DNA of 64,000 nt from Neorhizobium sp. NCHU2750 (GTDB taxonomy: Bacteria; Pseudomonadota; Alphaproteobacteria; Rhizobiales; Rhizobiaceae), in contig NZ_CP030829.1 of assembly GCF_003597675.1 (NCBI RefSeq), positions 384,011 through 448,010 of the forward strand. The letters are read 5' to 3'. Position 1 is the stretch's first letter; each line of letters begins with the position of its first letter. The position numbers and the translations under genes are program-made. Of this stretch, positions 1 to 64,000 are shown piece after piece. Under the pieces are notes generated by a model that saw only the letters and a program-made list of their open reading frames with translations, had not been told where the DNA came from and did no database searches.

Positions 1-1
1 C

Positions 2-193
2 ATCATCTGCGGGATAAATCCGAATTCGGCAGGCCATATCTATAATGGCGTCGGCTTGAAACGGCATCATGTCGACATGGACCGTCTGCTCATCGAGAGG
101 CTTGTCCGAGACGGACGACCGCTGTTTACCGCCGATCCCGACGTCTCAGTGCGCCTTGGTATTCCGCTATGGACGGGATCGCTCCCGTCCTGA
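2..193 (+). CDS. 3' end of an unidentified protein-coding gene
   Basis: An open frame runs in from the left edge of the window and ends at a TGA at 191-193, giving the last 63 residues of a protein. The peptide has normal coding character, including the stretch LIERLVRDGRPLF followed by TADPDVSVRLGIPLW. I do not recognise the family. The gene is followed within 25 bp by a GC-rich hairpin that suits a gene end and is convergent with the glycosyltransferase. The start and most of the gene lie outside the window, so no function is proposed. Confidence 0.5.
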   Translation: MICGINPNSAGHIYNGVGLKRHHVDMDRLLIERLVRDGRPLFTADPDVSVRLGIPLWTGSLPS

Positions 194-214
194 GCTTCGA
201 TATGTCGATAAAAC

Positions 215-240
215 GCGGCGCCAGGATGACCCGGCGCCGC
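215..240. terminator. bidirectional GC-rich hairpin between convergent genes
   Basis: Perfect 8-bp arms GCGGCGCC (215-222) and GGCGCCGC (233-240) enclose a 10-nt loop. It lies between two converging genes. The downstream T content is weak on both strands, so it may be a weak terminator or an mRNA-end stabilising stem. Confidence 0.55.
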
Positions 241-268
241 TCTTCACTTTGCTCACAAAGACGCGATT

Positions 269-958
269 TCAGCCGGTACGCTGGGTGACGTGCAGCATGC
301 GATCACGGGTGGCAAACCATTCGTCGGCATAGTCATCGTTCTTGTATTCGTCGAAATACGGTCCGCCATCGGTGAAATGCACCAGGTCGGCATCGGGAGA
401 ATATTCGTATTCGTTGACCAGCCAATTCCAGCTCTGCGGCAGCTCGCCGATCAGATCCTCGGATTCCAGCCACTTGAACTGGTGCAATTCCAGACCGGAG
501 GCCGAATTGACGTAATCGAGATCAAGTTTGCGGCATTTGGCGTTGTTGAACAGGATGACGCTCGACCAGTTCTTTTTCTCGTACTTGGTCTGCACCTGGC
601 CAAGAAATTTGGTCTCGACCTTCGGTACGTAATTGTGCTTGACGCACATGGCGGCATAGCGATCGTCGCGCAGTTCCCACAGCTTGGCGATATCGCTGCG
701 CATGATCATGTCGCAATCGGCAAACAGAGACCAGCCCTCATACCCGCTCATATAGGGCACGAGGAACCGGGAGAAGGAAAACTCGGTCGACTGGAGCGAG
801 TTGCGCTCGCGCGTGAAGATGCCTCCAAGGTTTGCGAGGTTGATCGGCGTGAACGTCACCGGCATCGAGCTCTTTTCCAGAATACTCTGGCAGAACACGT
901 GGTAGGCAGCCACTTCCTTGCTGTCGAATCCGATGAAAACATGTGCGTCGTTCATCAT
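269..958 (-). CDS. GT8-like glycosyltransferase (hypothetical)
   Basis: The 229-residue product resembles a small GT-A-fold glycosyltransferase of the GT8 type. It has an SxSRFLVPY segment (residues 61-69), then SLFADCDMIM with a DxD-type metal/nucleotide-sugar motif (D81, D83), and a later ILFNNAKCR segment that matches the 'FNxG' position of GT8 enzymes. There is no signal peptide or membrane segment, so it should act in the cytoplasm on a nucleotide-sugar donor. The start is supported by AGGAG four bases upstream of a double ATG. It is transcribed alone and converges with the partial gene at the left edge. Similar proteins are common in rhizobia and often annotated only as hypothetical. 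Donor and acceptor cannot be inferred. Confidence 0.7.
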   Translation of the reverse strand: MMNDAHVFIGFDSKEVAAYHVFCQSILEKSSMPVTFTPINLANLGGIFTRERNSLQSTEFSFSRFLVPYMSGYEGWSLFADCDMIMRSDIAKLWELRDDRYAAMCVKHNYVPKVETKFLGQVQTKYEKKNWSSVILFNNAKCRKLDLDYVNSASGLELHQFKWLESEDLIGELPQSWNWLVNEYEYSPDADLVHFTDGGPYFDEYKNDDYADEWFATRDRMLHVTQRTG

Positions 959-1311
959 GTTACTCCTGCGATTGGTCTTTGGTCGTTTGAATACATGGTG
1001 GAAAATAGAGATTCGGCATTGAGCCCGATAGGTTTCGATTTCTCGCTGGCTTAAATGTCCTCGTGTGCGACCACCATTTCGCGGCGTAATCTACCTAGGT
1101 CACTTCTGAGCAACTGGCAAACTGCTTCGTGCGGTCGAAGCCATTGGATGTGTCGATCCATGACGATCTGTGATGATGTATGACCAAGATGATTGTGCCT
1201 TGCATTTGTCATGAACACCCCCCAAGAGACGCTGCCTGCCATTGAGAGCACCGCGCATTAAGCCGCGCAGTTCCAGGGGCGGGTGACGAAACAAGCAAGG
1301 CGAGCATTCTC
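959..1311. other. intergenic stretch between divergent genes
   Basis: This 353-bp gap separates the divergent glycosyltransferase and acyltransferase. It must hold both promoters. I see only short frames with poor coding character and no convincing operator, RNA gene or repeat. Confidence 0.4.
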
Positions 1312-3300
1312 TTGGCAGGCACTCATCTGGACTATCGACCCGACCTTGATGGCTTGAGGGCCTATGCCGTAATTCCCGTCCTGTTTTTCCATGCTGGTAT
1401 AGCCGCCTTTTCCGGTGGCTTTGTCGGCGTCGACATTTTCTTCGTCCTGTCCGGCTTCTTCATGGCGAAGATTATCCTGCGCGACCTTGATCGGGGACAG
1501 TTCAATTTTCTCGATTTCTATGTCCGGCGCATGCGCAGGATCTTTCCCGCACTATTTGCGATGATCACGGTGACATCGGTCGTTGCCACAATCGTGCTGA
1601 TGCCGCGGGAGTTCGAATATTTCGCATCGAGCGTTAGGGCGGCCGTTCTTTTCATCGCCAATGTGCGGTTTTACAACGAAAGCGGCTATTTCGATATCGC
1701 TTCAGAGATGAAGCCGCTTTTGCACACATGGTCACTGTCCGTTGAAGAACAGTTCTATGTCGGCTTCCCGCTTGTACTCTTCCTCGTCCATCGGTTTGCC
1801 CGTACCTGGCTAGTTCCCCTGCTTGCTATCGTCATCCTCATTTCACTTGGCGCAAGCTCCTGGGTAATCTACGAGAACCCGGAGAAAGCCTTTTATCTTT
1901 TGCCTTTCCGGATATGGGAACTCCTGCTCGGCGCTCTCGTTGCAGCTCTTCCAAGGTCCGAAAAGGCACGGGCAGCCGACCCGTTTCTCGGATCTGCCGG
2001 CCTGATCGCGATCCTCGCATCGATCTTCCTCTATCGAGCGGACATGCCATTCCCCGGTTTCAGCGCTCTTCTGCCCTGCCTCGGCGCGGCCGCGTTGATT
2101 GCCGCAAACAGCCGCTCGGGACCGGTCGCTGTGATCCTGACCAACAGGCCTACCGTTTTTCTCGGGAAGATCTCTTATTCCCTTTATCTCTGGCACTGGC
2201 CGATTATTGTCCTCATCCAGTATCGCACCGAGACGGCACTTACCCCCGGCTTGCAGGCGCTCGTCGTCGCCCTGTCTGTCGTCGTCGGCTTCCTCTCCTG
2301 GAAATATATCGAGCAGCCAGTGCGTTTCGGCCGGCTCCGCTCGGCCTCTCGCACCGTGCTTATCGGCTCCAGCGCCGGCTTTGTTGCTATTGCCTGTGTC
2401 TTCACAACCATCGTCAAGGACGACGACGGCGTGCCCGGCAGATTGCCGGCAGAGGCTGCCCGGCTCTATCGCGCGACTTACGACCATAGCCCCTACGATA
2501 TCCCGAAATGTTTCGCCGACAGCAACGGCAAGGGACTTTCGCCCGACCAGATCAACAGCAATCAACTTTGCGATATCGGTGTGCCAGGCGGTAAGCCGGC
2601 CTTCCTGCTATGGGGCGATTCTCACGCGGCAGCGATTGCGCCCGCACTCGACCTGGCTGCGAAGAAACTCGGAATCACCGGAAAATTCGTCGGGCGCGGA
2701 TCATGTCCGCCGCTGCCCGATACGCAGTTCGGTTCTGCCGAGAACGTCGAGCGGTGCGTGGAGCATACGAAGGCGGTCATGGCTCTCATCGAGCGCGAGC
2801 ATTATCCTCTGGTATTCATGGCCGCCTACTGGCCAAAATACGTTCATCGCAGCGAGCTGCCGCAGCAGGGCGTCTTTTTCGACCCCCGCGTCCCGCCGGA
2901 TCTCAGCGATTGGTCGAAGCCGATCGTATCGGGCCTGACCAATGTCATCGCCACGCTCAAAAAGCAGGGAAGCCAGCCAGTGCTGATCATGGATGTGCCG
3001 GAAGCAGGCTACCGCGTGCCCGAAGCACTGGCCCGCGCCTATATGACAGGGAACTCGCTGGAGATTGCGCCCGATCTTGCCTATACGCAAAAACGACAGG
3101 CGCTGGCCCGCGACGTTCTTTCCAGAGTTGCCGATAAGACGGGATCCTGGATCGTCGACCCGATGGGAACATTGTGTGATGCCCAACACTGCCGGGTGAT
3201 GGAAGGAAAGACGGTGCTCTACAAGGATGGCGATCATCTCGCAGCCGGCAGTGCACCGACTTTGGCGCCGTTGTTTGAAAGCGTGCTGAGCACGAGGTGA
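1312..3300 (+). CDS. OafA/YrhL-type membrane acyltransferase with C-terminal SGNH domain
   Basis: The 662-residue protein has an N-terminal acyltransferase-3 domain (about residues 5-340) with some ten membrane helices. It includes the signature Arg-Pro-Asp-Leu-Asp-Gly-Leu-Arg opening, the FFHAG histidine motif and the RRMRRIFPA loop. A periplasmic SGNH-type domain follows (about 420-660), with block I LLWGDSHAAAIAPAL and the terminal Asp/His block YKDGDHL. The family O-acetylates surface sugars such as LPS O-antigen or exopolysaccharide: the membrane domain moves the acyl group across and the SGNH domain transfers it. No ATG is available upstream in frame; the start is a TTG with AAGGCGAG seven bases before it. 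It is monocistronic and convergent with the threonine aldolase. The target glycan is unknown. Confidence 0.88.
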   Translation: MAGTHLDYRPDLDGLRAYAVIPVLFFHAGIAAFSGGFVGVDIFFVLSGFFMAKIILRDLDRGQFNFLDFYVRRMRRIFPALFAMITVTSVVATIVLMPREFEYFASSVRAAVLFIANVRFYNESGYFDIASEMKPLLHTWSLSVEEQFYVGFPLVLFLVHRFARTWLVPLLAIVILISLGASSWVIYENPEKAFYLLPFRIWELLLGALVAALPRSEKARAADPFLGSAGLIAILASIFLYRADMPFPGFSALLPCLGAAALIAANSRSGPVAVILTNRPTVFLGKISYSLYLWHWPIIVLIQYRTETALTPGLQALVVALSVVVGFLSWKYIEQPVRFGRLRSASRTVLIGSSAGFVAIACVFTTIVKDDDGVPGRLPAEAARLYRATYDHSPYDIPKCFADSNGKGLSPDQINSNQLCDIGVPGGKPAFLLWGDSHAAAIAPALDLAAKKLGITGKFVGRGSCPPLPDTQFGSAENVERCVEHTKAVMALIEREHYPLVFMAAYWPKYVHRSELPQQGVFFDPRVPPDLSDWSKPIVSGLTNVIATLKKQGSQPVLIMDVPEAGYRVPEALARAYMTGNSLEIAPDLAYTQKRQALARDVLSRVADKTGSWIVDPMGTLCDAQHCRVMEGKTVLYKDGDHLAAGSAPTLAPLFESVLSTR

Positions 3301-3536
3301 CGACTGGCTGAAGAAGCCATCGAGATCGTCATGCTTGCCGGCGCCGTTTTTCGGCCATGGCAGATCGATGACGGCAAAAGATGCCAAAGGGGTATCGTCC
3401 CGTGCGGGCTGCATGCGTCAGCATGCGATCGAGGTACGATGCGGCTCAATCACGCCAGCACAGGTTGGTCAGGACTGAACGGGCCAGATCTCTTGCCCGC
3501 TTTCACCCAAAGATAGCCGCGACCGCCTTTCGGTAT

Positions 3537-4574
3537 TTACGAAGCCCGTGCCACCGTCCGGCTTTCGAAAAAGCTGGCACATGCCGCAGCAACCCGTTCG
3601 ATTGATGCGTCATCGACATCCAGATGTGTCACCCATCGAATTGTCCCATAGCCGCCGCCGATGCCGATCCCGCGCTCTGCCATGAAGGCGATGAAGGTCG
3701 CGATATCGATGCCCTGCGGTGACATGAAGACCATATTGGTGCGTGCCGCCCCCGCGCCGAGTTCCGGATAGGCGGACAGGATCTCCGACAAGCGTATCGC
3801 TCTTGCATGATCCTCCCGCAGCCGGGAGACATTGTGGTCGAGCGCATAAAGCCCCGCCGCGGCAAGAACACCGGTCTGACGCATGCCGCCTCCGAGCATC
3901 TTGCGGATCCGCCGTGCTCGCTCGACAAGATCCCGAGGCCCGACGAGAAGTGAGCCTACCGGGGCACCAAGTCCCTTGGACAGGCAGATCGAGACCGTAT
4001 CGAAATGGCCGGCAATCGCGTCAGCACTGCAGTTTGACGCAACCGCCGCATTGAACAGGCGAGCGCCGTCCAGATGGACGGCAAGGCCGCGCCGGCGTGC
4101 CAGCGCAGATGCGTCTGCCAAATATGTTTGGGAGAGAACCAGTCCGTTGAACGTGTTCTCCAGTGCCAGAAGACGCGTGCGGGCATAATGGAAGTCGTCC
4201 GGCTTGATCGCGGCCTCAATGGCGGGCAAAGCGATCGATCCATCCGCTTCGTTGGCAATCGGCTGCGGCTGGATCGAGCCCAGAACCGCGGCACCGCCTC
4301 CCTCGTTGCGATAGGTATGCGCCATCTGGCCGACGATATATTCGTCACCGCGACCGCAATGGGCCATCAGCCCGGCCAGATTGGACTGTGTGCCTGTCGG
4401 AAAGAACAGCGCGGCTTCTTTGCCCAAGCGCTCGGCAGCAGCGGTTTCCAGACGATGGGTGGAGGGGCAATCGTCATAGACCGCATCGCCCACCTCCGCC
4501 GCAGCCATGACGCCGCGCATGTCCGCTTCGGGACGCGTGACTGTGTCGGATCGGAAATCGTCCTTGAATGCCAT
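3537..4574 (-). CDS. ltaE: low-specificity L-threonine aldolase
   Basis: This 345-residue PLP-dependent fold-type I enzyme cleaves L-threonine or related beta-hydroxy amino acids to glycine and an aldehyde. The N-terminus FRSDTVTRP, the HLDGARLFNA segment and the PLP-lysine motif SICLSKGLGAPVGS are diagnostic. It is the last gene of the minus-strand run that starts with a flavin reductase and includes a peptide-type ABC importer and an NtaA-type monooxygenase. A 94-bp gap with a strong hairpin separates it from the monooxygenase, so it may be transcribed at a different level. Its presence suggests that an amino acid or hydroxy-amino-acid fragment is released by the upstream monooxygenase. That link is inference. 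Confidence 0.92.
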   Translation of the reverse strand: MAFKDDFRSDTVTRPEADMRGVMAAAEVGDAVYDDCPSTHRLETAAAERLGKEAALFFPTGTQSNLAGLMAHCGRGDEYIVGQMAHTYRNEGGGAAVLGSIQPQPIANEADGSIALPAIEAAIKPDDFHYARTRLLALENTFNGLVLSQTYLADASALARRRGLAVHLDGARLFNAAVASNCSADAIAGHFDTVSICLSKGLGAPVGSLLVGPRDLVERARRIRKMLGGGMRQTGVLAAAGLYALDHNVSRLREDHARAIRLSEILSAYPELGAGAARTNMVFMSPQGIDIATFIAFMAERGIGIGGGYGTIRWVTHLDVDDASIERVAAACASFFESRTVARAS

Positions 4575-4629
4575 TCCACACCTCGAACTCTTCAGGACCT
4601 GTCAACAGGGCCTCTAACTTTAATGATCG

Positions 4630-4653
4630 ATGGCGGGCTGTGGCGCCCGCCAT
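4630..4653 (-). terminator. intercistronic hairpin between monooxygenase and threonine aldolase
   Basis: Perfect 9-bp arms ATGGCGGGC (4630-4638) and GCCCGCCAT (4645-4653) flank a 6-nt loop. No strong T-run follows on the minus strand, so it could be an attenuator or RNA-stabilising stem rather than a full terminator. Confidence 0.5.
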
Positions 4654-4668
4654 GCTGCTTGCCGCCAA

Positions 4669-6054
4669 TCAGTGGGAGATGGCGATCCGCTCATCGCTGC
4701 CCGTCTCGACGCCCTTGCCATCTGAAAGGAGATTGTAGGCGTAGGGAAGTCCGAGATTTTCGCGCAGCGTATTCCCCTCGTATTCGGTGTGGAAAATACC
4801 GCGGCGCTTCAACTCGGGAATAAGCTTGTTGATGAAATCCTCCGCGCCCGCCGGGAAATACGGGGCCATCAGGTTCCAGCCGTCGCAGGCACCGTTCTCG
4901 AACCAATCCTGCATCTGGTCGGCAATCTTCTCCGCGGTGCCGACGGCGATGCAATGGCCGGAGGAAACGGAGATTTCCTCATAGACCTGGCGGATCGTCA
5001 TCGGTGTTTCGGTGAGACGCCGCTCCCAGAAATCGCGCGAGCTCTTTACGCCGTTCGATTCCGGCAATGGCAGCGGCACCAGTTCGTCCGGATCGTAGCC
5101 GCTGAGGTCGCCGAAGGTTTTCGAGATTAGCTGCATACCGACGGACGGCGGTACCAGCGAACGCAGTTCGGCCATTTTCGCGTCGGCCTCCTCCTGCGTA
5201 TCGCCGATAATCGGCATCAGGCCGGGCATGATCAGCGCATGGTCGGGATTGCGTCCCTCGGCAGCAATCCTCGCCTTCATGTCGGCATAGAATTCCTGCG
5301 CGATCTTCTTGTCCTTCTGGCCGGTATAGATGATGTCGGCAACACGAGCGCCGAGATCCCGGCCGGCGCCTGAGCCGCCGGCCTGGGCAATGACCGGATG
5401 TCCCTGGGGCGAGCGGCGAAGGTTGAGCGGCCCGCGCACCTTGTAGAACTCGCCCTTGTGATCGAGCACATGCATGCCTTCGGGGCGGAAATACTGGCCG
5501 TTTTCCTTGTCCTCGATGAATGCATCATCATCCCAACTGTCCCACAGTCCGGTCACGACGTCGACGAATTCCTCGGCCCGTTCGTAGCGCTGGCTGTGTT
5601 CCATCAGCGTGTCCCGGTTGAAATTCAGGGCTTCGTCCTCGCTCCAGCCGGTCACGAGGTTCCAGCCGACGCGGCCGTGGCTGATATGATCGAGCGACGA
5701 GAATTTGCGCGCCAGCATATAGGGCTCGTTATAGGTGGTCGAGGCAGTGCAGATCAGGCCGATCTTTGTCGTCACCGCCGCCATGGCCGCAAGCAGCGTG
5801 ATCGGCTCGAAACGATCGATATGGCCGTGATAGCTCAGCTCCTCGGCGCTCTTGTGCGGGATACGCACGGCGGCGCCGTCGGCAAGGAACATGAAGTGGA
5901 TCTTCGCCTCCTCCGCCATGCGGATGATCCGGGCGTAGCCCTCGAAATCGTTGGCAATGCCGGCATCCGCCTTGGGGTGGCGCCAGCCGGAATTGTGAGC
6001 GCCGTTCTGCACCATGTTGATGCCGATCTTCATCTGTCGCTTATGGTCCGTCAT
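4669..6054 (-). CDS. NtaA/SnaA/DszA-family FMN-dependent monooxygenase (LLM class)
   Basis: The 461-residue protein is a bacterial luciferase-like flavin monooxygenase of the subgroup containing NTA/EDTA monooxygenase, pristinamycin SnaA and DszA. Visible hallmarks are the MKIGINM start strand, GWRHPKAD, FMFLADGAAV, ISHGRVGWNLVTGWSEDEALNFNRD and the HPVIAQAGGSGAGRDLGA region. Such enzymes use FMNH2 supplied by a separate reductase and O2 to hydroxylate and cleave C-N or C-S bonds. A flavin reductase starts this same gene run (11894-12412), and four ABC-transporter genes lie between. The start is set by GAGAGAC upstream of ATG, 31 bp after the ATPase gene. The substrate is presumably what the adjacent importer brings in, but it is not identifiable from sequence. 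Confidence 0.9.
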   Translation of the reverse strand: MTDHKRQMKIGINMVQNGAHNSGWRHPKADAGIANDFEGYARIIRMAEEAKIHFMFLADGAAVRIPHKSAEELSYHGHIDRFEPITLLAAMAAVTTKIGLICTASTTYNEPYMLARKFSSLDHISHGRVGWNLVTGWSEDEALNFNRDTLMEHSQRYERAEEFVDVVTGLWDSWDDDAFIEDKENGQYFRPEGMHVLDHKGEFYKVRGPLNLRRSPQGHPVIAQAGGSGAGRDLGARVADIIYTGQKDKKIAQEFYADMKARIAAEGRNPDHALIMPGLMPIIGDTQEEADAKMAELRSLVPPSVGMQLISKTFGDLSGYDPDELVPLPLPESNGVKSSRDFWERRLTETPMTIRQVYEEISVSSGHCIAVGTAEKIADQMQDWFENGACDGWNLMAPYFPAGAEDFINKLIPELKRRGIFHTEYEGNTLRENLGLPYAYNLLSDGKGVETGSDERIAISH

Positions 6055-6085
6055 GTTTGTCTCTCTAGCTGGAATTCGATCTTTT

Positions 6086-7183
6086 TCAGGAGAACTCGAC
6101 GGCTCTAACGGCCGTCAGCGGATAGTGGCAAAGGCAATTGTCCGAGACCTTGCGGGCACCGCCACGAGGACCGGGCGTCGGCCTCTCCTCGGCGCAGAGC
6201 CGAGGCAGGCGATAGGCGCCCTCGGTCACCACGCTGTGCGGGTCCATCGTCACCGTCAGCGCGCGGGCATGCGGGCAGCGCGTGTGGAAGGCGCAACCGG
6301 AGGGGAGAGCGAGCGGGCTCGGTACCTGGCCTTCGAGAAGCACGACGGGTTTTGCCCTGGCCGCAATCGGGTCATCGTCAGCGACTGCCGAGTGCAGGCT
6401 TTGCGTATAGGGATGGGCCGGCGCGCTGCAGATCCTGCCCGTCGCCCCATGCTCGACAAAACGTCCGAGATACATGACGCCCATCGCATCGGAAAAGCGG
6501 CTGACGAGGGCCAGATCATGGGTGATGAAAATGTAGGTCAGTCCCAGTTCGGCCTGCAAGTCGACGAGCAGATTAATGATTTGCGCCTGGATCGAAACGT
6601 CGAGCGCGCTGACCGGCTCATCGAGGACGAGGATTTCCGGCTCGCAGATGATGGCGCGGGCAATCGCCACGCGCTGACGCTGGCCGCCGGACAGCTCATT
6701 CGAATAGCGATCGAGATGCGCCAGATTGAGCCCTACCTGCCGTATTATCTTGGCGATCCGTGCACGCTGGCCGGCGCGGGACCGATCGACGTCATGCACG
6801 ACCAGAGCCTCCCGCAATACCTCGTAGACGGTGAGACGCGGATCGAGTGAGGCGCGCGGGTCCTGAAGCACCATCTGGATGCGCCGGCGATTGTGACGCT
6901 TCTGCCGCGCGTCGAGGTTCTGGATCGGCTTTCCGTCCAGCAGCACCTCGCCCGAGCTCACGGGCATGAGACCCGTGATGGCGCGGGCGAGCGTACTCTT
7001 GCCCGAGCCGGATTCGCCGACAATGGCAAAGCAGGTGCCGCGGGCAACGTCGAAGCTGACGTCCTGCACGGCATGAACGTAGGCGGGCGATCCCTTGCTG
7101 AAGAAGGAACGGATGACCGGAAACCGGACCGACAGGTTGCGAATGCTCAGCACCGGCTGTGAGGAGGTGGTGGCGATGGTCAT
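6086..7183 (-). CDS. peptide-type ABC transporter ATPase (DppF/OppF-like)
   Basis: This 365-residue ATPase belongs to the dipeptide/oligopeptide/nickel import family. It has Walker [11 protein letters not shown]-loop QMVLQDPRASLDPR, signature [14 protein letters not shown] and Walker B EILVLDEPVSALD. The C-terminal extension contains cysteines (GCAFHTRCPHA) typical of the family's Fe-S-like or oligopeptide domain. I chose the ATG at 7183 because GGAGG precedes it and it follows the stop of the upstream gene by one base. A longer frame would extend back into the upstream gene. It pairs with the ATPase half of the neighbouring fusion protein to form the two nucleotide-binding sites. Confidence 0.93.
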   Translation of the reverse strand: MTIATTSSQPVLSIRNLSVRFPVIRSFFSKGSPAYVHAVQDVSFDVARGTCFAIVGESGSGKSTLARAITGLMPVSSGEVLLDGKPIQNLDARQKRHNRRRIQMVLQDPRASLDPRLTVYEVLREALVVHDVDRSRAGQRARIAKIIRQVGLNLAHLDRYSNELSGGQRQRVAIARAIICEPEILVLDEPVSALDVSIQAQIINLLVDLQAELGLTYIFITHDLALVSRFSDAMGVMYLGRFVEHGATGRICSAPAHPYTQSLHSAVADDDPIAARAKPVVLLEGQVPSPLALPSGCAFHTRCPHARALTVTMDPHSVVTEGAYRLPRLCAEERPTPGPRGGARKVSDNCLCHYPLTAVRAVEFS

Positions 7184-7184
7184 G

Positions 7185-9185
7185 TCACGCCTCCGTCGGA
7201 AAATGGCAGGCAACGGCCGCCGCGCCAACGGCGCGGGGTTCGGGCGACTGCGTCAGACAGAGGCTGCGGCCGAATGCACGGCTACAACGCGGCGCGAAAC
7301 TGCAGCCGGGCGGGAACTTGCCGAGCATGGGAGGTTCTCCGTCTATGGCGGTCAGATATTTGCCCGCATCTGCCGCCTCCAGCTTTGGCGTCGCGGCACG
7401 CAGAGCCTGGGTATAGGGGTGCCGCGGATTGCGGAAGACGTCTTCCACCGTGCCTGTCTCGACGATCCTGCCGCCATAGATCACCGCAACATCGTCGGCA
7501 TAACGCGATACGAGGCTGAGATCGTGGGTGACGAACATCATCGCCATCCGGCGTTGCTGCTGCATGCCGCGCAGGAGAACCAGGATCTGCTGCTGGATCG
7601 TCACGTCGAGCGCCGACGTGGGCTCGTCAGCGAGCAGGATGTCGGGCTCCTGGGCCAGCGCGATCGCGATGACGATGCGCTGCTTCATGCCGCCGGAGAA
7701 TTCGTGGGGATACTGGTTCAGTCGGCGTTGCGGATCGGTGATCTGCACGGCGGTCAGAAGGTCCAGCGCGCGAGCGCGGGCCTGCGCCTTCGGCATGGAG
7801 CGGCCGGCCGTAATCGCCTCGATCAGCTGTGCGCCGACGGTCATCACCGGATTGAGCGCGCTCGATGCATCCTGGAATACGACACCGATATGGTTGCGAC
7901 GCATGGCCTGAAGACGGGCGGGTGTCAGGGAGGCAAGCTCCTCGCCGCCGATCGTCAGGCTGCCGCCGCTGACCAGTGCCTTGCCATGCGGCAGGATCGT
8001 GCCGACGGCGCGCAGGAGCGTACTCTTGCCCGATCCGGATTCACCGACCACCGCCAGCATGCGACCGCGCCGCAGCGTGAAGTCCACGCCGCGCACCGCC
8101 GGCGTAAGTCCGTTCGGCGTGACATAGGAAATCTCGACGTCACGCCCGCAGACGACGACATCATCGACACCATCGGCAAGCGCTCCTGCGGGCGCCGCCG
8201 GACGCGCTGCCGCCGGTACCTTGGCAACCACTTTGCGAGCGGTCCTGGCAAGGCGCCGCCGCATCGGTTTTGCCGATGTCGGGTCATAGATGTTGCGCAG
8301 CTCTTCGCCGAGCAGGTTGAAGCCCAGGGCAGACAGCGCCAGAAACAGGCCGGGGAATGTCGCCATATAGGGGTGGCTGCGGATATAGGAGCGGCTTTCG
8401 CCGAGCATGGTTCCCCATTCGGGCTCCGGCGGCTGCGTACCGAGGCCAAGGAAACTGAGGCCCGAGGCGGTCAGGAGCGTTGAGGCAAACAGCAGGCTCG
8501 CCAGCGTTACGAGGATGCCAGCCATGTTCGGCAAGACGTGTCGGGCCATGACGCGCAGTGGCGAACAGCCGAGGGAAATGCTGCCCTCGACGAAAGGTTC
8601 GGCCAGCGTACTCATGGCGACCGCGCGTGTGGCCCGGATGAAGACCGGAATGGACACGACACCCACCGCGAAGATCACGTTCGTGGTGCTCGGCCCGAGC
8701 AGGGCCACCACGGCCAGCGCGAAGACGATGTCGGGGAAGCTCAGCATGATATCGACGCCGCGCATCATCGTCTGGTCGAACCAGCCGCGGAACCATGCAC
8801 AGGCAAGCCCGATCGGCACGCCGATGACCACCGCAACCGCGACGCCCCCGACCCCAATGCCGAGCGAGGAATGGGCGCCGACGAGAATCCGGCTGAAGAC
8901 ATCCCGGCCGAGCTGGTCTGTTCCAAACCAGTGCGCAGCCGACGGGCCCTTGAGCGTCGCCATGAAGTCCTGGCCGTAGGGATCGAGCGGCGCGAGCCAA
9001 GGCCCGAACAGGGCGATGAGCGACATCAGGATGACGATGACCAGCCCTATCGCGCCCTTGGGCGATGACAGGAGGCGGCTCAGAACCTTGAGACGCTGCC
9101 GGCCCGCAGACTTGGTGACGGCGTCTGCAGGAGCGTTTTCGATCTGTGTTGCGGATGCGAAATCTTCGGAAAGTGGAAGTGTCAT
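7185..9185 (-). CDS. fused ABC permease (DppC-like) and ATPase (DppD-like)
   Basis: The 666-residue protein joins two normally separate subunits. Residues about 30-310 form a DppC-type permease with several membrane helices and the conserved loop GTDQLGRDVFSRILVGAHSS. Residues about 350-660 form an ATPase with Walker [11 protein letters not shown]-loop VVFQDASSALNP, signature FSGGMKQRIVIAIAL and Walker B ILLADEPTSALD. The linker is Arg/Lys- and Ala/Pro-rich. The ATG at 9185 has GGAAGGAG upstream, 13 bases after the previous stop, and is preferred to an upstream ATG inside the neighbour. Fusion fixes the stoichiometry of one permease to one ATPase. Similar fusions are known in rhizobial importers. 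Confidence 0.9.
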   Translation of the reverse strand: MTLPLSEDFASATQIENAPADAVTKSAGRQRLKVLSRLLSSPKGAIGLVIVILMSLIALFGPWLAPLDPYGQDFMATLKGPSAAHWFGTDQLGRDVFSRILVGAHSSLGIGVGGVAVAVVIGVPIGLACAWFRGWFDQTMMRGVDIMLSFPDIVFALAVVALLGPSTTNVIFAVGVVSIPVFIRATRAVAMSTLAEPFVEGSISLGCSPLRVMARHVLPNMAGILVTLASLLFASTLLTASGLSFLGLGTQPPEPEWGTMLGESRSYIRSHPYMATFPGLFLALSALGFNLLGEELRNIYDPTSAKPMRRRLARTARKVVAKVPAAARPAAPAGALADGVDDVVVCGRDVEISYVTPNGLTPAVRGVDFTLRRGRMLAVVGESGSGKSTLLRAVGTILPHGKALVSGGSLTIGGEELASLTPARLQAMRRNHIGVVFQDASSALNPVMTVGAQLIEAITAGRSMPKAQARARALDLLTAVQITDPQRRLNQYPHEFSGGMKQRIVIAIALAQEPDILLADEPTSALDVTIQQQILVLLRGMQQQRRMAMMFVTHDLSLVSRYADDVAVIYGGRIVETGTVEDVFRNPRHPYTQALRAATPKLEAADAGKYLTAIDGEPPMLGKFPPGCSFAPRCSRAFGRSLCLTQSPEPRAVGAAAVACHFPTEA

Positions 9186-9198
9186 GACTGCTCCTTCC

Positions 9199-10122
9199 TC
9201 AAGCGGCCGCATGGCTGCGGGTGCGCGGATCAAGCCATTGGCCGATGAGATCGGTTGCCAGGTTGACGACGATGAAGATGGTGGCGAACATCAGCACGCA
9301 ATACTGGATGACCGGGTAGTCGGAACCGGTGACGGCATCGACCAGCAGCCGGCCGATGCCGGGAATGCCGAACACGGTCTCGGTCACGACGGAGCCGCCG
9401 ATCATGCCGCCGAACTGGATGCCCGCAACGCTGACTGCTGCGACGAGAGAGTTGCGCAGCGCATGCCGGACGATGACATGCGTTTCGCTCAGCCCCTTTG
9501 ACCGGGCCGTGTCGAGATAATCCTTGCCCATCACTTCCAGCAGGTTTGCCGTCACCAGCCGGCTGAACAGTGCTGCAGGTCTCGTGGCGACGACGAGTAT
9601 GGGCAGGACGAAGTGTGCGGGGGTCGCGGCCCCCGCCGCAGGCAGCCACCTTAGCGTGACGGCAAACAGCCAGATGCACAGAAGTCCGAGCCAGTAGATC
9701 GGCATCGAAATGCCGGCAAGCGTCAGTGCGGTGACCGCAGCGTCGAACCACCCACCCTGGCGCAGGGCACAGATGACGCCCGTGACAATGCCGAACAGGA
9801 TGCCGATGGCCAATCCACCTATCGCCACGATCAGCGTGTTGGGAAGACGCTCGGAGATTTCCTGCACGACCGGCCGGCTGGTCCGGTAGGATGTGGCGAT
9901 CGCCGGATCGACCACGCCCTTGAGAAAAAGGCCGTAGCGGACAATGAGGGGCTTATCGAGCCCCAGATGGTCGCGGATAGCGGCGATTTCGTCATTTGTC
10001 GCCATGTTGCCGGCCAGTTTCGCCGCGGGATCACCAGGGATCATGTAGACGAACCAGAAGGCGAGAAGACTGACGGCAAACAGCGTCGGGATCGCTGTCA
10101 GAAGGCGTCTGAGAACATACAT
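9199..10122 (-). CDS. peptide-type ABC transporter permease (DppB-like)
   Basis: A 307-residue inner-membrane permease with the family N-terminus YVLRRLLTAIPTLFAVS and LAFWFVYMIPGDPA. It has about six helices and the EAA-loop region around DYLDTARSKGLSETHVIVRHALRN, where the ATPase docks. GGAGG precedes the ATG by five bases. It lies 10 bp downstream of the binding-protein gene and 13 bp upstream of the fused permease-ATPase, so these genes are clearly one operon. Confidence 0.94.
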   Translation of the reverse strand: MYVLRRLLTAIPTLFAVSLLAFWFVYMIPGDPAAKLAGNMATNDEIAAIRDHLGLDKPLIVRYGLFLKGVVDPAIATSYRTSRPVVQEISERLPNTLIVAIGGLAIGILFGIVTGVICALRQGGWFDAAVTALTLAGISMPIYWLGLLCIWLFAVTLRWLPAAGAATPAHFVLPILVVATRPAALFSRLVTANLLEVMGKDYLDTARSKGLSETHVIVRHALRNSLVAAVSVAGIQFGGMIGGSVVTETVFGIPGIGRLLVDAVTGSDYPVIQYCVLMFATIFIVVNLATDLIGQWLDPRTRSHAAA

Positions 10123-10132
10123 GGCCGCCTCC

Positions 10133-11686
10133 TTAGTTCGAGGAGACAGTCACATTGTCGAAGATCATGGTCTCGTCCGGACGGATCGCGAAGCCATGCA
10201 CCTTGTCGGAAACGCCCAGCGCCTGCTTCTGATACCAGAGGAAGACATAGGGGTTCTTGTCCCAGATGGTCTTCTGGATCTCGCCGTAGATCTTCTTCTG
10301 CTCGGCAACGTCGCTGGTGGCACGACCTTCGGCCAGAAGCTTGTCGACCGTCGGATCGCTGAAGCCGGAAATATTGGTGCTGACGCCGGTCTTGAACAGG
10401 CGGTAGAGGGTGAAGTCGATGCCGGCGGTGGCGCGTCCCACCATCGTCATGTTGTCCTTGCGCTGATCAAGGGGGAGACGGCTGTTGGCAGCCCAGTTCG
10501 ACAGGTCGAGAACCTGCGGCTTGGCGTCGATGCCGATGGCCTGCCATTGGGCAGCAAGCGCCTGGCAGACCTGCGAATCCTTGATGTAGCGACCATTCGG
10601 GCAGGTCACGACCAGCGACAGCTTCTTGTCGGGCCCGTAGCCGGCGTCCGCCAGAAGCTGCTTGGCCTTGGCCGTGTCGAAGGGCTTCGGCGGGAAGGTG
10701 GCGCGCAACTCGTCCTGTGTGCCGGGGCCGACCATGCCGACGGACGGCGTTGCAAGCCCACCGAGAATACCCTTGATCATGCCATCGCGATCGATCGAGA
10801 TGTTGAGCGCCTCGCGAACGCGCGGATCGGCAAGCGGGCCGCTGTTGAGCAGTTCCATGCTGATCGAGAACATGCTGTCGGGCAGGATGACCTTGGCCGT
10901 CCCGGTATCGTTGATCTCGCCGATGGATTCGGCCGGGACGCGGTCGACGATATCGGCTTCACCGGTTTCGATCAGCGCCATGCGCGCGCCGTCTTCCGGT
11001 ACCGTCATGAACTCGATCTTCTTCAGCTTCGCCGAAAGCTTTCCGGAATATTTCGGGTTGGGAACGAGACTGAACCGTTCGCCGCCGATGAACTGGTCGA
11101 TCATGTAGGGGCCTGAACCGACGGGCTTGCGGCCATATTCCGCTCCCATCGCCGTGTTGGCCTTTACGTCGATGATGCCGGCGGCGCTGTTGGCGAGCAG
11201 CATCAGGATATGACCGTTCTTCTCGGTCAGGTGGAAGACGACGGTGTCGGCGCCCTTTGCCTCTGCCTTACCGAGCGAGGCATAGAGACCGGCATAGATG
11301 GAGCCGCTCTTGGGATCGAGAAGCTGATTGAACGAGGCTGCAATATCCTCGGCATCCAGCGGGTCGCCATTGGAGAAGACGTGCCCCGTCTCGAAGGTGA
11401 CGGTAAAGGTCATCCCGTCTTCCGACCAGTTCCAGGTCTTGGCCAGTTCGGGAACCACCTTGTTGTCGGCGCCCATGCGAAACAATTGCTCAAACACGAG
11501 CATATCGACGGCATTGCCGACCGGCAGCGAATTGACGTGGGGATGGAAGGTCGTGGTGTCGGCGCCGACGGCGATCTTGATAGAGCCTTCCGGAGCGGCC
11601 TGCGCTGCATAGGGCAGCCCGGTCACAAGCATAAAGGAGGCGGCAAGCAGCATCATCCGGCGAGCCGGCGAAAGAAGTCGTGTCAT
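10133..11686 (-). CDS. peptide-type ABC transporter substrate-binding protein (family 5)
   Basis: The 517-residue periplasmic solute-binding protein of the DppA/OppA/NikA class starts with a Sec signal peptide (MTRLLSPARRMMLLAASFML then an AQA|A cleavage site near residue 29). Family features include LAKTWNWSEDGMTFTVTFETG and DAEDIAASFNQLLDP in domain I, and the C-terminal KTIWDKNPYVFLWYQKQALG. The start at 11686 is favoured because the signal peptide begins there and AGGGG precedes it; a longer frame gives an implausible N-terminus. It determines the substrate of the importer. Its co-occurrence with a flavin monooxygenase and reductase suggests a small amine, amino acid conjugate or chelate rather than a peptide. 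Confidence 0.92.
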   Translation of the reverse strand: MTRLLSPARRMMLLAASFMLVTGLPYAAQAAPEGSIKIAVGADTTTFHPHVNSLPVGNAVDMLVFEQLFRMGADNKVVPELAKTWNWSEDGMTFTVTFETGHVFSNGDPLDAEDIAASFNQLLDPKSGSIYAGLYASLGKAEAKGADTVVFHLTEKNGHILMLLANSAAGIIDVKANTAMGAEYGRKPVGSGPYMIDQFIGGERFSLVPNPKYSGKLSAKLKKIEFMTVPEDGARMALIETGEADIVDRVPAESIGEINDTGTAKVILPDSMFSISMELLNSGPLADPRVREALNISIDRDGMIKGILGGLATPSVGMVGPGTQDELRATFPPKPFDTAKAKQLLADAGYGPDKKLSLVVTCPNGRYIKDSQVCQALAAQWQAIGIDAKPQVLDLSNWAANSRLPLDQRKDNMTMVGRATAGIDFTLYRLFKTGVSTNISGFSDPTVDKLLAEGRATSDVAEQKKIYGEIQKTIWDKNPYVFLWYQKQALGVSDKVHGFAIRPDETMIFDNVTVSSN

Positions 11687-11893
11687 GTAGTCCCCTTTTT
11701 TGTTTTCAGATGAACTGCATCGGCCGGGTGTCCGCCTGAGCCGGATGCAGGGGGCGTCCTTGTCGAACGGCAGCTTCTTCTTGCGGAAGCCATCTCGTGC
11801 GGTCGGAATAGTGGCAGTCATTCTCCTTGGGTTGGTCTTCTTCGGGATCAGGCGCAGACCAGCCTGCCATGTTTCCCGATGATCTGGATAGAG

Positions 11894-12412
11894 TCAGACG
11901 TTCAGCGGGACGAACCGCCGATCGAAATAGAGAAGCGGGCGCACGCTATTACTTGCTTTCAGCGCCACCACGTCACAAATCATAATATCGTGGCTTGCCT
12001 GCGAGATGATCTCGACGATCCGGCAGTCGAATGCGGCAAGGGCATGAGACAGGATCGGAGCACCGGTCTCCAGCGCCTCCCAGCGCCCCCGACTGAAGCG
12101 CTCGGTCATGTCCTTTATCCCGCCTGCCCCGGCGAAAACACCGGCGAGATCCTGATCGTCAGCCGCGATCGTGTTGACGGCCAAAACACCGCTCGAGATG
12201 AGCCGCGCATGGGATTGGGCAGTCCGGTTGATGCAGACCAGCAGGCGGGGCGGCGTATCGGTGACACTGCTGACGGCGGTGGCAGTCATGCCGTAGGGCT
12301 GGCCGTCATGGACGGTGGTGATCACATGCACCGGCGCTGCCAGTTGAGCCATGGCTGAACGGTACTCCGCCACGGAAACTGGACTAGGTTCGAGTATTGC
12401 GAGCGTCATCAT
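11894..12412 (-). CDS. flavin reductase-like FMN-binding protein
   Basis: The 172-residue protein has the flavin-reductase-like domain: PVHVITTVHDGQPYGMTATAVSSVTDTPPRLLVCIN is the typical FMN-binding N-terminal half, and SGVLAVNTI and the GRWEALETGAPIL region follow. Such proteins (HpaC/EmoB-like partners) reduce FMN with NAD(P)H to feed two-component monooxygenases. It is the first gene of the minus-strand run leading to the ABC importer and the NtaA-type monooxygenase, which fits that role. I prefer a start at 12412 (or the adjacent ATG at 12409) over 12451, since the longer version would overlap a palindrome. A 207-bp gap separates it from the binding-protein gene. Confidence 0.88.
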   Translation of the reverse strand: MMTLAILEPSPVSVAEYRSAMAQLAAPVHVITTVHDGQPYGMTATAVSSVTDTPPRLLVCINRTAQSHARLISSGVLAVNTIAADDQDLAGVFAGAGGIKDMTERFSRGRWEALETGAPILSHALAAFDCRIVEIISQASHDIMICDVVALKASNSVRPLLYFDRRFVPLNV

Positions 12413-12445
12413 CCGTTCCCATTGAGATTGAGGTTTGTCAATTAC

Positions 12446-12463
12446 AGGCACCTAACGGTGCCT
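12446..12463. promoter_or_regulatory. palindrome upstream of the flavin reductase gene
   Basis: AGGCACC (12446-12452) and GGTGCCT (12457-12463) are perfect 7-bp arms with a 4-nt spacer. It lies about 35 bp upstream of the chosen flavin-reductase start, in the divergent region shared with the LysR gene. It could be an operator or a 5'-UTR hairpin. Confidence 0.4.
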
Positions 12464-12704
12464 TTGAACGAGAGTGGGCATGCGAGCATTTGGGCCATCA
12501 ACTGGCCCCAGAAGCCACCCCGCACCATGGTGCAAAACAGCGATTCATGATGTGCTTGTCAGATACGGAATGCGGATCGACTCTTTCCGCCGCTCTGTTA
12601 CAAAAATGACAATTGTCATGTTGCGATGCATTATATGTGCGCTTTCCATACTGAAAAATTTGTTTATCCTGTCATTCCATTAATTTCTCAAATGGGCTGA
12701 GTGT

Positions 12705-13622
12705 ATGAATATAACGCTGCGCCAGATGGAAGCCTTCCTGGAAATCATGCGGCTCAACTCGGTCACAAAGGCCGCCCATGCCATTGGCAGAACCCAGCCT
12801 GCAGTCAGCCTGATGCTGTCTTCGCTGGAAAGCGAGCTCGGCCTGGAACTCTTCTCGCGCGACCGCGGGCGGCTTATCCCGCTGCCCGAGGCGCATTATT
12901 TCCAGGAGCAGTGTCAGACGGTTCTCAACCAGATGAACGTCGCCAAATCGATTATGCACGAGATCGTGTCGATGGAGCGCGGCCGCCTGACGCTCGCCGC
13001 GTTTCCGGCCTTTTCCAACTTCATTCTGCCGAAGGAGATCAACCGGTTTCTGGAGGGCAAGGATGGTTTCCAGATGACGCTGATCACCTATGCGTCGGAT
13101 ACCGTCATTGAAATGGTCGCCTCGCAGCAATGCGAGATCGGGATCGCGCGACTGAGCAGTCCGCGCCCGACGATCGATTCGCTCAATTTCGAGCTTCCTT
13201 GCCAATGCGCGGTGCCGATCGACGATCCTCTGGCCGCGCTCGAAGTGATCACGCCGGCAGAACTTTCGGGCAAGCCGCTTGCCTCGATGTTTGCCCAGCA
13301 CCCGATGTTCCAGCAGGTCGCCGCGACCTTCGAGCAATATGGCGCCGAGTACAATGTGAGGTTTGAAATGCAGACCTTTCAGCCCGCCCTGCCCCTGGTG
13401 GAGACCGGACAGTGCTATCTGATCTGTGATGCGATCACGGTGGAAAGCTATCGTCTCTATGCCGGAAACCAGATGAAACTTGCCTTCCGGCCCTTTCTGC
13501 CACGGGTGATGGTCGGACTGTCCATCATGACGCCGTCGCAGAGGCCGCTGTCGAGGCCTGCACTGGCCTTGCGGGATCAATTGGCGGCCATGGTCGAAGA
13601 GATGGTCGCCGCCAGCGATTGA
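12705..13622 (+). CDS. LysR-family transcriptional regulator
   Basis: The 305-residue protein begins with a typical LysR winged helix (residues 3-62): LRQMEAFLEIMRLNSVTKAA, then IGRTQPAVSLMLSSLESELG and LELFSRDRGR. The periplasmic-binding-protein-like effector domain follows. It is divergent from the flavin reductase/ABC/monooxygenase operon and convergent with the second monooxygenase gene, so it sits exactly between the two modules. LysR proteins usually control the divergent operon, so regulation of the 3.5-12.4 kb operon is the likely job, and the second may also be a target. The effector is unknown. Confidence 0.93.
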   Translation: MNITLRQMEAFLEIMRLNSVTKAAHAIGRTQPAVSLMLSSLESELGLELFSRDRGRLIPLPEAHYFQEQCQTVLNQMNVAKSIMHEIVSMERGRLTLAAFPAFSNFILPKEINRFLEGKDGFQMTLITYASDTVIEMVASQQCEIGIARLSSPRPTIDSLNFELPCQCAVPIDDPLAALEVITPAELSGKPLASMFAQHPMFQQVAATFEQYGAEYNVRFEMQTFQPALPLVETGQCYLICDAITVESYRLYAGNQMKLAFRPFLPRVMVGLSIMTPSQRPLSRPALALRDQLAAMVEEMVAASD

Positions 13623-13633
13623 AAAAACGCGGA

Positions 13634-13672
13634 GAGGCATCTCTGGCGCCTTTTGCACCAAGGAGATGCCTC
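13634..13672. terminator. hairpin between convergent lysR and monooxygenase genes
   Basis: GAGGCATCTC (13634-13643) and GAGATGCCTC (13663-13672) are perfect 10-bp arms with a 19-nt loop. The location between two converging stop codons suits a bidirectional terminator, although no clear T-run follows. Confidence 0.55.
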
Positions 13673-13703
13673 CGCTATCGTCGTTCCTGTGAAAGTTAAG
13701 TCC

Positions 13704-15065
13704 TTATTCCGCTGCAGCAGCGGGATAGCCGCGGCGGTTGCGCACATCGCCAAATGTCGGCAAAGGCAGGCCCAGATTGTCGCGCAACGTCGTGCCTTCA
13801 TATTCGGTGCGGAACAGGCCGCGGGAGCGCAATTCTGGAAGCAGGAACTTCGAAACGTCCTCCATTCCGCCCGGCAGGGTGGCGGGGCAGATGTTGAACC
13901 CGTCCGCACCGCCCTTGGTCAGCCACGCTTCCAACTCATCGGCAATCGATTCCGGTGTGCCGACGATCGTCCAGCCCGAATTTCCGGCGGCAACCGCCAG
14001 ATAGAGGTCGCGGATCGACATGTTCTTTTCCTGTGCCATCTGGAAGAGATTGCCGGCGATCGAGCGCACCTTGGCATTCTTCGGTTCCGGCACCGGGCCA
14101 TCGATGTCGTAATCGGTCAGGTCACCGAAGCTGTGGTAGATGATCGACAGGCCGAGAAGCGGGTCGATCAGAGCCTCCATCGCATCCTGCTTGGCCTTGG
14201 CCTTTTCCATCGTTTCATCGACATAGAAGGTCACGCCCGGCATGATCAGCAGCTCATCGGGATTGCGGCCATAGGCAGCGGCGCGGCCCTTCATATCGGC
14301 GTAATAGGCCTGCGCCTTTTCCAGGGAAAAGGCAGAGGCGTAGATGACATCCGCGGCGCGGGCGCCAATGTCGCGGCCAGGCTCGGATGCACCGGCCTGA
14401 ACGATGATCGGCCTGCCCTGCGGCGTACGCGCGGAATTCAGCGGGCCGCGAACCTTGTAGAACTTCCCGACGTGATTGAGCACGTGCAGCTTGTCCTCGT
14501 CGTAGAAGACGCCGCTTTCCTTGTTGCGAATGAAGGCATCCGGCTCCCAGCTGTCCCAAAGACCCGTGACCACGTCGACGAATTCGTCGGCCATCGCGTA
14601 GCGGGTGTCATAGTCGATATGTTCGTCGCGATTGAAATTCCAGGCTTCCTGTTCCGACCAGGAGGTGACGATGTTCCAGCCGGCGCGGCCGCCACTGATA
14701 TGGTCGAGAGAAGCGTATTTGCGCGCGATGTGGAATGGCGCGTTATAGCTTGTCGAGGCGGTCGTCACGAGGCCGATATGCGACGTGCAGGATGCCAGCG
14801 CCGAAAGCAGCGTGATCGGCTCGAGTTCGGCATTCTTCATGCTGCGCGCGGCCGATCCCGGCGGCTGGTTCTCATCGCGTACGCCGACGCTGTCGGCAAA
14901 GAAGATCATGTCGATCTTTTCCGCCTCTGCCTTTCGCGCGACATCGAGGAAATGGCTGAATTTGACGGCGCCGTCAGCCGGAACGTCCGGATGGCGCCAT
15001 GCGGCGACGTGATAGCCGAGATAGCGGCACGAAAGGCCCAGTTTCATTTGACGTTTCGTAGTCAT
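13704..15065 (-). CDS. second NtaA/SnaA/DszA-family FMN-dependent monooxygenase
   Basis: The 453-residue LLM-class enzyme is clearly paralogous to the one at 4669-6054. It shares the strand MKLGLSC, the AAWRHPD segment, IDMIFFADS, ISGGRAGWNIVTSWSEQEAWNFNRD, the PIIVQAGASEPGRDIGAR region and the C-terminal RSRGLFRTEYEGTTLRDNLG. It presumably uses reduced FMN and oxygen to cleave a C-N or C-S bond. No reductase lies in its own operon, so the reductase at 11894-12412 may serve both. It is the last gene after the ABC importer genes at 15.2-20.8 kb, separated from the binding protein by 174 bp and a hairpin. Confidence 0.9.
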   Translation of the reverse strand: MTTKRQMKLGLSCRYLGYHVAAWRHPDVPADGAVKFSHFLDVARKAEAEKIDMIFFADSVGVRDENQPPGSAARSMKNAELEPITLLSALASCTSHIGLVTTASTSYNAPFHIARKYASLDHISGGRAGWNIVTSWSEQEAWNFNRDEHIDYDTRYAMADEFVDVVTGLWDSWEPDAFIRNKESGVFYDEDKLHVLNHVGKFYKVRGPLNSARTPQGRPIIVQAGASEPGRDIGARAADVIYASAFSLEKAQAYYADMKGRAAAYGRNPDELLIMPGVTFYVDETMEKAKAKQDAMEALIDPLLGLSIIYHSFGDLTDYDIDGPVPEPKNAKVRSIAGNLFQMAQEKNMSIRDLYLAVAAGNSGWTIVGTPESIADELEAWLTKGGADGFNICPATLPGGMEDVSKFLLPELRSRGLFRTEYEGTTLRDNLGLPLPTFGDVRNRRGYPAAAAE

Positions 15066-15151
15066 CGATTGTTCTCCAGATATGGTGGGCAGACTTCCCT
15101 AGGTATCGATTGGCGACATACAGAATCCGCGGCTGACCTATGCGGATCCGT

Positions 15152-15174
15152 GGGCTGCCGCATCCAGGCAGCCC
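15152..15174 (-). terminator. hairpin between binding-protein and monooxygenase genes
   Basis: GGGCTGCC (15152-15159) and GGCAGCCC (15167-15174) are perfect 8-bp arms around a 7-nt loop. There is no T-run on the minus strand. Such stems downstream of binding-protein genes often set relative mRNA levels within ABC operons. Confidence 0.45.
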
Positions 15175-15239
15175 GTGTCGCAAAACTGGCGATGGAGGAG
15201 CGGACGTCTTCTTGGGACTTTAAGCCGCCCCACGCGTCG

Positions 15240-16994
15240 TCAGGAGTATTTGTACCCAGCCTTCTCCATCAGCGACTTGGCCAGATCGATGCTGTATTCG
15301 ATCGGCTTCAAGTCCTGCTTGTCGTAGTCCGGCGACGTGAATGGCATGGGCACGGTGCCTGGCTGACCGTAACCGGCGATCAGGTTCTTGATGATCTGGT
15401 CGCGCGGAATGACGTGGTTGAATGCCTGGCGGATATAGGTTGCAGCCTCTGCCGCGCGGGTAGGATCGGCCTTGCCGAGTGGCGTATCGACACCTGTCCC
15501 GAAAACCGGATGCATGTGATTGATGCAGGTCTGCTGCCACTTGTAGCTGTCGAAAGTGAGGATCTTGCCCCACTCTTCATCAATCGTGCTCGCCAGCGTG
15601 CCGATATCGTACATCGGATCGTGTGCATCGATTTCGCCGGCCTTCAGGGCCGATAGGACCGCATCGGCACCCTCGATGTTGACGACGTAGAACTCGGTGA
15701 CGTTGCCGGGCGTCTTTTTCCAGTAATTGGTGTTCTTGGTGAACTTGTAGGCCTTGCGAACCGGATCGAAGCCGGCCGGAATCCAGGGGCCGGTGCCAAC
15801 AGCACCCTTGGCGGTATAGGTCTGGCCCGAGGACGTCTTGACCTCGAAGCTGCCGGTCCATGTCGATACCGTGTGCTTGCGGAAATCCTCGGGCTTGATC
15901 GAGGAATAGGCATGCTTCGGCATGATCGAGATGACGGGCAGAACGAAGCCTTCGAAGAGGACGGTGTAGGCCGGCAGCGTAACGCTGATCTCGTAGGGTG
16001 AAACCATCTTGTAGGCGGATTCGGATCCGAACGCACTGGCCAGCGAATTGTGCTGCACCGAGCCATAGGCCGGATCCATGATCGTATCCCAGGTATAGAT
16101 GACATCCTCGGCGGTGAACTCCTCACCGCTGTGCCATTTCACACCCTTGCGCAACTTGAGCGTCCAGTTGAGTCCGTCGGGCGATGACGTGAAGCTTTCG
16201 ACCAGTGCAGGCTCGGCCTTCTTCTCCTGCCAGTTGTTGTAGGCGAGAAGTGAGTTATAGGCGGGGCCGAAAATGTTGGACTCGTTGTAACCGGCGGTAA
16301 ACATCGGCACCAGCGAGGAAGGCGGCTGCCAAGAGGCGAAGGCGGCGGAGATGGGCTCGCTTCCGGCATTCTTGATCGTCCAGTTTTCAGGGCGCGGGAA
16401 GAAGACCGGATTGTAGGTGGTCTCGTTGAAGCCTTCGAGATCGGGATTGATGGCGATCACATCCTGCGGATAGAAGACGATATTGAGCGGCTGGACATCG
16501 TACCAACGCTTCTGGAAGGCTTTCAGAGCCTCCGACCGGACGGCCGGATCAGGCGAATGGGAATATTTGCTCATCGCCTCTTCGAGAACCGGATCATCGA
16601 TCCGGTAGAAATTCTGGCCGAGCGGCGGCATGGCGCGCTTGGCGTAGAGAAGATCCGGCACCGGGACGAGCGTGTTGTAATAGATGCGCTCTGAATACAT
16701 GTCATAGCCGCCCTCGGTATAGGTGGCGCCGGTCTTGTTGGCGCGCCGGGCGATAATCTCGGATGGCGGGACATAGCTGGTGACCACCTCGATCCCCAAC
16801 TGGGCGATGTTCTTGCCGATCAGATCCGTCCAGATCATGCGGGTCTGCTGGTTGTTGAAGATCGTCAGATAGAACTTGAAGAACGGGGTCTGGGCTTTCG
16901 CGGGTGTCCAGACGACAGTCGGAACGGTCACGGCGGCGGCACCGACGCCGACCGTTCGCATGAACTCTCGGCGGGTGGGGCTGTATTTCGACAT
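15240..16994 (-). CDS. Tat-exported peptide-type ABC substrate-binding protein
   Basis: The 584-residue family-5 binding protein carries a twin-arginine signal: TRREFMRTVGVGAAAVTV followed by an AKA cleavage region near residue 34. The mature part shows family-5 motifs such as DGLNWTLKLRKGVKWHSGEEFTAEDVIYTWDTIMD written across residues 300-335. The Tat signal implies export in a folded state, unlike the Sec-type protein of the first module. It is encoded 114 bp after the DppC-like permease in an importer operon that ends with a flavin monooxygenase. The ligand is unknown. Confidence 0.92.
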   Translation of the reverse strand: MSKYSPTRREFMRTVGVGAAAVTVPTVVWTPAKAQTPFFKFYLTIFNNQQTRMIWTDLIGKNIAQLGIEVVTSYVPPSEIIARRANKTGATYTEGGYDMYSERIYYNTLVPVPDLLYAKRAMPPLGQNFYRIDDPVLEEAMSKYSHSPDPAVRSEALKAFQKRWYDVQPLNIVFYPQDVIAINPDLEGFNETTYNPVFFPRPENWTIKNAGSEPISAAFASWQPPSSLVPMFTAGYNESNIFGPAYNSLLAYNNWQEKKAEPALVESFTSSPDGLNWTLKLRKGVKWHSGEEFTAEDVIYTWDTIMDPAYGSVQHNSLASAFGSESAYKMVSPYEISVTLPAYTVLFEGFVLPVISIMPKHAYSSIKPEDFRKHTVSTWTGSFEVKTSSGQTYTAKGAVGTGPWIPAGFDPVRKAYKFTKNTNYWKKTPGNVTEFYVVNIEGADAVLSALKAGEIDAHDPMYDIGTLASTIDEEWGKILTFDSYKWQQTCINHMHPVFGTGVDTPLGKADPTRAAEAATYIRQAFNHVIPRDQIIKNLIAGYGQPGTVPMPFTSPDYDKQDLKPIEYSIDLAKSLMEKAGYKYS

Positions 16995-17108
16995 CTTGTT
17001 TCCCTCTTATGGTTCTTGAAATATGCGCATGGGTCATCTGCCCCCGGTTTGCTCCGGTGGTCGTTCTATTGCTCGGCCACAGCCGTAGCTGCGGTCACAG
17101 TATCGGGC

Positions 17109-18059
17109 TCAACCGTCGCGATGGCTCTTTGGATTGGCAGCATCGGAAAGGCCGTCCGCCAACAGATTGAACCCCATCACGGTGATGAAGGTCATCGCAC
17201 CCGGAGCCAGTGATGCGACCGGATAGATCTTCAGCGACTGATAATTGAAGTAGAGCATCTGCCCCCAGCTGACGGCATTGGGATCACCGAAACCGAGGAA
17301 GGAGATCATTGCCTCGGCAAGAATGGCGCCGCCAACCTCCAGCGCGATCAGCACGACCACGGATGGGAACGCGTTGGGCAGGATTTCCTGAATGACGATC
17401 TGCCGGCCGGTCAATCCATTGCAGCGCGCGGCCATGATGAATTCCAGATTCTTGATCCGCAGGAATTCGCCGCGCGTCATGCGCGCGACCGGCGCCCAGG
17501 CAAACAGGCCGATCATCAGGATGATCACCAGAAGATTGAAATAGGAAACCCCTTCCAATGCGCTTCCCGTCACCGCCTTCGACAGGACGCGGACGACCGC
17601 TAGAATGATGATGAAGATCGGCATGACGAGAAAGAACTCCGCCACCCGCATCATGACTTCGTCCACCCAGCCACCGCGATAGCCGGCAATGCCGCCGAAG
17701 AGGATGCCGATTGTGCCGGAGATCAGCGCCGCGCCAAGACCGACGATCAATGCGGTCCGCGAGCCGTAGATGATCTGAGTGAGTACGTCATAGCCCATCC
17801 GGTCGGTACCGAGCCAATGGGCCGCACTCGGCCCCATATTGGCGCCGACCGTATACATGGCCGACTGGTCCTTTGGCGCATAGGGCGACAGGAAGGGTCC
17901 GAAGACGGCAAGGAGCAGGACGAAAGATACCAGGACGAAGCCGATACGACCGGTCATGCTGTCGCGAAGGCAGCGGCGCAGCAGTCCCAGTCGTGGCGAA
18001 GGACGATTGCCGATGGCGTCTGCGGCGTCGAGGGCGGTGTCGTTATTGCTCAGGGTCAT
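17109..18059 (-). CDS. peptide-type ABC transporter permease (DppC-like)
   Basis: The 316-residue permease has a cytoplasmic N-terminus, about six helices and the DppC signature GTDRMGYDVLTQIIYGSRTAL. The EAA loop lies around FIMAARCNGLTGRQIVIQEI. GAGGAG lies just upstream of the ATG, and only 10 bp separate it from the DppB-like gene. It forms the heterodimeric pore with that protein and is powered by the double ATPase at 19098-20780. Confidence 0.94.
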   Translation of the reverse strand: MTLSNNDTALDAADAIGNRPSPRLGLLRRCLRDSMTGRIGFVLVSFVLLLAVFGPFLSPYAPKDQSAMYTVGANMGPSAAHWLGTDRMGYDVLTQIIYGSRTALIVGLGAALISGTIGILFGGIAGYRGGWVDEVMMRVAEFFLVMPIFIIILAVVRVLSKAVTGSALEGVSYFNLLVIILMIGLFAWAPVARMTRGEFLRIKNLEFIMAARCNGLTGRQIVIQEILPNAFPSVVVLIALEVGGAILAEAMISFLGFGDPNAVSWGQMLYFNYQSLKIYPVASLAPGAMTFITVMGFNLLADGLSDAANPKSHRDG

Positions 18060-18069
18060 GGCAATCTCC

Positions 18070-19038
18070 TCAACTGAGCCGCACGCGTGGATCGACGACG
18101 GCGTAGATGATATCCGTCAGCGTCGTCATGCAGATCAGCGCCAGGGCAATGACGATGCTGATGCCCATGATCAGCGGATAGTCGAGCTGCTGGATCGCGG
18201 TGACGTAAAGGGAGCCGAGGCCGGGCCAGGTGAATACGGTTTCGGTCACCGGAGAGGTGCCGAGCATCAGGCCGAGCAACAGACCCACATAGGTGATGAC
18301 CGGCAAAAGGACCATGCGCAGCGCATGCTTGCGGATGATGGCGCCTTCGCTGAGACCCGACGCGCGGGCCGTCTTGATGAAATCCTGGCGCAGTGTTTCT
18401 ATCATATTGGTGCGCACGAGAAGCGTCAGTGTGGCAATGTTGAAGAAGGTCAGCATCATCACCGGCATCACCATGTGCCAGAGCCCGTCGAGAAAGGCGC
18501 TTCCCATCAGCATCCGCCGCGTCGAGATCACGCCATAGCTCGGGAACCATCCGAGCAGGAAGGAGAACAGGTAGATGAGGATGACGCCCATGAAGAAGGC
18601 CGGCATGGACTGGCCGAGCAGCACGACGCTCATGATGGTGAAATCGCGCTTGCTGTGCTGGCGCCGTGCAGCATATGTGCCGGCAAGCAGGGCCAAAATG
18701 ACCGAAATGATGATCGCCGGGAGCTGGATCTTTGCCGATTGCAGGCCCCAGGAGCCGATCATCTGTCCGACCGGCAGGTTGTAGACGATGCTGGTGCCGA
18801 AATCGAGGTGCAGGATGCTGCCGATCCAGATGAAGTAGCGTTGCAGCAGAGGCTTATCGAGGCCGTATTGAGCGGAGATCATGTCGATCGTGCTCTGGGA
18901 TATTCCAGGCGTTTCCGCCAACATCAGTTGAACCGGATTGCCGAGCATATTGATCAGGAAGAAGATCATGGCCGATGTGCACAGCATCATGATGGCCGCG
19001 TAGATGAGGCGTCGGATTATGTAGCGGGCGGTATCCAT
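18070..19038 (-). CDS. peptide-type ABC transporter permease (DppB-like)
   Basis: The 322-residue membrane protein starts with YIIRRLIYAAIMMLCTSAMIFF and has the DppB layout, with the EAA loop near FIKTARASGLSEGAIIRKHALR and the VTETVFTWPGLGSL motif. It follows the double-ATPase gene by 59 bp and precedes the second permease by 10 bp. It is the inner-membrane half-pore of the importer whose binding protein is Tat-exported. Confidence 0.94.
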   Translation of the reverse strand: MDTARYIIRRLIYAAIMMLCTSAMIFFLINMLGNPVQLMLAETPGISQSTIDMISAQYGLDKPLLQRYFIWIGSILHLDFGTSIVYNLPVGQMIGSWGLQSAKIQLPAIIISVILALLAGTYAARRQHSKRDFTIMSVVLLGQSMPAFFMGVILIYLFSFLLGWFPSYGVISTRRMLMGSAFLDGLWHMVMPVMMLTFFNIATLTLLVRTNMIETLRQDFIKTARASGLSEGAIIRKHALRMVLLPVITYVGLLLGLMLGTSPVTETVFTWPGLGSLYVTAIQQLDYPLIMGISIVIALALICMTTLTDIIYAVVDPRVRLS

Positions 19039-19097
19039 CGATATGCGTTCCTGTTAGCGGTAGGGGTGGTCGCTGAACGTGGTGGCGCTTGCCGGTG

Positions 19098-20780
19098 CTA
19101 GCTTTCGGTGAGAGTGAGCCTTTCCTCGTTTTTCCGCCCTGGTATGGCGGCGACGAGATTGCGGGTGTAGTCGTTCTTCGGAGAGCGGAAGATCTGCGCC
19201 GGCAGGCCGTATTCGACGATCTGGCCCTTATGCATGACGGCGATCTCGTCGCAGATCTGGCTTGCCACCCGAAGATCGTGGGTGATGAAGATAATGGCGA
19301 CCTTGGTCGCCTGCTGGACATCGGAAAACAGTTTCAGGATCTGCGCCTGTATGGACACGTCCAGGGCCGAAATCGCCTCGTCCGCAACGATCACTTCCGG
19401 ATTGAACATCAGCGCCCGCGCAATGCCGATCCGCTGGCGCTGGCCACCCGAAAACTCGTGCGGGAAACGGTTCATGGCCGAGGCGGGCAGGCCGACGATA
19501 TCGAGATAGCGCAGAGCCGCCGCGCGGGCGACACCGGCTGTTTCGCCATGGGTAATTGGACCGACGGTCAGAATATGATCGATGCGGTGACGTGGATTCA
19601 GCGATCCGAAAGGGTCCTGAAAGACCATCTGGATATTGCTGCGCTGTTTGCGAAAGACCTCTTCCGGCAGCGGGGCAATATTGCTCCCATTCAGAACGAT
19701 CTCGCCGGCATCGCTGTCGATCAGTTTCAGGAGCAGTTTTCCGAGCGATGATTTTCCCGAGCCGCTTTCCCCGACGATACCGAGCGTGCGCCCCTTGCGG
19801 ATCTCGAAGCTGACGCCATCGACCGCGGTCACGTGCCGCTTCCTCGACAGGAAGCTCCCACCCGTCTGATAGGTTTTTCGAAGATCGCGAACGGAGAGTA
19901 CGACCGGCGCTTCGGGCTGAATGGCCCGCACCTCGTCGGACAGATGCGGCACTGCTGCGACCAGCTGGCGGGAATAGGGATGTTGCGGCGTTTCAAGCAC
20001 CTGCCGTGCCGTACCTATTTCGACGCACCGCCCCTTCTGCATCACCATCACACGGTCGGCGATTTCACCGACGACCCCAAAATCGTGGGTGATGAAGATC
20101 ACGCTCATCTTCTTGCGGCGCTGGATATCCTTGATCAGCCGCAGGATCTGCGCCTGGGTCGTGACGTCGAGCGCAGTGGTCGGCTCGTCGGCGATCAGGA
20201 TTTCCGGCTCCAGCGCCAGCGCCATGGCGATCATCACGCGCTGCCGCTGGCCACCGGAAAGCCGGAACGGGTATTGATCCAACATCATCTCCGGATCGGG
20301 AAGACCGACTTCCCGCATCAGCGCAAGAGCGGACTGCCGGCGAGTGGCCGGGGTCCCGACATTATGGGCCGCCATGACGCCGGCAATCTGATTGCCGACG
20401 GTCATCAGCGGATTGAGGGCAGACAGCGGATCCTGGAAGATCATCGAAATCGATCGACCACGCAGCGTGCGAAGTTCGTCTTCGCCAAGCGTCAGGATGT
20501 TCTTGCCATGAAACAGGATCTGTCCCTGTTCCGTCTTCAGGTTTGGCGGCAGAAGACCGAGGATCGTATTGGCCAAGGCCGACTTGCCGGAACCGGATTC
20601 TCCGATGATGCAGAGGATTTCGCCTTGTTGCAGATCGAAACTGACGTCCTCGACGGCATAGTGGCGGTCCATGCCGGCGGGGAGCGCGACCGACAGGTTG
20701 TCTATCCTGAAAGAGCCGAGTGCAGCAGAGGCCGCGTCGGCAATCTCCGTCCTGTCCGATATTGCGGTCGATAGAAGCAA
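19098..20780 (-). CDS. double-ATPase peptide-type ABC transporter protein (DppD-DppF/YejF-like)
   Basis: The 560-residue protein contains two complete ATP-binding cassettes. The first (about residues 25-265) has [37 protein letters not shown] and [12 protein letters not shown]. The second (about 290-545) has [39 protein letters not shown] and [12 protein letters not shown]. Two features deviate slightly: Ser-Ala after the first Walker lysine, and DEAISALD in place of the usual DEP in the second Walker B. The start is a TTG at 20780 with AAAGGTGA four bases upstream. It is the first gene of the operon. Confidence 0.92.
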
Positions 20781-21327
20781 AGCGTCACCTTTTCAGGGAC
20801 CGGCACGCAACAAGTGGCTGTCAAAGCCGCTTACGGCCGGTCGTTGTGGAAAACGGGGGCGTCGGTTGTTCTGTGAACTCGATGTCTGACCGGAGGCCGG
20901 AAATTGCCCACGACAGTCCATGCAATGCAATGCTACGCAAATGCCGAAGCTGCGCTCCGGCTCAGTACTCGGATTGAAAATGTGTCTGCAGCGACAATGG
21001 CTTGTTGCGCTGCGAAAAAATGTATAGGCGGTCCCGCATAAAGGGAAATTTGATATACCGTTGAGCCTATAAATTTTTCAAATGCCGGCTATCCTTCCGT
21101 GAAGGTAAAACCGGAACGCCGCTGGTGTCGATATGTCGGAGATGATATGCGGGATGGCGACCGCGGTCCGTCCGACCCCGCCCGAAAAGGGCGTGCGAGG
21201 TGCGGACTGAGAGAAATCCTACAGGATTCCGTTGCCGCCCCCTTGATCAAGATCAACGGGATTGCTCTCTCCGGTGGCTCGCGGGCCAAGAGCAGATCAA
21301 TTGCCTATTCGGGGCACCCGGCGGTCC
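20781..21327. other. 547-bp intergenic region upstream of the second ABC operon
   Basis: No convincing gene is present. The right part is A/T-rich around 21010-21080 and contains TATAGGC (21023-21029) and GCCTATA (21065-21071), an inverted repeat 35 bp apart. It presumably holds the promoter of the 20.8-13.7 kb operon; I cannot assign a -35/-10 pair with confidence. Confidence 0.4.
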
Positions 21328-22284
21328 TCAACCTGAGAACCGCTCCCGCCATTCCTTCGGTCCGACGCCGAGCCTGCGCAGGAATACGCGCCGCATGGTC
21401 TCGGCGGAACCGAACCCGCATTTGCGCGCAGTAGCAGAAACCGATGCGCCGGCTTCGAGCAATCCCTGAGCCCTTTCCAGCCGGATCGTCTCGACCACCT
21501 CAACCGGCGTGCAGCCTGTCCGCTTCCGATAATGGCGGGCAAAGGAGCGCCGGCTCATGCCCGCCTTGTCTGCAAGCGTGTCGAGCGTCAGCGGACGTGC
21601 CAGATTTGCCGACATCCAGGCGTGAAGATCCGAAAACCTCTCATCACTTGCTTGAAGCTTCAGCGGCGCGCTGAACTGCGACTGACCGCCCGGTCGCTTG
21701 AGAAACACCACCAGTTCACGCGCGACGGCAAGGGCGAGTGGTCGTCCGTGATCTTCCTCCACCATCGCCAGGGCGAGATCGATCCCTGCCGTGACACCGG
21801 CTGACGTCCAGATCGATCCGTCACGCAGGAAGATCGGGTCGCGCTCAAGGCTTACCTGCGGAAATCGCGAGGCGAATTCGTCGCAGCGGTGCCAGTGCGT
21901 GACGGCACGGCGGCCATCCAGCAATCCGGCTTCAGCCAGCAAGAATGCCCCGCTGCAAACCGCAGCCATCCTTCGGACACGGCTCGCCCGGCTACGAACC
22001 CATTCGATCAGCTCCGGACGCCGGCAAGCAGCATTCACGCCACTGCCGCCGACCACGATGGCGGTATCTAGCGTCGGCATGCTCCCTGCGAAAGGCTGGC
22101 ACTTCAGCGTGATGCCCGAATTGCAGGTGACCTCGGCCTCGTCCGCGACAAGGGCGATCTCGTAGAGCGGCACCTTGGCAATTGCGTGCGACAGTTCATT
22201 GGCGGACGCAAAAACCTGCGCAGGGCCGGTTACGTCGAGGAGTTGGGCGTTGGGGAAAACCAGAATTTCAATCCGGCGTGTCAT
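21328..22284 (-). CDS. GlxA-family regulator (DJ-1/PfpI domain plus AraC HTH)
   Basis: The 318-residue protein combines an N-terminal DJ-1/PfpI-like domain (about residues 1-180), including LLDVTGPAQVF and AAVCSGAFLLAEAGLL with the nucleophile-elbow Cys, and a C-terminal AraC-type double HTH (about 215-315, with LADKAGMSRRSFARHYRKRTG and CGFGSAETMRRVFLRRLG). I chose ATG 22284, where the first beta-strand of the DJ-1 fold begins; a longer frame adds a non-homologous tail. It is divergent from a DJ-1-only enzyme at 22368, with a 32-bp palindrome between, so it probably controls that gene and itself. Confidence 0.9.
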   Translation of the reverse strand: MTRRIEILVFPNAQLLDVTGPAQVFASANELSHAIAKVPLYEIALVADEAEVTCNSGITLKCQPFAGSMPTLDTAIVVGGSGVNAACRRPELIEWVRSRASRVRRMAAVCSGAFLLAEAGLLDGRRAVTHWHRCDEFASRFPQVSLERDPIFLRDGSIWTSAGVTAGIDLALAMVEEDHGRPLALAVARELVVFLKRPGGQSQFSAPLKLQASDERFSDLHAWMSANLARPLTLDTLADKAGMSRRSFARHYRKRTGCTPVEVVETIRLERAQGLLEAGASVSATARKCGFGSAETMRRVFLRRLGVGPKEWRERFSG

Positions 22285-22303
22285 GGCGATTGGCACAAAA
22301 CGA

Positions 22304-22335
22304 GGGAATATTGGCATTCGTGCCAAACTATTCCC
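22304..22335. promoter_or_regulatory. long palindromic operator between glxA-type and DJ-1 genes
   Basis: GGGAATATTGGCA (22304-22316) and TGCCAAACTATTCCC (22321-22335) form a near-perfect inverted repeat: GGGAATA plus TTGGCA on each arm, with two extra bases on the right. It sits in the 83-bp gap between the divergent starts, ending 32 bp before the start of the DJ-1 gene. Its size and place suit binding by the GlxA-type regulator. Confidence 0.65.
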
Positions 22336-22367
22336 TGTCATGGTCGTGTGGTCAAGACAGGAGAAAG

Positions 22368-23054
22368 ATGATGTCCCTTCGCTTTGGTATTCTGTGCTTT
22401 CCGGGCGTGCAGCAACTCGACCTTACCGGTCCATATGAGGCTTTCGCATCCGCTTCCGATACACAGGTCGATCTCGTTTGGAAGACCACCGAGCCGGTCC
22501 GCTCTTCGACTGGGCTATGGCTGACACCTGATGTAAGTTTCGCCGAGGCGCCTGATTTCGACGTCATCTGCGTTCCGGGCGGCGGCGGAGTGAACCCTCT
22601 GCTGACGGACGCGGAAACCCTGGATTTCGTGCGGTCCCAGGCGGAGACCGCCCGCTTTGTCACCTCGGTATGCACGGGCTCGCTGGTTCTCGGGCAAGCG
22701 GGCCTGCTCGCAGGAAAGCGCGCTGCTACGCACTGGAATGCGATGGACCTGCTGGCGGCCTTTGGCGCCATCCCGACAGAGGAGCGGGTCGTTCGCGATG
22801 GCAAGCTGATAACTGCCGGCGGTGTTACATCCGGGATCGATTTCGGCCTTTCGGTCATTGCGGAATTGATGGGGAAGGATGAAGCCGAAACCATCCAACT
22901 GTCGCTTGAGTATGCGCCGGCGCCGCCTTTCGATGCGGGACTGCCGTGCCGTGCCCGCCCGGAGATTGTCGCGATTGCACGCCAGCGCATGGCGCAGTCG
23001 CGAAAGGAGCGTGAAATACTTCTTTCACCTGCTCGGCGGACGCCCGATCATTGA
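22368..23054 (+). CDS. DJ-1/PfpI-family enzyme, isonitrile hydratase-like
   Basis: The 228-residue protein is a single DJ-1/PfpI domain with LDLTGPYEAF at the N-terminus (Asp and Glu positions used by isonitrile hydratase), the VICVPGGGGVNPLL strand and the nucleophile elbow SVCTGSLVLGQAGLL carrying the catalytic Cys, then KRAATHWNAMDLL. Isonitrile hydratase (InhA) of Pseudomonas has the same length and turns isonitriles into N-formamides. AGGAG lies before the double ATG at 22368, so the upstream extension in the same frame is not used. Divergence from a GlxA-type regulator is the usual arrangement. The physiological substrate is not proven; other DJ-1 enzymes act on glyoxals. Confidence 0.85.
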   Translation: MMSLRFGILCFPGVQQLDLTGPYEAFASASDTQVDLVWKTTEPVRSSTGLWLTPDVSFAEAPDFDVICVPGGGGVNPLLTDAETLDFVRSQAETARFVTSVCTGSLVLGQAGLLAGKRAATHWNAMDLLAAFGAIPTEERVVRDGKLITAGGVTSGIDFGLSVIAELMGKDEAETIQLSLEYAPAPPFDAGLPCRARPEIVAIARQRMAQSRKEREILLSPARRTPDH

Positions 23055-23293
23055 GCAGAACCGGCCCTTAATTCCTCATATGGTCTGAAACTTCGTGCCT
23101 TTGGCATTCCCTCCGCCAGCAGCCTGAGAGACGATGTTTTGCCTGTCGATCCGTGGTGAACGGCGGGTCGAGGTCGGCGGGTGTTCAACCGGTCTGCCAC
23201 GATATCCGGGGAACGGCCGGCATCGGCCAGCCCGGTCACCGAAAGGTGTTGTGACGGACGGAGCGAGTTGCCATCATGCCCAAGCTTTCGCCA

Positions 23294-23310
23294 TAATGTC
23301 CCACATTGTA
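23294..23310. promoter_or_regulatory. possible metal-regulator box upstream of DUF1007/NicO operon
   Basis: TAATGTCCCACATTGTA contains the inverted repeat AATGT...ACATT with a 3-nt centre, 36 bp before the DUF1007 start. It shares AATGT/ACATT half-sites with the Zur-like boxes upstream of the zinc importer (31842-31886), although the spacing differs. It is a weak assignment. Confidence 0.35.
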
Positions 23311-23345
23311 GCCTGGCGGGAATCGGAAAGCGGGGACTGGTGCGG

Positions 23346-24008
23346 ATGAAGCTTGTGAATGTGGCGATGACGCTGGGTTGCGCCACGGCTGGCATCGCGT
23401 TCATGTCCACGCCGGCCTTGGCTCATCCGCACGTCTTCGCCGACGGAAAGGCCTATCTTGAGACCGATCCCATCCGCGAACTTCTGGCCGTCAGGAACAC
23501 CTGGACGTTCGATGCGCCTTTCTCAGCCTTTGCGGTCACCGGTCTCGACAAGAACCATGACCACAAGCTGGAGCCGGACGAGTTGAAGCCCTTGGCGGCG
23601 ACATCGATGAAAGCGCTTGAGGAATATCATTTCTTCAGCTGGGTCACGAGCAAGGGCAAGCAGGTGGATCTGGCCCCCCCGCGGGACGCATCCTATCGGT
23701 TCGAGCATGGCCGGCTGACTCTGACATTCACCATGCCGCTGAAGCAGCCCGTTCCCTTGGATGGAGATCTCAAGGTCGAGGTCTTCGATCCCGAATATTT
23801 CGTCGCTTATACGTTTCCCGATCACGATGCCGTTGCGATCGATGGCAAGGCGCCGGGATGCGAGGCCCATTACGTTCCGCCCAAGCCGCTCGATTCAAAA
23901 ATGATGGCGGCCCTTGCCGCCATACCGGTGGATCAACATGACCTGCCGCCGGCTCTCGCGGATGCCGCCGTCGGGCTTGCAAATATCTTCACGGTGACCT
24001 GCCAATGA
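23346..24008 (+). CDS. DUF1007 family periplasmic protein
   Basis: The 220-residue protein has a Sec signal peptide ending ALA|HPHVF. The mature N-terminus begins with His-Pro-His, the hallmark of DUF1007, and an EF-hand-like segment LDKNHDHKLEPDEL lies near residue 66. DUF1007 proteins are usually encoded with NicO/RcnA-type metal transporters and are thought to assist metal handling in the periplasm; the biochemical role is not established. The next gene is such a transporter and overlaps it by four bases (ATGA), so the two are translationally coupled. A second DUF1007 gene lies 4 kb away on the other strand. Confidence 0.9.
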   Translation: MKLVNVAMTLGCATAGIAFMSTPALAHPHVFADGKAYLETDPIRELLAVRNTWTFDAPFSAFAVTGLDKNHDHKLEPDELKPLAATSMKALEEYHFFSWVTSKGKQVDLAPPRDASYRFEHGRLTLTFTMPLKQPVPLDGDLKVEVFDPEYFVAYTFPDHDAVAIDGKAPGCEAHYVPPKPLDSKMMAALAAIPVDQHDLPPALADAAVGLANIFTVTCQ

Positions 24009-25075
24009 GAGTGCTTCCAGCAGCATTGCAGGATGCGAGACTGAAGCTTGCGACAGGCCTCGCCTGTCTGCTGCCGGGCTCTGCCTTCGCCGCCGGCAGC
24101 CCGTTCGGTGTGGCGACGCCCGATGCGCCGGGGATGGGCGCCGTTTCGGGGCCTGCAGCACCTATACTTCTTCTGGCGATCCAGTGGCAGACCTACTTCT
24201 ACAAACAGCTCACCGCTGCTCTTGATCAGTTTGCCCTCGGAGGCAACGCGGCCTTCTGGCTAGTATTCCTGAGTTTTGTCTATGGTATCCTGCACGCGGT
24301 CGGCCCCGGCCACGGCAAGGCGGTGATGTCGAGCTACGTCATGGCGACCGGCGAAACACTCAAAAGTGTTGTCACGCTGTCGGTGCTGGCAAGCTTCCTG
24401 CAGGCGATCTCGGCAATCGTGATCATCGTCGTGGCCGTCACCATCCTCGATGCGACCGCAACCGAGATCACCCGGATGACGGATCAGATCGAGATCGTCA
24501 GCTACGGCCTGATCACGCTGGTCGGCCTTGCAATGGTCGCCGCGAGATCGAGGCAATTCTTCTCTCGCGGCCCGAAGGGCATCGCCGGGCCGACCGGCGC
24601 TACATCCGCCTATGCTTGCGAAGGCTTCGTCAACGGCGAGCCTGTGGGCCGGCGCTGGAGTACAATGTGGCATCTGCTGCGCCATGCAGAAGACTGCCGA
24701 TGCGTCGAACATATCGGGCTCGCCTATGCCACCCGGCCGCGGGCGACAATCCGGGAACGGCTTGCGACAGTTGCTTCCGTCGGCGTGAGGCCATGCGCCG
24801 GCGCGCTGATCGTTCTCGTCTTCGCCCTTTCCCAGGGCCTCGCCCTCCCCGGCATCCTGTCGGTATTCGCCATGGCGGCCGGTACTGCCCTGACAGTCAG
24901 CCTGGTCGCCGTCGCGGCGGTCTTTGCGCGTGCCATGGTGCTGAGGCTTGCAGCGCCGGCCCAAGGAACCACACGACGGGTTTCAGCAGGCCTGCAACTT
25001 TTGGCCGCGGCTGCCGTATTGTTGTTCGGGCTGACGATGGAAATCGGCGCCATGGCGTCTGCCGGCATGGTTTGA
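24005..25075 (+). CDS. NicO/RcnA-family metal transporter
   Basis: The 356-residue integral membrane protein has the NicO signature HAVGPGHGKAVMSSYVMATGE near residues 97-117 and a second motif GVRPCAGALIVLVFALSQG near residue 260. It has about six to seven helices and a hydrophilic loop (about 180-250) containing CEGF and a DCRCVEH segment. The family moves nickel or cobalt, usually outward. Coupling to DUF1007 and the closeness of a zinc-type ABC importer suggest that this version may handle zinc or act under zinc control. That is inference. Confidence 0.87.
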   Translation: MRVLPAALQDARLKLATGLACLLPGSAFAAGSPFGVATPDAPGMGAVSGPAAPILLLAIQWQTYFYKQLTAALDQFALGGNAAFWLVFLSFVYGILHAVGPGHGKAVMSSYVMATGETLKSVVTLSVLASFLQAISAIVIIVVAVTILDATATEITRMTDQIEIVSYGLITLVGLAMVAARSRQFFSRGPKGIAGPTGATSAYACEGFVNGEPVGRRWSTMWHLLRHAEDCRCVEHIGLAYATRPRATIRERLATVASVGVRPCAGALIVLVFALSQGLALPGILSVFAMAAGTALTVSLVAVAAVFARAMVLRLAAPAQGTTRRVSAGLQLLAAAAVLLFGLTMEIGAMASAGMV

Positions 25076-25196
25076 AATTATTGTGACCTCCCGTCTTGTG
25101 CGGGCAGCGGGCGCGGGAATTTACTTGACGGCGCAGGATGATAGAAAGGCGCCGGCCTTGAAAGATGAATGTGGACCTTACGGAGCGTCGCATGGC

Positions 25197-25976
25197 ATGA
25201 CGATCACAAGACGGACCTTTGTGACTGGTACGACCGCCGGTGTGCTGGCCCTCGCGGCATCGCAGGCTATGGCGGCGACGGGAACGAACCAACCGATGGT
25301 CGTTCTAGACCCCGGCCATGGCGGCCATGATCCTGGCGCGATCGGAGCGACGGGCCTTTACGAGAAGCATATCGCGCTGATGGTCGCGACGAGGCTCAAG
25401 CCGGTCTTGGAAACGAAGCTCGGCTGCTCCGTCGTCCTGACCAGGGGCGATGACGATTTCCTTCCGCTTGCCGAGCGCGTCCGGTTTGCAGAGCAGCACA
25501 ATGCCGCCCTCTTCCTGTCCGTGCACGCGGATGCGCTCACCGACCGCCGCGTGCGTGGCGCAAGCGTCTATACGGGCGCGGCATCGGCTTCGGACGCGCA
25601 GACGCAGAAACTGGCCGACCGCGAAAACAGCGTCGATCCGGCCGCCAATCTCGGATTGGACAATGTTTCGCCTGAAGTTGCTTCCATTCTGGAAAACCTG
25701 ATGGAGAGAGAGACCAAGGCCTTTTCGTCGCAAGTGCAGGGAGAACTGATCAAATCGCTCGGACATCACGTCAAGCTGCTGCACAATCCGCAACGCCATG
25801 CCGATTTTGCCGTCCTGCGTTCGACGGCAGTTCCAAGCGCCTTGATGGAAATGGCCTTCATGTCCAATCCCGCCGACGAAAGACTTCTGAATTCTACCCA
25901 TTACCAGGATGCGATCATCGGCTCTGTTACAGATGCTGTCGGACGGTTCATCGGCAGGCCGGTTGCTGTAAGATAG
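25197..25976 (+). CDS. N-acetylmuramoyl-L-alanine amidase (Amidase_3), Tat-exported
   Basis: The 259-residue protein is a zinc amidase of the AmiA/B/C catalytic type that cleaves the bond between MurNAc and the stem peptide. The N-terminus ITRRTFVTGTTAGVLALAA is a twin-arginine signal, which decides the ATG at 25197 over longer options. Zinc-site motifs are visible: DPGHGGHDPGAIG (His), LYEKHIAL (Glu), LSVHADA (His), and the catalytic Glu in LMEMAFMSNP. It lacks the AMIN targeting domain seen in AmiC. It lies 121 bp after the NicO gene and seven bases before an M48 protease gene, inside a putative metal-homeostasis block. Confidence 0.92.
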   Translation: MTITRRTFVTGTTAGVLALAASQAMAATGTNQPMVVLDPGHGGHDPGAIGATGLYEKHIALMVATRLKPVLETKLGCSVVLTRGDDDFLPLAERVRFAEQHNAALFLSVHADALTDRRVRGASVYTGAASASDAQTQKLADRENSVDPAANLGLDNVSPEVASILENLMERETKAFSSQVQGELIKSLGHHVKLLHNPQRHADFAVLRSTAVPSALMEMAFMSNPADERLLNSTHYQDAIIGSVTDAVGRFIGRPVAVR

Positions 25977-25983
25977 GGGCTGC

Positions 25984-27459
25984 GTGAACTACAATTTTCC
26001 CAAAGGCGCACCGCCATTCTGGCTTCTCATTCTGATGCTCTCAGGATGTACCATCCCCGGTGATGCCTACGAGCCTCAGATCGGGCCATCCCAGACGCCT
26101 GCCATCGTTTCCGAAGTGCAGAAAGGCAATACCGATGCGGAGCTCGCGGCGCGGCAACGCCCCGAAATTCTCGCGCGTTTCGGCGGCGAATATAAGGACG
26201 CCAAGACGGAACGGCTCGTCGCGCGGATCGAGGGCGCGTTGACTGCGGTTGACGAGAATCCCCAGCAGTCGTTCCGGGTCACCATTCTGGATTCGCCAAC
26301 GATCAATGCTTTCGCCTTTCCCGGTGGCTATCTCTACGTCACCCGAGGACTTCTGGCGCTCGCCTCCGATGCTTCGGAAGTTGCCGCGGTGCTCGGGCAT
26401 GAGATGGCCCATGTTACGGAAAATCACGGCTATCAACGGGCGCAGCAGGCTGAGACGGAGGAAATTGCCGATCAAGTCGTCGCCCATCTCTTCCCCAACG
26501 ACCGGGTCAACGAACTTGCCACGCGAGCAAAAGGCAAGATGCGCCTCGCTGCTTTTTCCAGACTACAGGAAGTCCAGGCGGATGAAATCGGCATTCGTAC
26601 CATCGGCGAGGCGGGATACGACCCTTATGCCGCAGCCGACTTCCTGACGACGATGCAGACCTATAACGACTTTCTGTCGGGCGGAACGTCCTCGTCAACT
26701 CAAGCCGTCGACTTCCTGGCGGACCATCCGAGCACGCCGCAACGAGTAGCTTTGGCGCGCGACAGGGCCAGCGCCTTCGGTCAGGAGGGAAAAGTCGGCG
26801 AACGCGGTCACGACTATTACCTCAATGGTATCGATGGAATGCTCTATGGGCCAAGCCCCGACGGCGGCCTTCTGCGCGACAATACCTTGCTGCTGCCACA
26901 GATCGGCATCCGCTTTGCATTTCCGGCAGGCTTTACCGCCGAGAACGACAATGGCGTGGTCCAGGCCGGCGGCCCGCAGGACAGTGCCATACGCTATGAC
27001 AGTATTTCAGACGATGGGATCGGCTCACTCAGCGATTACCTGTCGAGTGGCTGGGTTACCGGATTGGACAAGGAAAGCGTCCATCAGGTTTCCTTCCAGG
27101 GGCTCGAAGGAGCGGTAGCGTCTGCAGCAAGCGACCAGTGGTTCTTCGATGTTGTGGTCGTTCGCGCAAACAAGAAGATACTGCGGTTTATCGTTGCTGC
27201 CCAGAAGCGGGACGCACTTGCGTCGATCACCACTCCACTCTGCGATAGCATCCGCAAGATGACCGATGCCGAAATCAACGATGCGAAACCGACGCGGATA
27301 CGTGTCATTACGGCTGGTCCGAATGATAGCGTCGATACCCTTGCAAGCAGGATGGACGGTGTTGCGTCTCCAGTTGAGATGTTTCAGATCATCAACGGCC
27401 TGCCCGATGGCTATGCAGTTCATCCAGGCGAGTTGTTCAAGATCATATCCAGCCGGTGA
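25984..27459 (+). CDS. M48-family zinc metalloprotease lipoprotein with LysM-like C-terminus
   Basis: The 491-residue protein starts at a GTG seven bases after the amidase stop. Its signal ends in a lipobox (LMLSGC), predicting a lipid-anchored periplasmic protein. The zinc site HEMAH is at residues 139-143 and the third ligand is in EVQAD (196-200), as in BepA/LoiP-type M48 proteases that handle envelope proteins. The last 55 residues (IRVITAGPNDSVDTLASRM then HPGELFKIIS) resemble a LysM-like or peptidoglycan-binding end. With the amidase it forms a two-gene envelope-maintenance unit. Confidence 0.9.
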   Translation: MNYNFPKGAPPFWLLILMLSGCTIPGDAYEPQIGPSQTPAIVSEVQKGNTDAELAARQRPEILARFGGEYKDAKTERLVARIEGALTAVDENPQQSFRVTILDSPTINAFAFPGGYLYVTRGLLALASDASEVAAVLGHEMAHVTENHGYQRAQQAETEEIADQVVAHLFPNDRVNELATRAKGKMRLAAFSRLQEVQADEIGIRTIGEAGYDPYAAADFLTTMQTYNDFLSGGTSSSTQAVDFLADHPSTPQRVALARDRASAFGQEGKVGERGHDYYLNGIDGMLYGPSPDGGLLRDNTLLLPQIGIRFAFPAGFTAENDNGVVQAGGPQDSAIRYDSISDDGIGSLSDYLSSGWVTGLDKESVHQVSFQGLEGAVASAASDQWFFDVVVVRANKKILRFIVAAQKRDALASITTPLCDSIRKMTDAEINDAKPTRIRVITAGPNDSVDTLASRMDGVASPVEMFQIINGLPDGYAVHPGELFKIISSR

Positions 27460-27592
27460 TTTCCAGCGGTAACCGGTCCGCAAACGGAAGCTCAAAAACG
27501 TCTTATCGTGCATATGCAAGGGGCTCCACCGACCCGGCTCGAATGGCGAGGGGGAAATCGGACGGAGCGTACGGCAAGAAACGACAGCGTGG

Positions 27593-28261
27593 CTATCCGT
27601 TCTGGCAGCGCACTTCCAGCCGGGTGGCAACCAGTTGCGAGTAGTCCGTTCCGGTCGGATCGTTGAAGAAAAGCGTCGTCAACATGGCCTGGTTTTCCGC
27701 AAGGATTTCCTTCGAACCTGGCCTGACGACCTTACGGGTACAACGACTGAAGCCTTCGCCGCTTGTCTTCAGGTCCGTGTCATTTGCAAAATCGAGTGCC
27801 GTGTAAAGCGTCGGGTCATAGACACCGAAGATGATCAAGCCTTTCAACAGTGTCTTCTCCGCGGGTCTCTGCGTGAAAGTCAGGACCAGAGACCCGTTGT
27901 CATAGGTGGCATGGATGACATCCGGTTTATTGAGCGAGACCGCTTTGCCGTTGATGGTTACGCTGGTGTAGTAGTTGTACTGCGCAAGCGACGTACGGAT
28001 CGTTTTCGCCACCGCAGCAAGTTCTGGCGGGTCAAGGGTTGAGTTTTCGTTCTTGTCGAAATCCAGCAGCACGGAAGAGGAAAACACCTCGTCGAAACGC
28101 CAGGTGTCACGTAATTCCGACAGGTCACCACTTGCATCTGCCACGGCCTCGAAACTGGCATCCACAAAGATATGCGGGTGAGCGAAGGCGAGCTTTGGAA
28201 ATGCCAGAAAAATGATCAGGATCGCTGCGGCAAATCGGCTTCCAAAATGGGTGGTGATCAT
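27593..28261 (-). CDS. second DUF1007 family periplasmic protein
   Basis: The 222-residue protein has a Sec signal followed by AHPHIFVDASFE, the His-x-His start of mature DUF1007 proteins, and the EF-hand-like segment LDFDKNENSTLDPPEL. It is a divergent paralogue of the gene at 23346, but no transporter gene follows it. It is convergent with the M48 gene and divergent from a cytochrome c gene. It may be an accessory of the NicO transporter or of the zinc importer at 29-31.7 kb; no function is established. Confidence 0.87.
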   Translation of the reverse strand: MITTHFGSRFAAAILIIFLAFPKLAFAHPHIFVDASFEAVADASGDLSELRDTWRFDEVFSSSVLLDFDKNENSTLDPPELAAVAKTIRTSLAQYNYYTSVTINGKAVSLNKPDVIHATYDNGSLVLTFTQRPAEKTLLKGLIIFGVYDPTLYTALDFANDTDLKTSGEGFSRCTRKVVRPGSKEILAENQAMLTTLFFNDPTGTDYSQLVATRLEVRCQNG

Positions 28262-28334
28262 GTGATGTCACTCGAAGAAAAATGCGGCCAATTCAAGTTC
28301 GGCAACATCAGGTAATGACAGGAGATGCGCAGAT

Positions 28335-28970
28335 ATGGAAGCTCGCGTTGCTGGTGAACCTGTGAATGCGCCGGATGAAGAAGTGATGGCTTGCAGCGAT
28401 GGTTCCGCCGTTGCCGCCAAGGGAGGAGATGCAACTTCAGGCCGGACGATAGGATGGCCCCTGCGGGCTGTCCTGTTCCTGTTGCTGAGTGGCGTCTCCT
28501 GCATGTCCTGGCAATATTTGCAATCACGCCCGACCGATACGGCCAAAGGCCTTTTGTCCTGGCGTGATCATTCCGTTATCACCGAGGGAAGAAGCCTTTA
28601 TCAGCAGAATTGCACGAGTTGCCACGGTCCGGCGAAAGGCCGTCCGCTCGCCTGGAATGGGCCGGCGGGATTACCGAAGGCTCCGCCGCAGGATGCGAGC
28701 GGGCATACCTGGCAACATCCCGACTTTGCGCTGTTCCAATTGGTTCGCGATGGCGTGGCCGCGGGAAATTGCGCCCCGCTTGCGCCTGACAGCATGCCGA
28801 AATTCGGAGCCATCCTGTCGGATGATGCAATCCTTGCTGTTCTCTCCTACATCAAGTCCACATGGCCCGCCGACATAAGAAAGTACCAGAGCGACGTGAA
28901 TACGATGTACCAACCCTATAACGTCGCGATCGGCAAATTGATCCGCGCCGACAGTCCTAGCCAGAAGTAG
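28335..28970 (+). CDS. membrane-anchored class I cytochrome c
   Basis: The 211-residue protein has an N-terminal hydrophilic tail of about 38 residues, one membrane anchor (WPLRAVLFLLLSGVSCMSW, about 38-56) and one cytochrome c domain. The haem site CTSCH is at residues 93-97 and the likely axial Met is M154 in DSMPKFG. It should be a periplasmic electron carrier held in the inner membrane. It is divergent from the DUF1007 gene and is not next to any oxidase, so its partner is unknown. Similar cytochromes occur beside copper- or metal-handling genes in proteobacteria. Confidence 0.88.
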   Translation: MEARVAGEPVNAPDEEVMACSDGSAVAAKGGDATSGRTIGWPLRAVLFLLLSGVSCMSWQYLQSRPTDTAKGLLSWRDHSVITEGRSLYQQNCTSCHGPAKGRPLAWNGPAGLPKAPPQDASGHTWQHPDFALFQLVRDGVAAGNCAPLAPDSMPKFGAILSDDAILAVLSYIKSTWPADIRKYQSDVNTMYQPYNVAIGKLIRADSPSQK

Positions 28971-29053
28971 CGACAGCCCTCAATCAGGGTCTGCGATCAC
29001 CAGCGCGACGGCGATTGGATTGCGTCTCCATCCATGCTCCGCAGGGCATCGTG

Positions 29054-29089
29054 CGGACAGGCAATTTTCCGCAGAGAAATGCCTGTCCG
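29054..29089 (+). terminator. hairpin downstream of the cytochrome c gene
   Basis: CGGACAGGCA (29054-29063) and TGCCTGTCCG (29080-29089) form perfect 10-bp arms with a 16-nt loop, 84 bp after the cytochrome stop. There is no T-run, so termination would be weak or factor-dependent. Confidence 0.5.
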
Positions 29090-29104
29090 GGAGCCGGTGT
29101 GTAC

Positions 29105-29137
29105 AAAACTGGTGCCATGCGGTTCAGACGGCACCAG
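29105..29137 (-). terminator. Rho-independent terminator of the zinc importer operon
   Basis: Reading the minus strand, CTGGTGCC (29137-29130), a 13-nt loop and GGCACCAG (29116-29109) are followed directly by TTTT (29108-29105). It begins seven bases after the end of the binding-protein gene. Confidence 0.75.
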
Positions 29138-29143
29138 CGATGA

Positions 29144-30040
29144 TCAATTCGCCATTGCGGCTGAGACCTTGTCGACGTTGTAACGGAACATTTTCTCGTA
29201 GGTCGAAGCCGGACCACTCTTCTTGGAGAGAGCCTCGACATAAAGCTCGCCGCCCGGCGTTGCGCCGGTCGCCGCGGCAACCTGCTTGACGAGCTTCGGA
29301 TCGTTGGAGTTTTCGAAGAAATAGGCCTTCACGCCTTCCGACTTGATCTGGCCGATCAGCTTGGCGACGTCGGCGGCCGATGCTTCGGTTTCCGTCGAGA
29401 CACCGAGCGGCGACAGGAACGTAACCTTGTACTCGCGGCCGAAATACCCGAACGCATCATGGCTGGTCAGGATCTTGCGCCTGTCTTCGGGGATGGCATC
29501 AAGCTTGGAATGGGCATAGGCGTCGAGGGCCTGAACCTTCTTGCGATAGGCGTCCGCATTCGCCTTGAACGATGCTGCATCCTCCGGATCGGCCGCCTTG
29601 AGGGCTTTTTCGATATTGTCGATCCAAACCAGGACATTGACCGGGCTGTTCCAGACATGCGGGTCGGTGATCGTCTTGCCATCCTCTTCCATCGTCCGTG
29701 TGTTCACGCCTTGCGAGGCGACGACAGGCGTTCCCTTGTAGCCGGAGGCTGTGATCAGGCGATCCATCCAGCCCTCAAGGCCCTCGCCGCTGACGAAGAC
29801 GACATCGGCAGCCTTCAGGTTGCGGGCATCGGTCGGCGACGGCTCGAATTCGTGGGGATCGCCATCGGGACCGACCAGCGACTTGACCTTGACATGGTCA
29901 CCGCCGACTTCATGGACGACATCGGCGAGAACGGTGAAGCTCGCTACTGCGTTCAGCGTCTTTGCGGAAGCCGCACTCGCATAGGCCGTCAGGGCAATCA
30001 GTGCCGTGCCCATATAGGCGAGGTTTCGGATGTGTTTCAT
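29144..30040 (-). CDS. zinc/manganese ABC transporter substrate-binding protein (ZnuA/AztC/TroA class)
   Basis: The 298-residue cluster A-I metal-binding protein starts with a Sec signal (MKHIRNLAYMGTALIALTAY, cleaved near ASA|K). Likely ligands are His in DGDPHEFEPSP, His in ITDPHVWNSP and His in LTSHDAFGYF; the fourth position, usually Asp in TroA-like proteins, is Glu in GGELYVEALS. The His-rich loop of ZnuA is absent, as in AztC-type proteins. AAGGAG precedes ATG 30040, which is preferred to a frame running far upstream through the permease gene. It is the last gene of its operon and ends at a good terminator. Zn is favoured over Mn by the Zur-like sites upstream. Confidence 0.9.
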   Translation of the reverse strand: MKHIRNLAYMGTALIALTAYASAASAKTLNAVASFTVLADVVHEVGGDHVKVKSLVGPDGDPHEFEPSPTDARNLKAADVVFVSGEGLEGWMDRLITASGYKGTPVVASQGVNTRTMEEDGKTITDPHVWNSPVNVLVWIDNIEKALKAADPEDAASFKANADAYRKKVQALDAYAHSKLDAIPEDRRKILTSHDAFGYFGREYKVTFLSPLGVSTETEASAADVAKLIGQIKSEGVKAYFFENSNDPKLVKQVAAATGATPGGELYVEALSKKSGPASTYEKMFRYNVDKVSAAMAN

Positions 30041-30063
30041 TCTAGATCTCCTTGGAAGCATCC

Positions 30064-30930
30064 TCAGATGCGGGCTGGAAAGAGACGCCTGAGAGCGCCG
30101 GATGGGCAAAGCAGCAGCGATGCGCAGTAGATGAAGGCGGCGATCAGGATGATCGTCGGACCGGAAGCCAGATCCCAGTGATAGGAAACGATCAGGCCGG
30201 CAAAGCCTGAGACCGCAGCAGCGACCGCGGCGATCGCCATCATGGCCGGAAGGGTTTTGGCCCAGAGTTGGGCGACGGCTGCCGGCAGCATCATCAGGCC
30301 GACCGCCATCAGCGTTCCGAGCGCCTGGAAGCCTGCGACGAGATTGAGGACGACCAGAAACAGGAACAGGAAGTGATAGGCGGACCCGTATCCCCTGACG
30401 GAACGAAGGAAACCCGGGTCGAAGCATTCGGCGATAAGCGGCCGGTAGACGACCGCCAGAACAACCAGGGTGAAGGATGTGATGCCGCCGACGAAATAGA
30501 GTGCTGTCGAATCTATGGCGAGGATCGTGCCGAACAGGACATGCAGCAGATCGATATTGGAACCGCGCAGAGAGACGATCAGGACACCGGCGGCAAGCGA
30601 TGCCAGGTAGAAGCTCGCAAAGCTCGCATCCTCCTTCAGCACGGTGGTTCGGCTGACCAAACCCGACAGGAGCGCAACGATCAGGCCGGCCACGACACCG
30701 CCGAGCCCCATGGCCGGCAGGGATAGGCCGCCGGCGATGAGAAAGCCTATTGCCGCTCCGGGCAGGACAGCATGGCTCATGGCATCGCCGACAAGGCTCA
30801 TGCGCCGCAACATCAGCAGAACGCCGATCGGGCCGGAGCCGAGACCGAGACATACGCAGGCGATGAGGGCGCGGCGCATGAAGCCATATTCTACGAAGGG
30901 ATCGAGAAAAATGTCGTAGAGGCTCATCAC
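30064..30930 (-). CDS. zinc/manganese ABC transporter permease (ABC-3 family)
   Basis: The 288-residue inner-membrane protein has about eight helices and the ABC-3 family pattern. It opens with FVEYGFMRRALIACVCLG, has MSLVGDAMSHAVLPGAAIGFL (conserved cytoplasmic coupling region) near residues 44-64, and the late segment GTLMAVGLMMLPAAVAQLWA. Its start codon overlaps the stop of the ATPase gene by four bases, showing translational coupling. It forms the homodimeric pore of the importer. Confidence 0.93.
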   Translation of the reverse strand: MMSLYDIFLDPFVEYGFMRRALIACVCLGLGSGPIGVLLMLRRMSLVGDAMSHAVLPGAAIGFLIAGGLSLPAMGLGGVVAGLIVALLSGLVSRTTVLKEDASFASFYLASLAAGVLIVSLRGSNIDLLHVLFGTILAIDSTALYFVGGITSFTLVVLAVVYRPLIAECFDPGFLRSVRGYGSAYHFLFLFLVVLNLVAGFQALGTLMAVGLMMLPAAVAQLWAKTLPAMMAIAAVAAAVSGFAGLIVSYHWDLASGPTIILIAAFIYCASLLLCPSGALRRLFPARI

Positions 30931-31658
30931 ATCACCGCCGCAAACGCGGGCGCCATGTCTTCCGACAGTGCCTTTGCCCGCATCAGGTTCGCGCTCGACA
31001 TCACCATGTCGGTCGCACCCCAGCCGATTGCCTCTTTCGACAGGAGAAGCGTCTGGGGAAAATGTGCCCTGACCTGGTCGAAGTCGTGCAGGACGGCAAC
31101 GATCGTGCGGCTCTCCGACTTCCAGTGGGTTATGATCGCCAGCAGGTCGCGGGTCGTTGTCGCATCGATGGCGGTAAAGGGCTCGTCGAGAATGATGAAC
31201 TTGGGATCCTGCAGCAGCAGGCGGGCAAACAGCACGCGCTGGAACTGACCGGATGACAATGCTCCGATATGTTTACGGCCATAATCCTGCAGGCCGACAG
31301 CCTTCAGGGCCTCCATTCCACGCTCCGCCATGCGGCGGGAAAGCCCGCGAAATCCGCCGGTCTCCCGCCATGCTCCGAGCATGACCGTCTCAGCGACAGT
31401 CAGGGGGAATTGGCGTTCGATCTGGGTCGCCTGCGGCAGGTAGCCAAAATCCTCGCGGCGCAGTCCGCCGCGATCGATTGCCCCGGATGCAAGCGGCAGA
31501 TCCTGCATCAATGCCTTCAGGAGTGTCGACTTGCCTGCACCATTCGGCCCGGCGATCGCCGTGACACTGCCCGGCGCAAAGCTTCCGGTCACGCCTTTCA
31601 GGGCAATATGGCGGTCATAGGCGACGCTGACATTGTCGAAGCTGACAGCGGCGGTCAT
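30927..31658 (-). CDS. zinc/manganese ABC transporter ATPase (ZnuC/AztA class)
   Basis: The 243-residue ATPase has Walker A GPNGAGKST, the signature LSSGQFQRVLFARLL and Walker B KFIILDEPFTAID, typical of metal importers. I chose ATG 31658 (MTAAVSFDNVSV) because the first strand of the fold starts there and because its ATG overlaps the TGA of a small upstream reading frame (ATGA). An alternative ATG lies at 31676. It drives the permease encoded by the overlapping downstream gene. Confidence 0.92.
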   Translation of the reverse strand: MTAAVSFDNVSVAYDRHIALKGVTGSFAPGSVTAIAGPNGAGKSTLLKALMQDLPLASGAIDRGGLRREDFGYLPQATQIERQFPLTVAETVMLGAWRETGGFRGLSRRMAERGMEALKAVGLQDYGRKHIGALSSGQFQRVLFARLLLQDPKFIILDEPFTAIDATTTRDLLAIITHWKSESRTIVAVLHDFDQVRAHFPQTLLLSKEAIGWGATDMVMSSANLMRAKALSEDMAPAFAAVM

Positions 31659-31786
31659 GAGAGCGAGATCGCCCAATAGATCGCAAGCCAGAGAAACAGC
31701 AGGAGGAGCGCGACGGAAAGCAGGCGCGACAAAGATGAGCGTGCGATCAGGGATGTCTGGAAGGGGTTTTTTCTGTCTCTTGCCAT
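31655..31786 (-). CDS. 43-residue single-pass membrane peptide at the head of the zinc operon
   Basis: A short frame from ATG 31786 encodes 43 residues: a basic N-terminal part (MARDRKNPFQTSLIARSSLS) and one hydrophobic helix (LSVALLLLFLWLAIYWAI). Its stop TGA overlaps the ATG of the ATPase gene (ATGA), the same coupling used between ATPase and permease. An upstream ATG at 31810 would give 51 residues. It lies between the Zur-like boxes and the transporter genes, so it would be the first gene of the operon. No clear ribosome-binding site is visible. It may be a small regulatory or assembly subunit of the importer, or a leader peptide; function unknown. Confidence 0.55.
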   Translation of the reverse strand: MARDRKNPFQTSLIARSSLSRLLSVALLLLFLWLAIYWAISLS

Positions 31787-31841
31787 GGCGATCGTTGCGG
31801 GTGGGAACATGGACACTGCCGAGGCCGGAAAACTCAGTAAT

Positions 31842-31886
31842 GTAATGTTACATCGTTACGTTCAATAAAAAACGTAATAACATTAC
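31842..31886. promoter_or_regulatory. Zur-like operator pair upstream of the zinc importer operon
   Basis: Two AT-rich palindromic elements lie in a GC-rich background. GTAATGTTACATCGTTAC (31842-31859) has arms GTAATG and CGTTAC, and GTAATAACATTAC (31874-31886) has arms GTAAT and ATTAC. The ATAACATTAC half resembles half-sites of proteobacterial Zur boxes. They are 56-100 bp upstream of the membrane-peptide start. Repression by Zur in zinc-replete cells is the natural reading; another Fur-family regulator is possible. Confidence 0.6.
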
Positions 31887-32097
31887 ACTGCAAGGCTTTG
31901 TCAATCCCCGAACTGCGTTCTGCAGAACTCGGCATGTTGCAGACTTCGATAATGGCGTCAGGAGCGCGCCAAACGGCAACGCCTGTTATCTTGGGCAAAG
32001 ACGGCGATCTGGGCTCTGCATCGGATGACATGCCGGCAAGGCATGTTTGACATCATTCCTCGACAGCAGACGACAAGACTTGGGCCCGGAGCCTCGC

Positions 32098-32910
32098 CTA
32101 GCGTATCCCCGCGCGCATGAAGCTTTGAATGAAGGCGCGCTGGAACAAAAGGAAGAGGATCATCAGTGGCGCCGACGTCATCAGTGCGGCGGCGCAGATG
32201 ATCGACCAGTCGATACCCTGGTCGACGGAGGAAAATACCTGCAGCCCTACAGTCAGCGGGCGCTTGTCCACCGAACTGGTGACGATCAGCGGCCAGAGAA
32301 AATTGTTCCAGTGATAGCTGACCGAAACGAGGCCGTAGGCGACATAGATCGGCCGGGCCAGCGGCAGATAGATGCGCGTAATGGTCTGGAACGTCGTCGC
32401 GCCTTCCAGATAGGCGGCATCGTCCAGCTCTCTTGGGATCGTCTTGAAATTCTGGCGCAGAAGGAAGATGCCGAAGGCAGACGCAATGTAGGGAATGGCG
32501 ATGCCGGTCAGCGTGTCGATCAACCCCATGTCGTGCAATGTCTTGTAGTTCTGCACGATCAAGACGTCCGGCGTTACCATCAACTGCACGAGTACCAGGC
32601 CGAACAGGATGCCGCTGCCGCGAAACGGCCAGCGGGCAAGCGCGAAGGCCGCCAGCGTGCAGATGACGAATTGCGCAACCATGATGCCCACGACGAGAAT
32701 GATCGTGTTGAGGAAGTATCGCGCAAACGGAGCCGCTTCCCACGCCTTGGCGAAATTGCCGAGCGTGAAGGGGGCCGCCAGGGTGAAATGCGTCGCATAG
32801 GCAGACGGGTGAAAGGCTGCCCAGAGCGCGTAAAGCATCGGCAGAGCCCACAGGAGCCCGACGAGCCATCCGGCCGTCGTGAAAAGGATCTGGACCATCC
32901 GCTCAGACAT
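32098..32910 (-). CDS. carbohydrate-type ABC transporter permease (UgpE/MalG-like)
   Basis: The 270-residue CUT1-type permease has about six helices and the EAA loop DAAYLEGATTFQTITRIYLPLARP around residues 160-185. It is the last gene in a minus-strand importer run: ATPase, binding protein, UgpA-like permease, then this gene, with eight bases to the preceding permease. It forms the membrane pore with its partner. Substrate is unknown: CUT1 systems take up di/oligosaccharides, polyols or glycerol-3-phosphate. Confidence 0.93.
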   Translation of the reverse strand: MSERMVQILFTTAGWLVGLLWALPMLYALWAAFHPSAYATHFTLAAPFTLGNFAKAWEAAPFARYFLNTIILVVGIMVAQFVICTLAAFALARWPFRGSGILFGLVLVQLMVTPDVLIVQNYKTLHDMGLIDTLTGIAIPYIASAFGIFLLRQNFKTIPRELDDAAYLEGATTFQTITRIYLPLARPIYVAYGLVSVSYHWNNFLWPLIVTSSVDKRPLTVGLQVFSSVDQGIDWSIICAAALMTSAPLMILFLLFQRAFIQSFMRAGIR

Positions 32911-32918
32911 GCGTCATC

Positions 32919-33800
32919 CTATCGGTAATGGATCTTGCGATCGAGCAGGAAGAACTGCAGGCAGGCGATCAACGCCAGCACGATCAGCAGCACGCTGGAC
33001 AAGGCCGCGGCATAGCTGGAATCCCAGAAACTGAATGCTACCTGGTAGATGTAGTAGAGAAGCAGCGACGTCGAATTGTTCGGGCCACCGCCGGTCATTG
33101 CAATCACTTGGTCGACGATGCGGAAGGCGTTGATCAGCGCATTGATCGCCACGAACAGTGTCGTCGGCATGACGAGCGGCCAGGTGATCCGCCGAAAAAT
33201 CTGCCAGCGGCCGGCATTCTCCATCCGCGCGGCTTCGTAGACGTCGGTCGGCACCTGCTGCAGTGCCGCCAGGAAGAAGATCATGAAGAAGCCAGACTCC
33301 TTCCACACCGTCACCGCCATCAGCGATGCCAGCGCCGTATCGGGATCGCCCAGCCAGTTCGTGCTGCCGAAGCCGAACAGCCCGGCGATCTGGTCAAGCA
33401 GGCCATAACCCGGCGTGTAGAAGAACAGCCAGATATTGGCCGCTGCGATCATCGGCAGGATGGTCGGGGTGAAGAAGGCAAGCCGCAGAAAACCGCGTCC
33501 GGGGATGCGCCCGTTGACCCAGAGCGCCATGACCAGCGAAAGCGCGATCGCCACCGGCACGGTGATCAGCGCATAGATGAGGTTGTTGACGAAAGCCTGC
33601 CAGAAAATCGGATCGGCCAACATCCGGTTATATTGGGCAATCCCGATGAAATGCGCCGGGCGCGCGCCGCGCGGGGTCGAATAGAACCCTTCGATGAAGG
33701 TGGCGACGGCCGGAATATGGGTGAAGACGGCCAGTAGGACGACCGCCGGCAGAACCATCAGCCAGGCCCGGACATGAATATTGTCGAATAGAGCTTTCAT
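32919..33800 (-). CDS. carbohydrate-type ABC transporter permease (UgpA/MalF-like)
   Basis: The 293-residue permease has six predicted helices and the EAA loop YEAARMENAGRWQIFRRITW near residues 186-205. It lies 69 bp after the binding-protein gene, with a hairpin in the gap, and pairs with the UgpE-like permease. The N-terminal HVRAWLMVLPAVVLLAVFTHIP is typical of UgpA-type proteins. The cytoplasmic ATPase is encoded at 35147-36286. Confidence 0.93.
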   Translation of the reverse strand: MKALFDNIHVRAWLMVLPAVVLLAVFTHIPAVATFIEGFYSTPRGARPAHFIGIAQYNRMLADPIFWQAFVNNLIYALITVPVAIALSLVMALWVNGRIPGRGFLRLAFFTPTILPMIAAANIWLFFYTPGYGLLDQIAGLFGFGSTNWLGDPDTALASLMAVTVWKESGFFMIFFLAALQQVPTDVYEAARMENAGRWQIFRRITWPLVMPTTLFVAINALINAFRIVDQVIAMTGGGPNNSTSLLLYYIYQVAFSFWDSSYAAALSSVLLIVLALIACLQFFLLDRKIHYR

Positions 33801-33819
33801 CGCGCCACGAATGTTTGCG

Positions 33820-33852
33820 GGAAACCGGCACCCGTATCGGGCACCGGTTCCT
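33820..33852 (-). terminator. intercistronic hairpin after the binding-protein gene
   Basis: An interrupted stem pairs GGAAACCGG with CCGGTTCC and an inner CCCG/CGGG around a TAT loop. It lies in the 69-bp gap between binding-protein and permease genes, where such stems commonly raise binding-protein mRNA relative to the permeases. Confidence 0.5.
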
Positions 33853-33869
33853 GTTGATTGCTGTGACCG

Positions 33870-35150
33870 TCAGTTCTGGTAGGAGGCGAGGATGCCTTCA
33901 GCCGTCTTCTGTGCCTGATCGAGCGCCGGCTTGGCGGCACTGGTGCCGGTCAGGATCGCCTGCAATGCGTCGTTGAGAGCCTTGGTGACCTGCTGGTTGT
34001 CATGCACCGACAGTTCGGCCTTGGCGACCTTCAACTGATCGCGGGCAACGGCTGCAGCAGGGAAGTCCTTGACATAGGCTTTCATGCGATCGGTCTCCCA
34101 GGCGTCGGGGCGGGTCGCGACGTAACCGGTCTGGATGCCCCAGTCGGCCGCAAGTTCCTTCGACGTCAGGAACTTGGCAAGCTTGAGCGATGCTTCCTGC
34201 TTGGCCTTGTCGGTGGTCTTGAACAGGTAGACATTGCCGCCGCCGGTTGGCGATCCGCCCTGCACCTTGGCCGGAAGCTCTGCAACGCCGAAATCGAACT
34301 TGGCATTGGCGCGGACGTTGGTCAGGTTGCCGGTCGTCGTCCACATCATCGCCGTCTTGCCTTCGAAGAAGTCCTTCGGCGTCGTGCCCCAGTCGATGAT
34401 GCCCTTCGGCATCACGCCATCCTTCTGGCCGAGATCGGCAAAGAACTGGGCGGCCTCGACGACGGCCGGGCCATTGTAATTGACCTTGGTGCCATCCTGG
34501 TTGGCGAGCTCTGCACCGTTCTCGATGGCGAGCGCCTGGAACAGCCAGTAGGGAAAGCCCGACGACGGAATTTCGACGCCCCATTGGGTGACGTTGCCGG
34601 ATGCGTCCTTTACCTTCAGCTTCTTGGCCGCTGCAACCATCTCGTCCCAGGTCTTCGGGGCATCGGTGATGCCGGCCTTCTTGAAGGCTTCCTTGTTGTA
34701 ATACTGGACGATGGTCGAGCGCTGGAAGGGAACGCCCCATGTATGGCCTTCGGCCTGGCTGTTGGCCATGAAGGCCGGGTAGAAGGACTTCAGCCACTGG
34801 CTGTCATCTGCCGACGTCGCCACCTGATCGAAGGGCAGGATCATGTCCGCGTCGATGAGAGTGAACATGTCGGTCGACAGGAGCACCGCAACGTCGGGCG
34901 CATTGCCGGCACGAGCGGCGGTCATCGCCTTGACGATCGAGTCCTGATAGCTGCCGGTATAGACCGGCTTCACGGTGATGTCGGGATTGGCCTTTTCGAA
35001 TTCAGCCACATAGCCATCGACGATCTTGGTGATCGGGCCACCTACCGCAATCGGATAGTAGAAATTGATCTCGGTGGCGAATGCCGGGCCGGCGATAATG
35101 GTGCTGGCGAGTGCGAGACCTGCAAGCGCCTTGGAAAAAGACGTCATCAT
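33870..35150 (-). CDS. ABC transporter substrate-binding protein, family 1 (UgpB-like)
   Basis: The 426-residue periplasmic binding protein has a Sec signal cleaved near AFA|TEINFYYP. The mature part follows the family 1 pattern: YVAEFEKANPDITVKPVYTGSY, the ARAGNAPDVAVLL segment and WGVPFQRSTIVQYYNKEAFKKAG. The start is a double ATG that overlaps the stop of the ATPase gene, with AGGGAA upstream. It resembles UgpB in the early region, but the identity of the ligand cannot be read from sequence. The next genes upstream encode an amidase and an M20 peptidase, so the ligand may carry an amide bond. Confidence 0.92.
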   Translation of the reverse strand: MMTSFSKALAGLALASTIIAGPAFATEINFYYPIAVGGPITKIVDGYVAEFEKANPDITVKPVYTGSYQDSIVKAMTAARAGNAPDVAVLLSTDMFTLIDADMILPFDQVATSADDSQWLKSFYPAFMANSQAEGHTWGVPFQRSTIVQYYNKEAFKKAGITDAPKTWDEMVAAAKKLKVKDASGNVTQWGVEIPSSGFPYWLFQALAIENGAELANQDGTKVNYNGPAVVEAAQFFADLGQKDGVMPKGIIDWGTTPKDFFEGKTAMMWTTTGNLTNVRANAKFDFGVAELPAKVQGGSPTGGGNVYLFKTTDKAKQEASLKLAKFLTSKELAADWGIQTGYVATRPDAWETDRMKAYVKDFPAAAVARDQLKVAKAELSVHDNQQVTKALNDALQAILTGTSAAKPALDQAQKTAEGILASYQN

Positions 35151-36286
35151 GTTGGTTCCCTGTGATGTGCGGTTGGTGAAGCAGCCTCAAGGCGGCCGGG
35201 TTCTCCGGCGGGCTCGATCCGGTTTCCGCTGTCGCGGTCGAAGACATGCATTGCGTCGGCCCGAAAACGCAGCGGAAGAGTGATGTTGGATGGGGGCGCG
35301 TCCGCTCCCCGGACTCGCACACCGATGCGGTGGCGGCCAACCCGGCAGGTCACGAGCGCATCCGCCCCGAGATATTCGATGTCTTCGGCCGTGGCGTCCG
35401 GACCGTCGATCCAATGTCCATCCGGAACAGTCGACGTTGCGATCTGCACGTCTTCGGATCGCATGCCCAGCACCAGTCCCTTGCCCGGCCGCGACAGGAC
35501 CGGCGGATGATCGACGCCCTGGAAGACGGCATTCCTGCCGCTCGCATCGTTGTCGAGATCGATGAAGCTCATCGGCGAGCCGCCGACGAAGCGGGCGGCA
35601 AACATCGAGGCCGGGCGCGAATAAAGATCGGAAGCCGTTCCCGCCTGCTCGATCCGCCCGCCATTCATCAGAATGACCTGGTCGGCCATGCTCATCGCCT
35701 CGGTCTGATCATGCGTCACATAGATCATCGTCATGCCGAGCCGCTGCTGCAGACTGCGGATTTCCCGGCGCAGGTCCTGGCGAAGCTTGGCATCGAGATT
35801 GGACAGCGGTTCGTCCATCAGGCAGACCGGCGCCTCGGCGATCAGCGCGCGGCCAAGGGCGACACGCTGCTGCTGGCCGCCGGACAGCTGGCTCGGCTTG
35901 CGGGCCAGAAATGGCTCGAGGCCAAGGATCGAGGCTACTCTCGCCAGCCTTTCGGCAATCTCCGGCTTTGCGACATGCCGGACCGAAAGGCCAAACGTGA
36001 TGTTGTCGGCGACCGTCATATGCGGAAACAGCGCATAGGACTGGAACACCATGGAGACACCGCGTGCGGCACCGACCCGGCCGGCCACATCCTGGCCGCC
36101 GATCCTGATCGTGCCGCCTGTGGCGGTCTCGAGCCCCGCCAGTATCCGGAGCGTCGTGGATTTTCCGCAGCCGGACGGGCCGAGGAGGACGGTCAGGCTT
36201 CCTTGTTCGACGCTGAAAGAAATGTCGTCGACGGCGCGGGCATCGCCCCACGCCTTGACCAATGCTTCAACCAATACCCCGGCCAC
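35147..36286 (-). CDS. CUT1-type ABC transporter ATPase (UgpC/MalK-like)
   Basis: The 379-residue protein has the MalK layout: ATPase domain (Walker A GPSGCGKST, Q-loop MVFQSYALFPHMTV, signature LSGGQQQRVALGRAL, Walker B VCLMDEPLSNLD, switch His in YVTHDQTEAMSMAD) and a C-terminal TOBE-type regulatory region (about residues 240-360). Its last codons overlap the start of the binding protein gene, an unusual order since the ATPase comes first. It powers the UgpA/UgpE-like pore. Confidence 0.93.
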   Translation of the reverse strand: MAGVLVEALVKAWGDARAVDDISFSVEQGSLTVLLGPSGCGKSTTLRILAGLETATGGTIRIGGQDVAGRVGAARGVSMVFQSYALFPHMTVADNITFGLSVRHVAKPEIAERLARVASILGLEPFLARKPSQLSGGQQQRVALGRALIAEAPVCLMDEPLSNLDAKLRQDLRREIRSLQQRLGMTMIYVTHDQTEAMSMADQVILMNGGRIEQAGTASDLYSRPASMFAARFVGGSPMSFIDLDNDASGRNAVFQGVDHPPVLSRPGKGLVLGMRSEDVQIATSTVPDGHWIDGPDATAEDIEYLGADALVTCRVGRHRIGVRVRGADAPPSNITLPLRFRADAMHVFDRDSGNRIEPAGEPGRLEAASPTAHHREPT

Positions 36287-36464
36287 GATCCGCTACCTGC
36301 CTTCCGATTATCCTGAAGGCAGCTATCAAAGCTCCATGACGGACCGGTGACAGAGACGGGCCTGCCGCAAGACACTGTCACATTTTCCGCTGATCCGTTG
36401 AGTTCCGGGGGTGTCGCCGCATTTTCGGTCGCCGATCACGGCGCGTGGATATGACAGCCGCGCC

Positions 36465-37961
36465 TTACCAGTCCGGCAGGAAGCCCGGCATGTCGCGGAT
36501 GGGGGGTGCTCCGGCAAGCCTGTCGAGATCGACTATCGGAGGTGCGAGATCGGGATCGCCCGACAGCAGCGCCTCGACCGAAGCGGCCATGCGCAGCACG
36601 CCGAGATCGTCGTGCCGGCGGCCGATGATCTGCAGGCCGAACGGCATGCCCCTGGCATCACGCCCCGCCGGAATGGTGATCGACGGGTGGCCGGCAAGCG
36701 TCGAGGCATACGCCATGGCGAGCCAATGGTAATAGCTTTTGGTCGGCTTTCCATCGATCTCGATCGGGTAGAGCTCGTGCCAGTCGCGCGGGCTGATCGT
36801 CACCGCCGGGCAGAGAATGAAGTCCCAATCGTCGTAGAAGCGCTGCCAGTTGCGGTAATAGACGGTCTGCGAAGCCAGGACGTCATAGACATCCTGCACG
36901 CCATAGGTGAAGGCCTCCTCGATATTGGCCTTCACATTCGGGCCGACCTTGTCGGCATCCTTGGCAAGATAGCGGGCATGGCCGACGAAGCCGACCGCGC
37001 GCAACACGGCAAAGATCCGGTCCGCATCATCGCAGGCCGGATGCAGCTCATCCGAGATGCCGAAATTGGGCGCGATCCGTGCCGCCACCGTGCGGAAGGC
37101 TTCGCGCACGACGCTCTCGGTCGGCGCGAAGCCGAAATCCTCGGTGAAGGCGATACGCACCGTCTTGAGATCGAGCGGCTTCGGATCGGCAAAGGCTGCC
37201 GGATCCCAGGCAGTCTTGCCGTCGACGACGATCGTGTAGGGATCGAGACGATCCGGCCGCGCCAGGATCGACAGCATCAGGCCGAGATCGCCGACATTGC
37301 CCGCCATCGGTCCACTGGTCGAAAGCGGAAAAAGCCCGATGGCCCGCAGATCGCCCGGCACGACGCCCGGCGACGGCCGGTAGCCGACGACGCCGCAGAA
37401 GGCGGCCGGATTACGCAGGCTGCCGCCCAGATCGGAGCCCGTCGCAAGCGGTGCCATGCGCGCGGCAAGCAGCGCCGCCGAACCGCCGGAGGAACCGGCA
37501 GCACTTTTCGTCGGATCGTGCGGATTGCCGGTCGCACCATAGACCTTATTGATCGTGTTTCCGCCGGCGCTCCAATCCGGGTTATTGGTCTTGCCGAGCG
37601 GCATGGCGCCGGCCGAGCGCATGGCTGCAACCATGGCATCGTCTCTCGTCGCAATATTGTCGCGGAAGATTTCAGAGCCGAAGGTGGTCGGCAGCCCGGT
37701 GACATCGATCATGTCCTTGACGCCGAATGTCACGCCATGCAGCGGCCCGAGCGGTTCACCGGCCATCACCTTGTCTTCCGCCGCCTTCGCCTCATCGACA
37801 ACCCGGTCGAAATTGCTGGCGATGACCGCATTGATCGCCGGGTTCAGCCCTTCCACCCGCTCGATGCCGGCTTTCGCCATCTCCACGGGTGAGAGCTCCC
37901 TGGTGGCAATGAGCCGCGCGGCTTCCCTGGCGGTCAGATCGGCGGGATGGGATTTGGTCAT
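36465..37961 (-). CDS. amidase signature family hydrolase
   Basis: The 498-residue enzyme shows the Ser-cisSer-Lys triad context: Lys in FGVKDMIDVTG, the Gly/Ser-rich stretch SAAGSSGGSAALLAARMAPL and the nucleophile region GSDLGGSLRNPAAFCG. Such enzymes hydrolyse carboxamides, e.g. of amino acids or aryl-acetamides; specificity varies widely. GGAGAAAG upstream supports ATG 37961; a longer frame would run into the M20 gene. It lies between the M20 peptidase (76 bp upstream) and the ABC importer (178 bp downstream), likely the same transcription unit. It may release ammonia from an imported amide. Confidence 0.92.
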   Translation of the reverse strand: MTKSHPADLTAREAARLIATRELSPVEMAKAGIERVEGLNPAINAVIASNFDRVVDEAKAAEDKVMAGEPLGPLHGVTFGVKDMIDVTGLPTTFGSEIFRDNIATRDDAMVAAMRSAGAMPLGKTNNPDWSAGGNTINKVYGATGNPHDPTKSAAGSSGGSAALLAARMAPLATGSDLGGSLRNPAAFCGVVGYRPSPGVVPGDLRAIGLFPLSTSGPMAGNVGDLGLMLSILARPDRLDPYTIVVDGKTAWDPAAFADPKPLDLKTVRIAFTEDFGFAPTESVVREAFRTVAARIAPNFGISDELHPACDDADRIFAVLRAVGFVGHARYLAKDADKVGPNVKANIEEAFTYGVQDVYDVLASQTVYYRNWQRFYDDWDFILCPAVTISPRDWHELYPIEIDGKPTKSYYHWLAMAYASTLAGHPSITIPAGRDARGMPFGLQIIGRRHDDLGVLRMAASVEALLSGDPDLAPPIVDLDRLAGAPPIRDMPGFLPDW

Positions 37962-38037
37962 CGTCTTTCTCCAATTGGCATCCGCCGACCTGAGGCCGGA
38001 TTGCCCGCCTCTTTGGACAGATCGGGAAAAGCAGGGA

Positions 38038-39426
38038 TCAGGCTGTCTTGCGCAGCTCCGAGGCATGATCGGCGATATCGAGGAAAAGAGCGGTCATGAC
38101 CCGTATCCCCTCATCCGCGATCGACAGGAGCGCATGCTCGTTCGGTCCGTGCTGGCCGCATTCGGCATGGGAATGCGGCACCCAGATCGTCGGCAGGCCT
38201 AGAATGTCGGTAAAGGCATCATTGGGCAGCGACCCGGCGAGGTTGGGAAGAACATGCGGCGGCTTGCCGCTGCTTGCGGCAATCGACCGTTCGACGAAGC
38301 CGACCCACGGGTGATCCGGCGAAAAGCGTGTTGCCCTGAACGGCTCTTCCTTCAGTCCCAAGACCTCGACCATCGAAAAACCATGGGCGTCGAGATGGCG
38401 CCGCAGGGCAGGCAGGATATCGTCGACATCAGTTCCCACGACGAAGCGCAGCTGGCAGCGGGCCCGGGCCGAGCTCGCAATGGCATTTTGCGGGGCGGCG
38501 ATATTGCCTGCGGAAATCGCCAGCACGGCGAAAGAATTCCAGCCGAACACCCGTTCGGAGGGCGTCAGCTCGGCTTCACCCCAGTCCGCATCGTGTCGTC
38601 GCGGCGGCAGGTCTTTCAGCGCGCGGCGAATATCGTTCGTCAGGCTGGTCGGACGCCATTCGGGAATACGGATCTGGCCGCGTGCATCGACGATCGAGGC
38701 AATCGCATGCGACAGGATGATGACCGGATCTGCCAGCAATCCGCCGAAATTGCCGGAATGATGATCGCCCTCACGCAGATTGACGACAAGATCGAAGGGC
38801 AAGCCGCCGCGAGACCCCATGAACATGGTCGGCGTATCGGCCGCAAGCCGCGGGCCATCGGAGGCGATCAGCACGTCGGCGGCCAAGGCCTGTTTCTGCT
38901 CACTGAAAAACTCCCGCAGCCCGTAGGAGCCCGTTTCCTCCGCCATTTCGATAATGATCTTGGAATTGAAGCCGAGCGCACCCCGCCCTTTGATGACATG
39001 CTCCAGCGCCTTGAGGTTGATCAGATGCTGGATCTTGTTGTCGGCCGTGCCGCGGCCAAAAAGCTTGCCATCCTCGATCGTCAGGGTGAAAGGATCGAGC
39101 CCCTCGCGCCAGCGACCGGGCTCGCCGTTGCAGACGTCGCCGTGTCCATAAGTGAGTACGGTCGGCAAATCCTCTCCCTCGATCCGGCTGGCGATCAGAA
39201 GCGGCGCTCCACCCTCTCGCGGATTATCGAAGATATCCGTCTTGTAGCCCATGCCGACCAGAAGCGGCACCATCTCCTCATCGAGATAACGCATCAGGTC
39301 TTCAGGCAGGCCCTCGGACTGGCTGATCGATCGATGTGCCACCAAGCGTTTCAGATCGTCTGTAAGAGCCCCGTCGCGCGCATAGGCAGAAGCGGCGGAA
39401 AGGATGGCATTTCTTTCCATTTCCAA
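38038..39426 (-). CDS. M20-family metallopeptidase
   Basis: The 462-residue dinuclear-zinc hydrolase has metal and catalytic motifs: YGHGDVCNGEP (His and Asp), the catalytic Glu pair in EMAEETGSYG, and the late His in VPHSHAECGQHGPNEHA. The dimerisation insert lies roughly at residues 200-320. M20 enzymes cleave dipeptides, N-acyl amino acids or carbamoyl amino acids. It is the first gene of the run with an amidase and a CUT1 importer. The start may be the ATG at 39420 rather than 39426. Substrate unknown. Confidence 0.9.
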   Translation of the reverse strand: MEMERNAILSAASAYARDGALTDDLKRLVAHRSISQSEGLPEDLMRYLDEEMVPLLVGMGYKTDIFDNPREGGAPLLIASRIEGEDLPTVLTYGHGDVCNGEPGRWREGLDPFTLTIEDGKLFGRGTADNKIQHLINLKALEHVIKGRGALGFNSKIIIEMAEETGSYGLREFFSEQKQALAADVLIASDGPRLAADTPTMFMGSRGGLPFDLVVNLREGDHHSGNFGGLLADPVIILSHAIASIVDARGQIRIPEWRPTSLTNDIRRALKDLPPRRHDADWGEAELTPSERVFGWNSFAVLAISAGNIAAPQNAIASSARARCQLRFVVGTDVDDILPALRRHLDAHGFSMVEVLGLKEEPFRATRFSPDHPWVGFVERSIAASSGKPPHVLPNLAGSLPNDAFTDILGLPTIWVPHSHAECGQHGPNEHALLSIADEGIRVMTALFLDIADHASELRKTA

Positions 39427-39762
39427 TATCTTACACCGTCAAGTATGCGTCCAAGTATGCTAGCCGGCACCCATCGGACGGGCTTTAAAATCGTCATTAT
39501 CATAGCATCGTTCTTTCACAGATTGTCGACATCTTGTCTGCTGCCCGGCGCTGCATTTGCACCGATGAATCTCAGGGCGACGACCGGCCTCACCGGCAAG
39601 TGGCAGGAGCCCGTTCGATCGATGCGCTGCCTGCAAGGCAAAGGTGAAAATTGAACCCACCCATGCAGGATTTCCACCTAGTTTCCGACACGTTGCGAAT
39701 ATAGCCTGTCGCGCGATTCGTCGTCCCGGTCTGGACGACACATGACATTCAAGGAGACGACG
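39427..39762. other. divergent intergenic region between M20 and ftsZ2 genes
   Basis: About 336 bp with no convincing coding frame. It must contain both divergent promoters. I see no clear operator or repeat. Confidence 0.4.
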
Positions 39763-40734
39763 ATGACGGATATCAAAAGCGGTCTTGTCGAACTAAAGCC
39801 GCAGATCACCGTGATCGGCGTCGGCGGCGGCGGCGGCAACGCGATCAACAACATGATCGCCGAAAATTTGCGCGGCGTGGAATTTGTCGCGGCCAATACC
39901 GATGCGCAGGTTCTGGCCACTTCCAAGGCATCGCGACGCATCCAGCTCGGCACCCAGGTTACCGAAGGCCTCGGCGCCGGCTCGCTTCCGGATGTCGGCC
40001 GCGCGGCTGCGGAAGAATCGCTCGATGAAATCATGGACCATCTCGCCGGCTCGCATATGTGCTTCGTCACCGCCGGCATGGGTGGCGGAACCGGTACGGG
40101 TGCTGCTCCGGTCATCGCGCGGGCTGCCCGCGATGCCGGCATCCTGACGGTCGCGGTCGTCACCAAGCCTTTCACCTTCGAAGGCCAGCGACGGATGAAG
40201 ACGGCAAACGAAGGCATCGAGGCGCTGCGCGATGCGGCAGATACCGTCATCGTTATTCCCAACCAGAACCTGTTCCGCATCGCCGATGCCAAGACCAGCT
40301 TCGCCGATGCCTTCATGATCGCCGACCGGGTGCTTTATTCAGGCGTCGGCTGCATCACCGATCTGATCGTCAAGGAAGGTCTCATCAACCTCGATTTCGC
40401 CGATGTGAGATCGGTCATGCGCAACATGGGCCCGGCAATGATGGGCACCGGCGAAGCCTCCGGCGATGGTCGCGCGCTTGCGGCCGCCGAAGCAGCGGTT
40501 GCCAACCCGCTGCTCGACGAGATCTCGATGAAGGGCGCCAAGGGCGTGCTGATCTCGATTTCCGGCGGCACCGACATGACCCTGTTCGAGGTCGACGAAG
40601 CGGCAAGCCGTATCCGCGACGAGGTGGAAGTGGATGCCGACATCGTCGTCGGCGCGATCTTCGATCCCAATCTCGACGGCAAGTTCCGCGTCTCTGTGGT
40701 TGCGGCCGGCATAGGCGACCGCCGGCCGGTCTGA
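39763..40734 (+). CDS. ftsZ2: short FtsZ paralogue lacking the C-terminal tail
   Basis: The 323-residue protein covers only the tubulin-like GTPase and its C-terminal subdomain. Motifs are intact: [24 protein letters not shown], the G-box [13 protein letters not shown] and the synergy (T7) loop [13 protein letters not shown], which supplies the Asp for GTP hydrolysis. The protein stops right after the [10 protein letters not shown] strand, so the linker and the conserved peptide that binds FtsA are missing. AGGAG precedes ATG 39763. Sinorhizobium FtsZ2 has this same short form beside a long FtsZ1. It is monocistronic here, away from any division cluster. It may co-polymerise with or modulate the main FtsZ. 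Confidence 0.95.
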
Positions 40735-40905
40735 AGACCGGTATCGACGTATTCCGCTACATTGCTCTAGGCGGCAGTGATGCTCGCTTTCGTCGCGACC
40801 GTCTTTTCCAAAACAGTCGCGTCGGTCGAATGCGACCAGGAATTTTCCTCGGACCTATCTCAAGCCTGTATTCATGTGAGTTTGGCTAGGCGGGTGTCCG
40901 CATTC

Positions 40906-41328
40906 TCAGCTACGCCCGCTCTTGCTCATCGGCATCCTGTCGATGAGACCAAACACGGTCGCGTCCGTGATGACATCCTGGCTGCGCAGCTTGATCCCGC
41001 CGTCCTTTCCGACAAGGACGGCCTGAAAGCCGCCGCTTGTTATGTCGGCCTCCCGCCGCAACTGGCGCGCATCGATCTTGCTGGAATTGCCGTAGATCGG
41101 TCTGATCTCGTCACCAATGACCGATATGACGACCATGTCGCGAGCGGCCAGATTGCTCTGTCTGCCTTTGAGGAGTTGCACTTGGCTTGCCAGTTTCTGG
41201 TTACCTGACGTGCCGAACAGGATCAGCACACGATTCTTCCACGCGTATTGGGACAGACTTTCCATCGCAGAGGCCTGGCTGGTAACGGCAAGAACGGCGA
41301 TAGCCGTCGCGAAAAGGATCTTTTTCAT
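40906..41328 (-). CDS. DUF4174 family secreted protein
   Basis: The 140-residue protein has a Sec signal (MKKILFATAIAVLAVTSQAS then AMESL). The mature part starts LSQYAWKNRVLILFG, the characteristic opening of DUF4174, with a thioredoxin-like strand order but no CxxC. GGAGGAAG precedes ATG 41328. It is convergent with ftsZ2. The function of DUF4174 proteins is unknown. Confidence 0.85.
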   Translation of the reverse strand: MKKILFATAIAVLAVTSQASAMESLSQYAWKNRVLILFGTSGNQKLASQVQLLKGRQSNLAARDMVVISVIGDEIRPIYGNSSKIDARQLRREADITSGGFQAVLVGKDGGIKLRSQDVITDATVFGLIDRMPMSKSGRS

Positions 41329-41483
41329 TGTGAACTTCCTCCAAAGACGGAGAACGTAGTTGCACTCACGGTGTTCTGTCACAACGACGTGATTGCTCGC
41401 AAAGGGCTAGAAACTGCATTACCGCGCCGGAACGGGTGCCTCGGGAGTCGGATACTCCAATTTCTGCAGCGCCGGTCCGAAAG

Positions 41484-42512
41484 CTAGATCATCCGTTTCG
41501 GATCGAGTTGCGTTTGAAACGGATGCAGGTCGCGACTGGGCGAGATACGGCTCGGATCGCCCGCATCGAGAAGGACGTGATGGCGGTCCTCTGTCGGAGA
41601 CGCTCCATAGACCTCCCTGTAGCGCTGGAGGAAATGCGAATAGGAGCTGAAGCCGCATCTGCTGCTGATCGTGGCAAAGTCCAGATTGCTCGCCTTGACC
41701 AGTTTGCGCGCGCGCGAAAGACGTATCTTCCGGTAGTAATCAGCCATCGTGCAATCGAACGCTTCCGCAAAGAGGCGATCGAGATGGCGTCTCGAAACCT
41801 TCGCCTTGGCCGCAATCTCCCCGATGCTGAGAGGTTCCTCGATCGCAGCCTCCATCTCGCGACAGGCATCGCGGACCACCGGCTGCAGACCATTATAGGC
41901 CGAGGTGAAAAGATCGTCCTGCGGTGCGCTGACGTCGCGACGATAGGGATAGATGATGATGTTGGCGACGCGGGCAGCCACCAATGCTCCCAATTGCTTG
42001 GCGATCAGATGCAGCATCATGTCGATGCATGCGGACCCGCCGGCACAGGTCATGCGTCGGTCGGAAAAGGTAAAGACCCGCCGGACAAAACTTACCTTGG
42101 GAAACAGTTGGGCGAAAAGTGGCAGGTTGTTGAAATGGGACGTTGCCGTATGGCCGTCCATCACGCCGGCCTTGGCCAGATGATAGACACCGCTTTCAAT
42201 AGACCCAAGCGTCTTGCCGTGCCGGTCGTAGCGGCGCAGCAGGCTGAGAGTGCTTTCCTGCTGGTAGGCATCGTGACTGAAGCTGGAACTGACGATCAGC
42301 GCATCAAAACCCTGAAGATCTGACACATGTCCCGACGTATCGAGACCGAGACCCGCGCTGGATCTCACCGGCGTCTCCATGTCATGCACGAGAACCCATT
42401 CGAAAGGCGGCTCGGTATAGAGAGAGTTTGCCACCCTCAGCGTCTCGATCGCCGATATCACGCCCAGCATCTGGAAATTCGGTAACAACAGGAATGCCAG
42501 TTTATACATCAT
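41484..42512 (-). CDS. GlxA-family AraC-type regulator with Cys-to-Glu change
   Basis: The 342-residue protein has an N-terminal DJ-1/PfpI-like domain (1-185) and an AraC HTH (about 230-325; IAAKAKVSRRHLDRLFAEAFD and CGFSSYSHFLQRYREVYG). At the position of the DJ-1 nucleophile Cys it has Glu (SIESGVYHLAKAG), so it cannot be an enzyme. Acidic residues here are common in the GbdR/CdhR/ArgR group, which senses betaines, carnitine or arginine. It is the last gene of the minus-strand side of the 41.5-54.1 kb island and is the natural candidate to bind the four repeated sites at 45943-46074. The start could also be ATG 42509. Confidence 0.9.
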   Translation of the reverse strand: MMYKLAFLLLPNFQMLGVISAIETLRVANSLYTEPPFEWVLVHDMETPVRSSAGLGLDTSGHVSDLQGFDALIVSSSFSHDAYQQESTLSLLRRYDRHGKTLGSIESGVYHLAKAGVMDGHTATSHFNNLPLFAQLFPKVSFVRRVFTFSDRRMTCAGGSACIDMMLHLIAKQLGALVAARVANIIIYPYRRDVSAPQDDLFTSAYNGLQPVVRDACREMEAAIEEPLSIGEIAAKAKVSRRHLDRLFAEAFDCTMADYYRKIRLSRARKLVKASNLDFATISSRCGFSSYSHFLQRYREVYGASPTEDRHHVLLDAGDPSRISPSRDLHPFQTQLDPKRMI

Positions 42513-42590
42513 ACCCGCCCGTTCATGTCGGGCGAGTATTGCTGCCGCGCGCCCGCTTTTCCAGTCCGAAAGTGCGGGGCGCCAATTCGG

Positions 42591-43763
42591 TCATAGCTGG
42601 AATGTCGCCCAGCGCCATTCGGCAAGACGCGCCTGGTTGATACTGATGCCAAGCCCCGGCCGATCGTTAACCGGGATGCTGCCGTTCCTGACCGTATCCT
42701 CGATCGGGTCTTCGACGAAATCGACATGGCCCGGAATGCGTGCCCAGTAGGGGAAATGCTCCTGAATGTAGAAATTCGGGACGGATGCCGAGAAATGCAT
42801 CCCGACGGCCGTCGATACGGCGGAGGCGCAGATATGCGGCTGAACCTTCAGGCTGTAGGTTTCGGCCATGGCGGCAATCCGCCGGGCTTCCATCAGGCCC
42901 CCCGTATTGGCGATATCCGGCTGCAGGATGTCGACTGCCCGTGATTCGAGAACGTCCCGGAAGTCATAGCGCGTATAAAGCCTTTCGCCGACGGCAATGC
43001 TCTGCTCGATCGAATTCGCGAGCTTGACCAGGGCACCGGTATCGCCAGGGACAGCCGGCTCTTCCACATAGGTTATGTCGTATTCCGCGACCCGGCGGCA
43101 GAAGCGGATCGTGTCGTCGAGCGAGAGCCCGGCCGACAGATCCAGCATGATCTCGACATCCGGCCCGACAGCCCGACGGATTTCGGAGATGTTATAGAGC
43201 GCTCGGCGCACGACGTCCGGATCCGAGCAGGCACGGAAAGAAGGATGCCTCAGACGTCCCTCGGGCAGAATCTTGACGAAGGGGTAGAATTTCAGGGCCT
43301 TGTAGCCGTCCTTTGCAGCCTTCTCGGCCGCAGCCGGCAGGTCCGCATCCTTGGTCGCGCCAAAATACCAGCCATTGGCATAGGCTCTCAGATCATCATG
43401 GATGCGACCGCCGAGCAGTTCGTAGACGGGTACGCCGAGCGCCTTGCCCTTGATGTCGACCATTGCCTGCTCGATCGCGCTCATGGCCGAAAACGCCACG
43501 GCGCCTCCACCTTTTGCCCAGAAGCCGTGGTCGTAAATCTCCAGCCACAGACGTTCGGAGCGGAACGGATCAACCCCGCCCTGCATGTAGCGTTCGATAA
43601 TATCCTTCAGCATGCCGGCCGCCGCCGTGCCGCCGATGCCGTAGGCCACGCCCGCCTCGCCTATGCCGACCGTGCCGTCGTCGGTAATGAGTTCGAGAAT
43701 GATCGGCCTGATGCCGCCGCTTTCGATGAGGTAAATATTGGCAGTCTTGATCTTCAAGTGCAT
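42591..43763 (-). CDS. mandelate racemase/muconate lactonizing enzyme family protein
   Basis: The enolase-superfamily enzyme of about 390 residues has the N-terminal capping domain and the barrel metal ligands Asp in IMLDLSAGLS, Glu in YVEEPAVPG and Glu in IAVGERLYTR. The general-base pair expected for the mandelate racemase subgroup is visible: Asp in ILQPDIANTGG and His in KVQPHICASA. This subgroup abstracts the alpha-proton of a carboxylate, giving racemases and acid-sugar dehydratases. The ATG at 43763 has GGAG directly against it, so translation may begin at the in-frame TTG at 43757, six bases from that GGAG. It follows the StcD-like gene by 13 bp and probably epimerises or dehydrates an intermediate of the same pathway. 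Confidence 0.9.
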   Translation of the reverse strand: MHLKIKTANIYLIESGGIRPIILELITDDGTVGIGEAGVAYGIGGTAAAGMLKDIIERYMQGGVDPFRSERLWLEIYDHGFWAKGGGAVAFSAMSAIEQAMVDIKGKALGVPVYELLGGRIHDDLRAYANGWYFGATKDADLPAAAEKAAKDGYKALKFYPFVKILPEGRLRHPSFRACSDPDVVRRALYNISEIRRAVGPDVEIMLDLSAGLSLDDTIRFCRRVAEYDITYVEEPAVPGDTGALVKLANSIEQSIAVGERLYTRYDFRDVLESRAVDILQPDIANTGGLMEARRIAAMAETYSLKVQPHICASAVSTAVGMHFSASVPNFYIQEHFPYWARIPGHVDFVEDPIEDTVRNGSIPVNDRPGLGISINQARLAEWRWATFQL

Positions 43764-43776
43764 CTCCAATGCGGGT

Positions 43777-45852
43777 CTAGAGCGTTTGGCAAAGACGTGT
43801 GGCATCCAGGATCGCCGCATGGATGTCACGCGAGGATACGGCGTCGCCGATCCGGTAAAGGAGCCAGCCATTCTCATCATGATCGATCAGAGGCTGAGCC
43901 TCACCGGCAACGAAGGCATCGAGATCGATGATGCCCTGGTTGAGGGAGTTGGGTGCAAGAGCATGATAGAGATCGTCGACCGGAAGCGTGCCGCGCTCGA
44001 CGACAACTCGGTCGCATTCGACCTCCTCCACCTCCAGCGTGTATTCGTTGATCAACGTCGCAACCAGATGGTTGCCGCGGCGCTCCACCGAGCCCAGCCG
44101 CTTGTCGGGGCGCAGGTCGGCTCCGATCTTGTAGAGGCCCCGCATGGCGAACGGCCGGTCCAGGTAGCTCATTTCCTTGCCCGGAGCGCTATCCGGTGTG
44201 ACGTAAATCACCTGTGCCCCACGCTCGCCGATCGTCTGCGCGCCGATAATGCCACTCAACGTGCCAACGGCATCGAAGAAAAGCACCTTGCCGGTCATCG
44301 TTCCCCGGTTCTCGGTGACTTCCCACAGGGTTTCGACATGCTCGGCTCCGCCGATCTCGTTTTCCATGTTGTCCGGCATGCCACCGGTCGCCAGGATGAC
44401 GATGTCTGGGGAAGTTTCAGCGATCATCTCTTCGTCGGCGAAACAGTTGTAGCGGATCTCTGCTCCAAGACGCGCAAGTTCGCTCACCCGCCAGTCGACA
44501 ATGCCGATCAGGTCCCGACGGCCGGACAGGCGTGAGGCAAGCAGCAGCTGGCCGCCAGCCTGCGGCGCCGCTTCCAGCAACGTGACGACATGGCCGCGCT
44601 CCGCCGCGACGCGGGCAGCTTCCAGCCCTGCCGGCCCGGCGCCGACCACGGTCACACGCTTCTGTATTTCGGACCGCTCGATCATGTGAGGCAGTTGCTT
44701 CTCCCGCCCGATCGATGCGTTGTGGATACATCTGCGCTGCCACGAACAATAGGTGGCGCCGACGCAGGGACGGATCGTCTCCTCCTGCCCTTCAGACAAT
44801 TTGCGGGCGATATGCGGGTCGGCGATATGCGCCCTGGTCATTCCGACGAGATCGACGAGCCCTTCGCCCACCGCATGCCGTGCGGTTGCAAGATCCGTGA
44901 TCCGGGCCGCGTGGAATGTCGGCAGACCGACATGCTTGCGGAACGCGGCAATGAAGGGAAGCTGGGGCGCAAGCCGAACGGCCATCCCCGGCATATATTC
45001 GGCCAAGCCGATTTCGGTATCGATGCGGCCATAGGTGAGGTTAAAGAAATCGACGAGGCCAGACTGCTCATGCAGTCGGCCCATGGCGAGATATTCCTCG
45101 TCGCTCATCGCATCGTCATGCCCCTCGCCGACCGCCATGCGCAGGCCGACAAGAAAGCGATCACCGACCTGGCGGCGAATTTCCTCCAATATTCGAAGAC
45201 CAAAACGGGCACGGTTTTCCAGCGACCCGCCATATTCGTCGGTTCGCTGATTGATCGTCGGCGACCAGAACTGGCCGACGAGATGGCCGTGGACATGGAT
45301 CTCAAGCCCGTCCAGGCCGCCTTCGCGACATCGCCGCGCCGCTTCGCCGAATTCCAGGATGACGCGCTCGATATCGTGCCGCTCCATCGCCTTGGTGAAG
45401 CCGCGATGCGATGGCTCGCGATAACGGGACGGCGATATCGTGGGCAGCCAATTGTCCGAACGCCAGTGGCTGCGGCCACCAAGATGGGTGATCTGGCACA
45501 TGATGGCCGCACCATGCTGATGGATACGTTCGGAGAATTCACGGAAATAGGGGATAATCCTGTCGTGGCCGACAGACAACTGGCCGAAGACGGAGCCGGA
45601 ATCCGGCGACACGTTCGACGAGCCGCCGAACATGGTAAGGCCGATGCCGCCCTTGGCCTTTTCCTCATGATAGAGCTGATAGCGCTCCTTCGGCATGGCA
45701 TCTTCACCGTAACTGATCGCATGGCTTGTGCTCATGATGCGATTGCGAAGGGTGAGATGACCGATGCGAAGCGGTTGAAGCAGCGGATCGCGAGACCGGC
45801 TCGGAGAGGGATCGCTGGACGGAAATGTAGATTGCGCCTGCTGGGGGATCAT
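43777..45852 (-). CDS. StcD/DgcA/trimethylamine dehydrogenase-like FMN-FAD-[4Fe-4S] oxidoreductase
   Basis: The 691-residue protein joins an OYE-type TIM barrel (about 25-370; LLQPLRIGHLTLRNRIMSTSH), a [4Fe-4S] cysteine cluster (CVGATYCSWQRRC, plus preceding context) and a FAD/NAD(P) domain (VTVVGAGPAGLEAARVAAERGH; VILATGGMPDN). Relatives are 2,4-dienoyl-CoA reductase, trimethylamine dehydrogenase, DgcA and N-methylproline demethylase StcD, which is similar in length. In this family N-demethylation releases formaldehyde. It shares a divergent promoter with an ABC importer and lies next to a mandelate-racemase-family gene. The context favours an N-methyl amino acid demethylase over a fatty-acid reductase. 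No strong ribosome-binding site is seen at ATG 45852. Confidence 0.88.
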   Translation of the reverse strand: MIPQQAQSTFPSSDPSPSRSRDPLLQPLRIGHLTLRNRIMSTSHAISYGEDAMPKERYQLYHEEKAKGGIGLTMFGGSSNVSPDSGSVFGQLSVGHDRIIPYFREFSERIHQHGAAIMCQITHLGGRSHWRSDNWLPTISPSRYREPSHRGFTKAMERHDIERVILEFGEAARRCREGGLDGLEIHVHGHLVGQFWSPTINQRTDEYGGSLENRARFGLRILEEIRRQVGDRFLVGLRMAVGEGHDDAMSDEEYLAMGRLHEQSGLVDFFNLTYGRIDTEIGLAEYMPGMAVRLAPQLPFIAAFRKHVGLPTFHAARITDLATARHAVGEGLVDLVGMTRAHIADPHIARKLSEGQEETIRPCVGATYCSWQRRCIHNASIGREKQLPHMIERSEIQKRVTVVGAGPAGLEAARVAAERGHVVTLLEAAPQAGGQLLLASRLSGRRDLIGIVDWRVSELARLGAEIRYNCFADEEMIAETSPDIVILATGGMPDNMENEIGGAEHVETLWEVTENRGTMTGKVLFFDAVGTLSGIIGAQTIGERGAQVIYVTPDSAPGKEMSYLDRPFAMRGLYKIGADLRPDKRLGSVERRGNHLVATLINEYTLEVEEVECDRVVVERGTLPVDDLYHALAPNSLNQGIIDLDAFVAGEAQPLIDHDENGWLLYRIGDAVSSRDIHAAILDATRLCQTL

Positions 45853-45942
45853 GGGGCTCACGGCGGTTTGGTGGCTGACGCCCGGGCTTCCCGGTGCTGT
45901 CTTGCATCTAAGCCTGTCTGCAATGGTGGACCGGCGGATAGC

Positions 45943-46074
45943 TGGAATTCGGACATATCGCATGCCCATTTTGGACATTGGCAGCGACTTCAACCCAAAC
46001 TGGCGCCTGCCATCAGCAGTCGAATGGCCGACGCGAAAATGTCCAAATTAGGAAGTCATCACGTCCAAAATGGG
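45943..46074. promoter_or_regulatory. four mirrored 15-bp operator repeats in the divergent promoter
   Basis: In the 408-bp gap between the StcD-like and binding-protein genes, the motif AATGTCCAAAATGGG occurs four times. On the minus strand: 45965-45979 (exact) and 45943-45957 (TATGTCCGAATTCCA). On the plus strand: 46038-46052 (AATGTCCAAATTAGG) and 46060-46074 (CACGTCCAAAATGGG). Each pair is a direct repeat with exactly 22-bp periodicity, and the two pairs point toward the two divergent genes. This is how AraC-type regulators bind, on one DNA face, so the GlxA-type protein at 41484 is the likely ligand. The rest of the gap shows no gene. Confidence 0.75.
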
Positions 46075-46260
46075 ACTTTCGTTCGTCAATCTTTTTTCCA
46101 AAGATCATCGTCAAGAGCGATGCAAGACTGACGGTCGCACCAGACGCCCGAAACACCCGATAACGGGCATCGACGCACAAAAAGCACCAAAAATCTACGG
46201 CAAGCCGTCTTGATTGACGGGAGGCCTTGCCGTGGCAATTCATAAAAAGGGAACCACAGA

Positions 46261-47862
46261 ATGACCAGTTCAAAGCTTCCGCCTGGCAGTCCCCTGATCG
46301 ATCCCAATACGCTGATCGGCTGTTCGATGAGCCGCCGGATGTTTACCGGCGGCCTGCTCGCCGGCGGCTTGGCCACGATGATGGCGCCCGGTCTTGGTTA
46401 CGCCCAGGCGGTCGAGACCCCCAAGCGCGGCGGCTCGGTCAAGCTCGCACTCGTTCAGCAAACCTCGACGGATACCTTCGACTCCGCCCGCTACGACAAG
46501 GGCAACGACTATATCCGCGGCACCTCGGTCTATAGCTATCTGACGACGATAGACCGCGGCGGCGCGCCGCAGCCCGAGGTGGCCACGCAATGGGAACCGA
46601 ATGCCGATGCCACCGTCTGGAACTTCAAGTTCCGTCAGGGCATCACCTTCACCGACGGCAGCGCGCTGACGGCAAAGGACATTGCCTTCTCGATCATGCG
46701 CCACAAGGATCCAGCAGTTGCTTCGACCGCAAAACAGCTGGTCGGCAACATCCAGTCCGTCGATCCCGACGGCACCGATGGCTTCACCGTCAAACTGGCG
46801 ACGCCTGATGTCGATCTGCCGATCCTCGTTGGCCTCTTCCAGTTCGCTCTGGTCAAGGCGGGCACAACCGACTTCTCCAAGCCGATCGGCACCGGCGCCT
46901 TCACCGTCGAGGACTTCCAACCGGGACTGAGGACGGTCCTGGTCAAGAACCCCAACTACTGGAAAGAGGGCCAACCATATATCGACCGGTTCGAAATGTT
47001 TCCCATTCCGGACAATGCGGCCCGTGCAAACGCCCTCCTCTCCGGCGATGTCGACATGGTTCTGGAGCTGCGCGGCAACGGGATTCAGGATGTCGAAGCC
47101 TCGAGCGTCGCCGATGTGTTCGTCACGGAAAGCACCCGCTTCACCGCCGTCCAGGCGCTGATGAACCAGCTTCCCTCGTCCAATGTCGACCTCACCCTTG
47201 CCATTGCTCATCTGATCGATCGCAAGAGACTGCTCGACACGGTCATTCGCGGATACGGGACGATTGCCAACGATCAGCCGATCGGCCCGTCGAGCCCGCT
47301 CTACAATCACGACCTGGAGCAGCGCGGCTATGACCTCGACAAGGCCAAGTATCACTTCCAGAAATCGGGGATAGGTCAGGCGCCATTCGAAGTCTCCGTT
47401 TCCGACGCCGTGCTCTATTCGGTGGATCTCGGCCAGCTTATTCAGCGCGAGGCGAGCCGCGCCGGGATGAAACTGTCCATCCGTCGCGAACCATCCGAAA
47501 GCTACTGGTCGGCAGTGGCGGGCAAAAAGCCCTACGCGACGACCAATTTCCACCCGCGCCCGACTTATGGGATGCTGCTCAACCTTGCCTGGCGAAAGGG
47601 CGCAGTCTGGAACTTCTCGCACTATGAGAATGACAAGCTGGAGAAACTGATCGTCGAATCCGGCTCGACCCTGGATATGGGGTTGCGCAAGGAGCAATAT
47701 GCCGACATCCAGACGATCCTCCACAATTCGGGTGCGATCATCATCCCCTGCTTCCTCAACTACGTCGACGGCGTATCCAAGAAGATCAAGGGCATGAAAC
47801 CGCTGCAGATCGGCAATCTCGGCGGCTTCAACTTCACAGACAAGATCTGGATCGACGCCTGA
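46261..47862 (+). CDS. Tat-exported peptide-type ABC substrate-binding protein
   Basis: The 533-residue family-5 binding protein has a twin-arginine signal (SRRMFTGGLLAGGLATMM, about residues 23-40, cleaved near YAQA). Mature motifs include PEVATQWEPNADATVWNFKF, ALTAKDIAFSIMRHKD and KPIGTGAFTVEDFQPG. It is the first gene of the plus-strand operon of the island and is expected to bind the compound that the StcD-like and GlpD-like enzymes degrade. AGGGAA precedes the ATG at 46261. Confidence 0.92.
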   Translation: MTSSKLPPGSPLIDPNTLIGCSMSRRMFTGGLLAGGLATMMAPGLGYAQAVETPKRGGSVKLALVQQTSTDTFDSARYDKGNDYIRGTSVYSYLTTIDRGGAPQPEVATQWEPNADATVWNFKFRQGITFTDGSALTAKDIAFSIMRHKDPAVASTAKQLVGNIQSVDPDGTDGFTVKLATPDVDLPILVGLFQFALVKAGTTDFSKPIGTGAFTVEDFQPGLRTVLVKNPNYWKEGQPYIDRFEMFPIPDNAARANALLSGDVDMVLELRGNGIQDVEASSVADVFVTESTRFTAVQALMNQLPSSNVDLTLAIAHLIDRKRLLDTVIRGYGTIANDQPIGPSSPLYNHDLEQRGYDLDKAKYHFQKSGIGQAPFEVSVSDAVLYSVDLGQLIQREASRAGMKLSIRREPSESYWSAVAGKKPYATTNFHPRPTYGMLLNLAWRKGAVWNFSHYENDKLEKLIVESGSTLDMGLRKEQYADIQTILHNSGAIIIPCFLNYVDGVSKKIKGMKPLQIGNLGGFNFTDKIWIDA

Positions 47863-47927
47863 TCGGTACCAACACCCGCGGGCGCTCAGCCGGCGGGTGC
47901 CTTTCCGTAACCGTGAGGGGGGCGTAA

Positions 47928-48887
47928 ATGCCGCTTGCAATCTTTATCGTCCGTCGCCTGATCATCATCCTGGCCTTGTTGCTGGCCGTCTCCATTCTCG
48001 TCTTCGTCGGATGCGAAATCCTGCCCGGCGATGTCGCACAGGTGGCACTCGGACAGTTCGCCACCCCGGAGAATGTCGCGGCTCTCAGAGAGCAGCTCGG
48101 CCTTAATGAGCCAGCAGCCTGGCGATATCTGAACTGGCTCGGAGCGCTCGTCCTGCACGGCAACTGGGGAACGTCTATCGTCAGCAAGCTGCCGGTGACC
48201 GCGATGTTGTCGGAGCGGCTGGGCAATACCCTGATGCTGGCAGCCTTCACCACGGTAATTGCCGTCCCGACTGCGATTGCACTGGGTATCGCCATGGCGA
48301 TCAACAACGGCGGCCGTACCGATCGCGTGCTGACAATGATCGTACTCGCCTTTTCCGCGGTGCCGGAATTTCTGGTCGCCTCCGTCGCGGTCCTGTTCTT
48401 CGCCCTTCACCTGAAATGGCTGCCGACGATCTCCTACCTCAATCCCGGAATGGGCTTCTGGGAGACGCTGGAGGCCATGATCCTGCCCGCCGGTACACTT
48501 GCCGTCGTCGTCAGCGCGCAGATTGCCCGCATGACCCGCTCCATCATCATGAACATCGTTGCCTATCCCTATATCGAGATGGCGATGCTGAAGGGTGTTC
48601 CCGTCTATCTGGTCGTCATCCGGCATGCGCTCATCAATGCGATAGGCCCGATCGTCAATGTGGTGGCGCTCAACATCGCCTACATGGTTTCGGGCATCCT
48701 GGTGGTGGAAACGGTCTTTGCCTATCCGGGCCTCGCCCGCTTGATGGTCGATGCGGTCCAATCCCGCGATTTCCCGGTAGTGCAGGCCTGCGCTCTCATT
48801 TTCTGCGGCAGCTACGTGCTGCTGATCCTGCTTGCCGACATTGTGGCCTCGCTTTCGGACCCGCGCTCGATGCCGGCCAGAGCCTGA
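47928..48887 (+). CDS. peptide-type ABC transporter permease (DppB-like)
   Basis: The 319-residue inner-membrane permease starts LAIFIVRRLIIILALLLAVS and has the DppB motifs LPGDVAQVALGQ and VVETVFAYPGLARLMVDAV. GGGGGG precedes the ATG. It is 65 bp after the binding-protein gene and 22 bp before the partner permease. It is the half-pore of the island's importer. Confidence 0.94.
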   Translation: MPLAIFIVRRLIIILALLLAVSILVFVGCEILPGDVAQVALGQFATPENVAALREQLGLNEPAAWRYLNWLGALVLHGNWGTSIVSKLPVTAMLSERLGNTLMLAAFTTVIAVPTAIALGIAMAINNGGRTDRVLTMIVLAFSAVPEFLVASVAVLFFALHLKWLPTISYLNPGMGFWETLEAMILPAGTLAVVVSAQIARMTRSIIMNIVAYPYIEMAMLKGVPVYLVVIRHALINAIGPIVNVVALNIAYMVSGILVVETVFAYPGLARLMVDAVQSRDFPVVQACALIFCGSYVLLILLADIVASLSDPRSMPARA

Positions 48888-48909
48888 GATCCGGAAAAGG
48901 AGTAGAGGC

Positions 48910-49758
48910 ATGACCCTCACCTTGAGCACCAATGACGATTTTCGGCCGGACCGTTCCGGGCCGCTGCGTTCGCTGACTTTCATCCTGGCGGCGACGGTCA
49001 TCGGCGTGATGATCTGCGCAGCGCTTCTCTCCATCGTCTGGCTGCCGCATGATCCGACGGACTTCGTCACCGACGAGCCTTTCGCCCCGATCGGCCCCGG
49101 CCTGTGGCTGGGCTCCGACTATATGGGCAGGGACGTCCTTTCCAGATTGCTGGAGGGGACCCGACTGACACTCGGCATGGCCCTGAGCGCCACCGTGCTT
49201 GCCCATCTGATCGGCAGCAGCCTCGGCCTTGTGGCTGCGGCCCGAGGCGGTGCGACAGATATGGCTCTGTCGCGCATCGTCGACGTCATCCTGTCCCTTC
49301 CGAAGGTCATTGTCGGACTGGTGGTCGTCGCCGCTCTCGGACCTTCGATCTGGGTCATCGTCATTATGGCAGCCATCGTCTATTCGGCCGGGGTATTCCG
49401 CATTGCGCGGGCCTTAGGTGCAGACCTGGCGCGCCTGGAGTTCATCGAGATCGTGAAATCGCGCGGCGAAAATCTGGCCTGGGTGATTTTTGGCGAAATG
49501 CTGCCGCACGTGATCCGCCCGCTGGCCGCCGATTTCGCCATCCGGACCAGTTTCGCGATCCTGTTCATGTCCAGCCTCAGCTTTGTCGGGCTCGGCGTAC
49601 AGCCGCCGCTGACCGACTGGGGCGGCATGGCGCACGAAAATCTCGATGGACTGTCGACCAACCCATGGGCGGCACTCGCTCCATCGATTGCGATCGCACT
49701 CGTCTCGATCAGCCTCAACCTGCTGGTCGATGCGACGGAAAGGAAGATGAAATGGTGA
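48910..49758 (+). CDS. peptide-type ABC transporter permease (DppC-like)
   Basis: The 282-residue permease carries GSDYMGRDVLSRLLEGTRLTLGMAL, the DppC signature, and an EAA-type loop near EFIEIVKSRGENLAWVIFGEMLP. AAGGAG precedes ATG 48910. Its final codons overlap the start of the double-ATPase gene by seven bases. It pairs with the DppB-like permease. Confidence 0.94.
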   Translation: MTLTLSTNDDFRPDRSGPLRSLTFILAATVIGVMICAALLSIVWLPHDPTDFVTDEPFAPIGPGLWLGSDYMGRDVLSRLLEGTRLTLGMALSATVLAHLIGSSLGLVAAARGGATDMALSRIVDVILSLPKVIVGLVVVAALGPSIWVIVIMAAIVYSAGVFRIARALGADLARLEFIEIVKSRGENLAWVIFGEMLPHVIRPLAADFAIRTSFAILFMSSLSFVGLGVQPPLTDWGGMAHENLDGLSTNPWAALAPSIAIALVSISLNLLVDATERKMKW

Positions 49759-51506
49759 GCCTTTTCGCAACGATGCAGGATGGGGCCAGCGCTTCCGCCG
49801 CGCCAAGAAGTGCCGGCAGTACAACAACCTCCTCCGCACCAGTGGCGGGTGCTGCGAAGGATAGTGTCGCCCTTGAACTCACGGATATCAGGATCTCCAC
49901 GCTAGCGGGGCATGATGTTGTTCGCGGCGTAAGCCTGCAGGTCAATCGCGGCGAGGTCCTTGCGGTTATCGGAGCATCCGGGTCCGGCAAGACGACACTT
50001 GCCCTCACAGCGCTGGGACGACTGCGCCCCGGCCTGGTGTTCAGAAGCGGATCGGTTCGCGTCGGTGGCACGGAGATTGTTGCGGCACCGAGGGGCATGC
50101 TCAATCGCATGCGCGGACGCGTTGTTTCCTACATCGCACAGAGCGCGTCGGCGTCATTCAACCCTCGCATTCGCCTCGGCAGGCAGGTGACGGAATCGGC
50201 CCTTCTTCATCGAAGCCAGAACCGAAGCGAGGCGGATGCCGTTGCCAGGAGAAACTTCGATCTGCTGAGCCTGCCCAGCCCCGAAAAGATTGCCCAGCGT
50301 TTTCCGCATGAAGTTTCCGGCGGCCAGTTGCAGCGCTTCATGATCGCCATGGGCATGCAGGAACAGCCATTGATGCTGATCTGCGACGAACCGACAAGTG
50401 CGCTCGACGTCACCACGCAGGTCGAGGTCATCGCCGAACTCAAGCGGGTCATCAAGGCCCGCAATACGGCAGCCTTGTTCATCAGCCACGATCTGGCGGT
50501 TGTCGCACAGCTGGCCGACAGGATCGCCGTCATGCGGGATGGCGCACTCGTGGAGATCGGTACGACAGAAGAGATCCTCGAGGCGCCGAGAGAGGACTAT
50601 ACCCGCCAGCTTCTCGATGCCTGTCGCCATTTCCCCCCTGCGTTTTCCGGCAAGGCACTTCAAACGGACGAAAGCGGTCCGCCGGCGATCGTCGCCGAGG
50701 ATGTCGTTGCCGGCTATGGCATGACGCGCGATGGCGAACCGGTTGTGACCACCCTTCACGGCACCTCGGTTGCAGTCAGACGCGGAGAAGTCGTTGCATT
50801 GATCGGTGAGTCTGGCTCAGGCAAATCGACCTTTGCGCGCGTCATCGCCGGGCTTTTGCCGTCTCGCTCAGGCACGGTGACGCTCGACGGGCAAGTGCTG
50901 TCGCCGGCAATCGCGACAAGGGACCGCGACCAGCGTCGCAAGATCCAGCTGGTTTATCAATCAGCAGATACCGCCCTGAATTCGCGCCAGACCGCCAGGC
51001 AAATACTCGGGCGGACCCTGACATTCTACCAGGGTCTGAAAGGGCGCAGGCGCGAGGAGCGGACCATCGAGTTGCTCGACCTCGTCCATCTTTCCGCCCG
51101 CTATCTCGACAAGAAGCCGTCCGAGATGTCCGGCGGCGAGAAGCAGCGCCTGAACCTTGCCCGCGCGCTCGCCGCGGACCCCGAGGTGCTGATCTGCGAC
51201 GAGATCACCTCCGCTCTCGACACAATCGTCGCGGTCGGCATTACCGACCTCATCGCCGATCTCAGCCGGCGTCTGGGGCTCGCCGTACTCTATATCAGCC
51301 ACGACCTTGCGACGGTGGCGTCGCTTGCCGACAGGGTGGTTGTGCTGAAAGCCGGGCGGGTCGTCGAAACCGGGGCAACCGAGACGGTGCTGACATCTCC
51401 AGAACATCCCTACACACGGCTGCTTTGCAGCTCCGTGCCGCAATTGCGCATCGGCTGGCTCGAAGAGGCAGAGGCGGTGCGCAGATCGTTTGAGACATCA
51501 CTTTGA
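49752..51506 (+). CDS. double-ATPase peptide-type ABC transporter protein
   Basis: The 584-residue protein has two ATP-binding cassettes after a Ser/Ala-rich lead of about 35 residues. Cassette 1 has GASGSGKTT, VSYIAQSASASFNPR, VSGGQLQRFMIAMGM and LMLICDEPTSALD. Cassette 2 has [38 protein letters not shown] and VLICDEITSALD, where the usual DEP is DEI. ATG 49752 overlaps the end of the permease gene and has AGGAAG upstream; a much longer open frame upstream is an antisense-like artefact over the permease. It energises both permeases. Confidence 0.92.
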   Translation: MVSLFATMQDGASASAAPRSAGSTTTSSAPVAGAAKDSVALELTDIRISTLAGHDVVRGVSLQVNRGEVLAVIGASGSGKTTLALTALGRLRPGLVFRSGSVRVGGTEIVAAPRGMLNRMRGRVVSYIAQSASASFNPRIRLGRQVTESALLHRSQNRSEADAVARRNFDLLSLPSPEKIAQRFPHEVSGGQLQRFMIAMGMQEQPLMLICDEPTSALDVTTQVEVIAELKRVIKARNTAALFISHDLAVVAQLADRIAVMRDGALVEIGTTEEILEAPREDYTRQLLDACRHFPPAFSGKALQTDESGPPAIVAEDVVAGYGMTRDGEPVVTTLHGTSVAVRRGEVVALIGESGSGKSTFARVIAGLLPSRSGTVTLDGQVLSPAIATRDRDQRRKIQLVYQSADTALNSRQTARQILGRTLTFYQGLKGRRREERTIELLDLVHLSARYLDKKPSEMSGGEKQRLNLARALAADPEVLICDEITSALDTIVAVGITDLIADLSRRLGLAVLYISHDLATVASLADRVVVLKAGRVVETGATETVLTSPEHPYTRLLCSSVPQLRIGWLEEAEAVRRSFETSL

Positions 51507-51534
51507 GGCCGCGCGAACAAGCGGGATATGGAAC

Positions 51535-53118
51535 ATGACAGCTCAGCCTATCATCGACGGCAAGAAATACGACGTAATCGTCATTGGCGGGGGAGCTGCC
51601 GGCGCAGCGTCCGCGCAGAATCTTGCCGCAGCCGGATACGAGACGCTGCTGGTCGACCAGGGGGACTTTGCATCCGGCACATCCAGCCGGTCTAGCCGCC
51701 TGCTCTATTGCGGACTTGCCTATTTCTCACCGGATTACGAATTGTGGCGCTTCCTCTATCGCCCACGCGATCTGTTTACGCGCATCCGCATGGCGCGTCT
51801 TTCCATGAGGAACAGGACCCACATTGCCAGCACCATGCCGGAACGGGTCAACCCCTACACCTTCTTCTTTCCCGTCGAGAAAAAGGGGAAATATGCCGGC
51901 TGGAAGGTAGCGCTCGGTTATCGCGCCCTCAGCCTGTTCGGCTCGCGCAAAGCGCCGCTCGGCTACCACCACCTCGAAACCGAAAAGGCGGCCTCCAGGC
52001 ACGGATTGGTGCGCCATATGGAGAAGTCCAAGCTCTCCGGCCTCGCCTGTTTCCGTGAATACCAGTACAACTGGGCGGAGCGGATATGCATCGATACCGT
52101 GATGGATGCCGAACGCTGCGGCGCGACGATCGCAAATTACACGCAGGTTACCGCAATCGACCGAGCGGGAGACGACTGGCGCATCACCCTTGCCCCGGCA
52201 GGCCATCCGGGCAAGGCACCGAAGCCGGCCTCCAATGCGACCATTCAGGTCTCGGGCAAGATCCTGGTGAACACCGCCGGACCATGGGCTGACCGTGTGT
52301 TGAAGAAGGCAATCGCTTCACCCAAGAAGCACCTTGTCGGCATCAAGGGCGTCAACGTCGTGGTTCGCCTGCCGGATGATTGCCGCGGCCAGGGGATGGA
52401 GACGATCAGCTCGATTGACCAGCCTTTCTACCTGATGCCGTGGGGCGATTACCATTTCTTCGGCCCGACGGAGACCATCTATGAAGGCCCGCCGGAAGAC
52501 GTCCGCGTGCTTGACGAGGAGATAGATTTCATCATCGCGGAAGCAAACCGGGTCTTCCCCAAGCTCAATCTCACACGCAAGGATGTCGTCTATAGATGGT
52601 GTGGCGTGCGTCCGCGCACCTCGGACACCGGCAAGATGGGGGTAAAGTCCTTCACCATGCACGACATGGCTGCCGAGGGCATGCCGAATGCACTGACGAT
52701 CACCGGTACGCCGATCATGGTCCACCGGCATGCGGGCCGCAAGGTTGCGGCCGAAGTCGCCCGCAGAATAAGCCCTTCCGGCCGGGCGCGGCCGCTTTCC
52801 TATGCCGCGCGCCTGCTTCCGTCCGGCGATGGGCCGAAGATCGGTGGCGTGCCGGTGGAAAGCCTGCGATTTGCGGCGGCGAACGAACATGTCCACACCC
52901 TGCTCGACCTGATGTTCCGACGCGTCAACATGGGATGGCAGGGGGACATGGGCATTCCGCATGCTCGCGCGGTGGCACAGTCCGTTGCGGATATCCTCGG
53001 CTGGGACGAGCAAAGGATCGATGAAGAGGTCGATGCCTACCGCGCCTACGTTGCAGATCATTTCGATCCGCGCATCCTGAAATCGCCTGCCGCCGACTAT
53101 GCGGAACAGACAGCATGA
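51535..53118 (+). CDS. GlpD-like FAD-dependent oxidoreductase
   Basis: The 527-residue flavoprotein has an N-terminal dinucleotide fold YDVIVIGGGAAGAASAQNLA and the GlpD-like signature GDFASGTSSRSSRLLYCGLAYF. That is the pattern of glycerol-3-phosphate dehydrogenase and related DAO-superfamily enzymes; the usual GGLRYL is CGLAYF here. It probably oxidises a C-N or C-O bond and passes electrons to the quinone pool or oxygen. The context (importer, StcD-like demethylase, ornithine-cyclodeaminase-type reductase) favours an amine or hydroxy-acid substrate rather than glycerol-3-phosphate. It overlaps the next gene by ATGA. Confidence 0.82.
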   Translation: MTAQPIIDGKKYDVIVIGGGAAGAASAQNLAAAGYETLLVDQGDFASGTSSRSSRLLYCGLAYFSPDYELWRFLYRPRDLFTRIRMARLSMRNRTHIASTMPERVNPYTFFFPVEKKGKYAGWKVALGYRALSLFGSRKAPLGYHHLETEKAASRHGLVRHMEKSKLSGLACFREYQYNWAERICIDTVMDAERCGATIANYTQVTAIDRAGDDWRITLAPAGHPGKAPKPASNATIQVSGKILVNTAGPWADRVLKKAIASPKKHLVGIKGVNVVVRLPDDCRGQGMETISSIDQPFYLMPWGDYHFFGPTETIYEGPPEDVRVLDEEIDFIIAEANRVFPKLNLTRKDVVYRWCGVRPRTSDTGKMGVKSFTMHDMAAEGMPNALTITGTPIMVHRHAGRKVAAEVARRISPSGRARPLSYAARLLPSGDGPKIGGVPVESLRFAAANEHVHTLLDLMFRRVNMGWQGDMGIPHARAVAQSVADILGWDEQRIDEEVDAYRAYVADHFDPRILKSPAADYAEQTA

Positions 53119-54110
53119 AGGGTCGCAATCTGAGAATGGTCGATGCGGAAACGGTACACCGTGTCGCCAAATGGGAAGGGCTGATCGAAACGATGCGGCA
53201 ATGCCATGTCGGACAAAAACCGATGGGAAGCCGCCTGCTGATGACGCAGCCTCGCGATGGCGGCCAGCCCGACGCTCTTATCCTCGTGCCGGCCTGGCAG
53301 GAAGGAGAGGCGATCGGGGTAAAGCTCGTGACCTCCTTTCCGCAGAATACCACACGCCATGGCCTGCCGACGGTCGACGCACTCTATGTGCTTTTCGACC
53401 CGAACACCGGCAAGCCATCCACGATCATCGATGGCGAGGCGATCGTCTTCCGCAAGACGGCCTCCGACACCGCGCTCGGCGTCAAACTACTCTCGTCACC
53501 CTCCGCAACGCGCCTGCTGATGGTGGGAGCGGGTGCACTGGCCCCCTACGTCATCGAGGCGGTACGTGCCGTGCGGTCAGGCATTCGCGAAATCGCAATC
53601 TGGAACCGCACACACGAGCGCGCCGTCGAACTTGCCGATCAGGTCGGCAAGTCGGCCAATGTGAGCGCGCGTGCCGTGGGCGACCTGTCGGAGGCGTTGG
53701 GCTGGGCGGATATCGTCATTTCTGCGACCATGTCCGAAAAGCCGCTGATCGCAGGTGCGCGCCTCAAGCCGGGCGCCCATGTTGGGCTGATCGGTTCCTT
53801 CACGGCCGGCATGCGGGAGGCTGACGACGATCTGATGCGGCGTGCGGCGATCTATGTCGATGATCTCAGCGCGATCGAAAAAACCGGCGAATTCATTGAG
53901 CCCATTTCACGCGGCGTAATCTCGGCAGATGATGTCCTCGGCGACCTTTTCGCGCTATGCCAGGGCCGTTGCCCGCCTCAGCATGCAGACACCGTCACGG
54001 TGTTCAAGAATGGTGGTGCGGCACATCTCGATCTGTTTGTCGCGCAGCATATCCTTGCCGTTCTCAACGGGAATCAAACTGTCGCCATGTCGGATAGGGT
54101 TCCGAATTGA
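53115..54110 (+). CDS. ornithine cyclodeaminase/mu-crystallin family protein
   Basis: The 331-residue enzyme has the family substrate region with GVKLVTSFPQNTTRHGLP (active-site Lys) and an NAD(P) fold LLMVGAGALAPYVIEAVRAV, then IWNRTHERAVELA. Members include ornithine cyclodeaminase, alanine dehydrogenase and delta1-pyrroline-2-carboxylate reductase. It is coupled to the GlpD-like gene by a four-base overlap and closes the operon. If the pathway degrades a proline- or pipecolate-like betaine, an imine reductase would fit well, but this is inference. Confidence 0.9.
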   Translation: MKGRNLRMVDAETVHRVAKWEGLIETMRQCHVGQKPMGSRLLMTQPRDGGQPDALILVPAWQEGEAIGVKLVTSFPQNTTRHGLPTVDALYVLFDPNTGKPSTIIDGEAIVFRKTASDTALGVKLLSSPSATRLLMVGAGALAPYVIEAVRAVRSGIREIAIWNRTHERAVELADQVGKSANVSARAVGDLSEALGWADIVISATMSEKPLIAGARLKPGAHVGLIGSFTAGMREADDDLMRRAAIYVDDLSAIEKTGEFIEPISRGVISADDVLGDLFALCQGRCPPQHADTVTVFKNGGAAHLDLFVAQHILAVLNGNQTVAMSDRVPN

Positions 54111-54516
54111 ATGCTCCATGCGATGGCCTTTGGAGCTCGGGTGCCCGAATCTTCATGAAGTCGAAGACGCTGATCAAGCATTGCTCGGCTGCGGAGATTC
54201 TCGATGACATGATTAAGGTCTGCTGCCGCATCATGGTCAGACCTTGAGAGACAACATGGGGCTGCAGGCCCCGCAGCGCTCCATGGCATCAACAGCAATG
54301 ATATCTTCGACAATGTTGCCATGCCGTGGCCTGCCGACAGTTGCGACACAGAGGTGAGGAAGCCTCGGATCGTTCCAGACTACCGAGGCTTTCGGATTTC
54401 AGGCCTTCCGCGCAGAAGTCCGGAAAAACACAATTTCCGCTGTGTATGAAAGGCGTTGCACATCTTTGACCCCGATATGGGATATAAGAAGATGGCAACG
54501 CCGTATTTTGGATTAC
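54111..54516. other. intergenic region with a terminator-like hairpin
   Basis: This gap separates convergent genes. AAGCCTCGG (54360-54368) and CCGAGGCTT (54383-54391) form a perfect 9-bp stem with a 14-nt loop, followed on the plus strand by TCGGATTTC. It is a plausible terminator but lies 250 bp after the plus-strand operon. No other gene or repeat is seen. Confidence 0.5.
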
Positions 54517-55530
54517 TTAATCAGCAGGTCGCAATCCGCCTGCGGAAAAGTCTTCTCCGTCTCTTTGGTTTTCCGCGACGTTACCGCCAAATTTTCGATA
54601 CCAGAGGCCCGTGATGATCGGCACGACGATAGACGTCACGATGATGCAGATCGCCACAAGTATCGTGGCGCTGCCGACGGCCGGGGCAAATTGCGGTGCT
54701 ACGGCTGCGATAGCCAGCGGATTGGCCGCCGCAGCGCCTGCGGTCGAAGACGCGGCAAGTCCGGCAGTTCCATTTCCACCACCGATGTATTTGTCGGCCA
54801 GTATGAGCGGGATCCCGGTCAATACGATCACGGCCAACGCGAGCACGATACCCAGCCCAGCGAGTGGCGACAACAGAGTGCTCAGATCAATGGTGTTGCC
54901 GAGGGCAAAGGCAAAGAACGGGATCATCAGCACGCTTCCCGGGGCAAACAACGCCCTGAGCTTCGGATCGAGATTTCCCAATGCGAAGCCGACGATGAAG
55001 GGGAGAACCGCACCAATAAAGATCTGCGGCTCGAAATGTGCCACGCCCGACGAGCCGAGGATGATCATGCTCATAAGCGGCCCGGATTCGATGGAGGTCA
55101 AGACGAAAGCACCAGCTTCCTCCTTCGTGCCATAGCTTTGCATCAACGAGGCATAGAGTCCCCCATTGGTCATATCCATGGCGCACACGATCGCGAGCAC
55201 AGACAAGCCAGCGAAAATGCCGGTCTGTATGCCCTCAGGGGGCAGAAACAGCGAAGCAATCATCGTGATGATCCAGGCGGTCACGAATTTGGTGACAACG
55301 ATAGTCCCGGATTTGCGCAAAACAGTCCCGGTGGAGCTCAACTTGATCGAAGCTCCCATGCAAAAAAACCACACGGCGAGAATAGGGACCACACCGGTCA
55401 TGATCCCCTGCGTGAAGCCCTTGAAATAGGCTGGTGCATCCGGGGCAAATGTCTTGCAAAGAGCGCCGAGCAGCAGCGGCGTCAGCATCAATCCGCCGGG
55501 TATGCGGTCGATAGTATCCTTGATATTCAT
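54517..55530 (-). CDS. kdgT: 2-keto-3-deoxygluconate permease
   Basis: The 337-residue membrane protein of the KdgT family has about ten helices. It opens with [20 protein letters not shown], and continues with [20 protein letters not shown] and [15 protein letters not shown]; the later [19 protein letters not shown] is typical. It imports 2-keto-3-deoxygluconate (a product of pectin or alginate breakdown) with protons. GGAGGAG lies upstream of ATG 55530. No KDG kinase or aldolase is nearby, so it is an orphan transporter here, unless the mandelate-racemase-family enzyme of the neighbouring island makes a keto-deoxy acid. Confidence 0.93.
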
Positions 55531-56346
55531 CTCAATCTCCTCCCCTGAGTGCCTGGCGCTCAGAGCATTGTTCAAATTTCAATTCGAAAACGCAGGCTCC
55601 CCCCGCGTGTGTCGATCTTTCAGACATGTGATAATTTTCGAGGCGGTTTCCTTCTAACGATGGATTACAGGCGGCTTGGCGCTCACCATGTGGGCAGCCA
55701 GTGGCGTATGGGCGACACGCGGTCGATAGCTGGATAGGCAGTGATTATGCCTGGACAGGCACACCGCCAGTCATCAAATCCCTGAGATCGGGCGTGCGTG
55801 TGAAATTCCGCGGGTACAGCACTGCCACTCGCAGTGCTGTCACCCTACGAAGAAGGGGACCTCGAAAAAATCATGATTATGCTCGATTGAAGCATGCAAT
55901 GATGCCAGCACCTGCCAGATTTCAGCAACTTCACGATACTCCTCCGTTCCCGTGATCCGGCTGTTGGCCTTGCTTGCAAGGCCTTCGCTAAGCTCGTCCT
56001 TGGCTGTTCAAATGTCAAATATTTTCGAGGATTTGTATTTCTGAAAATCGGCGCAACCTGCCTGCCGGTGCAGCTCTTCCGCACAGATGTCGCACGCAGT
56101 CGACGTAACCGTTGCACAAGTGTTCGTTGACTGTCGGAAGGGCCAGTGGCGATTGCGCCCAGGTCAATCTAGTGAACCCCGTCAGTCGAGGTCTGGGCGG
56201 GACGAGATGAGCTGGAGGCCGCTATCATGGGGCCGCATCCGCCATCGTGAGCGGTGGAGCAAAATCTCTGATGGCTTTGCCAACGAACACGCAAAAGGGA
56301 AGAGCTGTCCCACATGCGTCTTGCCTCATGCATTGGATAGCGGCAT
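55531..56346. other. 0.8-kb gene-poor region with a perfect hairpin
   Basis: Only very short frames of doubtful coding character are found. ACAGCACTGC (55816-55825) and GCAGTGCTGT (55831-55840) form a perfect 10-bp stem with a 5-nt CACTC loop. The region must contain the kdgT promoter; it may also hold a small RNA or decayed genes. Confidence 0.45.
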
Positions 56347-56967
56347 ATGAGCCGCATGACCTCCGATTCCAGAATATTCGTCGGCCTCAAGCCGATCCGT
56401 GCCAAGCAGACACAGAAGCCGGCTCCTCAAGGCCCCAGATGCCAATGGGATGGCTGCGAACGTGTCGGGCAACACAAGGCGCCCGTAGGCCAGGAAGCCG
56501 AGGGGCTTTTCTTCCTGTTCTGTACCGAACACGTCAAGGACTACAACAGCGGATACAACTATTCGAGTGCTCTCTCGAGCCCGGAAGTTGCCCGTTATCA
56601 GAAAGAGGCGGCAGCCGGCGCGCGGCGCTCGATGGGGAAAACGCAGCGAGACGTCCCAAATGACGCGCCTCTTCCATCGACGTCCCGCTCAGGGTCGGCG
56701 AAAGCGCTGAACGCCCGAAAATCGGTCGAGCAACGCAAAGCCCAGGAAGCGGAAAAGAAGAAGCGGAAACTGCGGGTCCTTGAAGCAAAGGCATTCGACA
56801 CATTGGGGTTGTCGGAGGATGCGACTCCACGGGAAATCAAGGATGCCTACAAACAGAAGCTAAAAATGCTTCACCCTGATGCCAACCAGGGCAGCCGTTC
56901 ATCCGAGGATGAGCTGCGTGCGGCGATTGAGGCTTTCAAGATCCTCAAGTTGAACGACTTCTGCTGA
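56347..56967 (+). CDS. J-domain protein with N-terminal Cys/His segment
   Basis: The 206-residue protein has a C-terminal J domain (about 150-206) with DTLGLSEDATPREIKDAYKQ, the HPD tripeptide in KMLHPDANQ and helix IV. The N-terminal half has CQWDGCERVGQHKAP and FCTEHVKDYN, a C-x4-C...C-x2-H pattern that could bind zinc. The middle (110-150) is rich in Lys, Arg and Glu. J domains stimulate DnaK ATPase; this lacks the G/F and zinc-finger regions of true DnaJ and so is a specialised co-chaperone. Similar small J proteins occur across rhizobia. It is monocistronic. Confidence 0.9.
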   Translation: MSRMTSDSRIFVGLKPIRAKQTQKPAPQGPRCQWDGCERVGQHKAPVGQEAEGLFFLFCTEHVKDYNSGYNYSSALSSPEVARYQKEAAAGARRSMGKTQRDVPNDAPLPSTSRSGSAKALNARKSVEQRKAQEAEKKKRKLRVLEAKAFDTLGLSEDATPREIKDAYKQKLKMLHPDANQGSRSSEDELRAAIEAFKILKLNDFC

Positions 56968-57051
56968 ACCGAATGAGAAGGCTACAGGTGCGCCTTTCCT
57001 TCGAGGCGACGCAGGCAAGGACCTGTCTTTGCCCCGTCGCAAAAATTCCGT

Positions 57052-57921
57052 CTAGCTTGACTGCAGGAAGCGCAGGGCCCGGCAGAGCAGGCTCGGCAGG
57101 ATGGTCGCATGGTCTTCCTGCTCGCCGAGCTCGAAGCGGATGCGCTCCTCATCCGCAAAGGTCGCGGTAAGCCTTGCCGCGAGGTCGCGGGCATTGTCGA
57201 CCATTCTGCGGCTTTCGCGCACCGCCAGATAATCCTCGCTTGCCGCATGGGCCGCCTGCCATGGGGCCGTTTCCTGCTCGTAACGGCCGGCGGCGAGATA
57301 AAGCCGGGAGCTGGCGGTCATCAACCCACCCTCGTCAAGCCGCTGGCCCAGGCCCTCCCGATCCCACCAGATCGACGGGCTGAAACAGGCATAGCCGCTG
57401 AAGAGGCCGGGACATCGCGCCGCTACTTCGAGCGCAAAATAACCGGCCAGCGAATGGCCGAGCAGCATCCGCCGCGTCGGATCGGCGGCAAACCGCCGTT
57501 CGATGCGCGGCATCAGACATCGCGTCAGGAAATCGATGAAGGCCGCCTGGCCGCCATAGGCAAGGCCCGCGTCATGGTCCTGGCCGCCGGCGGGCGCCTT
57601 AAGGGTGAAATCGAAATAGCGGCGCTCGGCATCATAGCTGGCGGTGTTCGGATATCCGATGCCAACGACGATCGCCGGATGGATGCCCGTCGCTGCCGGC
57701 CGGCGCGTCACCCGCCGCACCGTCTCCGAGACGGTGACGAAATCGGCATTGCCATCCAGCACATAGATCACCGGAAAGCCCGACGGCGGGGCATCGCCAT
57801 CGGGCACCGAAACGAAAATGCGGTAGGCCGGCCCGCCCTTTTCGGGCGCAAGGTCGAAGGCCGTCGCGCCGGGGAGACAGAGAGTTACACCGTCCGGCAT
57901 GGCGTTTTTCAACGCGTCCAA
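57052..57921 (-). CDS. IroE/Fes-like siderophore esterase (alpha/beta hydrolase)
   Basis: The product of about 289 residues is an alpha/beta hydrolase of the IroE/BesA type. Features are YRIFVSVPDG, PVIYVLDGNADF, the nucleophile elbow GHSLAGYFALEVA (GxSxG), CFSPSIWWDREG and the late His in EQEDHATILPSLL. Such enzymes hydrolyse ester bonds of trilactone siderophores to free iron. No signal peptide is seen, so it would act in the cytoplasm. Translation likely starts at TTG 57921, six bases after GGAGGG, inside the end of the binding-protein gene; ATG 57900 is the alternative but has no ribosome-binding site. Confidence 0.85.
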   Translation of the reverse strand: MDALKNAMPDGVTLCLPGATAFDLAPEKGGPAYRIFVSVPDGDAPPSGFPVIYVLDGNADFVTVSETVRRVTRRPAATGIHPAIVVGIGYPNTASYDAERRYFDFTLKAPAGGQDHDAGLAYGGQAAFIDFLTRCLMPRIERRFAADPTRRMLLGHSLAGYFALEVAARCPGLFSGYACFSPSIWWDREGLGQRLDEGGLMTASSRLYLAAGRYEQETAPWQAAHAASEDYLAVRESRRMVDNARDLAARLTATFADEERIRFELGEQEDHATILPSLLCRALRFLQSS

Positions 57922-59015
57922 TAGCGTCCCTCCAGTGGTACCGCCATCATCCGGTTCATCTCCTGTAGCGTCTTGTCCGGATCGAGATCGGAAAACAGCT
58001 GCGGCCGGGACCATTTGGCAAAGAGTTCCAGCGCCAGGATATCGAGCGGCGAATTGAACAGCTGCTGGGAAAGTCCATGGACCTGATCGGGCTTGAAATC
58101 CAGAGCCGAAAAGCCGGTCCGTTCCACCAGTGCCGAAAGAGACGCCTTCGTCTGCGCCTGGTCGAAATCCGGCCCGACCAGCAATCCACCACGATCCTTC
58201 ATATAAGTACCGCCGGTGGCAATATAGACGGTCGGCTTGGCGGTGATGAGGTATTCGAGCCCGAGCTTGCCCGCCGGCTTTTTGCCGATGACATGGCCGA
58301 CATTGTCGACGCCGATGAGGCTCAGGAACGTGCCGACACCGGCCTCTCCCGGCGAATTGCAGCATGGATCCTGCGTCGATGCATGCGGCTCGACCAGCAC
58401 GACCGGCTTTGCCGCGCCATCGGCAGGCGCCGATTTCTTCGCTTCGTCCAACTTCGCCTCGATCGCCTTGCGGGCATTCTGGCGCAGAGAGACGATCCGT
58501 TCTGCCGCCTCATCCCTGCCGATCGCCTTGCCGATGATCTCGAGGCTGCGATCGGTATCCTTCAGCGGGTCGTTCTGGAAATCGATGAAGATGACGGCAA
58601 TGCCGGCATCCTTGATCTGGTCGATCTGAGCCTGACTGACATGCGAGAAGGCCGAGAGGAACACCACGTCCGGATTGACCGCAAGAATCTGCTCGACATT
58701 CGTGTCCTGCGCATTGCTGGCAAGCCGCGGAAGCGTCTCTATCGCCGGAAACTTCCGGCGATAGACGTTGTAGATTTCGCGGCCCATACGGTCGACATCA
58801 TGCGGCCATGCCGCAACGAGCCCGACCGGATCGTCACTCAGGAAGGACATGGCGAGGATCGTGCGACCGTCATCGACGGCAATCCGATCCGCCGGCGCCT
58901 TCAGCGTCACGGCATTGCCCCTGATATCGTCGATCCGGATATCTGCCCTGGCGAGATTGGCGAGGGAGACCGTGCCGACGAGCGCGATCAGCAGGGACAA
59001 GACGTGGCGTTTCAT
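57909..59015 (-). CDS. FecB/FepB-type iron-siderophore binding protein
   Basis: The 368-residue protein has a Sec signal (MKRHVLSLLIALVGTVSL, cleaved near ARA|D). The periplasmic-binding-protein fold of the TroA superfamily class III is visible: ILAVNPDVVFLSAFSHVSQAQIDQIK and the helical backbone. An unusual QDPCCNSPGEAG segment (near 215) has two adjacent cysteines. It should bind a ferric siderophore for an ABC importer, but no permease or ATPase is in this cluster. It lies ten bases after the receptor gene and overlaps the esterase gene. Confidence 0.88.
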   Translation of the reverse strand: MKRHVLSLLIALVGTVSLANLARADIRIDDIRGNAVTLKAPADRIAVDDGRTILAMSFLSDDPVGLVAAWPHDVDRMGREIYNVYRRKFPAIETLPRLASNAQDTNVEQILAVNPDVVFLSAFSHVSQAQIDQIKDAGIAVIFIDFQNDPLKDTDRSLEIIGKAIGRDEAAERIVSLRQNARKAIEAKLDEAKKSAPADGAAKPVVLVEPHASTQDPCCNSPGEAGVGTFLSLIGVDNVGHVIGKKPAGKLGLEYLITAKPTVYIATGGTYMKDRGGLLVGPDFDQAQTKASLSALVERTGFSALDFKPDQVHGLSQQLFNSPLDILALELFAKWSRPQLFSDLDPDKTLQEMNRMMAVPLEGRYWTR

Positions 59016-59025
59016 CGGATCTGCC

Positions 59026-61266
59026 TTACCATTTGTAGGACGCGGTTGCCATCACGACACGGCCCGTGCCGTAGAAGCACTGGTATGCGGAGGCGCAGGC
59101 CGAGACATATTTCTTGTCGAACAGGTTCGTCGCGTTGACCGCAAGTTCGAACCCTTTCATCTTCGGATCGTAATGGCCGAAATCGTAGCTGATGGAAGCA
59201 TCGACCAGCGTATAGGCCGGCACCTTCATGGCGCGGGTATTGGCTGCATCGCCATAGGTGGAGCCCATGTAGCGGACGCCGGCACCAAAATTCAGGCCTT
59301 CGAGGGCGCCCTCCCCGATCGTGTAGTCGGTCCAGAGGCTCGCCATATTGGTCGGCGCACCGACCGGCGTATTGCCGAGCGTGGTGGCAACGTTGCTCTT
59401 TGTCACCTCGACATCCGCATAGGTGTAGGAAGCACTCAGGTTGAGGCCCTGGGTGAGGGCGAACTTCGCACCGAGCTCGACACCGCGCGAGCGGACCTCA
59501 CCGGTCTGCGTCTGGCAGGTCGTCGAACTGCAGCCGGTGGCCGTGGTGTCGGTGCTGGTATGGGCCGTATCGGTGGTCAGCACGTTCTGCTGGGTCAGGT
59601 TATAAAGAGCGGCCGTGAAGATGGCATCGATGCCGGTCGGCTGGTATTTCACGCCGACTTCATACTGCTGGCCGGTGGTCGGCTCGAAAGGCGTGCCGCC
59701 ATAGCCGGTGCCCATGGTCGGGTCGAAGGACGTGGCATAGCTGGCATAGGGCGCAATGCCGTTGTCGAATTCATAGAGCATGCCCGCCTTCCAGGTGAAG
59801 GCATGGTCACGCGTGTCGACATCCTTTGACGCACCGGTCGAGAGCGTCGTCGTACTGCTATCGATCGAAGACCAGTCGTTGCGGCCGGCCAGCACGAAGT
59901 GCCAGTTGTCGATGCTCATCTGGTCCTGGGCATAAAGGCCGGTCTGGTGGCGGACCTGATCCTGGCGTCCCGTCAGCGCCACGGTCGGGGCGCTTTCATA
60001 GACCGGGTCCAGATAGTTGATATAGGTCGTCGCGCCATTGCCGTATTTCGACTGGGCATTGACCAGCTGGTAGTCGAGGCCGAGCAGCAGCTTGTGCTCG
60101 AGCGGGCCGGTATCGAAATCTGCCTCTGCCTGGTTGTCGATCGCCAGCGCGTTGAACTGCTCGATATAATGGGTCGACTGCCGGCCGAGGCAAAGATAGG
60201 CAACGCCGCCGCAGCTTGCCGCAGCAGCCCAGGCATTGGCGTTCGGCACGACGGAATAGGCCTTGAACTCGCTGTTGCTGTGCATGAAGCGGGTGTTCTG
60301 GCGAAGCGTCCAGACATCGTCCAGATGGTGCTCGAACTCGTAACCGATGGTCGACTGGGTGCGGCTGAACGTATTGTAGTTCGGGTTGCCGCTGAAGAAG
60401 TCGGAGGGGATCTGACCGTTCGGATTGGATTGCAGCGTGCCGAGCGCCGGCATCCAGTTCGTCAGAGCCGCTTTCGGATCACGGGTGTAGCTCGCCTTGA
60501 CGGTCAGGGTCGTGTCTGCATCCGGCGACCATGTGACTGACGGCGCAATCGCCACGCGCTTGCTGTCGGAACTGTCGAAGCCGAGATCGTAAAGCCGGCC
60601 GACACCCGTTACCCGGTAAAGCAGATCGCCATCGTCGGTCACCGGTCCGGTGAAATCGAAGCCTGCTTCCGCGCGGCCATCATTGCCGAAGCGGGTGAAC
60701 ACTTCGTTGGAGGCCTCCGCCTGAGGCGTCTTGCTGACGAGGTTGACGAGACCGCCCGGATTGCCGGAACCGTAGAGAACCGATGCCGGACCACGCATGA
60801 TCTCGATACGGTCGAGGAAGAACGGGTCGACGGAGGGAATGTCGTAGTTGATGCCGGTCGGCAGGCGCAGCCCATCCCAGTAATGCACGTAGTTGGCATT
60901 GCCGCCGAAGCCACCGAAGCCGCGAACGAAGACGCTGTCGAACCGGTCACCCGGACGCGAGCCGGTGGTGACGCCGGGCTCGTAGCGCAAGGCGCTCGAC
61001 ACGCTGGTCGCACCCTGCTTCTGAGCCTGCTCGGACGTGACAACACTGGTCGACTGCGATGTCTGGATGATCGGGGTCGATGTCTTTGTGCCGGCGCGGG
61101 CGCGCTTGGCGATCGGTCCCTTGTCATCCTTTGCGTCCGACTTGCCGGACGAATTGAGCACGATGGGTTTCAGCGTGTTGGACGATTGTTCCTGCGCCGC
61201 TGCCCCCGTCGCCATGATGACGACGACCGACCCCAGCAGCCCCGTCACAAACGCAGTTCTCTTCAT
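59026..61266 (-). CDS. TonB-dependent siderophore receptor
   Basis: The 746-residue outer-membrane protein has a signal peptide (1-24), a plug domain (about 65-200) and a beta-barrel ending in the aromatic TASYKW. Plug motifs include ATSVSSALRYEPGVTTG, FVRGFGG and EIMRGPASVLYGSGNPGGLVNLVSKTP, as in FhuA/FpvA-type ferric siderophore receptors. GAGAGGG precedes ATG 61266, which is preferred to an ATG eleven codons upstream. It is the first gene of a receptor, binding protein and esterase operon, so the ligand is a hydrolysable (ester-linked) ferric siderophore. Divergent AraC regulator and palindromes imply induction by that siderophore. Confidence 0.94.
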   Translation of the reverse strand: MKRTAFVTGLLGSVVVIMATGAAAQEQSSNTLKPIVLNSSGKSDAKDDKGPIAKRARAGTKTSTPIIQTSQSTSVVTSEQAQKQGATSVSSALRYEPGVTTGSRPGDRFDSVFVRGFGGFGGNANYVHYWDGLRLPTGINYDIPSVDPFFLDRIEIMRGPASVLYGSGNPGGLVNLVSKTPQAEASNEVFTRFGNDGRAEAGFDFTGPVTDDGDLLYRVTGVGRLYDLGFDSSDSKRVAIAPSVTWSPDADTTLTVKASYTRDPKAALTNWMPALGTLQSNPNGQIPSDFFSGNPNYNTFSRTQSTIGYEFEHHLDDVWTLRQNTRFMHSNSEFKAYSVVPNANAWAAAASCGGVAYLCLGRQSTHYIEQFNALAIDNQAEADFDTGPLEHKLLLGLDYQLVNAQSKYGNGATTYINYLDPVYESAPTVALTGRQDQVRHQTGLYAQDQMSIDNWHFVLAGRNDWSSIDSSTTTLSTGASKDVDTRDHAFTWKAGMLYEFDNGIAPYASYATSFDPTMGTGYGGTPFEPTTGQQYEVGVKYQPTGIDAIFTAALYNLTQQNVLTTDTAHTSTDTTATGCSSTTCQTQTGEVRSRGVELGAKFALTQGLNLSASYTYADVEVTKSNVATTLGNTPVGAPTNMASLWTDYTIGEGALEGLNFGAGVRYMGSTYGDAANTRAMKVPAYTLVDASISYDFGHYDPKMKGFELAVNATNLFDKKYVSACASAYQCFYGTGRVVMATASYKW

Positions 61267-61303
61267 CGTCCCTCTCGCCATTTCGTCACACCCAGCCATT
61301 CGA

Positions 61304-61377
61304 TAAACATGATGGTACTAGTCATGTTTACGGTTTATAGCGATCTGAGGCTTGCAAGCCATCGCAAACATGTTTGC
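61304..61377. promoter_or_regulatory. AAACATG palindromes between receptor and AraC genes
   Basis: TAAACATGA (61304-61312) and TCATGTTTA (61322-61330) are perfect 9-bp arms with a 9-nt spacer. GCAAACATGTTTGC (61364-61377) is a perfect 14-bp palindrome. All share the AAACATG core, giving four half-sites within 74 bp. They lie 38-112 bp upstream of the receptor start. They are likely binding sites for the AraC regulator at 61450, or in part for an iron regulator. Confidence 0.65.
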
Positions 61378-61449
61378 AAAAACGCCATATGCATTTGCGG
61401 CAATTGCGGTGGTTAAAGGATCGGATTGAAGGCCGGAAAGGGCTCATCT

Positions 61450-62424
61450 ATGAGCAGCATGGTGAAGGCAAACGAATTCTTCGGCCAGATGCAGGCCGCA
61501 AACAGATCGTTCAGGCTGCTCGATTCCAATGTCGGCGCCGACGAGGATCTCATGCGCGGATCGTTCCGCAAAATGACGGTGCGCCGCGGCCTCACCTTCC
61601 ACTATTCCGATCTCACCAATCTGCGCGACCTCCAGACCAAGACAGAGGCGCCGCCGCATCTCGGTATCAAGCTCTTCTTCCAGGGCGGAATCGCGGCACG
61701 GATAGGCAATCTCGACATTCCCATGCCGGTGGAACAATCCGGCGGCAGCTGGGTCCCGTCGGCGACCCTCTTCCATCAGCGCGAGCACGAAGTGTTCACC
61801 CGCCATGCCGGTGCCGGCGACAGGACGCGCAAGCTCACCATCAAGATCCTGCCCGAATGGCTGGAGAGCGGCGACGTATTCGCCGGCGGAGAGGCGCTCA
61901 GCCTGCAACGCTTCACCGAGCAGAAGCTTGCCGCCCGATCCTGGACCCCGAGCCGCGCGCTTCTGGCGCTCGCCGAACAGATGATCAATCCCCCGGTCTT
62001 CGAGCCGCATCTGGCCAGGCTCTACATGGAAAGCAGGGTCATCAGCGTGGTGGCCGAAGCATTCGGCCTGCTGTCGGAAGACAGTGCCACGGGCCGCAAT
62101 TCCCTCAGCCTGGCGGAGTGCAAACGCCTGAAGCGGGCCGAAGACATGCTGCTCGATTACAAGGCCTCGCCATCCATCGAGACCGTGGCCGCGGCGACGG
62201 GCGTCAGCGTCAACACATTGCAAAGGCTCTTCCAGGCTGCGCACGGAACGAGCGTCTTCAGTTATATTCGCGACCGCCGCCTTGATCAGGCGCGTCTCGC
62301 ACTTGAAACCGAGGGCCTGCCGATCGCCCAGGCCGCCTATATCGCCGGCTATACAAGCCCGGCCAATTTCTCCACTGCGTTCAAGCGCCGCTACGGCTTC
62401 ACGCCGAAACAGTGCCGCCGCTGA
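61450..62424 (+). CDS. AraC-family regulator (PchR/RhrA-like)
   Basis: The 324-residue protein has an unclassified N-terminal sensing half and a C-terminal AraC double HTH (about 222-322: VAAATGVSVNTLQRLFQAAHG; AAYIAGYTSPANFSTAFKRRYGFTP). The layout matches PchR- and RhrA-type activators that sense a siderophore. It is divergent from the TonB-dependent receptor. AAGGG eight bases upstream supports ATG 61450; a TTG eight codons earlier is an alternative. It should activate the receptor operon when the cognate ferric siderophore is present. Confidence 0.9.
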   Translation: MSSMVKANEFFGQMQAANRSFRLLDSNVGADEDLMRGSFRKMTVRRGLTFHYSDLTNLRDLQTKTEAPPHLGIKLFFQGGIAARIGNLDIPMPVEQSGGSWVPSATLFHQREHEVFTRHAGAGDRTRKLTIKILPEWLESGDVFAGGEALSLQRFTEQKLAARSWTPSRALLALAEQMINPPVFEPHLARLYMESRVISVVAEAFGLLSEDSATGRNSLSLAECKRLKRAEDMLLDYKASPSIETVAAATGVSVNTLQRLFQAAHGTSVFSYIRDRRLDQARLALETEGLPIAQAAYIAGYTSPANFSTAFKRRYGFTPKQCRR

Positions 62425-62602
62425 TGGGCGGCGATGGGCAACCGCTGCAGTCCACCTCCTCGGCATCCGCAAACGCCGCAACACGATCTTGTTGATTGAC
62501 TCCCACAGAGCCTTCATCAGATTTCGGGCAAAAATCGCGAGCCGGCATCCGCAATAGCGTCCGGAGTGCTAGTCGCCCAAATTCAGAACCAAGGAGCCAA
62601 TC

Positions 62603-63211
62603 ATGGACGACAAGATTCTCGCAGTGCTCGAAACCTACCATGAGATGATCACGCGGGAAAAGAACAGCCCGAGGATCGAGGTGCCGGGCGGGCGTGACGG
62701 CGGCAACGACATGCGGTTGCGCGCGGTCGGGCCTCAGACCGGCCAGTTGATCAACATTCTGGCCAGTGGCCTGAAAGCGCCGACGATCGTGGAACTGGGG
62801 ACGTCCTTCGGCTATTCGGCAATCTGGCTTGCGCAGGCCGCCCGCGCCACCGGCGGCCGCGTCATCACCATGGAACTGCATCAGTACAAGGCGGACTTCG
62901 CAAGGGACATGGCAGAAAAAGCCGGCCTTGCCGACTACATCGATTTCCGCGTCGGCGATGCGGTTGCCATGATCGGGGACATCTCGCAGCCGATCGACTT
63001 CGTGCTCGTCGACCTGTGGAAGGATCTCTACCTCCCCTGCCTCAAGGCCTTCCATCCCAAGCTGAGCCATGGCGCCATCGTCGTCGCGGACAATATCAGC
63101 CCGGGCAGGGCCATGGTGGCCGACTATGTCGAGGCAATCCGCGCCCTGCCTGACATGAGAAGCCTGACCCTGCCGGTCGGAGAAGGCATCGAGGTCAGCC
63201 GGAAATCGTGA
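62603..63211 (+). CDS. class I SAM-dependent O-methyltransferase (family 3)
   Basis: The 202-residue enzyme shows the SAM motif VELGTSFGYSAIWLAQAARA near residue 63, the acidic RVITMELHQYKADFARDMA and a metal-site-like IDFVLVDLWKDLYLPCL. Members methylate catechols or other hydroxyls. AAGGAG is seven bases before the ATG. It lies 178 bp after the AraC gene and may be separately transcribed. The closeness to the siderophore cluster may be fortuitous, though a catechol-type substrate is conceivable. Confidence 0.88.
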   Translation: MDDKILAVLETYHEMITREKNSPRIEVPGGRDGGNDMRLRAVGPQTGQLINILASGLKAPTIVELGTSFGYSAIWLAQAARATGGRVITMELHQYKADFARDMAEKAGLADYIDFRVGDAVAMIGDISQPIDFVLVDLWKDLYLPCLKAFHPKLSHGAIVVADNISPGRAMVADYVEAIRALPDMRSLTLPVGEGIEVSRKS

Positions 63212-63365
63212 TCAGGCAGGTCGCCGCACACGGGCCGGCGGCTTTTCCTCCATGAACTGAATGGGCGCCGCCTTTGAGGGCGCTCAAGCTGCTGGCTTGG
63301 CTCTCCAGTATTGCTGATGGAGACGCATCAGCTTGATACCCTTGGGACATCTTCACAAACGGGTA

Positions 63366-63500
63366 ATTGGGGGTGCTCCGATGACCTATGTTGGTAAGGA
63401 TGGCAGGCAATATGTCGTGGTCGTTGCAGGTGGTGCCACCCGCACCGGTACCAATGGCAATCGTGGCGACTATGTCATCGCCTATGCCCTGCCTAAGTAG
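63366..63500 (+). pseudogene. C-terminal remnant of a PQQ-dependent dehydrogenase
   Basis: The frame from 63366 encodes IGGAPMTYVGKDGRQ..., with VVVVAGG, GDYVIAYALPK and a stop at 63498-63500. The PMTY...GKQYVV.AGG...GDYVIAYALP pattern is the extreme C-terminus of membrane-bound quinoprotein glucose/quinate dehydrogenases. The frame upstream of 63366 does not resemble the rest of the enzyme, so only about 45 residues survive. The gene was therefore cut and largely deleted. Confidence 0.7.
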
Positions 63501-63511
63501 AAATTGAGATG

Positions 63512-63613
63512 AAGCGCCGCCAACATGTCCTCGGCCATCCGCAGGCTGAGAGAAAACGGCAAATATAACCAAACGTCATAGGCGATTATTTCCGAAGGAA
63601 AACGACGGCGACG
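63512..63613 (-). mobile_element. IS6-family transposase N-terminal remnant
   Basis: On the minus strand, about 34 residues read RRRRFPSEIIAYDVWLYLPF, then SLSLRMAEDMLAA. This closely follows the N-terminus of IS6/IS26-type transposases (RF..EII..AVWLY..F.LSLR..EEML). Homology stops at 63512, twelve bases from the PQQ-dehydrogenase remnant. No catalytic DDE region and no terminal repeats were found, so the element is dead. Confidence 0.65.
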
Positions 63614-64000
63614 GCAAAGAAGATCTCGGTCAGTCAGGGTCGAGCGCCACGCTTTGGGGTCTACGATCTTTAACTGCTCTTGCTTTGACCTCATCGCAAT
63701 CACGGGCGGCAGAATCAGTCTTGCCTCTGCGATTCGCATGACAATCTGGTGGGAAATCGGCTCGTCGCGACGTGTGGCGTGCAATCTGACCGGGAGATTA
63801 TAAGTGGCATCCCGTCGGCGAAATTCTGGCGACCAGTCACAAAACCTATCAAATTCAGTGGTATAACTGAATTGCTCGAGAATCCGATTCCGTTGGATTA
63901 AGAAACGATTCACCAGAAATTCCTTGTCAGTCCGGGCGAATCGCAGATACTGGCGGCAGTTTTCCGAAAACTAGAGTTTTGTCGCCAGAACGGTTCAAGC
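63614..64000. other. degenerate region at the right edge
   Basis: An open minus-strand frame continues up to 63913, upstream of the transposase remnant, but its roughly 100 residues show no family I recognise. It probably reflects scrambled or decayed sequence. No RNA gene or repeat is visible. Confidence 0.35.

Follow-up and report, generated by a model that had tools for sequence, protein, structure and literature searches.

Nine genes arranged as two divergent operons in Neorhizobium sp. NCHU2750 would together make up a single regulated unit for the catabolism of an N-methylated α-amino acid, a reading to which, with the full route set out below, we give roughly even chances. They occupy positions 41484 to 54110 of the window (the whole stretch of 64,000 nucleotides that was analysed), where the two operons and all the genes named by the first-pass annotation were found, three genes lying on the minus strand and six on the plus strand. 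Gaps within the operons range from -56 to 78 bp, the negative value being an ORF overlap at the second permease, whose start is unsure. A long plus-strand ORF opposite the flavoenzyme gene (44590-46131) was taken as spurious because neither Pfam nor NCBIfam gave a match. The GC content of the region (0.58-0.62) is ordinary and no tRNA was found at the locus, which weakens its earlier description as an island; the cassette is nevertheless accessory, since the gene of its enolase-superfamily enzyme is absent at E≤1e-110 from 20 listed genomes of the same genus or family. A literature search, limited in wording and collection, gave no recognised description of the nine-gene set.

The cassette is conserved as a unit. 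Two further genomes (G055 and G092, loci L109 and L110) have the complete set of nine together on a single strand (56-73% identity), and in G400, which belongs to another bacterial order, the genes for the GlpD-like enzyme, the ornithine-cyclodeaminase-type (OCD) enzyme, the flavoenzyme, the enolase-superfamily (MR) enzyme and the regulator lie within 7 kb (49-60% identity). The 20-kb G400 stretch contains no recognisable importer; an ORF upstream of its GlpD-like gene (L171, 4620-5918) was considered as a transporter replacing the ABC importer and rejected, its Pfam match being of the O-antigen-ligase type. Whole-genome searches gave six other genomes in which the MR enzyme is at least 57% identical, and in all six a GlpD-like gene and a flavoenzyme of this family lie no more than about 10 kb away; at 48-49% identity none of four genomes has both, the contig of one of them (G269) extending just some 2 kb to one side. 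With contig matching between match lists used only as a proxy for linkage, six contigs, the window's own among them, are common to all three lists among the best 120 matches listed, and 16 of the 38 MR contigs of at least 10 kb (window included) also appear on either other list. The set is not rigid: in Microvirga aerilata the flavoenzyme is replaced by a DgcA-type one that has a DUF3483/Fe-S protein and an ETF-alpha-type ORF as neighbours, the stretches from G028 and G138 contain no recognisable OCD gene, and in M. nodulans a P5CR-like gene takes its place. The constant partner of the MR enzyme is the GlpD-like enzyme and not the OCD enzyme.

The flavoenzyme (43777..45852, minus strand; start methionine at 45852 placed from homologues) is an OYE/TMADH-type protein with Oxidored_FMN and Rossmann domains, and we propose that it is an N-demethylase. 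Both the tree and the sequence motifs group it with StcD/HpbA and the DgcA-type enzymes, apart from a dienoyl-CoA-reductase-like outgroup row. All 30 ingroup rows share an Fe-S-region motif, C-[VI]-G-A, and 29 of them have TSH (P0035 has TAH), the window flavoenzyme carrying both, with C-V-G-A where the outgroup row reads CISCN. It falls outside the StcD/HpbA clade (three rows, 100/99), which suggests a third group beside StcD/HpbA and the DgcA type. Membership of the trimethylamine dehydrogenases appears not to apply: alanine aligns at the place of Cys30 (the TMADH reference chain being itself a C30A mutant) and only part of the Fe-S cysteine set is present, Cys30 being presumably the site of covalent FMN and four further cysteines those of the Fe-S cluster. 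Its structure model (mean pLDDT 79.8) gave matches that are family-wide only.

The neighbourhoods of this flavoenzyme group differ in content from those of its relatives. DgcB, ETF and Hpb-type Rieske genes were found within 10 kb in none of 30 rows, a count covering loci of at least 12 kb in which the flavoenzyme is flanked by 4 kb in either direction (L029, L030 and others fall outside it), with many rows picked through GlpD-like matches and with L037 and L175 representing one locus; both ETF references came from L085, and one of them, which Pfam does not match, could only have added ETF matches. A search of the genome for a DgcB-like gene, run without a positive control, gave no match. A GlpD-like gene lies nearby in only 5 of 17 flavoenzyme-chosen loci against 1 of 45 StcD and DgcA rows (Fisher p 0.005, hand count), or in 5 of 18 when the likewise flavoenzyme-chosen plasmid row L169 is added (p 0.006), rows being taken singly with duplicates and kinship ignored. 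In the Planktomarina locus L030, too short for the 30-row count, the flavoenzyme and an OCD gene lie near a LigXa-type Rieske gene; the Rieske and glutamine-synthetase domains of this locus suggested a homarine pathway, which was set aside as the literature search gave no usable cluster description.

The MR enzyme (MR_MLE domains; minus strand, true start 43763, stop 42591) is a proposed epimerase, with dehydratase activity possible. K156-x-Y158, D206/E232/E258, D281/H308 and E333 are invariant in 35 aligned rows, one of which duplicates the window protein, and we assume from the MR mechanism that the K-x-Y motif and the His-Asp pair would make proton transfer possible on either face. Among NCBIfam models it scores best with the galactonate dehydratase NF010624 (240.3 bits against a cut-off of 311). 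Galactonate dehydratases carry a catalytic histidine two residues after the first metal ligand, where this enzyme has a near-invariant serine (DLS), and it is probably not a D-galactonate dehydratase. An identity as an HpbD-type epimerase was also rejected, there being no BLAST match to Paracoccus pantotrophus HpbD at E≤1e-5.

The GlpD-fold FAD enzyme (about 51535-53118, plus strand; DAO 134 bits), a proposed amine (D-amino acid) dehydrogenase, shares the fold of GlpD but is not a true GlpD. Its AF2 model (mean pLDDT 91.7) has GlpD/GlpO as nearest structures, followed by glycine/sarcosine oxidases; the best GlpD NCBIfam model reaches 150 of 360 bits, and across 40 aligned sequences the Arg of GVRP is kept while the other GlpD-type Arg/Lys places, which we take to be substrate-binding, are changed. 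The last gene (53115..54110, plus strand) encodes an ornithine-cyclodeaminase-family ketimine reductase (OCD_Mu_crystall 172 bits), whose best model among 19 NCBIfam families is the Pyr2C/Pip2C reductase PRK06141 (293.5 bits, cut-off 322).

The importer is of the class-5 (peptide/nickel/opine) type, consisting of an SBP_bac_5 binding protein (46261..47862, 221 bits), two BPD_transp_1 permeases (47928..48887 and 48832..49758, the latter as an ORF whose true start is probably downstream) and a fused double ATPase of the DppD-DppF type with two ABC_tran stretches (about 49752-51506), all on the plus strand. Relatives in L085, L109 and L110 are 68-71% identical for the binding protein and 57-61% for the ATPase. 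Importers linked to this flavoenzyme group are of the peptide or polar-amino-acid type, not of the betaine type. Agrocinopine binders and AgaA are among the binding proteins of class 5.

The regulator (GlxA/GbdR-like; 41484..42512, minus strand) combines a GATase-like N-terminal domain (DJ-1/PfpI at 24.1 bits, just under the cut-off of 26.6) with an AraC-type HTH (HTH_18, 68.8 bits) and a candidate direct-repeat operator, as in the GATase/AraC regulators of the GbdR and CdhR kind. GbdR is its best NCBIfam model, at 249.6 of the 480 bits that define the equivalog, and the gene is kept beside that of the MR enzyme in L109, L110 and L171 (58-66%). Two tandem direct-repeat operators are predicted in the divergent region. 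The one facing the flavoenzyme operon (45943..45976, minus strand) matches a 28-bp pattern exactly at 45949-45976, with three mismatches to a stricter two-half-site pattern, and the one facing the importer operon (46019..46074, plus strand) has two good half-sites and possibly a third at a 22-bp step. Exact matches to the pattern in the 6.35-Mb genome are only these two, one before each operon, and a 22-bp tandem direct repeat also precedes the operons of relatives; scanning the divergent region for sigma-70 promoters gave no match. That the same genes co-occur elsewhere and that exact copies of the operator pattern are confined to this place in the genome argues for a grouping beyond chance.

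In the route that we propose, the order of reactions and the substrate being read from gene content, the class-5 importer, so classed by homology, would take up an N-methyl amino acid that is most likely secondary or tertiary, not quaternary, and may be cyclic. The MR enzyme would then epimerise the α-carbon from L to D, and the flavoenzyme would remove the N-methyl group as formaldehyde, a role suggested by its family, the common motifs and the DgcA-type replacement in Microvirga. Oxidation of the resulting (D-)amine to an imine would fall to the GlpD-fold enzyme, and the OCD enzyme, by homology a reductase, would use NAD(P)H to convert the ketimine to an L-amino acid entering central metabolism; this last step is not universal, as the lack of a recognisable OCD gene in the stretches from G028 and G138 and the P5CR-like replacement in M. 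nodulans indicate. The GbdR-like regulator may sense the substrate or an intermediate and activate both operons by binding the 22-bp repeats. The conversion from L to D and back to L looks circuitous. The first-pass annotation had named an N-methylated amino acid or a betaine as substrate. The former agrees with a dedicated import-and-degrade cassette, given the grouping and motifs of the flavoenzyme, the Microvirga swap and GbdR as best regulator model, even if below cut-off; the latter is less well supported, given the 30 rows lacking Hpb-type Rieske or ETF genes, the importer types and a separate StcD/HpbA-like gene in this genome.

Other substrates must be weighed against this one. The flavoenzyme could demethylate an N-methylated 3-hydroxy amino acid, from which the MR enzyme, acting as a dehydratase, would then eliminate the β-hydroxyl; the OCD enzyme would reduce the resulting enamine or ketimine to the L-amino acid, much as 3-hydroxyproline is catabolised. 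We regard this as rather unlikely, although the best NCBIfam models of the MR enzyme are acid-sugar dehydratases, the cis-3-hydroxyproline dehydratase model NF043002 gives a weak match (35.9 of 500 bits), and a route of this kind, in which an OCD enzyme reduces the Pyr2C formed by dehydration, is established (PMC4113996); the serine in place of the dehydratase histidine and the constancy of the GlpD-like rather than the OCD partner both speak against it.

An opine or Amadori compound is somewhat less probable again. Here the GlpD-like enzyme would cleave the secondary amine of an N-(carboxyalkyl) or N-(sugar) amino acid and the other enzymes would process the amino acid part. In A. tumefaciens F2, relatives of the flavoenzyme (46%), the GlpD-like enzyme (38%) and the OCD enzyme (41%) lie beside a deoxyfructosyl-amino-acid operon, adjoining FrlC/SIS/FrlR-annotated genes and a polar amino-acid ABC importer, and close relatives of these F2 genes are grouped in S. 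meliloti Rm41; the agrocinopine- and AgaA-containing class of the binding protein also agrees with such a substrate. The F2 and Rm41 flavoenzymes, however, belong in the tree to a sister group and not to the window's own, and no sugar kinase, deglycase or isomerase was found among the nine cassette genes of the window, L109 and L110, ORFs flanking the cassettes being outside this count. The deoxyfructosyl setting of the relatives implies that this gene set may have uses besides demethylation.

That the cassette is the host's pathway for proline betaine (stachydrine) or N-methylproline is very unlikely, in spite of the 45-46% identity of the flavoenzyme to HpbA and the GlpD-like genes found in stc/hpb clusters. 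On another contig the genome carries two genes with a putative role of their own, one StcD/HpbA-like (62%) and one for an Hpb-type Rieske oxygenase (55%), neither of which lies in an hpb-like cluster; because of the former the cassette is probably not the stachydrine pathway, and the two together led to this pathway being set aside as the main reading. A Pfam scan of the cassette also recognised no Rieske, ETF, DgcB or betaine-type ABC gene, and the MR enzyme has no detectable likeness to HpbD. Most improbable is a cassette degrading an unsaturated acid with the flavoenzyme as an ene-reductase of the dienoyl-CoA, bile-acid or NCR type, since against its best PDB sequence match (2-naphthoyl-CoA reductase) and best NCBIfam model (TIGR03997, 456.9 of 793 bits), the latter not discriminating because HpbA has the same best match (468.1 bits), stand its motifs and tree position and the Pfam scan, which recognised no acyl-CoA gene in the cassette.

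If the N-methyl amino acid route is true, it would give roles to three enzyme groups now carrying generic names in public records (galactonate dehydratase, 2,4-dienoyl-CoA reductase and glycerol-3-phosphate dehydrogenase), reach relatives of the solved but unassigned structure 2poz, and extend the N-methyl amino acid demethylases beyond StcD/HpbA and DgcA, the cassette's demethylase appearing from sequence to be a branch of the known betaine demethylases. The predicted sensing regulator and its defined operator would offer a handle for finding the substrate. We consider it possible, though short of an even chance, that the route is new, joining a K-x-Y epimerase to a flavin N-demethylase group devoid of ETF, DgcB and Hpb-type Rieske partners and to a GlpD-fold amine dehydrogenase, followed by a ketimine reductase leading to the L-amino acid pool.

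Among known systems, the hpb/stc clusters of Paracoccus and Rhizobium for hydroxyproline betaine and proline betaine share with the cassette an OYE-type demethylase, in Paracoccus an MR-superfamily epimerase (HpbD), and in some clusters a GlpD-like FAD enzyme and a P5C-reductase-like gene together with StcD/HpbA and ETF. The cassette differs in the tree position of its flavoenzyme, in its dissimilar MR enzyme, in having neither Rieske nor ETF genes, and in the kinds of importer and regulator. The DgcA-type clusters (Rieske, DUF3483/Fe-S, ETF, GATase/AraC), which we take to be the glycine betaine gbcA-dgcAB clusters, have a related flavoenzyme and, in 5 of 13 rows, GlxA-like regulator genes nearby, whereas the cassette dispenses with Rieske, DgcB and ETF and adds the MR, GlpD-like and OCD enzymes. 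The closest solved relative of the MR enzyme, 2POZ (407 bits), is 47-48% identical and has another neighbourhood, with a TRAP binding protein and a C45 peptidase; the sequence printed for it was recognised by eye as the M. japonicum pMLa protein in L165. The 3-hydroxyproline dehydratase/Pyr2C reductase pathways (PMC4113996) share the OCD-type ketimine reductase and differ from the cassette, which has no proline-racemase-family dehydratase and adds the flavoenzyme and the GlpD-like enzyme. Finally, the regulation resembles that of carnitine and betaine catabolism by CdhR and GbdR, with a GATase-AraC regulator and direct repeats at a 21-22 bp step, close to the half-site spacing of CdhR as given in PMC5806209, but the half-site is GGTCGC there and GTCCAA here, and in the cassette one divergent region serves both operons.

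The first-pass annotation had read positions 41484-54110 as a putative catabolic island for an N-methylated amino acid or betaine, and its gene list was borne out by the family assignments, the genes being found as named. ORFs and family profile matches show two divergent operons, in which the widest intergenic gap is 78 bp. The minus-strand operon begins with the OYE/TMADH-type flavoenzyme (45852-43777, with an inferred start); an enolase-superfamily (MR) enzyme comes second (43763-42591), and the last gene (42512-41484) encodes an AraC-type regulator whose N-domain is GATase-like. The plus-strand operon (46261-54110) opens with the four genes of a class-5 ABC importer (binding protein, two permeases and a fused double ATPase), after which come those for a GlpD-like FAD enzyme and an ornithine-cyclodeaminase-family (OCD) enzyme.

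The cassette is flanked by a KdgT-type 2-keto-3-deoxygluconate permease gene (54517-55575, minus strand), whose protein had no BLAST match in the relatives' loci examined. The region 57052-61299 (minus) is likely an iron-siderophore locus: it codes for a TonB-dependent receptor and a binding protein of the ferrichrome/ferrioxamine type (204 of 374 bits), together with an esterase-type protein. On the other side lie a short FtsZ of 330 aa (39742-40734, plus; 397 bits against a cut-off of 295), possibly a second copy, and amidase and M20-type peptidase genes adjoining ABC-type genes (36465-39426, minus). The amidase is 56% identical to those beside a 48% MR paralogue in genomes G060 and G097 (loci L160 and L161).

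Judged from its sequence relatives, the nine-gene cassette is a conserved unit. Genomes G055 and G092 carry the full set on a single strand at 56-73% identity, in the order binding protein, permeases, ATPase, GlpD-like, OCD, flavoenzyme, MR and regulator. G400, which shares only the class with the window host and belongs to another order, has GlpD-like (50%) and OCD (49%) genes pointing towards the flavoenzyme (60%), MR (59%) and regulator (58%) within 7 kb; an O-antigen-ligase-type ORF lies upstream of the GlpD-like gene, and no importer was recognised in the 20-kb stretch around these genes. Microvirga aerilata (L085) keeps MR, importer, GlpD-like and OCD at 50-68%, its flavoenzyme being instead DgcA-type (45%) and preceded by a DUF3483/Fe-S protein, a make-up like that of DgcB, and by an ETF-alpha-type ORF. 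Methylobacterium nodulans groups MR (64%), flavoenzyme (53%) and GlpD-like (34%) genes at one locus together with a polar amino-acid ABC system and a P5C-reductase-like gene.

Whole-genome searches with MR alone, in sets of 397 and 385 genomes, found it at 57% identity or more in six other genomes of four genera (G028, G055, G092, G138 and G218 in the former set, G400 in the latter), and in all six a GlpD-like gene and a flavoenzyme of the window's family lie no more than about 10 kb from it. None of the four genomes with MR at 48-49% (G060, G097, G107 and G269, the last with a contig reaching only about 2 kb on one side) has the pair in the fetched stretch. Plasmid MR relatives at 40-50% adjoin other amino-acid genes: a class-V aminotransferase and a class-5 importer near one, a C45 peptidase near a second and a D-amino acid dehydrogenase near a third.

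In a tree of 31 flavoenzyme rows (30 ingroup and one outgroup), the StcD/HpbA and DgcA-type clades of known demethylases are each supported at 100/99, and the window protein falls in a third group with moderate support (90/99), inside a six-row set at 100/99. The C-[VI]-G-A motif of the Fe-S region is present in 30/30 ingroup rows and a TSH motif close to the N-terminus in 29/30 (TAH in P0035), and both are absent from the outgroup row. An Ala of the window protein aligns with the position of Cys30, the covalent FMN attachment site of TMADH (the printed TMADH chain is itself a C30A mutant). DgcB, ETF or Hpb-type Rieske genes occur within 10 kb of none of 30 third-group rows. A GlpD-like neighbour accompanies 17/30 of them against 2/35 StcD and 1/13 DgcA rows, many of these rows having been chosen via GlpD-like hits. 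The association is genuine, though by no means general: among rows chosen by flavoenzyme only, it holds for 5/17 in the third group against 1/45 StcD plus DgcA rows (Fisher p 0.005; hand count, L037/L175 counted once). The Planktomarina MAG locus L030, excluded from this count for its short flank, has divergently oriented genes for a flavoenzyme (65%) and an OCD enzyme (42%) near LigXa-type Rieske and glutamine-synthetase-family genes, so the third group is not free of every type of Rieske partner.

In the divergent region GTCC-R-A is repeated in tandem every 22 bp, and such repeats face each of the two operons; on the flavoenzyme side the second half-site is poorer. A 28-bp repeat pattern matches the whole genome exactly only twice, both times in this region; at one mismatch it gives seven further matches, which is chance level (reversed control, 11 at up to one mismatch). 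Since the pattern was derived from the same regions, its actual test comes from the genome-wide count and from the other loci. A stricter two-half-site pattern (up to three mismatches) precedes operons in all four regulator-bearing loci, namely the window and those of G055, G092 and G400, standing before both operons in the window and in G400. It occurs in none of the five loci whose fetched stretch lacks the regulator (L085, L142 and L157-L159), against a background of five matches in 1.95 Mb of other loci.

The cassette is probably not the stachydrine pathway, as far as gene comparison indicates. Contig C1 of the host carries, apart from the cassette, genes for an StcD/HpbA-like protein (62%) and an Hpb-type Rieske oxygenase (55%), neither of them in an hpb-like cluster in the neighbourhoods inspected. 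G055 and G092 also have an StcD/HpbA-like gene (62-64%), and the four remaining cassette genomes yielded only a 43-45% flavoenzyme at E<=1e-100; because only these two of six have both, cassette and StcD/HpbA-like gene occur independently. In a stachydrine-type cluster of Rhizobium sp. AB2/73 (L167, 13396-18337), a GlpD-like FAD gene has an ETF-alpha gene on one side and an ETF-ubiquinone oxidoreductase gene on the other, a lead to the electron acceptor of its product.

What the comparisons show directly is which genes are present, how far they are conserved, where the flavoenzyme groups in its tree, and that the operator pattern recurs. We propose that the cassette is an import and degradation route for an N-methylated amino acid, in which the substrate, all of the reactions and their sequence are inferred. 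The importer would take up the substrate, which would undergo epimerisation at the alpha-carbon and N-demethylation, followed by FAD-dependent imine formation and ketimine reduction. Of the 19 NCBIfam families that it matches, the OCD enzyme scores best against the bifunctional Pyr2C/Pip2C reductase (293.5 bits, cut-off 322), and its best PDB match is 7rbp. The main competing explanation makes MR a dehydratase, with the substrate class unchanged. All 35 aligned rows (one duplicating the window protein) keep K156-x-Y158, three metal ligands, D281/H308 and E333, a set that allows epimerisation and may also be compatible with dehydration. The closest solved structure is the functionally unassigned 2poz, and BLAST comparison detected no similarity to the hydroxyproline-betaine epimerase HpbD. 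An opine/Amadori-type substrate is suggested by the gene neighbourhoods of A. tumefaciens F2 (L146) and S. meliloti Rm41 (L144), where flavoenzyme, GlpD-like and OCD relatives occur together with FrlC/SIS-like genes. The F2 set adjoins a deoxyfructosyl-amino-acid operon; in Rm41 (L144, 60-4509) a 47% MR relative lies next to two FAD proteins, of which one belongs to the DAO family and the other combines Pyr_redox_2 with BFD/SO_alpha_A3 domains; the two look like subunits of an opine oxidase or a D-hydroxyproline dehydrogenase.

The putative operator can be compared with that of CdhR, a regulator of the same family that binds GGTCGC direct repeats with a 15-bp spacer (PMC5806209); the cassette has GTCC-R-A repeats at a 22-bp step. 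Overall, we regard the cassette as a variation on the systems already known to demethylate betaines and N-methyl amino acids.
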